Source: Lepisosteus oculatus
Taxonomy: Eukaryota; Chordata; Actinopteri; Semionotiformes; Lepisosteidae
Assembly (NCBI RefSeq): GCF_040954835.1
Contig: NC_090716.1
Coordinates: forward strand, 15,933,275-15,997,274
Direction: 5' to 3'
DNA length: 64,000 bases
Shown here: in pieces, positions 1 through 64,000 of the stretch
How the letters are laid out: every line of letters begins with the position of its first letter
How positions within the stretch are numbered: position 1 is the stretch's first letter
Program-made: the position numbers and the translations under genes
The notes under the pieces: model-generated
Database searches by the model: none
Seen by the model: the letters and a program-made list of their open reading frames with translations, nothing else
What the model was told of the DNA's origin: nothing

Positions 1-145
1 ACATGGAATAGCAGAGCAGGTACTAAGGGTTGTGCTCTCAGTTGCAGCATATCTGCATCTGGGTCAGGTCAAAAGCAACATGACTAACAAGCATTTTCTC
101 TTCACAGTGTTTTATCTGTATTGTCCCGACATGAACTCATTCTAT

Positions 146-421
146 TATCCATCCATCCTTTTTCTAACCACATCATCCACCTTAGGGTCTCTGGAGGAGC
201 AGGAGCGACAGGCACAATGCAGGGGACATCTGTCAAAGGGCAGACACACACACACACCAGGGACAGCTTTTCCAGAAGCTAATTAACCCACCAGCATGTC
301 TTTGGATTGTGGGAGGAAGCCCACACAAACATGGGGAGACCATACAAACTCCACACCCCCAGACAGCACCCCAAGTCTGGAACTGAACCCAGGGCACCTA
401 CACTGCACCACTGTGCCCCAC
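146..421 (-). repeat. tRNA-derived SINE copy (antisense)
   Basis: Read on the minus strand this has the hallmarks of the window's main SINE family: a start resembling a Pol III A box (cagtggtgcagtg), a B-box-like gggttcagttcc, a body with tttgtatggtctccccatg and tccaaagacatgctgg, and a tail ending in ggatggatggat. It is diverged and has no intact reading frame. Confidence 0.75.
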
Positions 422-928
422 CGTGTTCCACTTTCATTCTGTTGTGCATGAGAGAATATTCACATTTATATATTCTTGGCCAAAAATAATAATCAGATGT
501 AAGACCCTGAAACAGTTAATACTTGCAGTACAGAATGAGAGATACAAATGACAACTGTATAAAAATGGCACAAAATGCCTTTCTTTTATTACTTGCACAA
601 GAGTACAGGAAGGACAGCAAAGTATTGAAAAGTCTATTTGCTCTTCTGCAGTTCTTTTCTTTGCAGAGAAGATTATAGCTTGTTGGAATAAGTGCAGTGG
701 AGCAGCAAAGAGCCATTAATAAAAACCCATTTTCCTTCCCAACCATGAAAAGTTAGAGATTGCCGACATCTCAATGTGAGGCTCATCTGAAATACTGATG
801 CCACAGCAGTAGGAAATTAGAAGCAACATCTCTGTGCCTGCAATGCATAAAATGTCTATGTATTAAAAGATGACAACACTGGCACAAACAACTATCACTC
901 AATAATATGACAAAGAACAATATTGAAT
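422..928. other. Unassigned AT-rich DNA
   Basis: No gene, RNA gene or clear repeat seen. The short open frames here have no splice context or recognisable domain. Confidence 0.5.
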
Positions 929-1211
929 TGTATTTATGTAGGGCAGCACGGTGGCACAGTGGTTAGCATCCCTGCCTCACAGTCCTGGGGTGCTGTCTGC
1001 ATGGAGTTTGTATGTTCTCCCCGTGGAGAACCGGTAGGTGAATTGTGAGTGTGTGCATGTCTCCGTGTCTGAGCATGTGTGCCCTGCGATAGACTGACAG
1101 CATCCTGCCTTGCGCTCGATGCTTCCTGGGATAGGCTCGGGGCCACCGTGACCCGGAATTGGGTAAGTGCTGATTGAAAGTGAGTGATGATGATGTACTG
1201 TATTTATGTAG
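929..1211 (+). repeat. tRNA-derived SINE with 13-bp target-site duplication
   Basis: The element starts gggcagcacggtggcacag (A-box region) and runs through a gtatgttctccccgtg body to about 1198. The 13-mer tgtatttatgtag occurs exactly at 929-941 and again at 1199-1211, a perfect target-site duplication. The B-box part of the head is missing. The host sequence continues directly at 1212 as an older antisense repeat. Confidence 0.8.
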
Positions 1212-1500
1212 TGCTTTTCAGCGCAAAGGATCACAAATTGCCCGACATACAGGAGGGGACGCACTGCTTCCACCAGCAAATTGCAGCACCCATTCTGTGT
1301 CTGCAGCCCCACTGCTTGGCAGCTCACATAGAGAAGTGAGAAACTGTCATGTGAGAGGCATTTAGCCGAGTCACCAGGATAAAAGCCCTTAATCTTGCAA
1401 GCAGTACCACGGGACCTGTAGTTTCAGTTTCCAAGTGGCTTAACATCTCATCTGAAGGATAAACTGAAATCCTGGTTCAGGAGGGAAAATGCCATCAACA
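1199..1500 (-). repeat. Degenerate antisense SINE with aagcgcttt-type tail
   Basis: On the minus strand it reads atccttcagatgagatg and later tttgcgctgaaaagcac followed by tacataaataca. This order resembles the atcctttggatgagacg and aagcgctttgagtgg blocks of the 5S-derived SINE at 45.34-45.90 kb. It is the element interrupted by the insertion at 941. Confidence 0.45.
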
Positions 1501-4500
1501 CCACTTGTGGGAATAATCTGCTCTTCCTTGGCCATTAGCAGCGTTGCTGTTGTTGAACAGGACAAAACTCTGCTGACCACAAACTTGCAGCTACACCCAC
1601 TACTCCACAGAAACCACCACAGTTGCCTGAAAAGTCTCCATGTCTGACCTGTAATGTCTCTCCTGAGGAGGGGCAGGGAAGGGATGTGACCATATGCTTC
1701 CTCCAGCTCTCTGGCCCTTTTTCAAAACAAACAGCCTAGTTTTTATCAACACAAGGTGCAAGAGAACCTCAGCCAGCCCTCCACCCACCAAGTGAATAAG
1801 TAGGATATAGTAAATGCTAACCGAGATCCTATTGTGTGATTGTTATGCTTTATCTTTCTTCTGGCAATATGAAATTCAGGGGTCAGTGCTGCCAGATTTA
1901 TATTCATTGTTCATATTTTTTTAAAATGAGGCAGCCATGCAACGCAGCAGTAAATGGGTGCTCAAATATTTAAAGACAATTTTTAAGAACGCTTTTAAAT
2001 GTTTTCTCCCCAAAATAAATTACCTACACTGTATATCCAATCTCCATTTTTCCCCTGTGTGTAGTGAAGCCATTAATACATTCCATATTTGTGTATAAGT
2101 TCAGGTTCTTGAAAATCAAAGTGAAAAAGAACAGATCTACAGAGAATGAGACTGCATGTTGCAACGAAACCTGCTTCAATAACATTCGGGTCTCAATTTA
2201 GTGAGACCACAAGAACGTGCACCATGAGTGCTGCTGGAGTTTTAGCATTAGAAATTCAGTAGAGTTAGATATTTGCATAAATTACAGCTGATCTGAATAT
2301 TATCTAATCCCCTCTTGAGCAGAACAACAACAAGTGCTGTACAGTTCATGTTGAAATAAAGGCAATTACAGGTAGGAAACATGGGATTTTGCTTCCCAAA
2401 GTGCAGATGCGGAGCATTGGATGCACATTAAAATACCAGAAAATGAACCCCAGAGTATTTGCACAAAGAGACTCACCTTGCAGCAGAGCTGTTATGGGGT
2501 TCATGAGGAAAGACATCAAAGAATTAAGCATAAATCATTTAATAATAAAGCGTAAAAATATTGCATGATAAGGGCATGGTAAAAATGACATCACCCACAT
2601 GGCTCAGTGTCATCCTCCTGACTATAGAAGACAGAGGCTGGGACCCCAGAGTGAGAAGTGAAGGGGAGGATGGATGTGAAAGAGAGGGTTTACTCCTGGT
2701 ATTAAGTGGGTTTTAATTGAGGTAATGATGTCAGGAATGACTAGTTTGGGACAGCTGAGGCACATTGAGCTTGGCTGCAATCATTCCCCTCCCATGTTCA
2801 TTGTAACTTCCTTGAAAACATCGCCTGTTGTTAGCATCTCATGCTGACCTGCATTTAGCAACAATCCATCAAATCTGAATGAAAAACCTAATTACAACAC
2901 ACTATATTCATTTGAAAATCCCTCATTATAAAAAAAGGAAAAACACTTGCTTGCCATATCAACGTCACCCCACATGATCAAATTATGCAGTTTCCCAAAA
3001 CCCGTTCGTGTAGTATAAATATCAGCCTTCTGTGTGACCACCCCATCAGCATCAGGCCCTGTGTACACTACAAAGGCTGACACAAGTTCAGGGGAGCTCA
3101 TGTCTCCTCTCTTTTGTGTTTATTGCTCTGTCTCCTGAGGTACTTCAGGCAGTGCCACTCATTTCAGAGAGGCAGGGCTCTTTATCTTACAATGTTTCCA
3201 GGAGACCTTACCAACTACAATCACTATAACAAAATATAGTGACTGATGCAGCCAAGCCAGAAGCAAGTGCAGCAATCCATCACAAACCTCATAGAAGGAA
3301 AAGAGAATAAAATGGCATAATTAAAGGATCACTGCACCCATTAACAACCATTTAGCGTCAGAAACCAGGATTGCAAAAAGTCATCTACACATTGGGTCCT
3401 ATAATCAGGCACATATATCAGTTCCAAAGAGCCAACAGGGCTCTCTGTAAAGCAACTGGGGCAGATAAAGCAATGTTCTATAAAAGTTCAAACTCAGGAT
3501 CCACCTGACCAGGTGCTAGTCTTCTTTTGGGAATTCCTTGCAGTGACTGAAATATTACGAACGTGTACTACATCTGCGAGCATGGCAAGTATTATTTTCC
3601 ACAAGGTTTTGAACTTGTGGTTTTAGTTCAGTACCACCCTGTTTTTCTCAGAAGATCGATTTCAGCTGCGGTTGTGATGAGGATAATGGTATGTGGGAAT
3701 GGACTTCATATTAAATTCGCAACCACCAGTAGTTAATACATGTGATGTTGAGGGCTTTTTGCAGTCCCCTTCATTTCAAGCCAACAGTGTGTTGCATCCC
3801 CCTGACTCGCTTGGATAGGGGCTCCTAACATAACGGCCACTGTGTGTCTGCAGTGGTCAGATAGCCCTGCACCAGGCACCCTTTCTCACCTGAGTTCACA
3901 GGAACAGTCTTGCTTCAGCTGTGAGTTTCTTAGTTGCCATCTCTCTCTCAATAGCAGCAGAAATTATAAGAAAATGTTATTGTATGAAAATACAATGCAG
4001 CTGCCATGTACAAGCTGCAAAACTAAAGCCACTAGATTGCGGTTTAATGGTGCTCCAGTCTGTGTGGCTCGAGTGGGAGCCGTGTCAGCTGCAGAGAAAC
4101 CAGGTTAATTCCAGGCTAAGAAGTAAGAAGAAACAGCAGTTCATCTTAAGCACACCTGGAGAAGAAGACATGTTTTGGCTGAAACAGCATGTTTCAGTAT
4201 TGAATTAACCCTTACTGTACATGTTCACTGACGCCAGAATAAGGCTCAGAAACCAAAACAGTTTCTTCTTTCTACTGTTCATCAAAGAACCTTTACTTGT
4301 TCATTTTTATATTTTTTTTAGTCTCCTTTTTTGCCGCTGCTCTGTTCCTTCTAATGGACACATCTGACCTTTTGCCTCTCGCTCAGCCTCTTCATTAGCA
4401 GGGTGTTCTTTATGTGGTCGGGTCTAAGCTAGGACATCCGTGTCTGTCAGGCACTGAAAGCCAAAGTTGCATGAATTTTCTTTTAGAACACAGAATGTAG

Positions 4501-7500
4501 ATATTGTATGAAGCATTCTCAACATCCAGCTCCAAGAGTTGAAAAATACAGTGCAAAAATAAAAGGAAAAGTAAAAAAAATCTTTGGTTATTTTACGGTT
4601 TCCATCTAGAAACATTCATTCCACCAGATGAACTGCATTTAAAGTTTAATTTATAATAGAAAACGTAACTGAACCATTGTCCATCTCTGACCTCTAAAAC
4701 TCAGTTGCACCAGCCTGATAGAATGTTTCCTTAATCTCAAATTAACTCTAATGGATGACAGTGTCCATTATTCAACATATGAAGTTAGTAAAAGTCACAG
4801 AAGAGGGAATGGCATTTGATTTACCAATGGTTGCTAGTAGGTAATTAATAAGATATAATTTAATTTAGTAATTTCTTGAGGAAAGATAAGGTATTGGCTT
4901 CGGAAAAGCCTAGGAAGCTTGTTCCAGACAAGTTCCTCTACCAAACAGCAAGGCCTACAATTCCCAGTCTAACATACATTTCCACTTACTTTTCCCATTA
5001 GTGTCTGGACATGTACAGTAGCTCACTGGTGATCCTGAAGGTGTTAAGCAATTTGGTCAATATTAAACATAGAATATGGTACTTGCATCATATCCTTTAA
5101 TAGCCTTCTGTGTTCAAGACTAAAGAGATTCAATGATTTTGTTCTGTGAGTGTAGGTAATGTACTAAGTAGCTAATCTTTGGATTATGTTCAGAGCCACA
5201 ATATCAATTTCTTACCACAGTAAATCCAAAAGAGCACAATCACAGGGAAAGGCCTAATCCACTGGTATCAGGTCACATGAAAAAGAGAATGTCCACTACA
5301 AAACACTGTATTATCACCTTGCTCCTTGGTTGCTCCCTGTACTCTCTCTGTCAAAGGTAAAGTATTTTTTTCAGTCTAACAATGCAGGTGATCCCAACAT
5401 TGTATTCAGGTTTTCCACAAAAGTGGTTCCTTCTTACAAAACTGCTTTTTTTTGTTACCTTTTCCCTCTAAAATAGGGATTCTGTTCATGATTAGATTAT
5501 GTCTACTTTATTCTTTCACATGACAGACTTTTTAAGATTGTATCTCCATAGCCCACACAAAAATGTTGGTAATAGCACCTCTAAAGTTTTCTTTATTAGA
5601 TTGTCAATAAGATGATATCTTAAAGGAGCGGTTCCTTCTGAAAATATTGTTTTCATATAGGGAGAGCAAGTGAAACTAGTTGTGTTGGGTTTGATACCTT
5701 CAAAACTACTTTGCAATCTGGATTGTGCTTTGAACTTTGAAGTGCACAGACACTAGCAGTAAACCTGGTATTGCTGCAAAGAACATTTGTGTAATGGAAG
5801 AATGTAAATACATTGAAAAATGCAAAACTAATAATGTTACAACAGCAACTTTCTGGGGAGACAAATGTGATCTAAATGGTTTAACAGTATAAACTGCTTG
5901 GATATTTTCATTCAGCTTGTTTTTAAATGGAAAGCGTTTTGATAAAAAGGAATGAAAAGTGGTATGTAAAAGGTTATTATTTTATGTTAAATTGTAATAT
6001 AACCAAAGTATTACGAAGGTTAACTGAAATTTTACTCATTTAAAAATTATGAAATAGACAGACAGGCAGACAGGAATCATGGGTATGAATATAAATAAGC
6101 ATTAATAAGCTCCCTGCCAATTTCTCACCGCTTAATCTCCTTCAAAACTAGATAGACAGACAGATTAGATAGACAGATTCTATAACGGCTGTTCAAGTAG
6201 CACCTTAGTTTCTATAGCAACTATAACTCTTAGTGTTGAGGGGAATTCAGAACACAAGCTCAGATGTTATTCTCATTTATCTCCCTGTTCCCCTCTGTAT
6301 TATCACAAATCCATATAGCATACAGCAGGCTGGGCTCAGAGGTTTGTAGGTTTTATTTGAGTGTCATTCAACTCCCAGAAAACTCTCTCGACTGTCTGCT
6401 ATTTATCATCATGTACAGTACGCCAGTGAGACAGTGTGGGAGGTCATTTTCCTAGAGGAGACCCATTTTTTATCCTTCCTCCTCACCATTACTCGTTTAA
6501 TCAATATAAATCAAGGTGCTTCTAAAATTAAACGGAAACCCAGGTGTCACATCTCATGTCTGAGGTGGTGAGTCTTTCCCATGCCTGACTTCACACTCAT
6601 CCCTCTATGCAAACAGGCTTTTCCAACACACAGAACACAACATATTCTCCCCTGGGACGATTATACTCGCATTATATTCACAAAGTCCACATTAATATAC
6701 TTAAAAGCACTGGCACAAAAACCTCTGAAATATGGATCTATTTATTCTGCCATTCATCTTTCAAAATAATGTTTAGATTCTTTATTTTGCTAATACAGAT
6801 GAGTGAAGGATTGGCTCACAGTGCATTTGTTGAGCTATACAGAAGTGACTTGTTCATTGTGACTTGTGTGTGTTGAAAGGGATAAAAAAAAAGCTTTTCC
6901 TTCTTAAGGTACAGTACTTTTCACTCTATAGGACAAACAGTATTGTGCCACCACCTACCTTTTTAAAAAAACACTCAAAATAGCATTAACTTGTTAACAC
7001 AAGCAAACCTGGGAACCCAAAGGCTGCTATTAAGTGTAGGAGTGCTGCTTTGCTTTGGCAGTTTAGAAGGCTCAAGAGTGATCCTATCACTTACCAGATC
7101 CTCCTAACACGAGCCTCCATTCCCCTGGTCACGCCAGCTAGTGTCCTGATCTGATTTCTTGTGTCTGTCAGTGGGCACAGCCTTTCCTTTTGCCTTCCTG
7201 GGGTGAGATGCACAAAGACACAGGAGCCATGAAGCAACACATCTTTGCCTGATCTCCCGCCTCTCCCATGAAAAAGAGACAAGAAACTGTCCCCCATGTC
7301 TCTCTTCCACATACCAGCTGCATTTTCCAGAATGGCTCTAGTCAGTAAAAATTGTGAATTTGTGAGCAAAATGGTTCAAAAGATAGAGTTGTCAAAGTAC
7401 ATATTAGCTGCTCATCACTGCTGGTTGAAACAAAGTGGGGCTTATTCATCCTGGCCCTGGAAATTACTACAAGTGTTGAAGCAAACACCTTGATTCAAAT

Positions 7501-7582
7501 TCCAAAGCTAAACTGACCTATCGGAACAGCTGCAATAAAATTCATTAGAGGGTAGATTTCAAAAGTGTGACTTCACCAATGG
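1501..7582. other. Intergenic DNA, no supported gene
   Basis: AT-rich DNA with short frames only. A frame at 2892-3101 (-) encodes 69 residues starting MSSPELVSAF, but I see no convincing splice sites and no known domain. A short GACAGACAGG-type microsatellite lies near 6057-6079 and a related one near 6150. About 4280-4320 resembles the tail of the fold-back repeat family (cctttacttgttc). Confidence 0.5.
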
Positions 7583-7678
7583 GGCAGCCTGCCTTGAACC
7601 CACTGTTTGTCAGGATAGGCTCTGGGTCTCCCGCAACCCTAACGTGGATGAAGTGGTTAAGAAATGGATGAATGGGCT
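7583..7678 (+). repeat. tRNA-derived SINE, 3' fragment
   Basis: Only the 3' part of the family is present: cagcctgccttgaaccc, ggataggctctggg and a tail of gatgaagtggttaag followed by gaatgg. Confidence 0.55.
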
Positions 7679-10600
7679 TCATGAATGTTCAGGATATCCT
7701 CAGCACAGGTAGAAATGAGAGTAACAGCCATTTCTGAATCATAAACCTTGGGGTTAACAGCTAATGCAAGCCACATTTTTGAATAGCTATGAAATAAGCA
7801 AAAGGCTGCTTTTGTTTCATTCGTTGCAAAGTCACAATGTGCACAACAGTTTCTTTCTCTCTACATAATCATCTTACCAATCAAGCTTGACACCCCCTAG
7901 AAGTCAATAAATCATTTACATCTGAAAATCACAACAATGTGAAGCTCAACTTGTCAGAGCCCTGCAGAAAACAAAGCAAATCTAATTACAGACCGCTGAA
8001 TTCATTAATCATCATCAGCTGTAGGTATTTCATGTTATTTCTTCCAACACAATGTTTCTAGAAACAGGCATATACAGTCGCACTAGGGGCCAAAGGTGCC
8101 AAAGTGTGAAATGATCTGTAAAACGCTTCTGGGAGGATGGAGTGGGACGGAGTTTGCTCTTCATCAATATTTGATGTCCTCAATTTATACTGTATATAAA
8201 TGTTTATATATTAGCAATGACCAATAATCATTTTTCTCAAATGTCTAAAATTTAATCTTGATCTTATCTTTTCTTTTTAATGTACCTCCACTTAAAAGAT
8301 CAAAGTGATTACCTTCTGAAGAACACAGCAGCCAAGACCACCTGTGACAGAAGTGTTCTATGTATTTTTTGCTGTATTTTATGTAATTTTGCTGTGTGTA
8401 CTCAAAATCATACAAACCCTAACAAAGGAAATAAAGTAACAGGAACTGACAGGGAAAAAATATATTTGCTCTTCCAGTTGTATTGTCCCCATTTTGTTGC
8501 AATATCTCTGTTAATATTAGAAATTAAAAAACAGATGCAGCTTCGTGGTAGTATGGCTGCTGAGTTCAATGTGTGAGCCGTCTTTTGCACACAAAGATGA
8601 AATGTACACAATCTTTGGCATCAATAGTAGGCTCCTTTTCCAGTTGAAGCTGCAATTGTTATTCTGAAAGCTTGTGTGAATTTCTTTCACATGTAAAAGT
8701 GGATCCTATTAAAAATGGGATAAGTAACTATACGCTGTACATCTTTGTAATACTGATGTACTCTATATGCAAAGCAGATTCATGCAGTTGAGGTAACTTC
8801 AGTCCTGTGTGATTCCATTTGTAATTTAATTTCCTAGGTTACAGAAATGATAAGAGCAGTGAGAAGGCTTTTTTGGGTTGCTCCTATCCAGATGTAGGTA
8901 CACTCTGAATAGCAGCAGTCAGACAAGGGACGTGCAGGCTGGTAGGATCAGGGCTGGAGCAGGTTTATAATTGATTAGGCCCCTTATTTAAAAAACACAA
9001 GTATCACTTTTGGAGATCAATTTTTGCTCATGGTGTGATCAAAGAGCATTCAGAAATTATTTGTTTTGCAAAATAAAGCTCTAAAGGGACATTGGGTTTC
9101 TTGCACCAAAGTGTCTTTGCCTTTTTCGACATTTCCAATTGCTTCAGTCATGAGAATGAAACTGAAGAAATAACAGGGGTGCTCACTGAATTGTCATTAG
9201 AAATACTTAAAAAAAGCTTGTAGCATAGGAGATCAAACAGACCTCACAGAAGTGCACTGACCAGTCTCATGATGGCACTACTGAGTTCCACAGATTCCAG
9301 ACACATTCCTGACAGACAGACATACCTGAGGATGAGCTCAGAGTAACAGCCATCAAAAGCTAAACTTAATCTGAACCATCTGAACTGTACACTTGAATGC
9401 GGTCTGAAGCAGTAGTAACTGATTTGTTTTAAATATGGACAGTATTAGGATGAAAAACTTCTAAGGAAAACCAAGTTGCTGCCGTAAGTAGCACTGTTAG
9501 ACCAGCAGGTGGCACTCTTCCTCAGATCTGAGGACAGTGGACACTGTGGCAGGAGGTGCTATCCTTGATGAGGTGCCGTGGCACTGCTCTTAAGAGCAGG
9601 GGCTTTTAATCCTTGGTGTGCTGGCATTGGCTTGCAGGCTGTGGCATATTTTGTCCCCCTGAACTGCTTCTTGTGGTGTATTAGGACTGCTGGTGCATGT
9701 GAGTGCTGTGTGTCAGTGGCTGAAGGACTTTGAGATCCTTTCTGGATGAAAGACTCAAATGTTTACCATTTATATGGTCATTTTGGGATGAAAACAAAAC
9801 AATGACATCAACTAGGCGAGGGACCTCCAAACTAGAATCACGCTGTCTTGACAAAAAGCGCCGCACCTCCATGACTTGAGCATCTCGACAGCACCCCTCC
9901 TTCAGCAGGACAGAGGTCCACAGATACGACACAGCCAGCCGGATGCAGATACCAGCCAAGCAGATCGTCTGCCTCCGCTGTCTGGGGCCAGAATGGTCAT
10001 TTAGGGACAAGTGAAAGCTAGGAATGACTAAACCCATTTGACTACTTTAAGCATCTTTGGCTGATGCCGTTTTCTGTAGTGATAAATTATGTGATAAATG
10101 AAGGAAAAAAAGGATATGCAGCAAGTGGGTTACAAAGATTCCGCATAGAATGTAAACAAGCAGAGAGCAAAACGGACCAAAGCCCTTGATTTCCAGCATG
10201 ACCTCAGAGCACACAATATGACTATTTAAAGGACTCGCATCTCAAATGTACTGTATGTGGTGGCTTCTTACAGGAATAAGCTTTCTGTATCAAATCTCTG
10301 TAGATTTGGGCTGTAAGTTTGCATTAATGCAGAGCTAACCACTGAGTCTTAATCGATCTTATTACAATACAGAGAGTTCTGCATGCTACCAGTTGTCAAT
10401 CATGTTGGCTATTCAGAGTTCAGAGCATTTAGATCTGTACATGCAGACAGTTGTGACAGTTTGGGGGAGTTGCTGGTCAGCGTCTGCACTGTTCTCCAGC
10501 ACAAACCCAGGTACAATCTCACCTGAAACAAAATACACCTCTAATAATCCCAGAAAAATACTATATTTGAAGTTTTAACTTAACTTTTCCACAGATCTTA

Positions 10601-11876
10601 ATCTCAGAAACAGAAAAAAACATCCTATTTTGAGTCTTCAGAAAACACTCTCCAAAACAAACTTGTTACTTATTCTGTTTAGGATTCACAAACACCCACC
10701 CACCTACCCACTTTTTATTCACTATGTCAATATAACTTTACCCCGTATTCTGTCACACAGAACACTGTACATACAGACATAAGATATGCAATGATTTGTT
10801 TGTTAATTTTCTTTCTCATTTTGCTGTGGGATAAAATGTCTTCAACAACAAGTTGGATTAACAACCCATTCTGCTGTTAGCTGCATAGCTTTAAATATGC
10901 ATGTTAGCATGCTTGAAGTTTAGGTTGCAATTGTTAAAAAGCCTGAAGGTTGGAGTTTATAGCTGATAAAGATCAATTGTTGAACCATGGCATTCTGTAG
11001 AAGAAAGATGTGCTGTGGAGTCTTACAAATACGCCCTGCACCAAAGGATTACTTTAATAAATCCCTTTCTTGACAAGTCACACCAGGAAAAGATCTGTGC
11101 AGCGTACCAGTCACTCATTCCAGCCCTCACTCACTGTCTATCAATCTCCAGTCAAAGTCATATCATTCCTGCTCTAACCATACACTGCGCACAGAACAAA
11201 GAAGAACAGATATTTAAAATTCCCCAGGAGTATCCATTAAGACCATTAAGGACTAACACTGCACTGGATTTTCTTTTTATACATTCATTTGAGTTGAAGG
11301 GAGCTGAAGCGATGCCAAGGCAACATTACGAGCATCATCAACAATTCAGAGCTGATTTTACTGTGAGGAAAAGCAGTCTCAGGGACGTCTGGTATTGCTT
11401 GCTAAGTTTCAAAGAAAAAGGTCTAAACAACATGGGGTCAAGATATTGCCCTATTCAAAGCAAATCCCTTAATACTTATTGAGTTGCTTCATTTAAGCTC
11501 ATACAGTATGTCTTATTGACTGGACTATTTATTTTTAGATTCTCTCTACGGCTGATTTCCTATAACCATTCCTCTGAAATCTAGTAACACTTTCAATTTG
11601 TGGCACCAATAATGTATGGCATATCCATGGAACACTGTCATTTTGAACACGAGTGTGACAAGTTACTTACTTGGCCTGACTTGCAGCCTTCCTGCACGAG
11701 GAACAACCGTTACTGATTGAATCATAAAAAAATCTTGTGTTTCTGCCAAAACTTCTAGATTTATGATTAAAGGTGACCTAAAAACACATAAGGCTCCTGC
11801 TAACACTATGCATCATCGAAGCAGACCTTTTAGGTGTGGTGTGTTTTAAGACCACACAGTCATAATGAATAATGAG
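7679..11876. other. Intergenic DNA, no supported gene
   Basis: No gene recognised. A 118-codon frame at 9681-10037 (-) and a 155-codon frame at 11015-11482 (+) are open, but they carry no domain I know and no clear splice or promoter context. The stretch around 9500-9680 (gctcttaagagc palindrome, imperfectly repeated tggcac words) has the feel of an old repeat. Confidence 0.45.
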
Positions 11877-12060
11877 AATGAATATTAAATAGCTCTGGTT
11901 GTTTCACAGTGCTGAGGGGAGCAGCCAAGGAACTGCTCTTAGCAGCTGTCCAAGGCAGCTCATTTTGACATTATATATGGAAAAAGATTAATTAGAAATC
12001 TATTTAGATGGCTCCACCCTCTCAGCATTGTGAAACAACCAGAGCTAATTGATATTCATT
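11877..12060. repeat. Long inverted repeat (43-nt arms, about 98-nt loop)
   Basis: Arm 11877-11919 and the reverse complement of arm 12018-12060 agree at 39 of 43 positions by eye; the shared core is agctctggttgtttcaca. Three of the four differences would still pair in RNA as G-U. It could be a MITE-like element, one of the old hairpin repeats conserved in vertebrates, or an RNA structure. No target-site duplication is obvious. Confidence 0.75.
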
Positions 12061-12710
12061 GCCATACAATGCACTGATGAAATAAGGTGGCCTATTCAAA
12101 CACTTCTATTGGGAAAATTGTGCAAGTCGGAGCAAATAAATTAAACACACATAGAATGAGATCACAGGGAGCACATGAAGATACAGAATCACAGCTCCCC
12201 AGTGGGCACTGGGCTGAAAGGGACCAACTGTGGCCAGATTTGCTTGCATGGCACATACTGATGAGGATAGAACACTTGTGCTTCACGGTTCCCAGTGTTC
12301 ATGTTGAAGGCTAAGTGCAGTACGTGTATGGTATTTAAAGTAAGTAAACAGAATGGTCACTGGTTTTTGGTGCAGAGAACACCTCAAAGAAAGTAAAAAT
12401 GCAGCTTTTCTGACACATGACAATTAAGTGGGTGTGAGCTAATGGAATAAATGCTGTGATGAAATAAAATAACAATGCCCTTGAGGGGCCCCAGCTGGTG
12501 ATGAGAAGTGACAGGGAAGCACTGTTAAAGATCTCTCTAATGTAGTGCTTGAGTGGCCAATACCAAACACATCATCAGCCTGATGGCTCTGCAAAAGGCC
12601 GACCTCAGGCAGCCCAGGGCACTGTGTCGCAATGAGAAAGGGCACGAAGGTTGCTCTCTCCTGAAATATGCTCTTGTTTTTGAGTAAGCCATGTACATAC
12701 TGTATAGTAG
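12061..12710. other. Intergenic DNA, nothing recognised
   Basis: Short frames on both strands overlap each other; none has a domain, signal peptide or splice context. Confidence 0.5.
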
Positions 12711-12812
12711 GGTGGAATAGTGGTGCAGTGGTTAGCATTGTTTCTTTGCACTACTGGAGCCTTGGGTTCAATTCCAGCCCAACCCCTGGTGAAAAACCAC
12801 TGTCCAATCCCA
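12711..12812 (+). repeat. tRNA-derived SINE, 5' head with A and B boxes
   Basis: This is the clearest tRNA-like head in the window. An A-box-like tggtgcagtggttagca spans 12721-12737 and a B-box-like ggttcaattcc spans 12765-12775. The spacing suits an internal Pol III promoter. The body after about 12812 is lost or unrecognisable. Confidence 0.75.
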
Positions 12813-13617
12813 CTGAACATGTGAGAGCTCACACACAGCTGGCACTCCAGCCAGAGAAAACTGCTCATACATCACTGCCAGTGTAACAATTTGCAGGAAA
12901 ATGTTTGCAAACTCTCTGTTTCAGAGTACAAATACTGTTGAGCTAATTCTGTTTTTACAAACTGCAGGATCTCATTCAAATCTCATCAGTGAAGCTGAAT
13001 TCTAAGTACTCGTTGCATGCAATAAAAGTAAACACAAAACGTAAAGGTTAAAGCCTAGCAGGAGATAATGCAGGAGTACACTACATTTTTGTTTTTTTCA
13101 AAATCATTATATTTAAAAAATGTTTTTTAATATGGGGTTAACAAAAGCTGACCAAAACATAAAACATTTAGGAAAACATCATGATAATTGATATTAATTT
13201 AACTTTATGTGCATAAATGCTTGATACTAAAGTCACAAGCACATAAAATGTTCAGCACTTAGCACCATCTATGCAACAAGTACTGTATCTTGGTCCCATT
13301 TATGACATTATACTACAGTTAAAAAACACTTTGAAGAAATGAGATGTGCATTTTAGAGTTGGGTTCATTAGGAAAATGCAAAAGCTTTTTGAAATAGAAC
13401 TGTTGACACTTGCCTCAGAAGGAGCTATGCCAGCTGTTGCCCATGGAGATGGAAACAGCAAACATAGACAGGACTAAAGGAAAAGTTATCCTGACCACTT
13501 TCAAAAGATCACCTTGATCTTAAGGCACAACCAGCTCTGTTCGCTTCAACCTGTAAGAATAATACAGGGAATTTCTGTCTTTTTTCATCCTTGCATTTTC
13601 AGAAATCACTTAATCCA
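12813..13617. other. Intergenic DNA, nothing recognised
   Basis: AT-rich sequence without supported features. Confidence 0.5.
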
Positions 13618-13787
13618 ATATAAGGTTGTGGGGAGCTGGAGCCTAACCCAGCAGACAAAGGACGTAGGGCAGGATACATTCTGGAGAGGCCAGGAAGAGC
13701 ATGCAAACTCCACACAGCGTGCCTCTGGCTGGACTCGAACCCAGAGCTCAGGATACTGAAGGCAGTCTGCATTCTACTGGGCTGCTC
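13618..13787 (-). repeat. Diverged antisense SINE-like copy
   Basis: Contains gcatgcaaactccacacag and ggactcgaacccagagctc, the reverse complements of the family's gtgtggagtttgcatg body and B-box region. The remainder is too diverged to align by eye. Confidence 0.5.
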
Positions 13788-14810
13788 ATGTCTCTATACA
13801 TAAATACAGTATCTTTCACCTAGACTATAAAAAGTTCAGCGAAGTTTTGACATGCATTTATTTAATAGACGGGCCCTTCTGGAGAGCACAGCAAAAACAT
13901 GCTTTAAATACAATCATTTTCCATGGCCTTTTTAGAAACTAACTAATCTGTTGTGTAACCACAAATATCAAGACAAGAACAGAACTGCATAATGTAAAAG
14001 TATGGTATATAAATATATTTAAGAATGAACAGAATGGATATTCCAATATCACGCTGTCTGAGAATATCACAGTCAGCTAAACAAGATACAGCCAGCAAGA
14101 TTTACACGACAGGTTCGCCTCCCTCAAATTTGCAAAGATATTTTCATTTTAATTCCCAATGGACAATATCACCAGAAAACAAACCGCAAACTGAGCTCTA
14201 GTACTGTTATCCTCGTATACTTTTGTTGTGCTACTTTAATACAAAATACTGACAGCTCATTTTGCGTGGTACACAATAGGAAACGCAATTAAAAATGCAG
14301 TTGTGAAATTCCTGAAGTGCTGTATGTCCATACCCAGAAAGATGTTTCAGCACCAGTTATTGTTAGCTATTTTTTACCGTTTTTCTTCAGCTTGCGATTT
14401 AAAGAAAGTGACTGCTCAGATCTGCCGTTCCACTGTCTCTGGGTCACAGATTGAAATACACACATCCATACATAACCGCTCATGACAGGTGTTTATTTTA
14501 CATTGCGTGCTTCTTGCAGGTATCAAGCGGAGGCAAAAGAGAAAGTAAGACCTTAACTGAGTTTTTTTCGTGAAAGTTAAAAAACGTGCACGCGATACAA
14601 CAGCGCCACCAAAAGGCTAAGATGATACGAAGCTGTTCATTTTTATCTTTTTTAAACTGCGCTGCAATGTGATTAAAGGAAATTAATTTAGGCAACAATT
14701 TACATGCAGTTCCCGGAATGCAGTGCAATTATGCCGACATGTACTCTTATTGAGCATTCATTTATATTAAGTATGTTATCATTACCTTCCGATATTTTAC
14801 ATACAGTACT
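13788..14810. other. Intergenic DNA, nothing recognised
   Basis: AT-rich sequence with only short open frames. Confidence 0.5.
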
Positions 14811-15108
14811 AGGGTGGACACAATTAAATTTATATTTAGCATTGCTGCCTTACAGTGCTGGAGAAATGTTTTTAATTTATGGGGTGCTATCTGTGTGAAG
14901 TTTGTATGTTCTCCCCATGTTCAGATGGGTCTCCTCTAGTTTCGCCCCACAATCCAAAGACAATCTGGTGGAATAACTTGGGCCTTGTGAGTGTGTGTGT
15001 CGGTGTTTGTGTGTGCCCTGTGGTGGACTGGTTTCCCTCCCAGGAGGTATCCTGTCTTGCCCCAGTTGCTTGCAGGGATGGGCTCCAGCTCCATGAGCCT
15101 TTACTGAA
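14811..15108 (+). repeat. tRNA-derived SINE copy
   Basis: Shows the family order: a degraded head (tagcattgctgccttacag), ggggtgctatctgtgtgaag, gtatgttctccccatg, caatccaaagacaatc, a GT-rich middle, tggactggtttccctcc and gggatgggctccagctcc. The A box is eroded. Confidence 0.7.
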
Positions 15109-17972
15109 ATAATAGCAATAACAATCTGCAGCCGAATGGATAAAGCTGTGAGAAAACAGATGCATGAATGTTTGGGGAGGTTCTAGACCACACAGCTGAG
15201 GAGAAGAGATCCGGGCAAGTCACTGTTTACTTCATGTTGAGTAACTGGGGGAGAGTACAGTCTTGCAATTAGGGATTAGGAACTGGCTAACAAAGGGACT
15301 AAATACTTAATGACAAAGAAATGTACAGCTTTTCTAATGGCATGGAGCCAAGATTGAAGTTGGACCCTATGCAGTAGCCGAACAGATAATAAGCACGGAG
15401 TTGATGAGTAAAAGAGAAGGCCAGGTGTACTTCGCCAAACCGCCAGATCCCAAAACAATGTCGTTGGAAAGCGCGGGTCAGATAGCCGGGAGATCGGAGA
15501 ATCTGCCAGTAGTCTGGTAGCAAGGGAAACGCAGGCAGGCGCTCCACTGGTATACCCAATACTGAACACCATGAGGAAAGTAAGGAGCCATGAAATATAC
15601 TGGGAGCAGGGAGGTGTGGTGGTGACCGAGGAGTGTGATCAGCTGATTAGGTCAGGCGCCGGCGTTTGCTCTGTTTACCGCGAGCCGAGACAGCTTTGCA
15701 ATGTAACTTCGGTAGAGAGACCACATCTAGCCACAAGTGAGAGCACCACTTCCCAAGTCCAGTCCTCAGTAGACACTCATTTACATCCCAACTGCGTTCT
15801 TAATTAAACCCATAATTGAAGTGGAAATCTGTTTCTTTAGGTCTTGTCTTATTTTGATTAAACTATTATTTTTATTAAACTATTATAAACTCCAAGAGTT
15901 TATCTGTCACTGTTTTTACGTTACTGGGGTAATCACAATGTTTCAGGGGTAAAATATTTTTTTAAAGATGCATTTTACACCCAAATACTGTAATTCAACT
16001 ACGGAAATGAGTTGGAAGTAAAACTTCAATCCACTTAACAATCACAAATTAAACTGTAAACCCTCGAGTAACAGAATAAAGTGTCTGTTAAGAAAACTGA
16101 GACCATATCTTTCTAAGTTTCTAACTCTAAGTTTTTTGGTTAAAAAACTGATGTGGTGTTATCCTGGTTGTGATCTCCCAGAAACTGTGTTTCTGGAATA
16201 GAGGGATTGGAAGATACTGCAGACTGAGAGAATAAAAGGCAGATGAGGCCTCTAATGTTCGAACCTTAGGGGTTACAAGTAAATGTGCTGCATTCTCCAT
16301 AGCAAAGGAATCTGAGCAACAGTGCTGCACTGATCAATGCAGAGGCTCCATGATCTCTTGTGGAGAGTGCATTGAGCAGAGACGGAGAGGCCTTGTGGAA
16401 AATATACCCTGGACTGTGTCTTAAATAACAGCGACTGTTTGCTGAGCAGGGCCACAGTTCTCACTATCAGGTAGACAGTGCAGCAGTGCAAAAAACACAT
16501 CTCATGAATACAGGACTGCACACTGATCGTGTCAAGGTCTGCACCGCTGGTACTGTGTACGATTGAACTGGGGACTTTTCTACATCCATTTCTGATACTG
16601 TATGTGACAATCAAGAAGCCTATCTATGTGTAGGATAGGGTAACTCAACCTGGGACTTCTCCAGTCTGCTCCCTTACATACTTTTACTAAATCTGACTCC
16701 TTAATTATTCAATTGCTTATGAACAGAATCAATGTACTGAAGTGGAGATGATTGGATGAACTGTACAGTGAGTAGCTCAGTATGTTAGTTTTGGTTGGAA
16801 GGGGCGTGTAGGGGCTAGCCTAGTTTACAGTTTAACAGTATGGAAATGATAGGTTGCTCAAGGGTCTTGGTACAACTGCTAAGGAAACCAAGACCTGTGG
16901 TTTACATTGCAAAGCCTGCTGGGATATGGTAGCTTTCACTTTCATGGTGGTCAAGAAGTGATGGGTAACAGCAGTGGTTATGAGCACCATAGTCATCTCT
17001 TACATAAAAACATAGCAAGCTTTTAGTCTAGGTCAATTGACTAATTAAATATTGTTTAGCTTGCCCCAAGTTGTTTAAAAGTTAAGTTAGGTTCTTTCTC
17101 TGGATTACTTGACTTTTTTGTTATCATCCTGGCTCAGGGTGATTATTGACATGTCTTTCAAGAAGGTCTAAAGCTCATTTGATTGCTAATTAAGCTCTGC
17201 ACTATTGATACATTGAAAATAATTCTCATTAAATTTAATAATGAATTCAATTAAGATTTGCTATTGGGGTGGAACTAGCCTGTAATTAATACCTAATTAG
17301 AAAGTTGATATCAAATTAATTAGTTTCATTTAGGTATAAAAAATAACTTCATAAGTATAGGTTATTGCACTCTCTTATTTAATTATTGAGAAAATTATTA
17401 CTGAAAAAAAACAGAAATTAGAATCAGCTCACCATACCACCAACAATGCATTAACGAGTGCACCTAGATTTCCATTTTGAGATTGTTAACTAACACACAG
17501 TTGGTTAAACAGTTTTAATGCCTGTGATTTTAAAATGTTCCAAGTGTCTTAGAGTCAGTCATTCATCAATCCAGGAAGTTAAGTGAAGTTAATGTTTGTT
17601 GCTGATTCTCCTCTTCCTCAAACTGTGTAATAGCTATGTAGCATTAATCAGGTATAGGCCAAGATTAGAGACAATTTAAAGACAAACATGACACAGAAAA
17701 GAAGTCTCTGATCATAAATGCTAAATGCAGCAAAAGTAACCCTAGCACAATATGACAAGTGTACACAGGGTGTACTGTATATGGAAACAGGGTGTATACT
17801 GTATACAAGCCTTTATATTATGAACCGAAGTGCACATTTTGGTTTAAATGGTTTTACAAAAGCTTAAGAACAAACACTGGGCCCCTCTCTTTAAAGAAGG
17901 GGTGTGCTTTAGGAAGTCATGCATGCATTCAAACCAGATGTATTCTTATAGCCTTCACATGGAGCACAGAAG
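15109..17972. other. Intergenic DNA upstream of the secreted-peptide gene
   Basis: No supported gene. A 98-codon frame at 15276-15572 (-) and frames around 16127-16614 (-) lack domains and splice context. The 3' part is AT-rich; see the entry at 17160-17400. Confidence 0.5.
17160..17400. promoter_or_regulatory. AT-rich, homeodomain-core-rich stretch (candidate enhancer)
   Basis: Repeated TAAT and ATTA cores (for example ctaattaagc, caaattaattag, acctaattag) occur in non-repetitive DNA about 0.6-0.9 kb upstream of the secreted-peptide gene. This is a composition-based suggestion; no conservation data are available. Confidence 0.25.
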
Positions 17973-17980
17973 TATAAATA
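17973..17980 (+). promoter_or_regulatory. TATA box of the secreted-peptide gene
   Basis: TATAAATA lies 83 bases before the ATG at 18063. Transcription would start near 18005, giving a short leader of roughly 60 bases without an upstream ATG. Confidence 0.5.
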
Positions 17981-18062
17981 CACTTACCTACAGGTTACCT
18001 TTACTTGACTTGTAAAGGAATAGTTGATGTGACCCGAAGATCTCACATTGGTATCAGGCAAA

Positions 18063-18152
18063 ATGAGAACCACAGCTTTAAGACCCTCCACGAAATTCCA
18101 TCTGCTCCTAGGGGTAGTTTTTGCAAGCTTTCTCCTGTGTGCTGCAGCATCT
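18063..18152 (+). CDS. Secreted-peptide gene, exon 1 (signal peptide)
   Basis: Codes residues 1-30 and ends in phase 0 before GTAAGTATG. Confidence 0.6.
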
Positions 18153-21100
18153 GTAAGTATGAGAACTGTTCTTTATACTGAAGAAGAAAGAAAGATTAAG
18201 CAAGCCACAACATGCATTACATTTCCACAATTCTAGACATGGATATCTGGATAGAACAGAGTAGATAGAGTGCACTCAAGAAAACACAGTTGCTTCCATT
18301 TATTTTCTTATTTTAAATAATATATAATGGATGATACATGGACAGCATTAAAACCTTTTCCAATTGCACAGAAACTCTTACTACAACTGGCAATCAAATT
18401 GACCATTCTCTGTCTGCATTTTCATTTCAATTCACATCACAATGTACACTATTATATGCATTCTTTAAACAGAAAAAATGTTAAAAGTGATCCAGTATCA
18501 GAATCGCTCTCTCTCTCTTCCAGGATTCATCAACTGGCCTCCTGCAAGGTAATTTCTGATCTTTGCTTTTCTGTCCAATAGACTTGCGCAATTTGCTGCT
18601 TTGTCTTTCTACCAGGTTCTGCAGTGAAAGGGATGAAAGCAATTCAAAATCAGCCTTTAATTTCCATCAGCCTACAAAAGCATTATGCAATCTCATGTCA
18701 TCTTGTCAAGTGGACACAGGGGCACATACAGTATGCTCTATACCGAGATGTACTGGGGAAAGCCTTTCTCTGTTAGTAATGGATTGTTACTTGCTATGTA
18801 AAGACATGTTTTCAGCCTGTTACAGGCAACAGACCAGAAGAATCAGCTTTTCGATGTGTAAAGGTAGCTGATTGTTATATCGTAGGACTGTGCCATGGTA
18901 ACACTACAGAGACAGTACACAGCAGTTATAGTGCTATATTCTCCACTCCAGGAAATGTGTACAGAGGAGCTAGATGGGAGGACATACTGTACTCAAGCAC
19001 TAGAGGAAGGTGGATGTCAGACCTAAAACCTGTGATCCATATGACCACTGCACTGGTGTGTCAGCCAGTGTGTTGCCCTACGCAGGAACGTCTCAGGGTA
19101 GGATAGACACACACAAGGCAACAAACAGGTACACTGGACTGTCAAACCCAGGCTTCCCCTGGGAATGACACAGCGAAGTGTACACTGATCTTTAGTGCAA
19201 TCTCCCAGACTGTCTGAGCAGGCACGGCAACTTTCGCAGCAGAACAGCCGGTTTATGCTATAGGCGCTACAAACCGCAATGTGAAACACCGGGCAGGGGC
19301 TCATATGTAGAATACATAATAAACCTTTACTTGTTCCTTTGCAGACTACGCATGCAGACGCAGCTACCTACAGTACTTAAATCTCATGAAATTTTGTTTT
19401 TACATAAAATGTGTTTTAAAACTGAAAAAAAAAACATTTTTCTAACACGTGAATATTGTATTCTCCATGCCAACTTCTGTCCACTTTGATAGGTTAGAAA
19501 GGGGTACGTCACTGTTCCACGAGGAACTGCGGGTAATTCCCTCCAGCGCAGTCAGCACTGATGCGGACTGCAGAGAGGCCGCATCAGCACCCTTGTGAAA
19601 CAGTCAGAAATGGGGCACCCTGAGCCCTTGCAGACTTGAGCAGAAACGCGCATATGAAGCGTGCAAGACCGCGGTGGCTGTGGTTTAAAATCCTGGTGGG
19701 GCAGTGCTGTCATCCCCTTTAGTAAAGGCAGTTCTCTCCAACGGCTCGCAGAAAATTTCCGTCTGTTGAATCGATACGAATATAAGGGATTTTGAGGGGG
19801 GAAAATGCGTCAGGCAAATAAATTCTCAATGGACGGCAGCACATATCTTGACTTTTTAGGACAAAAGTCTACAAGTACTTCCAGCAACTATGTTATGTTA
19901 CAGTGAGGCCTTCTCAACTGTCCAAAAATAGTGAACAGGAGGTCCCGATCCAACTGGTCGGCTTCTGGTTGGACGGGGGCACTAGGAAGAAACCAGCATT
20001 GCTAGACATTAAATGTTAAATTTAAGTTTGAGGTCTTGGGAACACTCTAGGAAAATAAAACTCATCAGACAAGCAAACAATAATACTTTTCCTGGAGGGA
20101 TTTTTTTTACAACCGGAGTTCAGCAGTAAATGTACGTTTGTCCAGGAGAGGGCGCTGCTGATACAAAAATGTCAAATTCACACACAGGCGAGAAAGGATC
20201 CCTGGCTCCTGCAGCCCTTCCACATGGGAGTTTTTAGTAACACTGTAGCTCTTTCATGGGATATTCGAATTAAAAACATTAACCATGAGTCTTTTGGTCC
20301 AAAAAACTATCTCAAATTGCCCATCACAGTTATAAATAACAACAGAAAAGGCTTTACCGGAATTCAAACTTAAAGGTAGGAATTGAAAGCCTAGCTGAAA
20401 AAAAAAAGGTACTTCTGCAGAGACTCATCAGAATAGAATAAGCAGTTCGTCTCCAGTGTCAGATGAATGACAATTCAATTTAGTTCAATTTATTTTTATG
20501 TAGCGCCTTGCACCACAAGGTTGCCCCATGGCACTTAACAAAGCTGTTAAGACAATCAAACAAATAAGACAGATCCACACACATTAAAACTGTGAATTCC
20601 ACAGAATTAACGGGATGTGAAAGTGACTTGTGATATCGGCAGGGAGATCATTACCTAGCCTAGGAGCTAAGAGGAATGGCACCTCCAGACCCTCCATCCC
20701 CTGAGGCTTCATCAGTTTGTATATTGGCCACCTGATAATGACCTGGTCCAGATCATAATCATGACCAATCAAGAGGGCAGCTAGTTCATTTGAACGGCAA
20801 CACCTCCGGGTGGACCAATCATGGCCGCCCTTTGGGTTTTAGGCTTCTCTGTTTCCGTGGTGAAGTTCAGGTGCCTCCACCATCGAGCCACGTGAGCTCA
20901 CCTGTTTTCATTGTGGTTGACAGGACAGGGTGAGACCACCGAAACAGTGAGTCCCAGGCCAGTCTGTTCATCTCCCATCTCCCCAGGTCAGTATGGGAGG
21001 GAAGACGGAAGAGGGTCTTCCCTGGGTGGAAGCTGTGCTCTCAGGCTTCCTCCCAGTGCAGCAGTTATTTTCCCAATTCAATTATTTGGACCAGTTTAAC

Positions 21101-21571
21101 AGCTTTTCCCAGCTCTTCAGGTGCTGGTGATTTAGAGGCTGACCTACAGGACTCGCTAGACTGCCCATCCCTGATCAGGACTGGAAAGCAGTAGTTCCCA
21201 AGTCCAGTTCAAGGGTCCCACTGATGCTCCAACTTTTACATTAGTCTGTAACATCACCACTCCTACACAATACATTTAAAACATATAGTACAAATTCGCA
21301 TCAGCTTGCAATACGGCAGCACAAATCACACAACTCATGATGGGAAAGAGTACAATTGTCTGGAGGTGTTATAAAGGGGGTTCAGTACTATAATATCTAT
21401 ACTGACATATACAGTAGACAGATTTAATGCCATTCCTTTTTCAATTCCACAGAAGAGGAATATTCAGCTGATGGAGGGCTCCTCCTTCAAGCTGAAGAAG
21501 CATCAGGCTTTGACCTGATGGAGGAGGTGGTCCCTCCGAACACGAAAACTGTGAAAACCAAGGGTCAGTGA
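18063..21571 (+). CDS. Small secreted protein (77 aa), three exons, family unknown
   Basis: Exons 18063-18152, 18524-18548 and 21453-21571 join in frame into 77 residues ending in TGA. The borders are consensus: GTAAGT after exon 1, a CT-rich tract plus CAG before exon 2, GTAATT after exon 2, and a pyrimidine tract plus CACAG before exon 3. Residues 1-29 form a signal peptide: a basic start (MRTTALRPSTK), a hydrophobic core (FHLLLGVVFASFLLC), and AAA before the likely cleavage site ahead of Ser30. The mature part, about 48 residues, is acidic (EEEYSADGG, EEASGFD, MEEVV) with a basic end (TKTVKTKGQ). It has no cysteine, no dibasic cleavage site and no second hydrophobic segment, so it is probably secreted. 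The start has an A at -3. I do not recognise the family. The 25-nt middle exon makes the model less certain than the others, although the frame works only with it included. Confidence 0.55.
18524..18548 (+). CDS. Secreted-peptide gene, exon 2 (25-nt microexon)
   Basis: Codes DSSTGLLQ plus the first base of the next codon. It is preceded by a CTCTCTCTCTTCCAG acceptor and followed by GTAATT. Confidence 0.5.
19317..19371 (-). repeat. End fragment of the fold-back repeat family (intronic)
   Basis: aaacctttacttgttcctttgcag and the following catgcagacgcagctacct are the reverse complement of the sequence at 42974-43020 (tagctgc, catgcgtaggctgcaaagg). It lies in intron 2 of the secreted-peptide gene. 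Confidence 0.6.
20474..20545. repeat. Interspersed repeat fragment (atgtagcgcc type)
   Basis: ttcaatttatttttatgtag followed by cgccttgcaccac resembles a common fish interspersed-repeat end. The rest of intron 2 (18549-21452) shows no further coding signal. Confidence 0.4.
21453..21571 (+). CDS. Secreted-peptide gene, exon 3 (acidic C-terminal half)
   Basis: Opens with AA, which completes a Glu codon with the G of exon 2, and runs to TGA at 21569-21571. About 270 bases of 3' untranslated sequence follow before the first AATAAA. Confidence 0.6.
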
Positions 21572-21842
21572 CATCACATCGTCACCCACCCCTGCCATCC
21601 CTGTCAGAGCAAGTGACCTTCTGCTGGATAAACTGTCTTACATCATCAACGAAACTAATTCGGCGCATTTCGTGTTTCGGTCAGTTTCTTTCACTGTATT
21701 CAAAGCCTTATGCTTTGCAACACACAATGAGCTATTCTAAAAATATGTTTTGTTCTATCAAAATGTTTCCTGTTCTTCTTAAAAAAACCTTATTGTTCTT
21801 GGAATGGAATGTAATGGAAAGGTGAACTATTAAATTAACAGC

Positions 21843-21897
21843 AATAAATACTTTGTTGTTTAGTTCTTCTTTTCCATTTGAAAAGCATTAAAATAAA
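21843..21897 (+). terminator. Polyadenylation signals of the secreted-peptide gene
   Basis: AATAAA occurs at 21843-21848, followed by a T/GT-rich stretch (ctttgttgtttagttcttc), and again at 21892-21897. This supports exon 3 as the terminal exon. Confidence 0.5.
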
Positions 21898-24601
21898 CTC
21901 ATTTTCAAGAATACCAAAAGCTACTTTTAATTCATGTGACAGGGATGTGATGTTCAAGGCCATTTAACATGAAGTGCTCTTCATAACCTTTCAGCTTTTA
22001 AACTGAGGTCCTGACTGCTTGGTCATTACAGGCCTCTTGGCTCTGTTCATAAGACGGGTGTTAACCCTGCTGTCCTGCTGCAGTTCACTCTAGGCCTGGA
22101 CAGTCTGGCCTATCTAAAAGTTCCTCCTGCATCAGTTTAATTGTTGAAGCAATGTCCTGCTCATCCACCTGATCTCCTGTGCAGTCAGGATGCAGGTGCA
22201 GATTGTCTACTGCATGTCACCTCTGTGGCCACTGCACCTCAGCTGTGGGTTTGGATGAGACCTTTTAGGATCCTGTAGTAGAGAAAGCTGTGAAACAATG
22301 TCGAAGAAGTTCAATTGACGAGTTGCAAGGAACAAGCAGAGGTTTATTCCAAACTGAAAGTCAAAAGAAAGAGTGAAACCATCTCTACCCATGATCAAAT
22401 TGTCTTTTTTTTGTTCTGCCTAGGCTCATTTCCAGTTCTCCCATTCCCCTCACACACTACAAGAAGTTTTACAGCAGATTTTTTGCATTTCTCATCTTTC
22501 TTTTTACTTTAAAAAGAATTAACCTCTATTTGCTCATAACTATTATTTGTGGCATAACGCGGGGGCGTGTTCAGTATGGAGGCGGAGTCCCGGATCAAGG
22601 GCTACATGTTGCCTTAGCAACCCTGGCTGATTAAGGACGAGCTACAGCTGTGGAGCCCTTTAAGGCACACTGAGCTCCTCCTCGCAAGGGGAGAACCTTC
22701 CACCGACAGTCCTGAAGGGGATTGTGGGGAGAACGTTAAGGCTGTGTTTTTCCTTCGTTTTATTTTTTTCTCCTGTCCCACTGTGAGGACCCTTTTCAGA
22801 CTGGACCCTGTTGAACAGGAACAGGCCAGTCTGGACGCCACTGTGCACTTTTGTTGGAACAAATAGCATTGCAAGTGTTAAACAGAACCATGTTTTTACC
22901 TAGTGCCCCCTTGGGCTAAAAGAAAAACTTTCATTAGCTTGCCCCACAATGATTCAAATTGATTTGAAAACCATTAACTCTATCACCAGCGGTGAAAGAT
23001 GTGAAAGCACAAGAAAACCTCATTTTCAAGCTTGCAGTAGTATTCCTTGTGCTCATACTGTAGTAAGAGGGTACCTTGGCAATTTGAAAGCAAAATAGGA
23101 CAGTTTTGGTTTTCCTTAATCAGCAAACGTTATTCAGCAGACGTGAATAACATGTTGTGCTGAAAAGTACTAACTTCTACCGTGGTGTGAAGAGTAGAAC
23201 AGCTGTCTCCGGACTGGAGTGTGCCGTTTGTGTTCATGTGGGTTTTTGCCAGATGTCCTGGTTTTCACCCAGCTTCTATAGACATGCTAGTGGGGTTGGC
23301 TGGTGGCTCTGTACTGTCCCTGTAGGCATGTGTGAGTGCTCTGTGACGGACTGGGGTCACATTGGGGTGCCTTTCACCCATGCTTCGGAACAAGACTCTG
23401 GATTCTGCACCTGCACCAGGGCAGTGAAAAATAATAGGTGGGGGGCTGACGAAATGGTGTCCATTTTTAAATATATGAAAATGTGTTCCCTTGAAAGACC
23501 ATTCACTTTGTCCAAGCTTCTAAAAGGACTTCCTACTAGACAATTACTAGACAAGTTAAAACTCAGAAATGTTTAAGCTTTTACAGCTTTAAAGATGAAT
23601 TCTGAGGAAAACCAGTCTCCACAAAACAATTCTTGCCATGATTGGAAATGTCGATATACAGAGATCAATATTGCAAAAAAAAAACTAAATTATTACCCAT
23701 TTAAAAAATGTTTTATTACAAATATAGTAGCAGTTTTTATATAATTCACTATAAGATAAAGCCTTAATCGTGTAAAATATACAATGGTCCTGAAGAATTA
23801 AAACTCCAGTGTTACAGAATATTTATTCTGTATTTCCATAAAGAGATTTGTGCAGTGGGTCATTCCACTACTGTACCCTTTCTAAAAAGCACATAGTTTA
23901 CTATCACCCTGTTTCTTACTGCCTTATTGTTGAGAACTATTAGTGTTGTCACCTGTATAGCACCTACAGCTCCTTATAGTTTCATTTTACAGGAAGTCAA
24001 AAGTCACTGTAACAGTAATGGTTATTCCAAGAATGTACATTATTTAAATGACATACTTATATAATTATAGTGTAACACATTTCGAACTCTGACAGAAAGT
24101 GAAATGCATTGCATGTTCAGGGCACTATATAAAATCTAAACCACAATCAAGCACTGCTGCTAGGAAAATTACAATGAGTTAAGTACTCAATAACAGTGCT
24201 TAAAAGTTGGCTAACACATCACGTTTGTAAACAGTTTAATTGATCCAGAGTTTGGACTTTAAGATCCTCTTGTGAGGTATTCAAACAATCCTTGGCATGC
24301 TAAAGCTCTTCACACAGTTATTTGTTCTCTTTCTTCCCAATTTTCCTTTTGCATGATAATTTTTTTTAATTGGAAGGGAACAAAGCCTTTGTATCCATCG
24401 AAGGTGTTCCTGTGTTTCCAAGCATGGCCCGACAGAAAGGAACAGATTGGTTGCCGTCTACTGGGAGATGGTTATGAAACTGTTTGTAAGCAGTAACATT
24501 TTTGTAGGTAAGCATCAAGTGGTCTTCAACTAGTTGTATTCGGTGCATTGTTGTGCTTTACAGTAGTGTGCATTTCTCCTTTCATTCACAATGAAATCCT
24601 G
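21898..24601. other. Intergenic DNA between convergent genes
   Basis: 22320-22370 (gcaaggaacaagcagaggtt onwards) is a fragment of the fold-back repeat family. 22560-22870 is a GC-richer block with no recognised product. 23236-23410 is a diverged plus-strand SINE fragment (gtgggtttttgccagatg, tgacggactggggtc). AATAAA on the minus strand near 23709 and 23822 could serve the four-pass membrane gene, but the choice is open. Confidence 0.45.
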
Positions 24602-24906
24602 TTAGGGCAGTGATCTGTAGCTCATGTCCCTGCTTAATGAGCCCGAGTACTCCATTCCTTCATTGTAGGAGCCTAGCCCTGTCTTGTGCTGCATGGCTTC
24701 TGTTTCCTTCAACAAGGAGCTGACATCTGCCATGAGGTCAGGGCAGACATACTGCTCCACAATGAAAGTCAGAGGCAGGACCCCCAGGAGTAGAACCCAG
24801 CCCAGGGCCCCCAGCCAATAGGAGGAGCCCAGGCGGGAGAAGTCACTGCTGATCTCGCCCAGATGGTGCTTGGTGAAGAAGGACCAGCACATGACAAAGA
24901 AGAACC
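24602..24906 (-). CDS. Four-pass membrane gene, coding exon 3 (terminal)
   Basis: Codes GFFFVMCW to SLP and the stop: the end of segment 3, segment 4 and the C-terminal tail with the EQYVCPDL stretch. Confidence 0.8.
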
Positions 24907-27900
24907 CTGGAAGAGAGCGAGACATGAGGGTGACTGGGCTGGCTGTTCAATCATGAGGTGCAGCAAGATTTTAAGCTGAGACCCTCTCTCAAAACAAGAC
25001 ACAAACAAGCATAACTGAAGTGTGTGAAGTGCCACGTAGGCAGCAAAGTATGAAAGTAGAATGTTTTGTTCCCTTTTCATTGCTAGTTTTTCCTGGTGCT
25101 GGTAACCAGTATGGTTTATTTGTTTGCAGAGATCATGGGAGAATATGGGAGGAATATCAGATCTGTTGCAAGTCAAGAGATTTTCCAAAACATCAATGTA
25201 ATTGCAGGTTTACAGCATATTAATTAATCCATTTCAGATTTAAATTACTTTTGCTCTTTCATAAACTACAGAATAATGTAGTGACTATTACATATGCAGA
25301 TACCTCTTAGATGGTCTAATTAATATGAGCAGCTACAAAGTGGGAACAATGTATATTAACAACATCAAGAGAGAATCCGGGGAATAGTATCTTGGACCTC
25401 GGTCTTGTGTTTCATGCAGGCTCAGGCTGATGTACTGTATTATAACACTGAGCACTGAAGGTTTACATGGAGAACTGTCTGTGGGATCCCATGATGCCCC
25501 ATACCTATCCTAGCCAGCCTATCACAGTGTGCCGAAGCACCAAAGGCCCCCCCCCACCAGAACCGCACTCCCCTACCTGTGGGTACGAGAACGACGAGCA
25601 GCAGGGTGGTGGGGTAGAGAGCCTGCCCGGCCAAGAGGAGGGATCTGATGTTGGCGTAGGAGCGGGTTGTGCGGGAAGACCAGCAGAAGGTGAAGATGAG
25701 GCAGAGACTGGCGCCGCTGAAGGCCATGAGAAACGCCAGCACTGCAAACACGCGCTCCACCTCCAGCACTGCAAGCACACGGCAGCCAGCGTTAATACCT
25801 GGCGTCCACCCCCTCCCCCCCTTGTGCACTTCCTCCGATTGAGTGAATTAGCTTGCTACCTGCTGGAACCTCCTGCCTTATGTGGCCAAGCCTCAGGAAC
25901 ACTTGACAAACACTTGGGTAAAATAAACAGAAGCTTAACTGAAGAACTATTTCACAATCTGAACCTTGGCAGACCACAATAAAACCATGCAAAATCAGCC
26001 TGGATAGGAATTTGGGGTAAAGAGACATGACCACTATTTTAACCTCATATTAACTGGTCACTCCAGAGCCAGAGCAAGGCTGACCATTCTGCTCAGCCAG
26101 CCCTGTAGAGTCCTGTACTGTACTGTAGATACAGGGTCAGGAAGCGCTCTGCACAGCACTTCATATAAACAGTGCAGCAATGCCCTGTTTTATGAACATG
26201 TCTTGGAAAATTTGAATTTGAGGTGGTGTGTGCCCCTAAGTATAAAACACGTTGATGGATTGATTTTTTTTTTAACTTGGCAAAGTGGAAATTTGTATTC
26301 ATGGGCAGCATATTCTCAGTTACATTTTCAAGTCAAAACCTGCCTCCCAAGCCTCTAACTACTGTTTCTGCATTTAGTTTCACAAAGAAGAAAAAATAGG
26401 GTTTTACTTTGGAGTAAAAAAGACCTGTTACAGTGGTTTTGAATCCTAATATCGGATTTTACACATTTTCTTTAACTGAGGAAAACAAGTATGTTTCTGT
26501 GAATATATTTTCTACCACAGCTTTCACATCACTCTTTAACAAAAAATCTGTCAGCATTTATAAACTCACACAAATCTATATGTTCACAACTAGAGTACTA
26601 ATTGCAAACACAAACATGAGATGAAAAAGCCACACAAAAACAGTACAAACCTTTTATAACACGCAACAGCAAGGCTTAATTTCACCCTAAGCTGGTTATT
26701 TTTAACAAGCCAAGACCTGCAACCAAGGCATCCACAGCTGAATTCCTTAAAATCCAGAACCTTGCAACAGATTGTACATTATATCCCTGGAAAGTTCAGG
26801 GATTTATATTTAAGCCATGCAGTGAAACTTACTACACTGTAACTGAAATCAAAGTTTGTGAACGGTAAGTAACAGTTCAGAACAGAGATTTTGAATTATT
26901 ATCCAATTATCTAAAATGTAGACTTTCTCCTCCCCAACATACAGTACAACACATTATTTTTTATGCAAAACATTCTTATTTTGGGGGAAAACGACTATTT
27001 AATTATTGTACATATTTTGCAATTTGTTATTTATAATATAGTACCGAAATTTCTTTGAAATGCCAATTTTTCTTTTGTTAAGGATATAGGGACTGTCCAC
27101 ATATACTGTACAAATCAAACCACAACATAAAAGCCTTCCTGTGCTCAATATCTTTCTCTTTATTATTAATTTCTTAAACAGGTGTAAATATTTGCCTGTT
27201 ACAGTTATCACTGATTAAATGTTTTACAGTAAATGAAAGCAAGTGTCACAAACTTCATAGCAGCATTTATCAATTCTTAAAGGGGACTTTAAAGGTACTG
27301 TATATTTAGAATTATGAAATACTCATTACAAAATGAAGAAATAACATTGGTAGTGCAAGGTCTGTGAAGATGGATGTGATAGTTTGCAAAGAAAATACAG
27401 TGAGACACCAAGATGCTAATAAGAGATGATGTAGTCTTTGATAGGGTGATATTTACACGACTGACTTTAAGTCAAGTGGTCCTGAGCTATGATGAGATTA
27501 AATGACAATGAGTATGTTTTAGGAGTAGATTACAGCCTTCACTGGTTTGGAGAAATATGACTTTCTTAACTAACATCAGAAAAACAGGTCATGTGGCCTA
27601 TATTTGATGATATTTGAAACCCAAAAGACCGCCATGTACTTCTGCAAGGCCTTTTCGTGTTCTATAAACAAGAAGAATATTTTATCACCAGAAAGCTATT
27701 CCTGTTTGTGACTGATGCCATCATGAAGTATGTTTGCATTCATTGATCTGAACTCCACGTACAATAGATTTGGAAGCGGCAGCTGGTGTCATGTCTCTGT
27801 GTCATGTCATGTCAGCTGGTGTCATGTCTATTAGTGACTGCTGGAAAGCATGATGGAACTTGCTTACACAGACCTCCAAGTGCTTTGCAGGGGGGTTCAT

Positions 27901-28842
27901 TTTCATACACAGGCTGTCTCAGCCACAGTGCTCGATTCTCACAGCAAACATTCATCATAGCCTCATCTATCACACTGCTTTCTCAGTCTTTCCTGGACTC
28001 CACTCTCAGAATAAAGCTTGCTGAACAGAAACACACACACCTGTACTCAGAGATCATATCCTAACCTCTAATGTTATTAGATTATGATAATATGATATTT
28101 AAAAAATAGAAATGGTGAATAAAAATGATAAACATAAGTTTGCAATAAAAAAGGCAGACAGGTCCCAGAAGTACATAAAACTGTATCTTCCGAATCTTTA
28201 AACTGTCGAAATGATAAAAGTAATAGTTACATTCACTTCACTTTTTATTACCAACAATCTACAATGGCACATTACAGCCTGTAATCAGTTTTAAGCTAAA
28301 GCACGAAAAATCCCATTTTAATTAAAATCCCCTTTTTTCCTGCCCCGTTGTTCTGAAATGAGAACCAATGTAACTAAGACCATTAATAGCTCTGTTCTAG
28401 CAATACTCCTGATCTTTCTGTGCAGCCTGACGTCAGCTGATCCATCTATAGCTCGGAAGTTGGAGGAAGCAAAAATTGTAGTTGAAGAAAAAGAATGAAT
28501 ATACTGCATTTAACAGGGAATCAATGAATGAAAGAAAGAAAAAAGCTTTTTCGATGATGTGATCAAAGTCATTCCCCGTGTCTAGTTTGAAGGACTAGTA
28601 ACGTGGCATGTGTGAAGAAAGCCGGCCTCACCTTTAAAGATTTGCACTCCTGAGGAATCCATGTCCCTGAGGTAACTGTCTGAGTTGGTGTCATTTTCTT
28701 CTTCTCCAGTCCAGAGACCCACACCCCCCAGCCAGTCAGGTGTCCACACTGCGTACATCACACACACGCAGCCCGCGAGACCCAGCACGGACTCAATGAA
28801 GCGAAATCTGCTGGTTAGGATGTCCAGCTCAAACACAGTCAT
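24602..28842 (-). CDS. Four-pass membrane protein, claudin/PMP22-like layout (235 aa)
   Basis: Exons 28632-28842, 25577-25768 and 24602-24906 join in frame into 235 residues, with GTGAGG and GTAGGG donors and TTGCAG and TTCCAG acceptors. Four hydrophobic segments are visible: near residues 14-34 (FIESVLGLAGCVCVMYAVW), 76-98 (VFAVLAFLMAFSGASLCLIF), 112-143 (LYPTTLLLVVLVPTGFFFVM) and 165-188 (LGALGWVLLLGVLPLTFIV). Loop 1 has a W, a GLW and an NDT glycosylation sequon. It lacks the paired cysteines of the claudin W-GLW-C-C signature. The tail is cytosolic by this topology, rich in Ser and Tyr, and ends SYRSLP. It is probably a plasma-membrane protein of the wider PMP22/claudin/clarin-like group, but I cannot name it. 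A TTCCTCCACAG acceptor-like sequence sits directly before the AAGATG start, so a non-coding first exon further upstream is likely. Confidence 0.8.
25577..25768 (-). CDS. Four-pass membrane gene, coding exon 2
   Basis: Codes VLEVERVF through VLVPT: membrane segment 2 and most of segment 3. Flanked by TTGCAG and GTAGGG, phase 1 on both sides. Confidence 0.8.
25769..28631. other. Intron 1 of the four-pass membrane gene
   Basis: About 2.9 kb, AT-rich. No nested gene or clear SINE seen. The smaller intron 24907-25576 is likewise empty. Confidence 0.55.
28632..28842 (-). CDS. Four-pass membrane gene, coding exon 1
   Basis: Codes MTVFELD through VQIFK: the first membrane segment and extracellular loop 1. 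Ends in phase 1 at GTGAGG. The ATG has A at -3. Confidence 0.8.
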
Positions 28843-31800
28843 CTTCTGTGGAGGAAGGCGTCTACCTGCACGCGAGCTGCGAGCTGCGAGAGAGGGAGGT
28901 GTGGAGCGCAGGCAGGGAAAGAAAAACACACTCATGAGAAGAAGCGGGCAAGGATGACAAATACATCAAGCAGCGGAACAAGAGATGAGGGAGAGAAAAC
29001 AATTCACTTTGCTTACCCGCTTTTCTTCTTTCACTTCAGAAAAACCTTCAATTCAGGCACACGTTCTCCAGTTAAAGGATAAGGACAAAAACAATGTTAA
29101 AGAGCAGCGTTTTGGCTTGAGACAGTTAAAAAATGATGGAGGAAACTAAATTCCGACTGATTCAATCGTGTTTCTGGTTTCTTCACAGAAGTGGGAGAAT
29201 AAAAAGTTTTTTAGAAAGTGGTGTTTTTTAGAAAGACACCACCATATACAGAGAGTTCAGGTTTGTCGCTGACACGTAATCAGAGTGCCGCACAAAGCAC
29301 TAGTGACTTCTAGGTGATGTACAGTACGTTATCACTCTGTGTACACGAGCGAGCAGTACTGTTTTCCATTCTTTGTACAGTAGTTAACCCCTGAGACAGA
29401 AAACCCCTACAGCAAAAAAATCCCCCCCCCCCCCCCCACAAACGTCAGCTAACCTCCCCCTCCCCTCCCGCCAGCAGAGCCAGCCCCCTGCACGTTCTGC
29501 TGATGACTGGCTCACCAAGTAAAAGCAAAAGACCCAGCAGGAAAAGAGACCGGCCTACTGCTCTGAAAGTGAAAGAGTGCCGAGCGAGGAAGTCCCTACA
29601 TGGCAGCTCGCAAACGCCGTGGAAGGGAAACTCTCACGGCCCCGTCAGGGGAAGGGTGACACGTCAGAAACCCCCGGCACGTCGGAAACCAGCAGTGGGG
29701 GGCATGTGTGGGGAGCTCTAGGAAGGGGGCACGCGCGCGCTGGAAAAAAACAGCTCTAGCGAAGCCCCTCAGCAACACTAAAAGTTCACTGGAGGGCTGG
29801 CATTTAGCGGCGAGGATGACTTGTCCAGGCCCACACGGAGCGCGGCTGCCATAGTAACCTCTCTCCAGCCACAGTGACCATGTGGGCTTCGGAACGGAAT
29901 TTTCTACGCAGTCAAGATTTCATTGCCCTCCCACAGGTGATGCCGACGGCGCACTTCACACTCCTGTGAACAAATCCTGATGCGATTTGCACTGGCCGGC
30001 CAGAAGAGAGGTCTTGTAATAAAAAGCTGTTAACTGTACTACCTTTCCTTTGCAAGTTTTCCCTGAATTCAAACAGAAAAATACCTGGAGGATGTGGAGG
30101 ATTCATGTGAATTAACTATAACTACCAAATAACTATTTAATCCCATATATTTTCTTACTAATTCTTAACCAGTTTAAATGTGATGGAAGAAAAAAAAAAC
30201 CTGCTTTATTAGTGACTAAATGAATTACCACAGGCTCAGTACTGCTTAAAGTGAAATTACAGGGCAGTAGGCACCTCCTGTTGCAGAAGAATAATGACAT
30301 CACTCATAGTTTATTGGATATCCATTCTTACATGTAAATAACAAGAAGGTTAAGAGATGTTATGTATTATTCTGGCAAACAACTTAAACTAAAGTTAACT
30401 ACATGAAACTACAGCATTGCACATACTCAAGGGCTATTGTTGGACACTTACTGAGCTTGTCAGAATACTTTCAACAGGGACTGACTGTATTGTCCTTGTG
30501 TAATCAAGATAAAGTGAGCAAAACAGAGCTGATGAAACCAGTAGGGAACCGTGAATACAAATGTTATATTTTTAAGGATATTTTGAAACTCTACAACTGT
30601 TTAGAATTGTAGGAAAGTAGACTGCGAAAGAGAGTTTAAAGGTATTGAAATAGGATCCATACAATCATAGAGGATGGATGACAACAGCTTTAAACATTCT
30701 GCATGAAGCTACATGATACATTCCAAGAGTAATTAAATGAAAAGCTAGAAAGCAACCCAAATGGCTTAATTAGGTGAAAAAGATGGAGATACAATTCAAG
30801 ACACTGGGCAGATGACATTTATTGTAGTTAACAACAGGATGTTACATGTAATTATCAAAAATACAGTATAAACTATAAACGCACAAATAAGAAACACTGA
30901 GACGCCTGTGAAAATGCCCTACTGTAGGTGGTTTATGTTGGGGGGGTGGCACAAGAAGAGAACTGGGCCATAACTGGTGGGTGGGGAGTTGTGAGACCCA
31001 CCAGTCTCCTAACCCCCCAAGGGGGTGGGGTCATGTGTTCCCCATCCATTTAAACTCTAGTAACCTGTATGAGCCACTGTGCTCTGGGCTTTGCCTTGTT
31101 TCATGATGACACACGAGTTTCATCTTGGAGATATTGTGGGGAAGCAGTGAAAAAGGGCAAAAAGTGCCGATACACTAGAAGGACTGTAGAATTTAAATCA
31201 AGGGATATAAGGTTAAAATATCTTGATTTCTGTAACCTGTTTACATGAACCATTACAGAATTAAAGGAATGCTGTACATGCACACGTTCAAGATCTTTTG
31301 AAGCCTGAACAGGGAAGACGATAAGGAGACCCAAGTCAAGTATTCAAAAATCCTCAAAGACACTGACAAACATAAGCCAGTGGATATCTTCAGCCTCAAC
31401 AAAAACATGAAAACATCAGAATCACGAATCACAGGACACAAACAGAAGCTTAGGGGAACAGAGAACAGGAGGCACTTTTCCAGCCAAAGGGTTTGCCAGA
31501 GTCTTTCCAACCTCAAACCCATCATGTCTTGATGCTAAAACCTTCACATCTTTCAGGAAAAAGGCTAGATGAAATCTTGAAACAAAGTTATTAAAAAGTA
31601 CTAAAAACCAAATGAGCTAGATATGGGGAATGTCCCAAAACTTTCTTATGTTTTAGTTGGCAACTTAGGAAAGAAACCAATACTACAGTAAATAACTAGA
31701 TGCATCAAAGCAGAAAAGAGAAAATTACAAGGCACTGATCTTGCCTTGAAACACGTTTTGAAATGTGAAATCCCTCACATCTAAATTAGAGAGGTTCAAT

Positions 31801-33869
31801 GTTCCAGTTAAACAATGTTGTTTTCATTTGTAACAGATGGTCAATAATTCTTGTCAGTTAATTCTTCACTGTCGAAAAGTCTTTTTTTAACTTCCATCCC
31901 CCCCATTTATATATTCATCAATTTTTTAATCTAAAAATATATCATATGTACATATACGGATATGTACATTATTAATCCATAACGTATGTTAAGGCTATGT
32001 ACGAGATACAGTATGATCAGGACTAGGGTTTGTTGCTAACCTGCAACTAACCTACACCAGAAGCTGATAATCATCACATTTGTCAATTTATGAATACTAT
32101 ATCGATATATACTTCATTTAAAAGGATTTGCTGAAGTCAGTGCTTACAGTCTAGAATTTAAATGTCTGGCTCCAGTAACACGGTCTCAAAATATTTTGAA
32201 TAGTTCATTATCTAGAGCCGTGTCCTTCAGATGGTCTGGTTTCTCATTACCACAGAAGGCTGTGATTTTCTAACAAGTCATTCCAGACTTAGACTGATGG
32301 ATGTCAAAATGAACCTCCACTTCTCTCTGACACAACTACTACCATGTAAAATCCCCTGTATCGCTGCACTGTTTCACTTCCCTAACAGCTACAACCCCAG
32401 AGAGAAAAACAGTCCGCGATGACCTCATTCATCTTTGGTAAAGACCCTGTCTTGCCCTGGCCCTGGTTCAAGTGTGTGTGAGGGGTGTGGGTTCCTTAAA
32501 ATAGTTCTGTGTAAAACTGAAAGTTTCACTGAAACACGAGGTCCTTTTCAATAGCTATATTACGGACCACACAAAACACAAAAAGGAGACATCTGATATC
32601 AACTGTCGCAACGAAATAATTCACAAGTTATGGCAATTGTGATTTTGTAATAACTTCACAATATATAGCTTCTTTAATATGGCAGGGCATTATTTAAAAA
32701 GCAATTCTAAGAACTTTAAAATATCTGAATGTATTTTTCACCCCAGTTTCTGAACCAACAGTCCACAGGCAGTAGAGCAAGTCGCTACATCACAACACAC
32801 CACAATACTGCCTCTCCTGCTGTGGAGAATTCAGGGCTGTCCAGCTCCCCAAGAGCTGACATTACCATCTGTGACAGGCCCAGCACCACTGAGCCCTGTC
32901 ATGTATGCTGTGTATCCTACATTCCTGTGATATAGTGATTCGGAAGCTTAAATTTTTTTATCATAAATACATACATTTACACGAAATACCAGACGGAACA
33001 TTTACAATTCTAATTTGCCCACAAGTTTAAATAAATTTAAAGATGGAAAAAAAATGTGAATTTGACAGTTTGGTGACTACTAATATTAAAAAGTGCAAGA
33101 GTAACTGAAGAAAAAAAATACATATCATTTCTAGACAGAAGAGTAAGATAGTAGGGTCGAAGTAGCCCTTTTTGCTTGCATTGCTTAATAACTCCTGTCT
33201 GAATCCCAGTGTTTTTAATCCATCCCATACCTTTAATTAAACCCATAATACCTCTTTCATTAGAAACTTTCTACATTCATAATGTAATCTGTCTGTCAAA
33301 TGTCAAGAAATCTACTGCAAAATCAGACGGACTTAGAGTTTAGTGCAAATAGATGAACATATAAGACTTATATTAACAGTAACAGCTGAAATCTCAAATG
33401 TCAGTTCAAAACGAATTGAAAAGAAAGGGAATTTTCAGATCCTCCTACCTCAAAATATCATTGGCAAACAGCAAAAGTCTGAAAAACTCTGACTCCTGCT
33501 GATAACTTACAGTCACTAAAACAACCAAGTGAAACAAATCCCTTTGCTTCTTATTCATGGTTGTAACACAGTCATGTTCTGTGTTAAGAAAATATGTATA
33601 TACAGTTAATGGTAATACTTATTCATTTACCTAAACAGAGTAAGAGTACAGTTCTTGAAATTGAGGGCTGCCCAAGTGTTGATCTTTTAGTAATGATCAA
33701 ATATAATTTCAAAATGCCAGTAAGGCTGATTGTTATGTGGAGAGGTTGTGCAGATTCATGTACTATACTGTATGTACCAGCGACATGAAACGAGAAAAAT
33801 GAGGCGTTTCACTTCAAGAACCAAAGAGTTTCTTGTAGCAGTTGCTGAATCTAAGAACCGGATCTCCCA
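28843..33869. other. Intergenic DNA: upstream of the four-pass gene, downstream of the SANT-ACCS gene
   Basis: 28843-29000 and 29440-29900 are GC-rich and may hold the promoter and a non-coding exon of the four-pass gene. A run of 16 C lies at 29422-29437. The rest is AT-rich without supported genes. No single polyadenylation signal for the SANT-ACCS gene stands out downstream of 33870. Confidence 0.45.
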
Positions 33870-34225
33870 TCACTCCTTGGGTCTCTCTACCAGCTTACTG
33901 AATACTTCGAACACCTCGGGGTTTTCCTGGGCAAATGACTCTGGGGTGTTCTTCTCCAGCCAGTCCGAGGTGCGGATCTGTTGCCACAGGACGCCGATCA
34001 AGCTGTCCAACCCTGAGGCCGGGGGGCCCGACTGTAGCGAGACCTGGACGTCGTCGTCAGCATCACGGCCCAGAGAGACTTCAGAACCCGGACAGGACTG
34101 CCTCTTTCTCAGCTCCGACTGGGCTAGCTTCGTCCTGCCCCCAGAAGTGCCAGGTTTCGCCTTGCTGTCCTCCAGCACGGTCCCTTGGTCCAGTTCTTCC
34201 AGGGTTCTCCTAAGTCTCTGCATTC
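33870..34225 (-). CDS. accs: SANT-ACCS exon 15 (C-terminal tail)
   Basis: GMQRLRRTLEELDQ then a polar tail with an SDWLEKNTPESFAQENPEVF segment, to the stop. The first residues match the end of human ACCS; the following roughly 100 residues do not. Confidence 0.85.
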
Positions 34226-37200
34226 CTGGAGTGGAACAGCAGTGTTACTGAGATTCTCTCACACTGACACGCGAAAGCCAGAAATGATAACCGAATTAGC
34301 CTTTTACACCTCTCAGCTTTAATTGTAAGCTGCAGCTCTTAAACTGAACTGTTAAATAATAGAAACGCATTATTTATTTACAATTAATTTAATTTAAATG
34401 TCTGATACAAAATTACATATGATTAGTCTGTTACTATTGTTATAAAACACACAATCACATTTACATTTAGGGTTATATTTATGTTACAGAATTACACCTT
34501 TATAAATGGAAATTACTCTTTATATTTTAATAAGTTACTTTTATTCCACTTTTACATCATTAATAATATTACATTAATATAATACAGCATCATTACTTAT
34601 CATCAATAATTAGATATAATCTAATAGTTTTATTATAATACACTCATAATAAACAGATGTTCACATAAGGGTATTCAGGTCTGCATCCCATTTTGAAAAG
34701 AGTACCTGCTTACAGCTGTGAAGTCACAAGTGCAAACCTTTCAGAAGAACAGTAAAAGAACAGGAAACAGGGAGCACTTTGATCAAGGCTGTTCAGCTCC
34801 CAATACACTGCCCTGGGTAATAGCCAGAATGCATCCAATTTTCAGTGCCAACAATGAACTGTTCTCCATTGTACTCTGGGACCAGACAATTTCTGCTAGT
34901 TCCTTTTTAATTGGTGAACTCTGTTAATAAAAATGCAAATGTATCAGAAACTAGAATATATAGGTGTCCAAATTAAGACCCACCAGTAGAACTGGATGAA
35001 GGCCTCTTTCTCTCTGGCCTGCTATGGCTGTCCGGGGAGGGACTGGGCTTCTCCATTGTTTCTAATGGTAGGAAGGCTGAGACACATTGACACCTGGGAG
35101 GATGGAAGAAGACAGAGCAGACACTCACCTAGCTGAAGCCGATGCGTCTTGTCAGCGAATACAATTCTGAACCAGCCCGGCGTGCTGCAATGAAAAGCCT
35201 TCCCACAGCTGACCAGGACCTTGTTGTTGAGAAACTGACGCCAGAGGGTCAGCTCCTCCTCAAACGTCTCTTCTCTGAGGTACTACAAAAAAAACGAGAC
35301 CAGACCAATAACCGTGAAAACATTAAATCAACATGCCATCTCATCACCCCCAGGGATGGAGAAATGAATGGGTTAATCTACAAGCCATCGTTTTGTCAGG
35401 ATCAGAAATACTGAACTGCTTCCCAAGAGACCAGACAACAAGGCAACAAGGTGATATCAGTAACTCAGCGGGCTGGAATCGTTAAACAGACAGCGCTGGC
35501 GACGCCCACCTTTCTGAAGTCAACCCAGATGTAGAGCCCTGCTGGTCGGTTGAGAAAGGGAACATTGAGGGCCTTCAGCTCACTGACTATGTACTGGTGG
35601 GCAGTCTTCAAACGAGTCCGATTGGCCTGCAGATAGACCCGATCGATCCAGTCTGCAGAGAAACAGGAGGGTTAATAGTTCTTAAGGCCTCGTCTGGACA
35701 CACAGCTTCTGTGCAATCTGCACAGGGATTGTTTTTGCAGGGACGCTCTCTGCATGGAGTTTGTGTGCTCTCCCCATGTTCACATGGGTTTCCTCTCACA
35801 GTCCAAAGACATGCTTCTAGGTTAACTGACTTCTGGGAAAACTGGCCCTGAGGTGTGTGTGCGTGTGCGCCCTGGTGTCCCGTCCAAGGTGTCTCCTGCC
35901 TTGTACCCACTGTTCCACCTTCCCTGCATATCTGTATTCGATTATTCTGTTTCAAGACTGCACAGTAAGCTGATTATTGTATTGCTGCAGAAAGCTTTGA
36001 GACTAACCTCATTAAGTGTTTACTCACAAAAGGTAAATTTTACCTAAAAACATTTCTCAGTGCAATTCAAGATAAAACAAACTGCACAGCAGCAGTACTT
36101 TAAGGAAGACAGAGTGGGTTTAGTTTGCTCAAAGGGAGGCTAGATTTCCACCACATGGGGGCGCTGTGAGGCGGGGGGACAGGCGTGTGTCATGGGGCTG
36201 CTGTGGGCCCTGGGAGAGGTATACCCCTGTCGCTTAGGAGCCGGGCCACCTGGTGCTGTGTTGGTCCCGGCACACCGTGGAAACTAGCCAGCTTCTCCAG
36301 AGCCTCCACCACCTCGCGGTTCTCCGAGTACAGCGTGCCCACGCGGATCCCGGACGCGGAGAAATCCTGCGCAACACGAAGCAAGGTTGGAGACGTCCCG
36401 CTGCCAAACACCTCCACTCTTGTAAGGCAACATGTCATGCAGAATTAGAACGAGCCCACTCGCTGCCCAGCCCCTCTCACAGCTCAGGGACCAGCGATCC
36501 ACACCTGCTCAACACCTCTCGGCTCTCACCTACAGTACACCCGCAGTAGCTCCAACGCTGTAGGACTGCGTGTTTTTAAAGCAATCCACTTGCCAATCTT
36601 GAATAGCTGGAAACGCGAAATACCAGTCACCAGCGTACCTGCATGAACAGCTCCGACATACCTGTACGCTTGATTTCACTTTGATCACCGCTCTTGTGTT
36701 CAGCACCTTCCTTACCACTATTATCATTTTATTACGCGTGCCTGCAATCAGATCTGCCGTTTCCTTTTGTACCAACACAATATAAAACAGTAAATTCCTC
36801 ACACTAATAACACAAAAAAAGAAAAGGGGGGATTTTACTACACTCTATGCTTAATTTCTGTCCAAAGAATGACATAAAATGTATCGCCAAGCAGAAGCTC
36901 ATAAGTGAGCAGTATTGCGTTTATAGAGCCAGAAAACTGCAGGACAGGTTCCTTTCTCCAAGGACACAGAAAAGGCGACACTTACCTTACTGAGCCCCCA
37001 CAGCACATGAGTCCTCTGCGGGTCTGGCAGTCTGGAAACACATAAGCGACCTTTCAGTCACGAGTACCCCCTCAACAGCTCCAATCTTTCCTACAGCGCC
37101 TTGAAAGTTTTAATCAACACTGGATTTAATCCATCCGCCCTCCATTTTCTAATCACTTCTTCCAATTCAGGGTCACAGAGGAGCTCAAGCCTTTCACAGC

Positions 37201-40200
37201 CAGCAGAAGGAGCAATGTGGGATACACCTGGATGGAATGCCATCGCTTGGAGGACTCAGATACAGATACACCAAGGCCAGCTGTCTGGTGGGAGCACCTG
37301 GAGGAAACCCACACGAACATGGGGAGAACATACACTCCACACAGACAGCACCCCAAGTCTGGAACTGAACCCAGAGCTCCAGTGCTGCAAGGTAGCTGTG
37401 CTGCCCTTGCATTTCCTCAATTTAGCAAATGGGTTCAAAGGGATGAAGTGCGTTTAGGCAGAAGAAAAAGCAAGTCACTGAAGCTCTGATTCAAATGTTC
37501 TTTGAGGGTCTATGATGTACTGAAATATAATGTATTATAATGTCAAATTCGCAAGTTACACAATTGGCTTAGTCTATACCAAATGATTAGTGTAATAAGT
37601 ATGATTTAGATTGGATCTATGAGTCTTTATAATAAGATAAGAAGGGTGTCGATTAACTTTTAATTTTCCACATTTAAAAAGGAGCAAGTTAAAAAGTCAA
37701 AAGACTATTTAAGACCTTTCTTAAATAGCATTTCCTATCATAGGGTGATATCAACTTAAAACATGAAAAGCACAGTGCTTTTCTGGATTTCTAAGCAGTG
37801 CTTTTTGTGATTTATGACAAAAATAACATTCCTTCTTAATGTGGAAAATTAGTACGGTGCTAAATACGGTACGGTACTGTCCTGCACATGGAGTCTGACT
37901 CAATTGCTTTAAATTTCACGTTACTAATATCCCCCCAATCTGTGAAAATCAGTAGCTGAAGGTGGTGGAAGGTAGACTTTCTCAGCCCAGAAACAGTGTT
38001 TCTTCTGCATGGTGGCAAACATCAAAATCCCCCAAAAAACTCTGAGCAGAGCCCGTCACTCAGTGCCACTTACTGTACCCCAAAGCCACAATCCAGCTCC
38101 TAGACGTTCCAAGTTTTAGTGATTTGCGGTCATTCATTTGTCACACATTCATTTGCTGTCATGTCATCAATTTATAAAACAGATCATGTACATTTCTGCT
38201 TTATGTTCAATTTAATATGAAACACTTAATGCAATAAAACATGGAAATGTAGTTTAGCAAATTTTCAATTTCTTTGGATTTTTTAACTCAAATTTTGTGT
38301 CTGTCAAAATTCCACCCTTTAGCTAGAGCAGGGTTACAGAACTGGAAGACTCACTAAACTAATCCTTGAAGCAACTTCAGGGAAAAAAAATACTACAACA
38401 ACCATCTTCATAAGTATTTAAAGGATAAACAGTGGGATCAATACAGCACATAAGGAGCTGGCTTTACGAAAATACTGCACTGGAGAGGCCACAGTTTGAG
38501 AAGTACTAAGCTGGAGTCTAGCCTTGGACACAGCTGGGATTGAGTCATTCGGCTGATCTGGACTGTTGGACAAAAACAACCAGAAGACCCGAGAACGTTT
38601 GGCTGAAGCCCCGTGGGGGACGAGCTGAACTTACTTGCTGAAACTGAGAACACTGTGAAAGCTGACACTGTCGTCAAACACTGAAAGCATGTAGACTTCA
38701 TCAACAATGCTGTGGAGCTCGTGCCTGAAAGAGGGACAACAACGAGACACTGACAGGGAGTCCGAGATGAGCAGCTTGCAGGGCATCAGGTCTATCACAG
38801 AGCCACACACAGGAGCACGAATATTAATTAATTTCCAAATTAACGTTTTGTAAGGTTCAAGACCACGGGATACAGGACCAGGCAACAAAGAGTGGACAAG
38901 ATGAACGTCTTGTTGAACTTGTATTTACTCATCATAATGAGTTTTTAAAATACAACTGAAATACTGGCGAAATGTCACAGGTGAGAATTTGATTTTAATT
39001 TTTTGGAGTACTCAGTGTTTGTTTTTTTTACTTTAGGAGCCAGGCTGATATTTATAATTATGGAAAAGCATAGAACATGAATCAGACTTCCCAAAGGAAG
39101 AAACAAGAGTGGCTAATTCCATGCTTAAGAGTATAAAGAAGTTGTTTCAGTTTCAGTCGTGTCATCTTGTCCTGACGTGTAATTTCTAACATCTTGGCCT
39201 GCAAGTACAGTAGATCAGTTAGGGAGGCAAATCTTCCCTCTCATTGAGAATATATTTACCATTGAGACTGTTTCATCCATTTGAAACCATTATGGAAGAC
39301 CACTGATCTTCAGAAGCTGATAACCCACCTCTTTGCAAATTCAAGGAATTCTTTCATCTCACTTGGAGAGTAGATGTCTCCCAGGGGATTATGAGGGTTG
39401 ACCAGGATAAGTGCTCTGACATTGATACCCTGTGCGGTATGAACACAAAGACTAAGCAGAAACCCAAGGCTATAGCATTCCACAATTCTGTGAAGAATTA
39501 GCAGTCTTATGATCTTCTGTTCATGAAGTAAAAACAGATACACAAGGTCTAAGCAGTCCATTGAACAATACAAACGACAGGTACAGGATATGAATGTACA
39601 GCTCCCATTATCCACTTTATATCCAATTTCCATATCAATTTTAAATTTCGGAATCAAGATAAGATCGTTAACCATTAACGGTTTACTATTACTGATCAAA
39701 CAGGTTCACCAATGCAAAAATCATGTAGGTACTGGAGAAACAAATAAAAGAAAATCTTGTATCATCCCACTGTCGGTCATCAGTCATCAGGGGACACTGT
39801 CATATCACAAGTCGAGTGAGCACCAAGACCATTCACCCACAGCACTGCTAAGTCACTTCTGTAGCTCTCGCTGGTTATACCAGCAGTCATCTAAAAACAG
39901 GCCCAGACCAGGCTGGGAGGCCTCTTCTAATTACGATACTGGCCTTCCGTGTGAACCCTCTCTGTCCTGCACTATTCTGTGGAAGGAAGTGACTGTTCTA
40001 TCTGAAGCCAGGTCCTCTCATCAAGCTGTGGTTGAGTCAGTCAGCCGAATTTGAGTCTGCCAGGCACGGGGTCACTCACCTCCAGCCTGGCCTCCTCCAG
40101 GGCCTTCTCCAGCTTCTCCACCGTCAGCTGGAAGGGACGGTCCCCGCTGTACCTCGGCTGGGAAACAACCAAGAAGAGACTCGCTTCAGCTCAGGTCTCG

Positions 40201-43200
40201 GCGGAAACGCTAACTAAACTCACAAGGTAAATGAACAAAGAGGAGGATCTGCAGAAACTGCTCGAGCAGGACGGAAGAAGGGTGTCACACGAGGGCTGTC
40301 CTGGTCAGAGAGCGCGAGTGGCCTATGCACCGGGTACCTGGCAGTCGAGATGGGCGTGGACCATCCTGACCCCGCTGTACAGCCTGACGTCTTCAGTTAT
40401 CACTCCGTAGAAGGGCGTCGGAATGAGGATGGCATCTGAAAACACACACAGCCTGAGCCAAGACTGACCCGGACACTGCCCACTGTTCTCATGCGCAATA
40501 CAGATGTCGATGAAGCTAAGAACTAAATTGTTAGTTCAATTAAATTTTACCTGGAACCTTCACTGCCACTTTCTACGATGAAATCAGCACATCAGCAGAA
40601 AAAAATATCATGGTTTGCTCATCTCTACGGGCCTCCTGAGTCTCTCAGCCAAAGGCTGCATGGTCTGAGATCCTTAGACTGGGCCTCATCACTAATGGCC
40701 TGCAACCAGGATCCCCAGTTGAACGCTAAAGGGGGACAGAGTTGGCATCACTCTCCCAGTATTCTCTTGGGTTTTGGGCAAACAGTGGCTCATGCAGTTT
40801 CCTGCAGCCTTGTAATGATGTCACTAGGTGCCAACAGTACTGAAGAGGAGACAGGCACAACGGCAGGGAAGAAGAGTTGGGTGAGCATGCTAGTCTTCCC
40901 CATCCTCACTTCTTCCAGGGGCTGCCGCTGAGGAGCTGAGGCTTCAGCAAATAACTGGAAATTGTTTTATTTGGTCTAAAACAAGACAAATGAGCCACAG
41001 ACATCTTCTGTGCGTGTTTCAGGAGCTGAAAGCCTTTCCTGATAATGAACTCCAGTTGTAAGCATACAGACACTGACATTGTAGTGTTTTAGAAAGGCTT
41101 TATCCTATCAGCCTGTGCGTGCTGCAGGTCTTTCCTGACAGCTGACAGCCTCTTGTGGCCACTGTTCGTCACTGCACCTGCCATTTCACCACAGCAGTCA
41201 GTCAGTCAGGGCTGCCGGCTGCAGCACCACTCGTGCTGGTGGCACTGACCGCGTCTGACAGGGTGGTTCCCAGCCCTACTCCCAGGGCACCACTGTGTCT
41301 GCTGTGTGTCCCAGACAAACTCTCAATCACCAGCGCTGGGAGACTTATTGATCAGACTGCATGTTCAGACTGAGGGGTTCACCAGCGCCCATGTTGTTTC
41401 CAACACCTGCAGCAGACGGCACTTTCAGCCATCGCTCTTTAACTGGCTTTTAACAGCGTGATTTTGCAGATACAAAAATGAGATGCACTGAATGGCAGTT
41501 TTTGGGAGTGTTTTTGTCGTTACATTGGTTGTTCGTTGAGAGTGGATCTCTAATTACCAACACTAATGCCAGCAGCCTGGTTTTCTGGAGTTACCTCCTT
41601 CCAGCGATGTGCTGGCTTACCTTCATGATCACACAACACTGCAGCAAGACAGGAGAACAGAGACCCACAGCCGTTCATCACCACCACCTGAAGGGAGAGG
41701 AAAGCAGAAACACGTCCTTCCTGGGATGCAATAGCTGGGAAACAGCACACAGCTCGTTTATACTCGACTCCTCTGCAGCTGCAGTGCTCTGAGTCTTTGG
41801 TCCACCATGTGTCTGCAATAATAAGTTGGCCACAACAATGGATTACAGCTATCAATAAATAGTGAAAGACCTGGCCCTCAGGGGCTTCCCTATTTTCCAA
41901 ATGCACAGAATTTTTATTGTTTATCATTGCCATTTATTTCGTGTGTATTACGTGAGTAAAGTAGTGTGCCTTTTTGCCTTTCACACAACATCAGAATGCT
42001 CTGAGGCTTCTGCCTGTCCTTACGCAGTCTTATTATCATCAAAGGAGTTGAACACAAGAGAACTTGACACTGTTTACATCGAGAAGCCCCGCAAGCTCTT
42101 GTGTTTCGCGGTAAGGCAGGCGGGGGGGAGCCCACCGCAACTTGGACACCTGTGGCACACGCACGAGGCGACTCACGTTGTCCGGACTGAGAGGCGAGGG
42201 GGCCGTGCAGTAACAGGACAGGAAGCTGGCGACCTCCTCCCGCAGGCTGTGGAGACAAGGGGGTGAGAGACCAGGCCGCAGGGCCCTCCAGCAGCAGCCC
42301 TCCGCCCCGGCTGACAACAACACCTCTCTTGCGGAGAATCAAGTCAACACAAAACGATCAGGTTTGATCCTTTTACAGGCCCAAACTCTAACAAGGGGGA
42401 TTAAAAAACAATGGATCCATCAAACTTTTACAGTGCGGCTAACGCCAAGGCCTGGCTTGTCGTAAATCGTAAATTTTAAATCTTTACTTGTTGCTTTGCA
42501 GCCAACACCAGCCGACGCAGCTCCCTCTGCGTGCCTATTTACATTGAAGCGGTCTTAGTAATGGCTTTATTCCCTACAGGCCCATGGTGAGCCAGAGCCA
42601 GGCTTGGCAGATGCAGGCTGCAAAGCGGTCACATACACTGGATGGGACATTGTACAGCCATCCTGTATGTATAGACAGGGTGCCACCCTATATCTGACAC
42701 AAAATAACTAAACTGTCTATGGATTTTCTGTAAATGAGAGCTGTAATCTGACAACTATTTTCTTTAAATACATAGTTATACTTCACTTAAAGGCTGGCCA
42801 TGCAAAAAACCACAATAGCACAGGTAATTCCCTCAAGGTTTAGCCATAAGGCATGCTTGCAATAAAAGAGAAAAAGGAGGAGCTGGAATCCAAGAGCATA
42901 ATGTGATGATAAATACTCAAACTTGTATCCAATATGCAAATGGAACAGTAATTTCTAATGTAGTTCAGGTGGGTAGCTGCATAGGCATGCGTAGGCTGCA
43001 AAGGAACAAGTAATAGGTTTATTCCATGCTGAAAAAAAAGAAGAAAGAAAACAACGTTTCGGCCGTGGAGCCTTCTTCAGGTGAAACGAAACGTGTTTTC
43101 TTTCTTCTTTTTTTCAGCATGGAATAAACCTATTATTTAGTAATTTCTAATGTGCTTGCAGGCTGGAAATTACAAACAGCTCCCCCTGCTGGCCTCAATG

Positions 43201-46200
43201 CTGCTGCATCAAGTGCCTTGTTCCTGGAAATGTCATACAATCTGAAGCAACTTACTGTACTAAGCGACTTTACAGATAAGAGGCACTGAAAACTGTACAA
43301 CCCCCATTCAGCGTCTGGCTTTGTCAGCAGTACAGCATGATCCTGCTGGAGTACAAAACCCATGATATCAACACGATAAAGCTTCCTACGTAAACAGCTG
43401 TCAAGATAAGATGGCATTGGCTGTGGCCACAGGCTGGGTCTGTAGATGGGATGGAGTTTCGGACAAGCTGTTCTGTACTCATCCCTGATCTGGTACTACT
43501 CAGCTTTTCCATGCATGATAAAGGACAAGAACGAGCGAGCAATGTTAAACCAAGATGCTGCACAACACTGTGTTGATCAGGAATGACAGAGATAGCGTAA
43601 CAAAAACAAAAAGTCTTGAACCACTTATCACCCCCTGGAAGATACTCTTCGATCTGTAAACTAGCAGCAAATGAATGGGCTAGGCTGTTTGGTCTTGCTT
43701 TTATTTTTAAATTTTCATAGGCTATAGTTCAGAAAATTTAGCATTATCAGAGATCTGCCATATCCTAGTCTCCTGAAAGAGATGAAATAAATCCCCTTGA
43801 AAAATTCTGGAAACCATTCCCAAGCTTAGAAACCCCACAGATCTTTGGAGCAAGGAGCGTGTTGAAGCCGAGAACAAATCTCACAAGTCCCCAAACAACT
43901 CAGGTCCTTGATGATGATCAGTTTTGCAGGTCTGCACCTGACAAACTGTAGACTACAATTTATCTTCTGCCAGATGTTTAGCTTTTTAGCATAAAACCAC
44001 AAACAGAAGTCCTTCTGGAGTTTCATTTTAAAATGCTACATTATACAAAACCACACTGCAGCACAGAAAAGCGGCATCACAGGAAGAGCCGTCACCGTTT
44101 ATCCTGATTAACTCTGATGACTTAATGTACAGTACACATCAAGCACTTCTTGGTCATGTTGCTTGGCAGTATGGCAGTAAGGCAGCCAGACAGTGGGGTT
44201 TGCCCCTGCTAGAAACCCCAAAATCCTTTTGGGGGAGGTGACCTCCCATCCGCCCTCACCTGCCCAGCAATAACAAACAGTCAGGTGGCCAAACACAACC
44301 AGCAAGCAAACACCTCCTGCAGTGATCTGCTGCCTGCAGAAGGGAGCAGATCTCCAGCTGCACACAAACACAAGGAACTGCGCCATGATAAAGGTTAAGT
44401 ATTTGCAATGCAGGCGTGGCCATTGCTAGACTTTTGTTTTGTACCTGCGTGCCAAGTGAACTGGTTTCTTGCATTGTGAATACACTGTTCATGGTTTTGG
44501 ACCATATTGGTACCTTAGCACGTCTCCCCAGAGATACCAACCAGCACCAGTCCCACAGTGTCCCAGTGCTCCCAGCTTCTCCAGCGCCAGGTGGGTACTT
44601 ACAAGGGATGCCCTTTCCAGTCGGGATAGCGCAGCAGAGGGGCATCGATCTGAAACATGTCCGACTGCGTGAGCTGAGGAGTGACCGGAAACAGAGAAAG
44701 TAAGAACCACAAACTGCACTGCTGAGCTGGGAGCTGCAATCAAAGCAAATTCCAAAAAACATTCGGGAGAAGCCCAACTGAGCACATGCATCCCAAACTA
44801 TGGGAACACACTCAGGGAAACATCCCTGGATCAGATATTAGAACTATGAAAACTGACATGAAGAGCTGACGTCAGCAACACTCATCAGGACCTGGTTGAG
44901 CTCCAAAGACTCGGCAGTGGCGCAGGAGATGAAGTACGCAGCCAGATTAGAAAGGACATTCCTAAACCAAGTGCCAATGCTGGAATTTCAAAGCTCTAAA
45001 CACAAACTGGCACAGTAAGATATAAAAAGACCATGGACATCCCTTGATTTAAATGGATATGATATAAAATGTTGATGTCTAATTGAAGACTAGAAATAAC
45101 TAAACTTACAGCTGTGTAGAGCAGAACTCTCACTTGATTCCGAAGATCTGAAACGTTTTGGAAGTTACTGATGCAATAAGCACCTAATCTGTTCAAGTAC
45201 AGTTAAACTAGTCCTTGAAAGCTGAAGCTTCTTTATTCCAAATGAGACAGACATGATGTGACTTGATCAATCTTGCTGGACTGGATATATATTAATTTAT
45301 AATATTATATATATATATCAATCTGAGACCTTCACAACAGAGTCCAACCCTGCTACCAGCTTGTCATCCTGCAGCTCACAACTGACAACCCGCTGGAGCC
45401 CAGCAGGTGTGAGCCCAGCCAGTACCTGGATGGAAGACCTCCTGGGAAAAAGGTTGCCTCTGGTGTTAGTGGGGCCAGTAGGGGGCGCTCACCCTGCAGT
45501 CTGTGTTGGTCCCAATGCCCCAGTATAGTGACAGGGACGCTATACTGTAAAAAGGCACCATCCTTTGGATGAGACGTAAAACCGTCTCTCATCTGACTCT
45601 CCACGGGCATTAAAAATCCCAAGGAGTTTCTCAAAAATGGTAGGAGTGTTACCCTGGCATCCTGGCTAAATTTCCCATTGGCCTTTACCAATCATGGCCT
45701 CCTAATAATCCCCATCTCTGAACTGGCTTCATCACTCTGTTCTCATCCCCATTGAGAGCTGGTGTGTGGGGAGCGGACTGGCGCACTTTGGCTGCCGTCA
45801 CATCATCCAGGTGGGGGCTGCACACTGGTGCTTTACCTGTAAAGCGCTTTGAGTGGAGTGTCCAGAAAAGGGTTATATAAGTGTAAGCAATAATGATTAT
45901 TGCTATGCCTTTTGTTTTCCTATGCTGAAAGCTATGCTGTCTTTTCACTGCTACTGGTGCCCTGCAGGTGTCACACTTGCCTCGTGTTCATTCTTGACAG
46001 ACACTGGACCCAAGCGGCAGGTGAGCTGGAGTGCAGGTAAAGTATCTCTGAGGTGTTGTTTGAGTTCTGTACCACAGTGTCCCCGCAGTAGCGAGTCCTA
46101 CTTACCCGTTTGGACAGCAGGTCAAAGCACAGCTTGTTCTCACTGACACCAAAGTTAATGATACCCTGAAATGTAAAAAAGAGGGAAATTGATGTAGTGC

Positions 46201-49200
46201 AAACAGCTGAATGAAACACAAACCACTTCAAACTTCCTCTTACCCAAAAGCAGCTAAAGGAGTGAGACAATTTGATAAATCGGCATCCCTTAGCTGCAAG
46301 AATGCAACTGAAAAGAAACTACGCCGTGGGTGTAGCCAAGACAAGCACTGCGCTGAGGAGCGAAACTTTTCCGTTGCTGCTTGGTTTCCGTCCTGCCTTC
46401 CAAGTCGTCAAGGAAACCACGCAGAAGATAAAGGATCACCTGTGTGTTTTCAACTTTCTTTTGTAAATCCCAACACCTGTACGAAGGCACATACACACTT
46501 ATTTCTGCACAGTGTCACTCCTTTAGCCACAGGTACTCACTCCGATCTACCCCCTTATTAGAGGCTTGGCTCCCAACTACAAATCCTTGCAGGAAGAATC
46601 CTGCAAGGTGGGAAAATGGCAGCCGGAAGAGGAGAAGAGGGGTCAGAGTCCTCTTAAGCAAAACACCCCCTGTCCCCCCTCATCGGCCGCAAGCCGGCGC
46701 TCGGAGTGGCCAGAGGTCACCCCGCTCTCTGCGCGTGGGGGCGGGGGGCACGTACGTGGGGGTTCTCGTCCTCGTCGTGCTTGTCGGCGTGGTACAGGGC
46801 GTAGCCCTCCTGCAGGATGCCGTCGTGGCCTCGGATGCGATTCCCGCGCCGGGAGAGGTAGCGGCTGGCGCAGAGGGGGCGGGGGCTTCCCTCCGGCTCG
46901 GGCTCGGGCACGGGGGCCCCGGCGGCGCACGTGGGGGCCCCCCCGGGCCGCAGGGCGCTCACCAGGCCCGCGAAGACGCCGAACATGCGGAGCTCGTGCT
47001 GGCGCTCCAGCTCGGCCCGCCGCTGCTCCAGCCGGGCCCGGCGCTGCTCCGCCTCGGCCTCCCGCTGCAGCCGGCACTCCTCCAGCGCCAGGAAGCGCTC
47101 CTCCGCCGCCCGCTGCGAGCTCAGGAAGCGCACCAGCGCCTCGTCCAGGGACTCCCGCCCGCGCCCCGCCTTGCGCCGCTTGCGCAGCCGTGGCGCCGCG
47201 CCCAGCGAGGAGGGGCAGCGGGCGGCCGGGCGGCCCACGTCCCCCGCCGCGCCCGAGCCCCCGGTCCCCGACGAGCAGGCCGCGTTCTGCTCGCTGAAGC
47301 CTGGAAGAAAGAGACCAGCGCTGAGGCGGGTAACGGAGACACTAAGACGAGCTCCAAGCTCACAGCTCAGCCTTTTACAATTACAGGGGTTTTAATGAGA
47401 ATTTGTCACTTTTGTGTTTTCAACTATGAGCAGAAATGCTGGAACCCACTGTGCTCCTATAGTGAGGCATGAGTGTATAATGGTTAACCTGGAAGGAAGC
47501 CAGAGGCTTGTGGATGGCATTACCGTGCACAAGGCCAGTGTCTGTAGAAAACTCTTGCACATACAGTACTGGATGTGGAACCACATCCTGCATTGTGTCA
47601 GGGGCCAGGCACACAGCAACACAGAGCATGATTCTGAATGACACAACCCAGCAGGGTCTTCTCAGATACTCGAAAGGGAAAGATGTGGTTCATTCTTCTC
47701 AGTAAAACATATTACTCTCAACAATACACTGGTAACGGTTATACTCTTATACTCCACGTCCGCAGATATTCAGTGCTGTGGGTGGACTGGGTCTTCACTG
47801 TAAGCCAAATTGGGTCAATATATTAAAAACAAAATAAAAGACAAATGTATAGTTACAAACACAAGATGGCTTAGGAAGGAGAGATGAAAGGCATTTGAAA
47901 ATATTATTAAATGAATTCTAAAAAGCACTCGTATATGCAGTGTTTGCACACACCAGTGAACAATTCATGTTAACCTCGTGATCAATTGAGGAGTTCAGAT
48001 AAACAGTGCCCGGTGATTTTGCTTTTGATAAATGTTATATTGTTTGGTTTTAGTTATGTGCAGCTCTCGTGCGAAGAATGATATCTAAAAAATTATAATC
48101 GTCACATGAACGCCAAAGGAAACCGTGTGCTACCAATATACAGATGTGTCCCCATATCAGTTTAAATAAAGAACAGTTATTTTACATGTCACTGCGTTTT
48201 CAAATTGGTTTTTTTCTGCGATTTTTCACAATAAAATACATGTCTAAAACACCCATGTTTCTCTCCCACAAGGATGAGTTTTGTAACTAAAAGTGATCTG
48301 ATCGTCCCGGGAAAACCTCTGATCTAAGCGCACTCGGACAGCTGGGAAGATATCTCTGCCTGCCAGATATCTTGCTCTGGAGAGCAGCGTCTTTTCTAAA
48401 GCGAACGAGGAAATATTTAATCCAACTACAAGTAATACCTACTGCATTTTCAAGTTATTAAACGCCTACATTTCCAGTATCGGCGTTAACCTGCCAGCTC
48501 CACAGCTCCGCTTTGACCAGAACGCCTAAAAACAGATCTGCGCGAACTGATTTTCACTTCCTCGAAATCAGGCGACCGTAACTTTGCACTTTACAATGCT
48601 ACAAATGAGAAACGTAAGATGTTCGAAAATTATAACGTGTTGCTTCCCCTCTAGCCGCTAGACCGGGGTCTGCTGCCCGTTACTACGCAGAACTCCTCGG
48701 TTCCGTCGCCAAACGGGTGCAATACTGCATTGGAGTGGGATACAGCTGCTTAATACCATCTATTTGAAGTGTAGTACGCTTCTTTAAAAACTGTCTCACA
48801 TGCATGGTGGATGCATTCCTGCTGTCGCACCAGAGAGACGCGTCCGAGAGGTGCCGGACCCGGAGCACAGCCTGCCTTGTAACTTCTGAGACACCCCGGG
48901 AGGCCACGACAGCGGCCCGGGTCTCCGGGTTCGGCATTACCTGAGGGGGAGATGCTGGCCTCCAGGAGCCCGTCCTCACGCCCTCCCCCGACCGACCCCT
49001 CTCTCTCCAGCCCCAGCGGCCTGTCCGCCTCCGGCTCGTCCCCGGAGCCGATCGGATACAGCATCTCAGGCGGCGGGTCCGGGGTCAGGCAGGGGTCGTC
49101 GGAGTCCACCTCCTCGCACTTGATCTCCATCAGCTCGCCGGCCTTCGGGGGGTGGCCAAAGATGAAGGCGCCGGGCGGGGGCGGGGGCGGGGCGAAGGCG

Positions 49201-49604
49201 TGCAGGTGGTAGCCGCTCTCCACGCCGGGCACGCCCTGCAGCACCTGCTGGGCGATCACACTGCCGCCCAGCGAGCCGTAGGAGATGGACGGCCGGTTGG
49301 TCAGCACCCGGTCCATCACCTCGTAAAACTTCCAGGTGCGTCCCCCGCGCACGGTTTTCTGGTTGTCCTTGATGCGCCGGTACTCCAGCTTCATCTTCTT
49401 GATCTTCTCCCGACACTGGTCCCCGGTGCGGTGGATGCCCTTGTCCCGGAGCACCTCGGCGATGCGGTTGAAAACATGCTGGTTCCGGAGGCAGCTCTCC
49501 AGCTCCATTTGGACCGACTCGTCCGCCCAGAGCTGCAGCAGCTCCACCACCTCGGGGTCCGACCAGTTGCTGCCCCTCTCGTACTTCTTGCCCCGAAAAT
49601 CCAT
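33870..49604 (-). CDS. accs: Myb/SANT-like domain fused to ACC-synthase-like PLP enzyme (894 aa)
   Basis: Fifteen exons with GT-AG borders and matching phases join into 894 residues. Residues 12-98 form a Myb/SANT-like (trihelix-type) DNA-binding domain: NWSDPEVVELLQLW, NQHVFNRIAEVL, GDQCREKIKKMKLEYRR. Then come a proline run, a possible SUMO site (IKCEE, K162), a basic patch (RKRRK, 261-265) and a coiled coil (270-327). From residue 368 it follows ACCS to about 790. Enzyme motifs are present: SEN 411-413, PTPFYG with Y502, NPHNPLG 562-568, DEVY with D593 and Y596, catalytic K630 in SKDF, R638, and R764 in GWFRIVF. These match the PLP- and substrate-binding residues of the fold-type-I ACC synthase family. 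Human ACCS reportedly lacks ACC synthase activity but deaminates L-vinylglycine, and it lacks the SANT and coiled-coil parts. The C-terminal tail is about 100 residues longer than an enzyme core needs. The ATG at 49604 has G at -3 and +4. Acting in the nucleus is an inference from the N-terminal half. Confidence 0.88.
35129..35282 (-). CDS. accs: SANT-ACCS exon 14
   Basis: YLREETFEEELTLWRQFLNN through GWFRIVFADKTHRLQL; R764 is the substrate-carboxylate arginine. The acceptor is TTTTGTAG. Confidence 0.9.
35510..35652 (-). CDS. accs: SANT-ACCS exon 13
   Basis: DWIDRVYLQANRTRLKTAHQ through YIWVDFRK; donor GTGGGC. Confidence 0.9.
35736..35935 (+). repeat. tRNA-derived SINE copy in SANT-ACCS intron 12
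   Basis: ctctgcatggagtttgtgtg, gctctccccatg, cagtccaaagacatgc and a degraded 3' part. Opposite in orientation to the gene. Confidence 0.65.
36225..36366 (-). CDS. accs: SANT-ACCS exon 12
   Basis: DFSASGIRVGTLYSENREVV through RLLSDR; R638 belongs to the phosphate-binding GxRxG stretch. Donor GTATAC. Confidence 0.9.
36986..37031 (-). CDS. accs: SANT-ACCS exon 11 (ends at catalytic Lys)
   Basis: KLPDPQRTHVLWGLSK; the final codon is the PLP-binding lysine, K630, so intron 11 splits the SKDF motif. Confidence 0.9.
37131..37412 (-). repeat. tRNA-derived SINE copy in SANT-ACCS intron 10
   Basis: In minus orientation: B-box-like gggttcagttcc, ctgtgtggagtgtatg, gttctccccatg, and an atggaggg-type tail. 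The head is near 37412. Confidence 0.7.
38635..38724 (-). CDS. accs: SANT-ACCS exon 10
   Basis: HELHSIVDEVYMLSVFDDSV and on. Holds D593 and Y596 of the DEVY motif. Confidence 0.92.
39329..39429 (-). CDS. accs: SANT-ACCS exon 9
   Basis: GINVRALILVNPHNPLGDIY and on. Contains the NPHNPLG cofactor-binding box. Confidence 0.92.
40080..40157 (-). CDS. accs: SANT-ACCS exon 8
   Basis: PRYSGDRPFQLTVEKLEKAL and on; 26 codons, phase 0 on both sides. Confidence 0.88.
40338..40435 (-). CDS. accs: SANT-ACCS exon 7
   Basis: DAILIPTPFYGVITEDVRLY and on. The PTPFYG tyrosine (Y502) is the PLP-contacting position. The donor is GTACCC, weaker than its neighbours. Confidence 0.88.
41621..41687 (-). CDS. accs: SANT-ACCS exon 6
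   Basis: VVVMNGCGSLFSCLAAVLC, corresponding to the NGGASLFSAL segment of human ACCS; exits in phase 1 at GTAAGC. Confidence 0.88.
42177..42246 (-). CDS. accs: SANT-ACCS exon 5
   Basis: FLREEVASFLSCYC through LSPDN; CTCCACAG acceptor, GTGAGT donor. Confidence 0.88.
42482..42525 (-). repeat. End fragment of the fold-back repeat family
   Basis: tttacttgttgctttgcagc and the following gacgcagctcc match the reverse complement of 42974-43012. Confidence 0.5.
42974..43134. repeat. Fold-back repeat with hammerhead-like core
   Basis: The unit starts tagctgcataggcatgcg and continues into arm 43011-43059, which is the near-perfect reverse complement of 43089-43134. The roughly 29-nt centre reads, on the minus strand, CTGAAGAAGG then CTCCAC then GGCCGAAACG. 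It lies in SANT-ACCS intron 4. The same family occurs at 50.7 kb and as fragments elsewhere. Confidence 0.75.
44603..44673 (-). CDS. accs: SANT-ACCS exon 4
   Basis: LTQSDMFQIDAPLLRYPDWK and on; TCCTCAG acceptor, GTAAGT donor, phase 2 exit. Confidence 0.88.
45305..45318. repeat. (TA)n microsatellite
   Basis: Short alternating TA run directly before the 5S-derived SINE. Confidence 0.7.
45340..45900 (+). repeat. 5S-rRNA-derived SINE (SINE3-like)
   Basis: 45400-45480 follows the 3' half of vertebrate 5S rRNA: ggagcccagcaggtgtgagc, then ccagtacctggatggaagac, then ctcctgggaaaa, the internal Pol III promoter region. The body has ggatgagacgtaaaaccg and the tail gtaaagcgctttgagtgg to ttatataagtgtaagcaat. 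It sits in SANT-ACCS intron 3, opposite in orientation to the gene. Confidence 0.75.
46106..46165 (-). CDS. accs: SANT-ACCS exon 3
   Basis: Residues 404-423, GIINFGVSENKLCFDLL and on. It carries the SEN motif matching the AEN/SEN box of ACC synthases. Phase 0 on both sides. Confidence 0.9.
46756..47300 (-). CDS. accs: SANT-ACCS exon 2: coiled coil joined to ACCS N-terminus
   Basis: Codes the end of codon 222 to residue 403. It starts after TTTCTTCCAG with GFSEQNAAC, continues through RKRRK and the heptad-rich coiled coil (RLEQRRAELERQHELRMF), a Pro/Ala/Glu linker, then RYLSRRGNRI and GILQEGYALYHADKHD, the ACCS start, to NPH before GTACGT. This is the fusion-defining exon. Confidence 0.88.
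48941..49604 (-). CDS. accs: SANT-ACCS exon 1: Myb/SANT-like domain
   Basis: Codes residues 1-221 and one base of codon 222. Contains the whole DNA-binding domain, the proline run and an acidic segment. The donor is CTCAG then GTAATG. If not spliced, the frame stays open to a stop at 48750, so a SANT-only product is possible. Confidence 0.88.
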
Positions 49605-50698
49605 CCCTGACCCGGCCCGCCCAGGGACCCGTCTGCCCTCGGAACCGAGCTGGACTTCAAACCGGCCGGTGGTTCTGACCAGCCAGCCTCTACACCGGTT
49701 CGGTGTCAAGGGCCAGTTCTTCAAGTGTATTAAGAGGGGGGGGAACCCGTTCTTTGCAAGAACGTAACGCTTACTGTTTTTTTTTCTACCCCAGTAACCA
49801 CCTGGTTAAATGCTAGCAACTTAGACTGAACTAATTACAGCTGGTGTGCATCGGGCTATACGAATAGCCAATTATTTACCCCGGGTTTTCTTTAGCACTT
49901 ATCTGTTTCATTTCAGCCCGAGTGAAACGCTGCAGGTCTGTGCACTGCTGGTGTTGCGGCTGTCGCCCGGACTCCCTATTACGAGCTGCGAGCCCCCGGC
50001 CCGGACTGGCCCGGGACAGCTCGCTCGGCTTGCAGGGGCTGGAGGTGACAAGTCTCCCGAAACGGTAAGACTGGTTATTTTGGCCACACAATAAAATGGG
50101 GGAAGAAGCGTACATTTTACATCCGGGTTGACGGCACATGCGTGCTGTCCTTATTCCGGGATAACTTTGGTCCGTGTCAGTCATTCTGCACAAGCTAGCA
50201 AAGGGGCATTTCACAGGAAAAGAGCAAAACAGAGACAGCAGGCGAGATAGCCGCAACGCAGCCCGCCGGCGCCCTCTTGTGGAAGCTGGGTGCTATTGAA
50301 TACTCTGAAAGGGCTCAGTACAGCACAACCTCATACAAGCTCAGCAAGCCAGTAGACTTCTTCAGTATTTAAATAAAAACATAAACTGAAGAAATTACAC
50401 TTCTTTGCTCTGCAGAATCAATTAACTATCTCTAACTCTAACTGCAGCCTAAATCAGAAGAATTTACAGTGTTGACTGTTGTGAATAGAAAGTCAAAACG
50501 TTTTTAAAATAGAAATAACTTGGACATAAATAAGTAGTTAATTATTTAACAAGTGACCAAATACCTTTTTTAAACATTTGTACCTCAGTAATCACCTGGT
50601 TAAATACTAACAGCTTAGACTGAACTAATTACAGCTAATATGCTGCTTATACAAGTAGTTCAAGTAGGGAGCTGTGTCATCATGTGTAGGCTGCAAAG
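49605..50698. other. Upstream region of the SANT-ACCS gene
   Basis: GC-rich to about 50050, then AT-rich. 49790-49850 and 50580-50640 share a word-for-word similar stretch (gtaatcacctggttaaatac or its near match, then gactgaactaattacagct), a local duplication of about 60 bases. No other gene seen. Confidence 0.45.
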
Positions 50699-50872
50699 GA
50701 TCAAGTAAAGGTTTATTCCTGCTGAAAACAGAAGAAAAGAAACAGCGTTTCAGCTGTGGAGCCTTCTTCAGGTGTGATGCTTCGGGTGTCACACCTGAAG
50801 AAGTCTCCACAGCCAAAACGTTGTGTTTCTTTTCTTCTGTTTTCAGCCTGGAATAAACCTTTGCTTGATTAT
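50699..50872. repeat. Fold-back repeat with two facing hammerhead-like cores
   Basis: Arms of about 80 nt (50699-50778 and 50788-50872) face each other. Both contain the CTGAAGAAG-CTCCAC-CAGC block, on the minus strand near 50748-50771 and on the plus strand at 50794-50820. In the plus-strand copy the GAAA element reads CAAA, so that copy looks broken. Confidence 0.7.
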
Positions 50873-53553
50873 ACAAGTCATAAACATCCAATCAAGCCAT
50901 TGAAAATACAGTGTTTAACAGGAATAGAAACCAGATGTCCAGACCCGGGTTAGACAGTCATCCTAATCAAAGGCTAACTGTATGGGTAGTACACCCAAGA
51001 CTTTTGAGGCAGGAAAAATAAGTCACATATCAGATGCACTCACATCTGGAAAAATCAAACTAAAATGCCTATGGAAACCCATTCAAACCTCATATTGTTG
51101 TTGTGTTCATCTTATCGGTTTCCTGAGTAATGAACTATTGTAGCTTAAGGAACTGACAATCAAACAAAACCTAGGAATTGTACATTTAATAAAATCTTTT
51201 CAGTTATAAACATGCTTTTATTTATTTTTACCTAGACCCATACCTAGCAGCTTATATAAAATAATCAAAAGTACTGTACAGTAGGAGTTAAAAATACAAA
51301 TAATTAAAATAATTATGGTCTTACATAAAGCATTAAAAGCGAATCCTCTAAAGACTTTTTGTGGGAACGCTGGGAGCCATGTTTCTGTCCTTTTTTTCAG
51401 TGCATATTGTACAAATAACCAGAGTGCAACAGAAAGGCAATTTTTTAATCCTTATTGCTGGGTCTCTGTATCTGAACGAACACCATGAGCGTCCAGTCCT
51501 GGTCCTGGAAGAGTCGATGTGTCTGCTGGCTTCCTTTTAAAGCACCAGCACCTGAAGAGCTGCAAGAAGCTGTTGCATTGGCCAAACAAATCCAAGCAAT
51601 GAGCGGACTACTGTCATTAAGAGCTGCATTAGCTGGATGACACAGGCAAAAGACCTGTGTTGGACAAGCCTAACATGGACTTTTCTTTCTCATGGGGCCA
51701 GGTTCTGCAGCCTTAATCAGAAGATTTGACCATGCTCTTCAGATGCCTACTCTGCAAGAATATGGCTTTTTAGGACCAGACCTGTAGACCTTTGTATTGG
51801 CTCTTCCTTGTTCAGACTGTTCTAAATATCACTTTTATTGTGGACCATGAAAGCGTAGCTGCATTCCCCATGGCCAGATTCCTGTACTTGAGATGGGAAA
51901 TGTCTTTATTATTCCCAAGAGGCAATCTGTTTTACAGCAGCAGACACTGAAGACAAATACACAAACAATACACATGAGCAAGGGTATCAGCTGTTGAGCA
52001 GGGTTCTGGCCAAGGTATAAATGAGAACCTGAAGCCGTTCGTGTTTAAACTGGAATACATTAAACAAGGCGTGCGATGAGTTATTTAGGATGGAATATGA
52101 TTTTTTGTACACCTTACAGGCTTGGGATAGGGTTAATGACCTTTGACATAGTTTGACAAGACTTACTCCTCAGATTCAGATTCCCAAACCAGCAGATCAG
52201 GGCAAAAGCAGGTGTTTAAAGACCTAAAAACACAATGAGTTAAGTCCTTAAGATCAGAGATGGAACAAAAACCTAAAGGACAGTGTGGGTCTGAAGGACT
52301 GGAGCCAGACATCCCTGTCCTGTAAGGTCTCCCAGATGAGGCTCACCATAGAAGAGCCTAAAATAAAAAGGGCAAACGAGTCTGGTGCAAGAGGATTCTT
52401 CACCTAGTCACCTCATAATTCTCCTCACAGCTCACTGGGTAAGCAGAGAGACGAGGTCTGCAGTTCTGCATCCTCTTCAACTGTGTTCAGATTAATCCAG
52501 AATGTGAACAGCATTAACAGATAAACAACAGGCCTCAGTGTCAGTGGAAGAATCGGGAGTTTTCCATGACTGCTCTGGTCGAGTCCAGTCAGCCACACTC
52601 GGCTGCCCTCGGGCTGTGCCGGGGGCGCATGAGGCCGGGCCGTTGGCACAGCGAGGCGCAGTGAGGGCTGCAGTGCAGGTCTGCCTCGCCCTGTGCCTCA
52701 GCCTTCTCCTGCTCAGAAAAACCTCTCCCCTTTTCTCCCAGATTAGCAAGGAGTCCATGCTCTTGGGGAAAAAAAGGTGCCAACTGCAAAATGCAATTTG
52801 TCTTTAATTGTTTATTTAGCATTCTCGAAGTGATACTCTCAGAACTACAACAAAAAGTCTTGTTTTTATGCACATGTTCAGTCCCTTAACCTTTGCTCGT
52901 CCCCACAGAGACGGGAACCAGAAAATGTTAACTGTTAGGTAGTGAAGAAGATGAGATGGCCTGTTCCCTTTTTCCCATGAACACTAGACCCTGGCAGAAT
53001 AAATATTACCCAACAGAGCCAACACATAATATTAGGAACACTCATTCTTTGTGCCCCCAGAAAAGCAGATTGTTTGATGGTTGTGTGTGAGTTTATGTAA
53101 CTGCTGCTAAACAAGTCACAGGTCCATCTTTTCAAAGCCTATGGATTACACTAGTTCCCAATCTCAAGAGATTGCAAACCACTTAGTAATGCTTAGTGTC
53201 TGACAGCAAAGCATCAAACCACAGAAAACAGCAAATCCAGCACTACACTCCCCCCCGTTCCCTCCTGTGACTGCGTGGGGGAGCCACACGTGTCCCTTCA
53301 GGCCTGTTTTGTTTTTCCATCAAAATGTTTTTAAGCAAACACAGATGTTCCTATCCTCAGCCAAGTCATTTTACCAAAACAGCTCAACTAGACTAAAGGG
53401 CTTCAAGTAAATTGGTACCATTGCAGGCCTGACAGAAAGCTATACAATGACTGTATTGTGTAACCCTGGCTGCTTTGACTTTGCTTTGCTCTCCACTTTG
53501 TTACTATCTAGCAGCCTTTCGCTATTTAACTCTCCTGGTTGAGTTCCTAGCAG
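50873..53553. other. Intergenic DNA, no supported gene
   Basis: Only short, mutually overlapping frames, most densely at 52425-52873 where the base composition is GC-richer. No domain or splice context recognised. Confidence 0.45.
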
Positions 53554-53886
53554 GGCGGCACAGTGCAGCAGCTGTTAGCACCGCTGCCTCTCGGCACTGG
53601 GCCCTGGGTTCAAGCTCGGAGCTGGGAGTTCTCATGTGCTCCCAGTGTTCGTGTGGGTTTGCTCTGGGTATGCTGGTTTCCCTCCCAAAGTCCAAAGACA
53701 TGCTGGGAGGTAACCTGGCTCTGGGAAAGCGGTCTTGATGTGAGAGTAATGTGTGTGTGTGTTTGTGTCTATGTGTCCTGTGATGGACTGGCCTCCAGTC
53801 CAGGGGGAATCCTGCCTTGTGCCTGCTGTGTGCCAGGGTAGACACACCTGTATAGGATAAAGAGGTTAGACAATGGATGGATGGTT
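53554..53886 (+). repeat. tRNA-derived SINE, near full length
   Basis: The longest copy: head gcggcacagtgcagcagctg with gctgttagcaccgctgcc, B-box-like gggttcaagctc, body with tttccctcccaaagtcc and aaagacatgctgggagg, a GT-rich stretch, tgatggactggcctccag, gaatcctgccttgtgcc and tail caatggatggatgg. Confidence 0.8.
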
Positions 53887-56227
53887 GATGAAAGTATTAT
53901 AGGTCATATCTCTTCTTCAGGGTGTGTATTCGATGAGTGCCTGAACCAAATTTGCTCTCCAGAATACTTCACTGGAATAAATTTAAATGACTTCAAACTT
54001 CTTCACCATTATTCTAGGAGATTTAAAACATTGAGAGTTGAAACAAGAGAGCTGAAATGAAAAACTATCTATGGGAATTCTTCATTAAGAGTTCTTGTCT
54101 GTTTCTTAATAATTACGACTCAGAGCAGAACAGTGACTGGAGTGGCAGAAATTCACCACTTCTTGTGCTGTAACATGTTTTTGGCTTTGTTTTGACAGAA
54201 AGTATTATAAATGAGAGAAAACAAGAGAGACCCTCATTTACATTACACGCACATTTCTTTCAGTCTTTATAACTTTTTAATTTTTTTAAATCACACCTTA
54301 GAATAATTTCCTTGCCACTCTTACTGTAATTCCCCTTCTGAAATCCATTAGCGCTTAATTGCAGATCCAGAGGCAATCTGAGACATGTGCTAACTGGCTT
54401 ACATCTTGTTCCCAGCTGGCCAGATTCAACAACTGGCCAGCCCTTAAAACTGACCTACAGACATCTGACTTTGTGCTTGAAAACTCTGTTGTTAATGACC
54501 AGAGAAAGAAGCAGGTCGTCCCACTATACATCACACTCATTTCCTAAACAGTAAGGAAAAACTTTAGAAAAAAGTTTTTGTAATTACATAAGAAAGGAGG
54601 TTAATTAGAATCCATCCCAACCCCAGTCCCTTACTGCAGTTTGCCTTTCTCCTTGTCAGCTACAGACCGGCCATCAGTAAATACAGACTGAGCAAACAGC
54701 AAGAAAGCATTGATTTCCTGTTTAGGGAAGTGCAGTGAGCCCTCCTTATTTTCCATTACGACACTGAAACATAAATTCCCACCCCCAATAGCCCTTAAAG
54801 AACCAGATATGCATGGACTAAGAGTTTCCATTGTGACAGGGCCAAATTGGACTGTCTGCCAAAGCCCCCTTCATCGTTGTGAGCGTAAACCCCTTTGCAA
54901 AGCACAATGCCTTTTAACAGCGTCATTTATAATTCCCACCCACGAGAGTGCTTGGCCACTCGAAAGGGCTAAGAAGAGCACACAAGTGAAAATGGTTTGC
55001 CTCATGTGTGGGACCTATGGTTTTTCATCTTTATTTAGTGTCTTAAAAGAGGTGTCCCTGTTGGTCTGTGTGGATTAGAAGTTGGTGTCCTCACACAGAC
55101 AACATCTCCCAGAATTTCTTGATGTGTAGCGAATTGCATCTATTGCCTGCCAGAATCTAGGTCATGCAGAGTGTCAGGGGAGTTTAGATGCCCAGGCATT
55201 TGACACTGGCAATTTCCCTGCAACACCAGAGGAATTCGACGGATTAACATTTACGTTTTTATTATATGTCAGTATGAACTTCAGGTGCTCTGTTGGAGAA
55301 GACTACTGTACACTGTGTTCCGAACCACAGGTTTAACTGAAAGCCGAACTATCAGTAAATTTAATCATGTGAAACAATTTTTGGCATTTGCTTATTTTCA
55401 GTCTTAGCACTGATGGTAGCTTTGGTCAATTTTGTCTCAGACCAGTCCTTCCAAAACATTATCTTGCTCCAGAAAGAAAAGTTTATACTCTTAAGCCCAT
55501 TAAATTAAAGGCCTCATAATTTGTCTATGAAATGACACTTAAAATCACTCTCTAAATCAAATGTAGCAGGCCTTGTAGGTTAGGAGTCAAGAGTATAATC
55601 TACATTAACAGCTTTAGGTTGTGTTTGTACCCTTGCTTGTGTCAACGTGCCCTGTTGCACACACTGTGTGTATATTTTGAATTCAAAAAGTGACCCGTGC
55701 GTTTCAGTTTACAGACTTTGCTTTTTACAGACAGCTGGTCTGTGTTCACTTGACCCTTAGATCTAAGCAAAGTTGTTTCCTAGAGTGATTTAGAAGTTGC
55801 TTGACGTACATTTACTGAGGGTTACAGGAATTGAAGCCAAGCGTTTGTCCTAACAAAGTGCTGCAGTAAAAATACCACCAGTCACAGCAGCAGAGAGGAC
55901 AGGATCAGCCAGGCGGTGGGGGGAGTTTACAGCAAACAAGCAAAATATAAAGGAAAGGAAGTTGTGAATGCATTCAGAGCACAAAGGTAGAAAATTTGTG
56001 GAAGTGCATTTACTGTAACAAGGAACAAGGGGGACATCTTTACCCTAACAGTGGTGGGAGTATGAAATAAGGTGCCCAGCCTCTCATCTGTAACCTTTTG
56101 AAATGTGCTTATGTTTTCTGTTCCATTCCCTGCTCACCTCAGAGTGAATCAGCATATGTTTCAGTTGCAAACCTTCAAATAGTCTGAAGTTAAGTCACTT
56201 GGTGAAAAAGATGGACTATCAAAAAGG
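53887..56227. other. Intergenic DNA, no supported gene
   Basis: Nothing recognised. 54830-54960 is a non-repetitive, medium-GC stretch that could be a conserved element, but that is untested. Confidence 0.4.
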
Positions 56228-56565
56228 GGCAGATAGCACTAGAACTCTATCCTTTATCAGAAAGAGCACTGAGGCCCTGGGTTCAATTCCAGACCTCGGC
56301 TGCTGTCTGTGTGGAGCTTGCCTGTTCTCCCTGTGTTTGTGTGGGGTTTTGCCAGGTGCTCTAGGTTCCACCTACGGTTCAAAAACATACTGGGTCACTT
56401 GGGTTGAGTGAACGTATGCATGTCTGTCTTTGTGTCCTGCAATGGACTGGTGTCCTGTCCAGAGTGTATCCTGCCTTGGACCCGTTGCTTGCTGAGAGCT
56501 GGAATAGGCCCCAGCTCTTCTATGACCCTGTACTTGGTAAAGTGGTTAGAAGATGGATGGATGTC
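56228..56565 (+). repeat. tRNA-derived SINE, near full length
   Basis: B-box-like gggttcaattcc, ctgtctgtgtggagcttgcc, gttctccctgtg, a degraded caaaaacatactggg, caatggactggtgtcctgtc, cagagtgtatcctgccttgg and tail ggatggatg. Confidence 0.75.
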
Positions 56566-56879
56566 TTCAACACTCTGAGCTGTTACTTTCAGACAACAAA
56601 CAGAAGAGTCTAGCTTTAGAACAGGAGTGTTTTTGTAATGATACAGCCCAATTATATAATAAAGACTAGAGCCAGGATCTTACTTGATTTTTTTGTTCGA
56701 AGACATCGGAACATGAAAATGAGCCCTGCCATGCACGATTAAATACATTTTGACCAGTTCTCAGCTCAGCTGAAGAGGTACAGAGCAATTTACAAAAAGG
56801 GCCATTGCCCACACAAAAACTTCCCCCAGCGATGAAGTGCCCTCATCTGTATTCTGAGTGCCATCATTTTCATTTCAAA

Positions 56880-57000
56880 AAGGCCTGTTCAAGCCCCCTG
56901 TCCTTCAGCTCACACAATGATTCTAATGGGCCCCTTTAATTAAGGCCTTTGAAACAACCTGGATGTCTGCAGTCTTATTGTTAATTAGGACACCACACAG
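56880..57000. promoter_or_regulatory. Candidate non-coding regulatory element
   Basis: Non-repetitive DNA with tttaattaagg and gttaattagg homeodomain-type cores and no open frame. Proposed on composition only. Confidence 0.2.
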
Positions 57001-58261
57001 AGATTCGGCATTAGTGAGCCATGAGGAATGAATGGATATTTATAATTGTTACTCACACTCTCCCCTACAGTTTGTTTTTCCATCATACTCTGTTTACATC
57101 CTGTGTTTTACAAGTGCCCAAACACAAAGCTGTTCTGTCCTGTGTCTCATGCTTTCATGAAATAGTCTTCTTTTCTACCTGCTGCCTTCTTTACAGGGTT
57201 TCATTAAAAAGGGTGACTCGACAGGCCGAGAGGGTACACCTCAATGTCCTTCTGCTTGAAAGTACCTTAAGTAGATAAGTACCTTATCTATCGCTAAAAT
57301 GTGTCCAATGCAACCAAAACAATGTATTGGAAATGTTGTTACAATGGTAACAGTCTGAGACCTTTGACAATAAAAAGAAGGCAATAAACAGTGCCATTAT
57401 GTTGCGCCTGAAAAACATGACTAAGCCTCCATTGCTCACTAATAAAAATCAGAGCGCACACTGCAGTTCCAAAAGGGAGAGTTCATTATATAACAATCGT
57501 ATGTTCCCACACATACGTGTTGCCACACTGTCTCAAAACACTGCAGTCTTCTTGTTCCTAGGGTATCCCTCTTTTGGTTAATGTTCTTTATTAATTAAGC
57601 TTATTGAATCCTTAATTAAATTATTTAATTACAACAATGCAGTAGATGCCAGAACTGTGTTTTTACTTCACAAATGTTCAGTGCTGTGGCTCTCAGCTCA
57701 GGTCCTGAGGGACTGCTGTGTCTCATTCCAACTGGACCTTTAATTTCTGGTGCTAACTGAAATGTCTAATTGATCTGCTTGCTTCTGTAGAATTTATATT
57801 CTGCACTTAGTCCTTAGTTTAAAAAGTGCATTGTGTCCAACATACCTCATGCAGTCTCTCCTTAACTTGCTAATAAAGAGCTTTCTCTTATTATTACTGT
57901 ATATCAACTTATTTCTGAATAGAAAACTGTTAATTTCTGATCAATTTAGGATGAGCAGACCTGGATGAGAATGAAAATGTACCATCAGCTCTGGAAAGTT
58001 CAAAGTTCAGCTCAGATACAAGCTCAGAATTTATGTTGTTGTGAGTTCAGTTCTCAATGAACTGTTTACAGAAAAGAGTTGGTGTACTTAACTCTTATAT
58101 TATTAGTTCATTTTGATTAACTTGCCAAGCTAGCTAACTGAAATATTTATTAGAATAACATGGTTTAGAATATCAAAATGCTTACACAGAAATTAATGTT
58201 TTACTTTGACTTTTCAGCAGCTTGGAGTCTTGGAAGATTTTATTTTAAAAAATAAACACCT
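57001..58261. other. Intergenic DNA, nothing recognised
   Basis: AT-rich; short frames without supporting features. Confidence 0.5.
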
Positions 58262-58530
58262 GCTGGGTGACAGGGAGGGAAGAGGTGCTGCCACACTGCT
58301 CTTGGGTCCTGTGTTCGGTCCTGCCCTGAAGTGCCTTTTGTGTGGAGCTTGAATGTCCTCCTGAGTCTGCCTGGGTTTTGCTTTGGTGCTCTTGGATCCT
58401 TGCACCTCGTAATAATATGCTGGCTAAGTATGACTGGCTATTCTAACGGGTCTCTTTCTCTCTGTCCGTGTGACAGGCTGATGTCCCAGAGTGAGCAGTG
58501 CCGTGCTCCAAGTCCTCATGGCCTCGCTCC
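58262..58530 (+). repeat. Diverged tRNA-derived SINE copy
   Basis: cttgggtcctgtgttcggtcc (B-box region), ttttgtgtggagcttgaatg, tgtcctcctgagtctgcctg, ggttttgctttggtgctc, then a weak 3' part. Confidence 0.55.
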
Positions 58531-58727
58531 TCAGCAGGAGAAGCAACTTTCAGATAATAAATCAAAATACCTAACAATACAGATTTCACTCAAAGAAGTT
58601 ACTTATGAGACTTAATGAAGAGGTTTTTTTCCAGATAAATTAACATATAAATTAAAAGATTTTAACAGCAGTGTATGAATCCCTGAGGGCCGTGGCACTA
58701 AATTAATAGACTTGATAACTCCAGTCT

Positions 58728-58737
58728 CTATAAATAG
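58728..58737. promoter_or_regulatory. MEF2-type site
   Basis: CTATAAATAG is a perfect match to the MEF2 consensus, in gene-free DNA about 4.9 kb downstream of the stop of the C11orf96-like gene. A chance hit is possible. Confidence 0.25.
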
Positions 58738-59258
58738 GGCTGCTGTGAATGCTTTGCAGATTCCAGCACATATAAAGAGGAATGAAAGTAGAAACCAGAC
58801 AAAAAAAAGCTACCTCTCTACTTTTCATTTTTGCTCATTACTTAATGAGTTGTACTAATTGAAATTGGACGAGCATGCTAAATGAGAATAGTCACTGTAG
58901 TTTTCTGACCTATTTCTCAGTGGTGGTTCGCAGGCGGTCTTTGTGTGTCACCTCCTGACTCTAATCTTTTTTTGCAAAGCCATAACAAGTGAAATTGCTG
59001 AAAGCACGATAGACATATTGACACTGCAGGTAGGATAAGCAGGCCTGTAACGGTCCTTTCCTGGCTTGGCAGACGCATTGCTGTCTCACAGCTCTTGGGT
59101 CTAGAATTTGAGTCAGATTACAAGAGCGTTGCGGCTGGACGGCCATCTTGGTTAACTTGAAAGTAAAAGAAAAGTCTTTCCAATCACTATGGGTAGCCAC
59201 TGTTTGGCAGGCTCATAAAAGCAAAGACTGGGGTAAATGACTAAAGCGTAGAGCGTAG

Positions 59259-59440
59259 GTTTGTGCAGCAGCCTCACAGCTCATGGCTGAATTCCAGACG
59301 GGGTGTCCTTCCGTGTGGAGCTCACAGGTTCCCTTCAAGGGTTTTATCTCAGTGTTCCCGTTTGCTCCCGCCCCCAGAGATGTGCTGGCATCTCTAGATT
59401 CTCCCTGTGCATGCCCTGCAACAGCTGAGCATTCTTTACA
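59259..59440 (+). repeat. Diverged tRNA-derived SINE fragment
   Basis: gtgcagcagcctcacagctc, a degraded B-box region, tccgtgtggagctcacaggttc and agagatgtgctggcatctc. A similar head fragment lies at about 59080-59110. Confidence 0.5.
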
Positions 59441-62400
59441 CGTTATAGTCCTCTCCTGAGATCTGTTTTTCCGGGAGAGGTTTCAGTGTTGTCATCAACC
59501 CTACCAGAAACGAACTGCTTTCTCATAATGGATACACGGATCCCAGATTTTTTTTCCTGTTTGCCACGTTTCACTTATGTAATGAAAATGTCATAGCAAC
59601 CACCTAGATTTTCCTGAACATTTCCCTCTGTACAGGCACCCAGTCTCCAAGATAGCAGATTTTCTCCTCGGTGCTCTGAGCCACTATGCATCTACAGAGC
59701 TTTTCATACTGTTGTGCTGTTTTGTTTTCTAAGTTTTGGAATAACAGGAAGCTCGCAATTGAGAAGTAACAGCCCTCTTATCCAGAAATTGCAGTGAACC
59801 CTAGTGCTTTTACCGCACTGTCGAGTTCCCTTTTCTAGTTTAAGAGAAAGTATCCTGACCTCTCTGGTTCCTTATAAGGGAGTATAAAGGTTGACTGGAA
59901 AAATTCAACATGTTATTTCAGCTCTTCTTCCTATACTTCACCAAAGTCCTCACAGCTGTTTTGTATATCCACTGGACACATTGAATATTGTGAACAAATA
60001 TTTTGGACAGGAATATTAAATAAAAGTGCGTAGCAGCTGGGTCAAAACAAAATAAAATCTTCTGTCGGCAAACAGCTCAGCTTGTTTATTTATTGTGTGT
60101 TGGTAACTGTGCTTACTGGGATTGTATTTTATTAATATAATTAAACAAAATCACAAACAAACAAAGCATTGAAGCATTTATTAATACTACAGTAAAATAA
60201 AGTATGTGATGAATTTAAAGCCATGTTACCTACCAACATTTGCCTGAGACACGTGAAGATGAAAATTAATTTGATTAAAATGTTTACATTTATTGTAGTA
60301 TGCCTAAATTGTGCATTCATTATTCATACACTGCTTCTTTATGGGATAATTTCCCATTTGTTCTAAAGTTTGAAAACTCTTGAAAAACTTAAATGTAAAG
60401 GAAAAACCAAATGTAGCTCTACTTCTCTTTCAACTACAGCTGTAAAGTAGTCTTTAATTGTGTTGTAAAATAGTGTACAGTGTGCGTTTCAGACCACTTT
60501 ATTCTGCTAACTTCTCCAAACTCCCACTTGGAAGGAACAACCTGGCTTCAGATCAGCACGTTCCTCACCAGGGTGGGCTAAATGAGACCGAGTTAATCAA
60601 AACGACATGTAACAGCATCCGTTTCAAAAACTAATAACCATCATCATCATCATCATCACTACTTTGAGCCCTACCCAGGAATGAAAGGAAAGTCAGAAAA
60701 GCGTTTCTGACCCACACAATCTAAAAAAAATCAGATTGTAGGACTGCAGTTACCAAGGCAACAATATAAAAAATAGGTTAAAACATGTTTTCCAGTGAAA
60801 CCCCAGAGATTTGGGAAATAAGAAATTACAGAACATAATGATTTTGAGCAATTTTTAAAGAAGGATGAGGCACGGGTTTTCAAGTGGTGACAAACGGCAC
60901 AAATCTCCTGGAGAACGGCAATCGGTAATCGTATCTGGATTCCATTAAAATGCTTTCATTCCTTTTAGGCAATTGGCAGTAGTTTATCTCTTCCCATTTC
61001 AGGGAGAGTGATTCACACGTGAGCTAGAAAGAACTCGAATGTGTTTTAGGCTGTGATGGATAGCAGTGGCAGCACTCAAAAGGATAAGAGGTGAAATCCA
61101 TTCTTACCTACCCCAGAATCTCGAGCACACAGGCATTAAGGTATTCTATTCTGTTATTTCTTCCCCTGCCTGGCACAGACTGGGAGAGAGACTAACTGCC
61201 AAAACGGACTAAAAACGGAGGATTAAAACACGATTCACACACAGACCTGAAATGCAGAAAGGCCTACCTCTAGCAAGATAAATACCGAACACTTTGTAGA
61301 AATGTATTTCTAAATGCATTTCATACTCTGGAACTGAAAATTGGAACTTATGGAAAGGCCTGAAAATCTTTTACTTTCGCACCTCTTGGCACTTTAAAAA
61401 TATGAGCCTGTTTACACAGAGTCCAAAAATATTTTATGGTTCAGAGTAAATTTAATAATACTCAAAATTTGTCAACACTGCTTTTGATTTGAATACATTG
61501 CGCAATATTTTAAAATGTAATCTACTCTATGGGTGTGTGTATTCACTTGATACATGCAAGAAAAACTCCAGCAGGCATTTTGCAATAACTTTCTCCAAAC
61601 CACAAGAAAGTTTATCTTCTTAAATTTCAAAGTCACTTCTCTGTAAGACGTGGTGGACTTGAGATTAATCGATCACCACAGAGAACAATGTACATTGTAG
61701 ATTTCATTTGTAGGCCTGCGCTGTGGGGAATGCAGGTCAGGAGCATTAATTCACTCATTTCTCAAGTTCTGCAGCCCTCAAGGTTACTGACAAATGGTAA
61801 ACCTCAGGATCCACGTGTGAGGCAGAGATGTTTAAGAGAAAGACTGAAAAAAATACACATTTTTCCCCACAGAGAAACAAAGCACCACCAACCAGTCTCT
61901 CCTGGGTCTGTCTGAACACAGAAAGTTGATCATGTTCCCAGTTTGTGGTTGAATGTTATTTGCACCACATGCAGCATTTACTGTATCACGTCCCTCCCGA
62001 AACACTGGAAGGGTCAGTGTAGGGCCAGAATTTCCAGACCTCAAGAACAGAGTGTGGAAGTGAATGTAAAGCACTTTGTATTTATTTGTATTAAAACAAT
62101 TTTATTGAAATTTAAGAAAACTTTAATTGCCCAAGAGGAAAAGTGAAAATACTTCTTTTATGGACACATTCACTTCAATACTGTGTCTCATCACCAAGTA
62201 CTTGGTTGTGTGACCAAGCCTCACCCAGACAAAATGTTAAAGCAAGCTACAATCAATATGCCAGACAACTTCATTTGTTTTCAGTTATTTATTACAGTAA
62301 ATAAGAAAGCTCCAGCTTTACAAATCTCTCAGAATTTCATTTGTGAAAAACAGTAAAAAGTTCTCAACCTACAAGTGATTTAGAAACAAAAAAAGATATT

Positions 62401-63246
62401 TCTTCCATTTCCATATCAAAAAGTTCCTCTATTAAATAAATAATTGTAGAATTTGACAAGCATACACAGTAAACTTGCAGTTCAGTTTTCTTCTCTCAGA
62501 TACAAAAATAAGGAGATGGGGTTAAACGCTTCGTTGCAGAGAGCTGGACCCCTGCCAGTTCTGTTCTGTGTTTGGAAGTGAAAGTCCCTTTGCCTAGAAG
62601 GATTGAATTTGCCTTGCTGGCATGTATCCCTCTCTGCTTTCTGAGCATTAAACAGCTGTAACCTATATTAAACCCCTTCATAAATAAGCAAGACGTTGCT
62701 TAAAACACACTACACAATTCAAGTCTCGAGTCCTCTGGGCCACTGATAACTTGCTCGTGTGGCGTCTACTCCTTCAGTCTTCCCAGTGGCTTCAACAACC
62801 TACTGCTCGTCGCAGGACACATCCTGCTGGACAGTCCTGTGACTATCTTTCATATAAAAAAAGACATTTTTCTTTAATCTTATAAAAGAAAGCAACTATG
62901 GAATTAAACCTTTCCCATCACCATTAAAGATAGGCTTGCAGTGTCCTTCCCCCATGCTATAGCGATGTGCTGCACTTTGTCATGAGTTCAATTCTCTACA
63001 CTGTGCTCCCTATGCTTTCTACCAGCCTATACTAAACCTCAGGAAGTTTATAATGCATCAAATGCATACAGAGCTACATATATATATAAATGTGTTTATA
63101 TATATAAATTAGAAATAAATACGAATGCATATACATACATAGAGCAGTTTTGTTCTAGATATTTGGCAAAGAAAAGTTTAAGTGGAGTCAGGCTTCAGTA
63201 TGAAGCAGCAGTGAGCCCCAGGGCCAGACGGGGCGCTGGCCGGGCT
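59441..63246. other. Intergenic DNA and 3' flank of the C11orf96-like gene
   Basis: No other gene seen. (CAT)n lies at 60639-60658 and TA-rich repeats at 63076-63110. The minus-strand 3' untranslated region of the C11orf96-like gene probably runs from 63246 downwards; AATAAA on that strand near 62288-62293 is one possible end. Confidence 0.45.

Positions 63247-64000
<754 letters not shown>

Follow-up and report, generated by a model that had tools for sequence, protein, structure and literature searches.

In the bacterial regulators MocR, GabR and PdxR the DNA-binding domain is N-terminal and lies before the PLP domain. MocR factors can turn the binding of PLP or of an amino acid into gene control, and these regulators, like the gar protein described here, carry a DNA-binding domain and an aminotransferase-fold PLP domain in one chain (PMC5320631). 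The gar protein differs from MocR and GabR in having a Myb/SANT domain rather than a GntR winged helix, in its long linker, coil and C-terminal tail, and in belonging to an animal. No GntR-type winged helix was found among the five Pfam families on the gar chain (E up to 1), and the gar-type and MocR fusions are presumably independent. The MocR-like model YczR scores 63.6 bits against the gar PLP domain (residues 443-783), where its cut-off is 487.4, and many aminotransferase models match this domain too. The absence of a GabR chain from the 50 structure matches listed (VIA-align, full model) carries no weight against a likeness to GabR.

Each half of the gar protein also has relatives of its own. 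The DNA-binding domain of plant GT-1 (trihelix), alike in fold, is the sole PDB sequence match to the gar SANT domain, and fission yeast Sap1 is the best fold match; unlike the fused gar protein, the solved chains of GT-1 and Sap1 are DNA-binding domains only. On the enzyme side, the ACC synthases of apple, tomato and Arabidopsis (ACS7) differ from the gar type, in which the DYHG tyrosine, the serine three residues before the lysine and the PYF tyrosine are mostly replaced. The protein and both of its domains are already in public databases: ACC-synthase-like protein 1 (P0001) is the same protein and shows both domains in its precomputed Pfam annotation, under a name that covers the enzyme only. 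A description of the SANT-PLP fusion was not found in the literature searched, which comprised titles and the beginnings of abstracts, with partial coverage and few subscription papers.

The gene lies on the minus strand of the window, that is, the whole 64-kb stretch of DNA analysed, within which Rfam gave no match at gathering scores. Splice assembly yields 15 exons, from 49604-48941 to 34225-33870, with GT-AG borders at 14 of 14 introns and continuous phases; joined, they make 2685 nt, or 894 codons with the sole stop at the end. Exons 2 to 15 were located with a human ACCS catalytic sequence as a guide; exon 1 and the beginning of exon 2 showed up as open frames in their own right. The coordinates, the 15 exons, the 894 residues and the junction 48941/47300 given in an earlier sequence-only reading of this DNA proved correct, and over its 894 aa the chain shows 100% identity with P0001, the predicted ACC-synthase-like protein 1 of Lepisosteus oculatus. 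The exons are as follows.

48941..49604, minus strand: exon 1, residues 1-221, Myb/SANT-like domain (trihelix, PF13837) and acidic/proline-rich linker
46756..47300, minus strand: exon 2, basic patch RLRKRRK, long coil and start of the enzyme
46106..46165, minus strand: exon 3 (enzyme)
44603..44673, minus strand: exon 4 (enzyme)
42177..42246, minus strand: exon 5 (enzyme)
41621..41687, minus strand: exon 6 (enzyme)
40338..40435, minus strand: exon 7 (enzyme)
40080..40157, minus strand: exon 8 (enzyme)
39329..39429, minus strand: exon 9 (enzyme)
38635..38724, minus strand: exon 10 (enzyme)
36986..37031, minus strand: exon 11 (enzyme), its last codon being the PLP lysine K630
36225..36366, minus strand: exon 12 (enzyme)
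35510..35652, minus strand: exon 13 (enzyme)
35129..35282, minus strand: exon 14 (enzyme)
33870..34225, minus strand: exon 15, end of the enzyme, variable spacer, conserved C-terminal tail and stop

Since the end of exon 1 and the start of exon 2 are both in phase 1, the frame is kept across the junction; and because exon 2 (47300-46756) encodes the basic/coil stretch together with the start of the enzyme, the union of coil and enzyme needs no splice. On the whole chain, Pfam finds PF13837 (Myb_DNA-bind_4) at residues 12-99 (E 5e-21) and PF00155 (Aminotran_1_2) at residues 411-772 (E 2.3e-66), the PLP domain being complete and of fold-type I. The AlphaFold2 model of the chain, built with 66 sequences (mean pLDDT 68.7, pTM 0.55), has a confident enzyme, a long helix at 273-338, a small helical tail at 849-890 and pLDDT values below 50 at 104-271. 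Assembly, Pfam, alignment and AlphaFold2 bear out the earlier claim that a trihelix-type domain, a SUMO-like site, a basic patch, a coil and a full PLP enzyme share one chain, and it is confirmed, for the predicted chain, that one gar gene encodes a single SANT and PLP-enzyme protein.

How widely the fusion occurs was assessed with a whole-chain search in which 7995 candidates were scored and 510 proteins reached E up to 0.001; the best 120 of the 510 were analysed. Both Pfam domains are present in 120/120 listed matches (117 non-gar proteins and the three gar models P0001-P0003), so that the database search suggested in the sequence-only reading, for a Myb/SANT-like domain and an aminotransferase in one sequence, finds the pair from sharks to birds and platypus. 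Among the matches listed, fused proteins occur in cartilaginous fishes (the sharks and a ray Heptranchias, Chiloscyllium and Hemitrygon, and the chimaera Callorhinchus), in bony fishes (coelacanth, lungfish, bowfin, paddlefish and many teleosts) and in tetrapods (frogs, salamanders, caecilians, turtles, crocodilians, lizards, birds and platypus), and none from lampreys or invertebrates is among these best 120 of 510. A fusion peculiar to gar or to teleosts is ruled out by its presence in sharks, coelacanth, lungfish, amphibians, reptiles, birds and platypus. The spread from sharks to platypus implies, unless there were parallel origins, that the last shared ancestor of the jawed vertebrates already had the fusion, a minimum age that is new here.

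For the alignment, 66 of the 120 matches were kept after truncated, near-identical and surplus sequences had been removed by eye; residue counts are otherwise for all 120. M1 is invariant in 66/66 aligned sequences, as are S219-P220 at the junction, and because the fused chain is conserved it is not due to chance. Seven of the 120 listed matches are whole fused frames of 2559-2964 nt on contigs of 2829-3666 bases, with 270-957 bases to spare. Given that the exons of the gar gene span 15.7 kb, frames on contigs of this size must be intron-free and cDNA-like. All seven come from lgn, taken to be assembled public reads; they would represent cDNA-like sequences from relatives, each of which could be a retrocopy; none bears the name of gar, and the closest is 71% identical to the gar chain. 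Each of the seven has M as its first residue and reads through the junction (SPS-G/D-F/Y). The sequence-only reading named as its refuter a lack of reads that splice exon 1 onto exon 2; such a lack is contradicted in relatives, by these seven contigs, and not in gar itself.

These observations bear on the suspicion that gene prediction falsely merged a SANT gene with a neighbouring ACCS gene. Such an error might be read into the gar models P0002 and P0003, which diverge after exon 1, running beyond the exon-1 donor into intron 1 (SANT, enzyme and tail are present in them, the coil absent), and into the commonness of SANT-less models. However, the seven cDNA-like relatives join at SPS-G/D-F/Y, unlike P0002 and P0003, and encode the entire fusion; coil and enzyme share exon 2, S219-P220 is invariant, and every listed match is fused, all of which makes a false merger extremely improbable. 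As an artefact of the gene model, the fusion is ruled out by exon structure, the 120 listed fused matches and the seven cDNA-like frames.

The features of the N-terminal half lie within exons 1 and 2.

49308..49571, minus strand: Myb/SANT-like domain proper, residues 12-99 (Pfam)
49113..49121, minus strand: SUMO-like site K-x-E (K162, E164), in 66/66 aligned sequences
46951..47148, minus strand: predicted 66-residue helix/coil, residues 273-338 (AlphaFold2)

PF13837, with a curated cut-off of 27, reaches 77.8 bits for exon 1 and 75.3 for the whole chain, and so passes. Spaced core tryptophans and a basic third helix are the defining traits of the trihelix/Myb_DNA-bind_4 family. Five helices are predicted by structure at about residues 16-102, and exon 1 folded alone gives ten-residue pLDDT means of 83-96 over residues 11-80. 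W14, W26 and W91 are each found in 66/66 aligned sequences, and K and R abound in the predicted basic third helix (61-81), 15 of residues 61-79 being invariant in the 66. Gar and shark lineages diverged about 450 million years ago, and the DNA-binding domain is the best conserved part of the chain (99/105 residues, or 94%, identical between gar and shark; 290/423 in the enzyme). In all 120 listed fused matches, the K of the SUMO-like site occurs in 119/120 and its E in 115/120. The 273-338 helix has many E and R residues and so may be either a coil within a dimer or a stiff helix on its own. A tandem repeat of 21 bases in 3.1 copies lies within the coil (47004-47068), the sole one in the window scoring at least 80; since 21 bases encode one heptad, duplication of heptads may have lengthened the coil.

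It is conceivable that the SANT unit is a protein- or histone-contact module, or that the PLP domain serves purely as a scaffold for dimerisation, the protein then reading no DNA sequence and no ligand. SANT domains are generally able to bind proteins instead of DNA, which counts for a contact module, and human ACCS is reported to lack ACC synthase activity (PMC2748086, note d and reference 27, Koch et al. 2001). But the nearest solved structures are DNA-binding domains, the 61-81 helix is both K/R-rich and strongly constrained, and the PLP residues are conserved; we consider this explanation unlikely.

The PLP lysine K630 is present in 120/120 listed fused, 40/40 eutherian and 9/9 marsupial proteins, and the other core PLP residues are nearly as constant in the listed fused proteins (N565 120/120, D593 119/120, R638 117/120). 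The tyrosine of the plant DYHG motif is important for ACC synthase. At its position the listed fused proteins have W in 114/120, L in four and a gap in two; three residues before the PLP lysine, where plants have Ser, 119/120 have Gly, and at the plant PYF Tyr position L, T or S mostly occurs. ACC synthase activity (EC 4.4.1.14) is unsupported, given the W at the DYHG tyrosine and the reported lack of this activity in human ACCS (PMC2748086). With NCBIfam, the best 25 of 63 families on P0001 are PLP-enzyme or MocR-like models, all under their cut-offs.

An enzyme other than ACC synthase might nonetheless be at work, carried to chromatin by the SANT unit, with removal of a substrate or release of a product acting locally; the DNA would then be an address and not what the ligand regulates. 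The catalytic set is intact in fused and unfused proteins alike, as though the chemistry were kept for itself, and ACCS is described as deaminating vinylglycine in a paper on the horse (PMC12363045). On the other hand, that the SANT domain is under stronger constraint than the enzyme would be odd for a mere address tag, and weighs most heavily against a pure enzyme. We regard a chromatin-tethered enzyme as possible, if somewhat doubtful. The main point against a pure sensor is that PLP residues are equally conserved in the SANT-less therian proteins.

Our preferred reading is that of a DNA-binding dimer with a PLP domain responsive to PLP or an amino acid, which by analogy with the MocR/GabR principle we would rate at a little under even chances. 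The sequence-only reading had put forward two functional ideas, that the protein could sense a metabolite at DNA or bring an enzyme to chromatin. The gar gene would be an old vertebrate fusion of a GT-1/trihelix-type DNA-binding unit, an ACC-synthase-family PLP domain and a helical tail, the DNA-binding unit comprising the Myb/SANT domain, a disordered linker with the SUMO-like site, the basic patch and the long coil. PLP enzymes of fold-type I form dimers that share their active sites, so that dimerisation of the PLP domains would hold two SANT domains together and might permit the reading of a two-part site. The PLP domain would bind PLP together with an amino acid or a related compound as ligand, and binding would alter the placement of the SANT pair on DNA or what the tail recruits. 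We infer, on this basis, a fused protein that would be dimeric and nuclear, bind DNA and respond to ligand. The principle would be that of the bacterial MocR/GabR regulators, arrived at independently, and the PLP part alone would remain in the therian proteins and in a shorter form that begins at other start sites and lacks SANT.

The tail was absent from the earlier description of this DNA and is new here.

33885..34010, minus strand: conserved C-terminal tail, residues 849-890, predicted helical (alignment and AlphaFold2)

W865-L866 is found in 66/66 aligned sequences, and between gar and shark 27/41 residues are kept at 846-886 vs 8/56 in the preceding spacer. Pfam run on three tails at E up to 10 gave no family above cut-off. 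DENR_N was rejected as its identity, being a lone weak match (E 0.13, below cut-off) in one of the three tails.

SANT-less forms were collected with an enzyme-only query whose length limits exclude chains of fused length, long therian forms included; the best 120 of 428 proteins were analysed. By profile, these best 120 divide into 60 with enzyme only, 40 with coil, enzyme and tail, 18 with enzyme and tail and two with coil and enzyme. The fused and SANT-less lists share species (e.g. Malaclemys, Mauremys mutica, Microcaecilia and Polyodon). Some SANT-less models take another start exactly at the G/FSE border, which makes a second promoter for this form likely, judging from predicted models.

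From the same 120, 40 eutherian and nine marsupial proteins were chosen by name, lgn sequences without names being left unclassed. Among these listed matches, the named eutherian proteins have the enzyme alone in 40/40, with SANT, coil and tail undetected by profile; of the nine marsupial proteins, four have coil, enzyme and tail, one coil and enzyme, one enzyme and tail and three the enzyme only. We take human ACCS to lack an N-terminal SANT part. The claim of the sequence-only reading to that effect fits the 40 eutherian proteins, human not being among them. The platypus protein has all parts. Another 17 enzyme-only proteins (13 from named fish, amphibians, a turtle and birds, four without names) are taken to reflect isoforms, incomplete models or losses that occurred separately.

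In an enzyme tree of 34 hand-picked sequences, whose drawn root is a midpoint only, gar clusters (95/88) with bowfin, paddlefish and teleosts, as expected of the ACCS of its own lineage. Therians form one clade (100/98), split into two paralog groups, inside a tetrapod clade (100/100) and beside platypus (94/96); the bichir protein either represents another SANT-less case, separate from this one, or is incompletely modelled. With the tree rooted outside tetrapods, the SANT-less state of therians is derived. The SANT domain thus appears to have been lost in therian mammals, a finding new here, although marsupial names of the type "isoform X2" hint at X1 forms that might carry SANT. As SANT, coil and tail go undetected in the eutherian proteins and therians nest among fused proteins, human-type ACCS looks like a pared-down descendant of the fused protein.

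At the other end of this history stands P0304, an unfused protein of 331 residues, possibly incomplete, with SANT (3.6e-23) and then coil (1.2e-17) by profile. It is like the gar protein in the order of these two parts and differs in that the enzyme and tail profiles find no match in it, nor does NCBIfam. This single sequence suggests that the enzyme was joined to an entire trihelix protein, one that already had the coil.

Several features of the surrounding DNA deserve mention. Two GC-rich, CpG-rich stretches, 46501-47500 (exon 2) and 48501-50000 (exon 1), have CpG observed/expected ratios of 0.78-0.93; the former could be the promoter of the SANT-less form. A reading frame on the minus strand at 63250-63771 matches DUF4695 (PF15766, E 1.1e-56), presumably the family of human C11orf96, which we take to adjoin ACCSL and ACCS on 11p11.2. 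On this human gene order, the neighbourhood upstream of the gar gene would probably be conserved. Downstream of the gene, at 24605-28965 on the minus strand, three reading frames with hydrophobic stretches resemble exons of a single multi-span membrane protein; Pfam (E up to 0.05) found no match in the three pieces.

It is tempting to speculate that an independent, MocR-like, ligand-reading transcription regulator has existed since the ancestor of jawed vertebrates and was dismantled in therians, leaving ACCS (and probably ACCSL) as orphan remnants, a proposal that we make tentatively and rate well below even. The 94% identity between gar and shark of a DNA-binding-type domain chained to a B6 enzyme makes this protein a candidate link from amino acids or B6 to gene control in animals. 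Remnant status would offer a reason why human-type ACCS, named after a plant hormone enzyme, lacks a clear role. If the MocR-like regulator is real, the search for the function of ACCS (and probably of ACCSL) may have been directed at the wrong half of the protein, and the animals in which to study it would be fish, frogs and chickens rather than mice.
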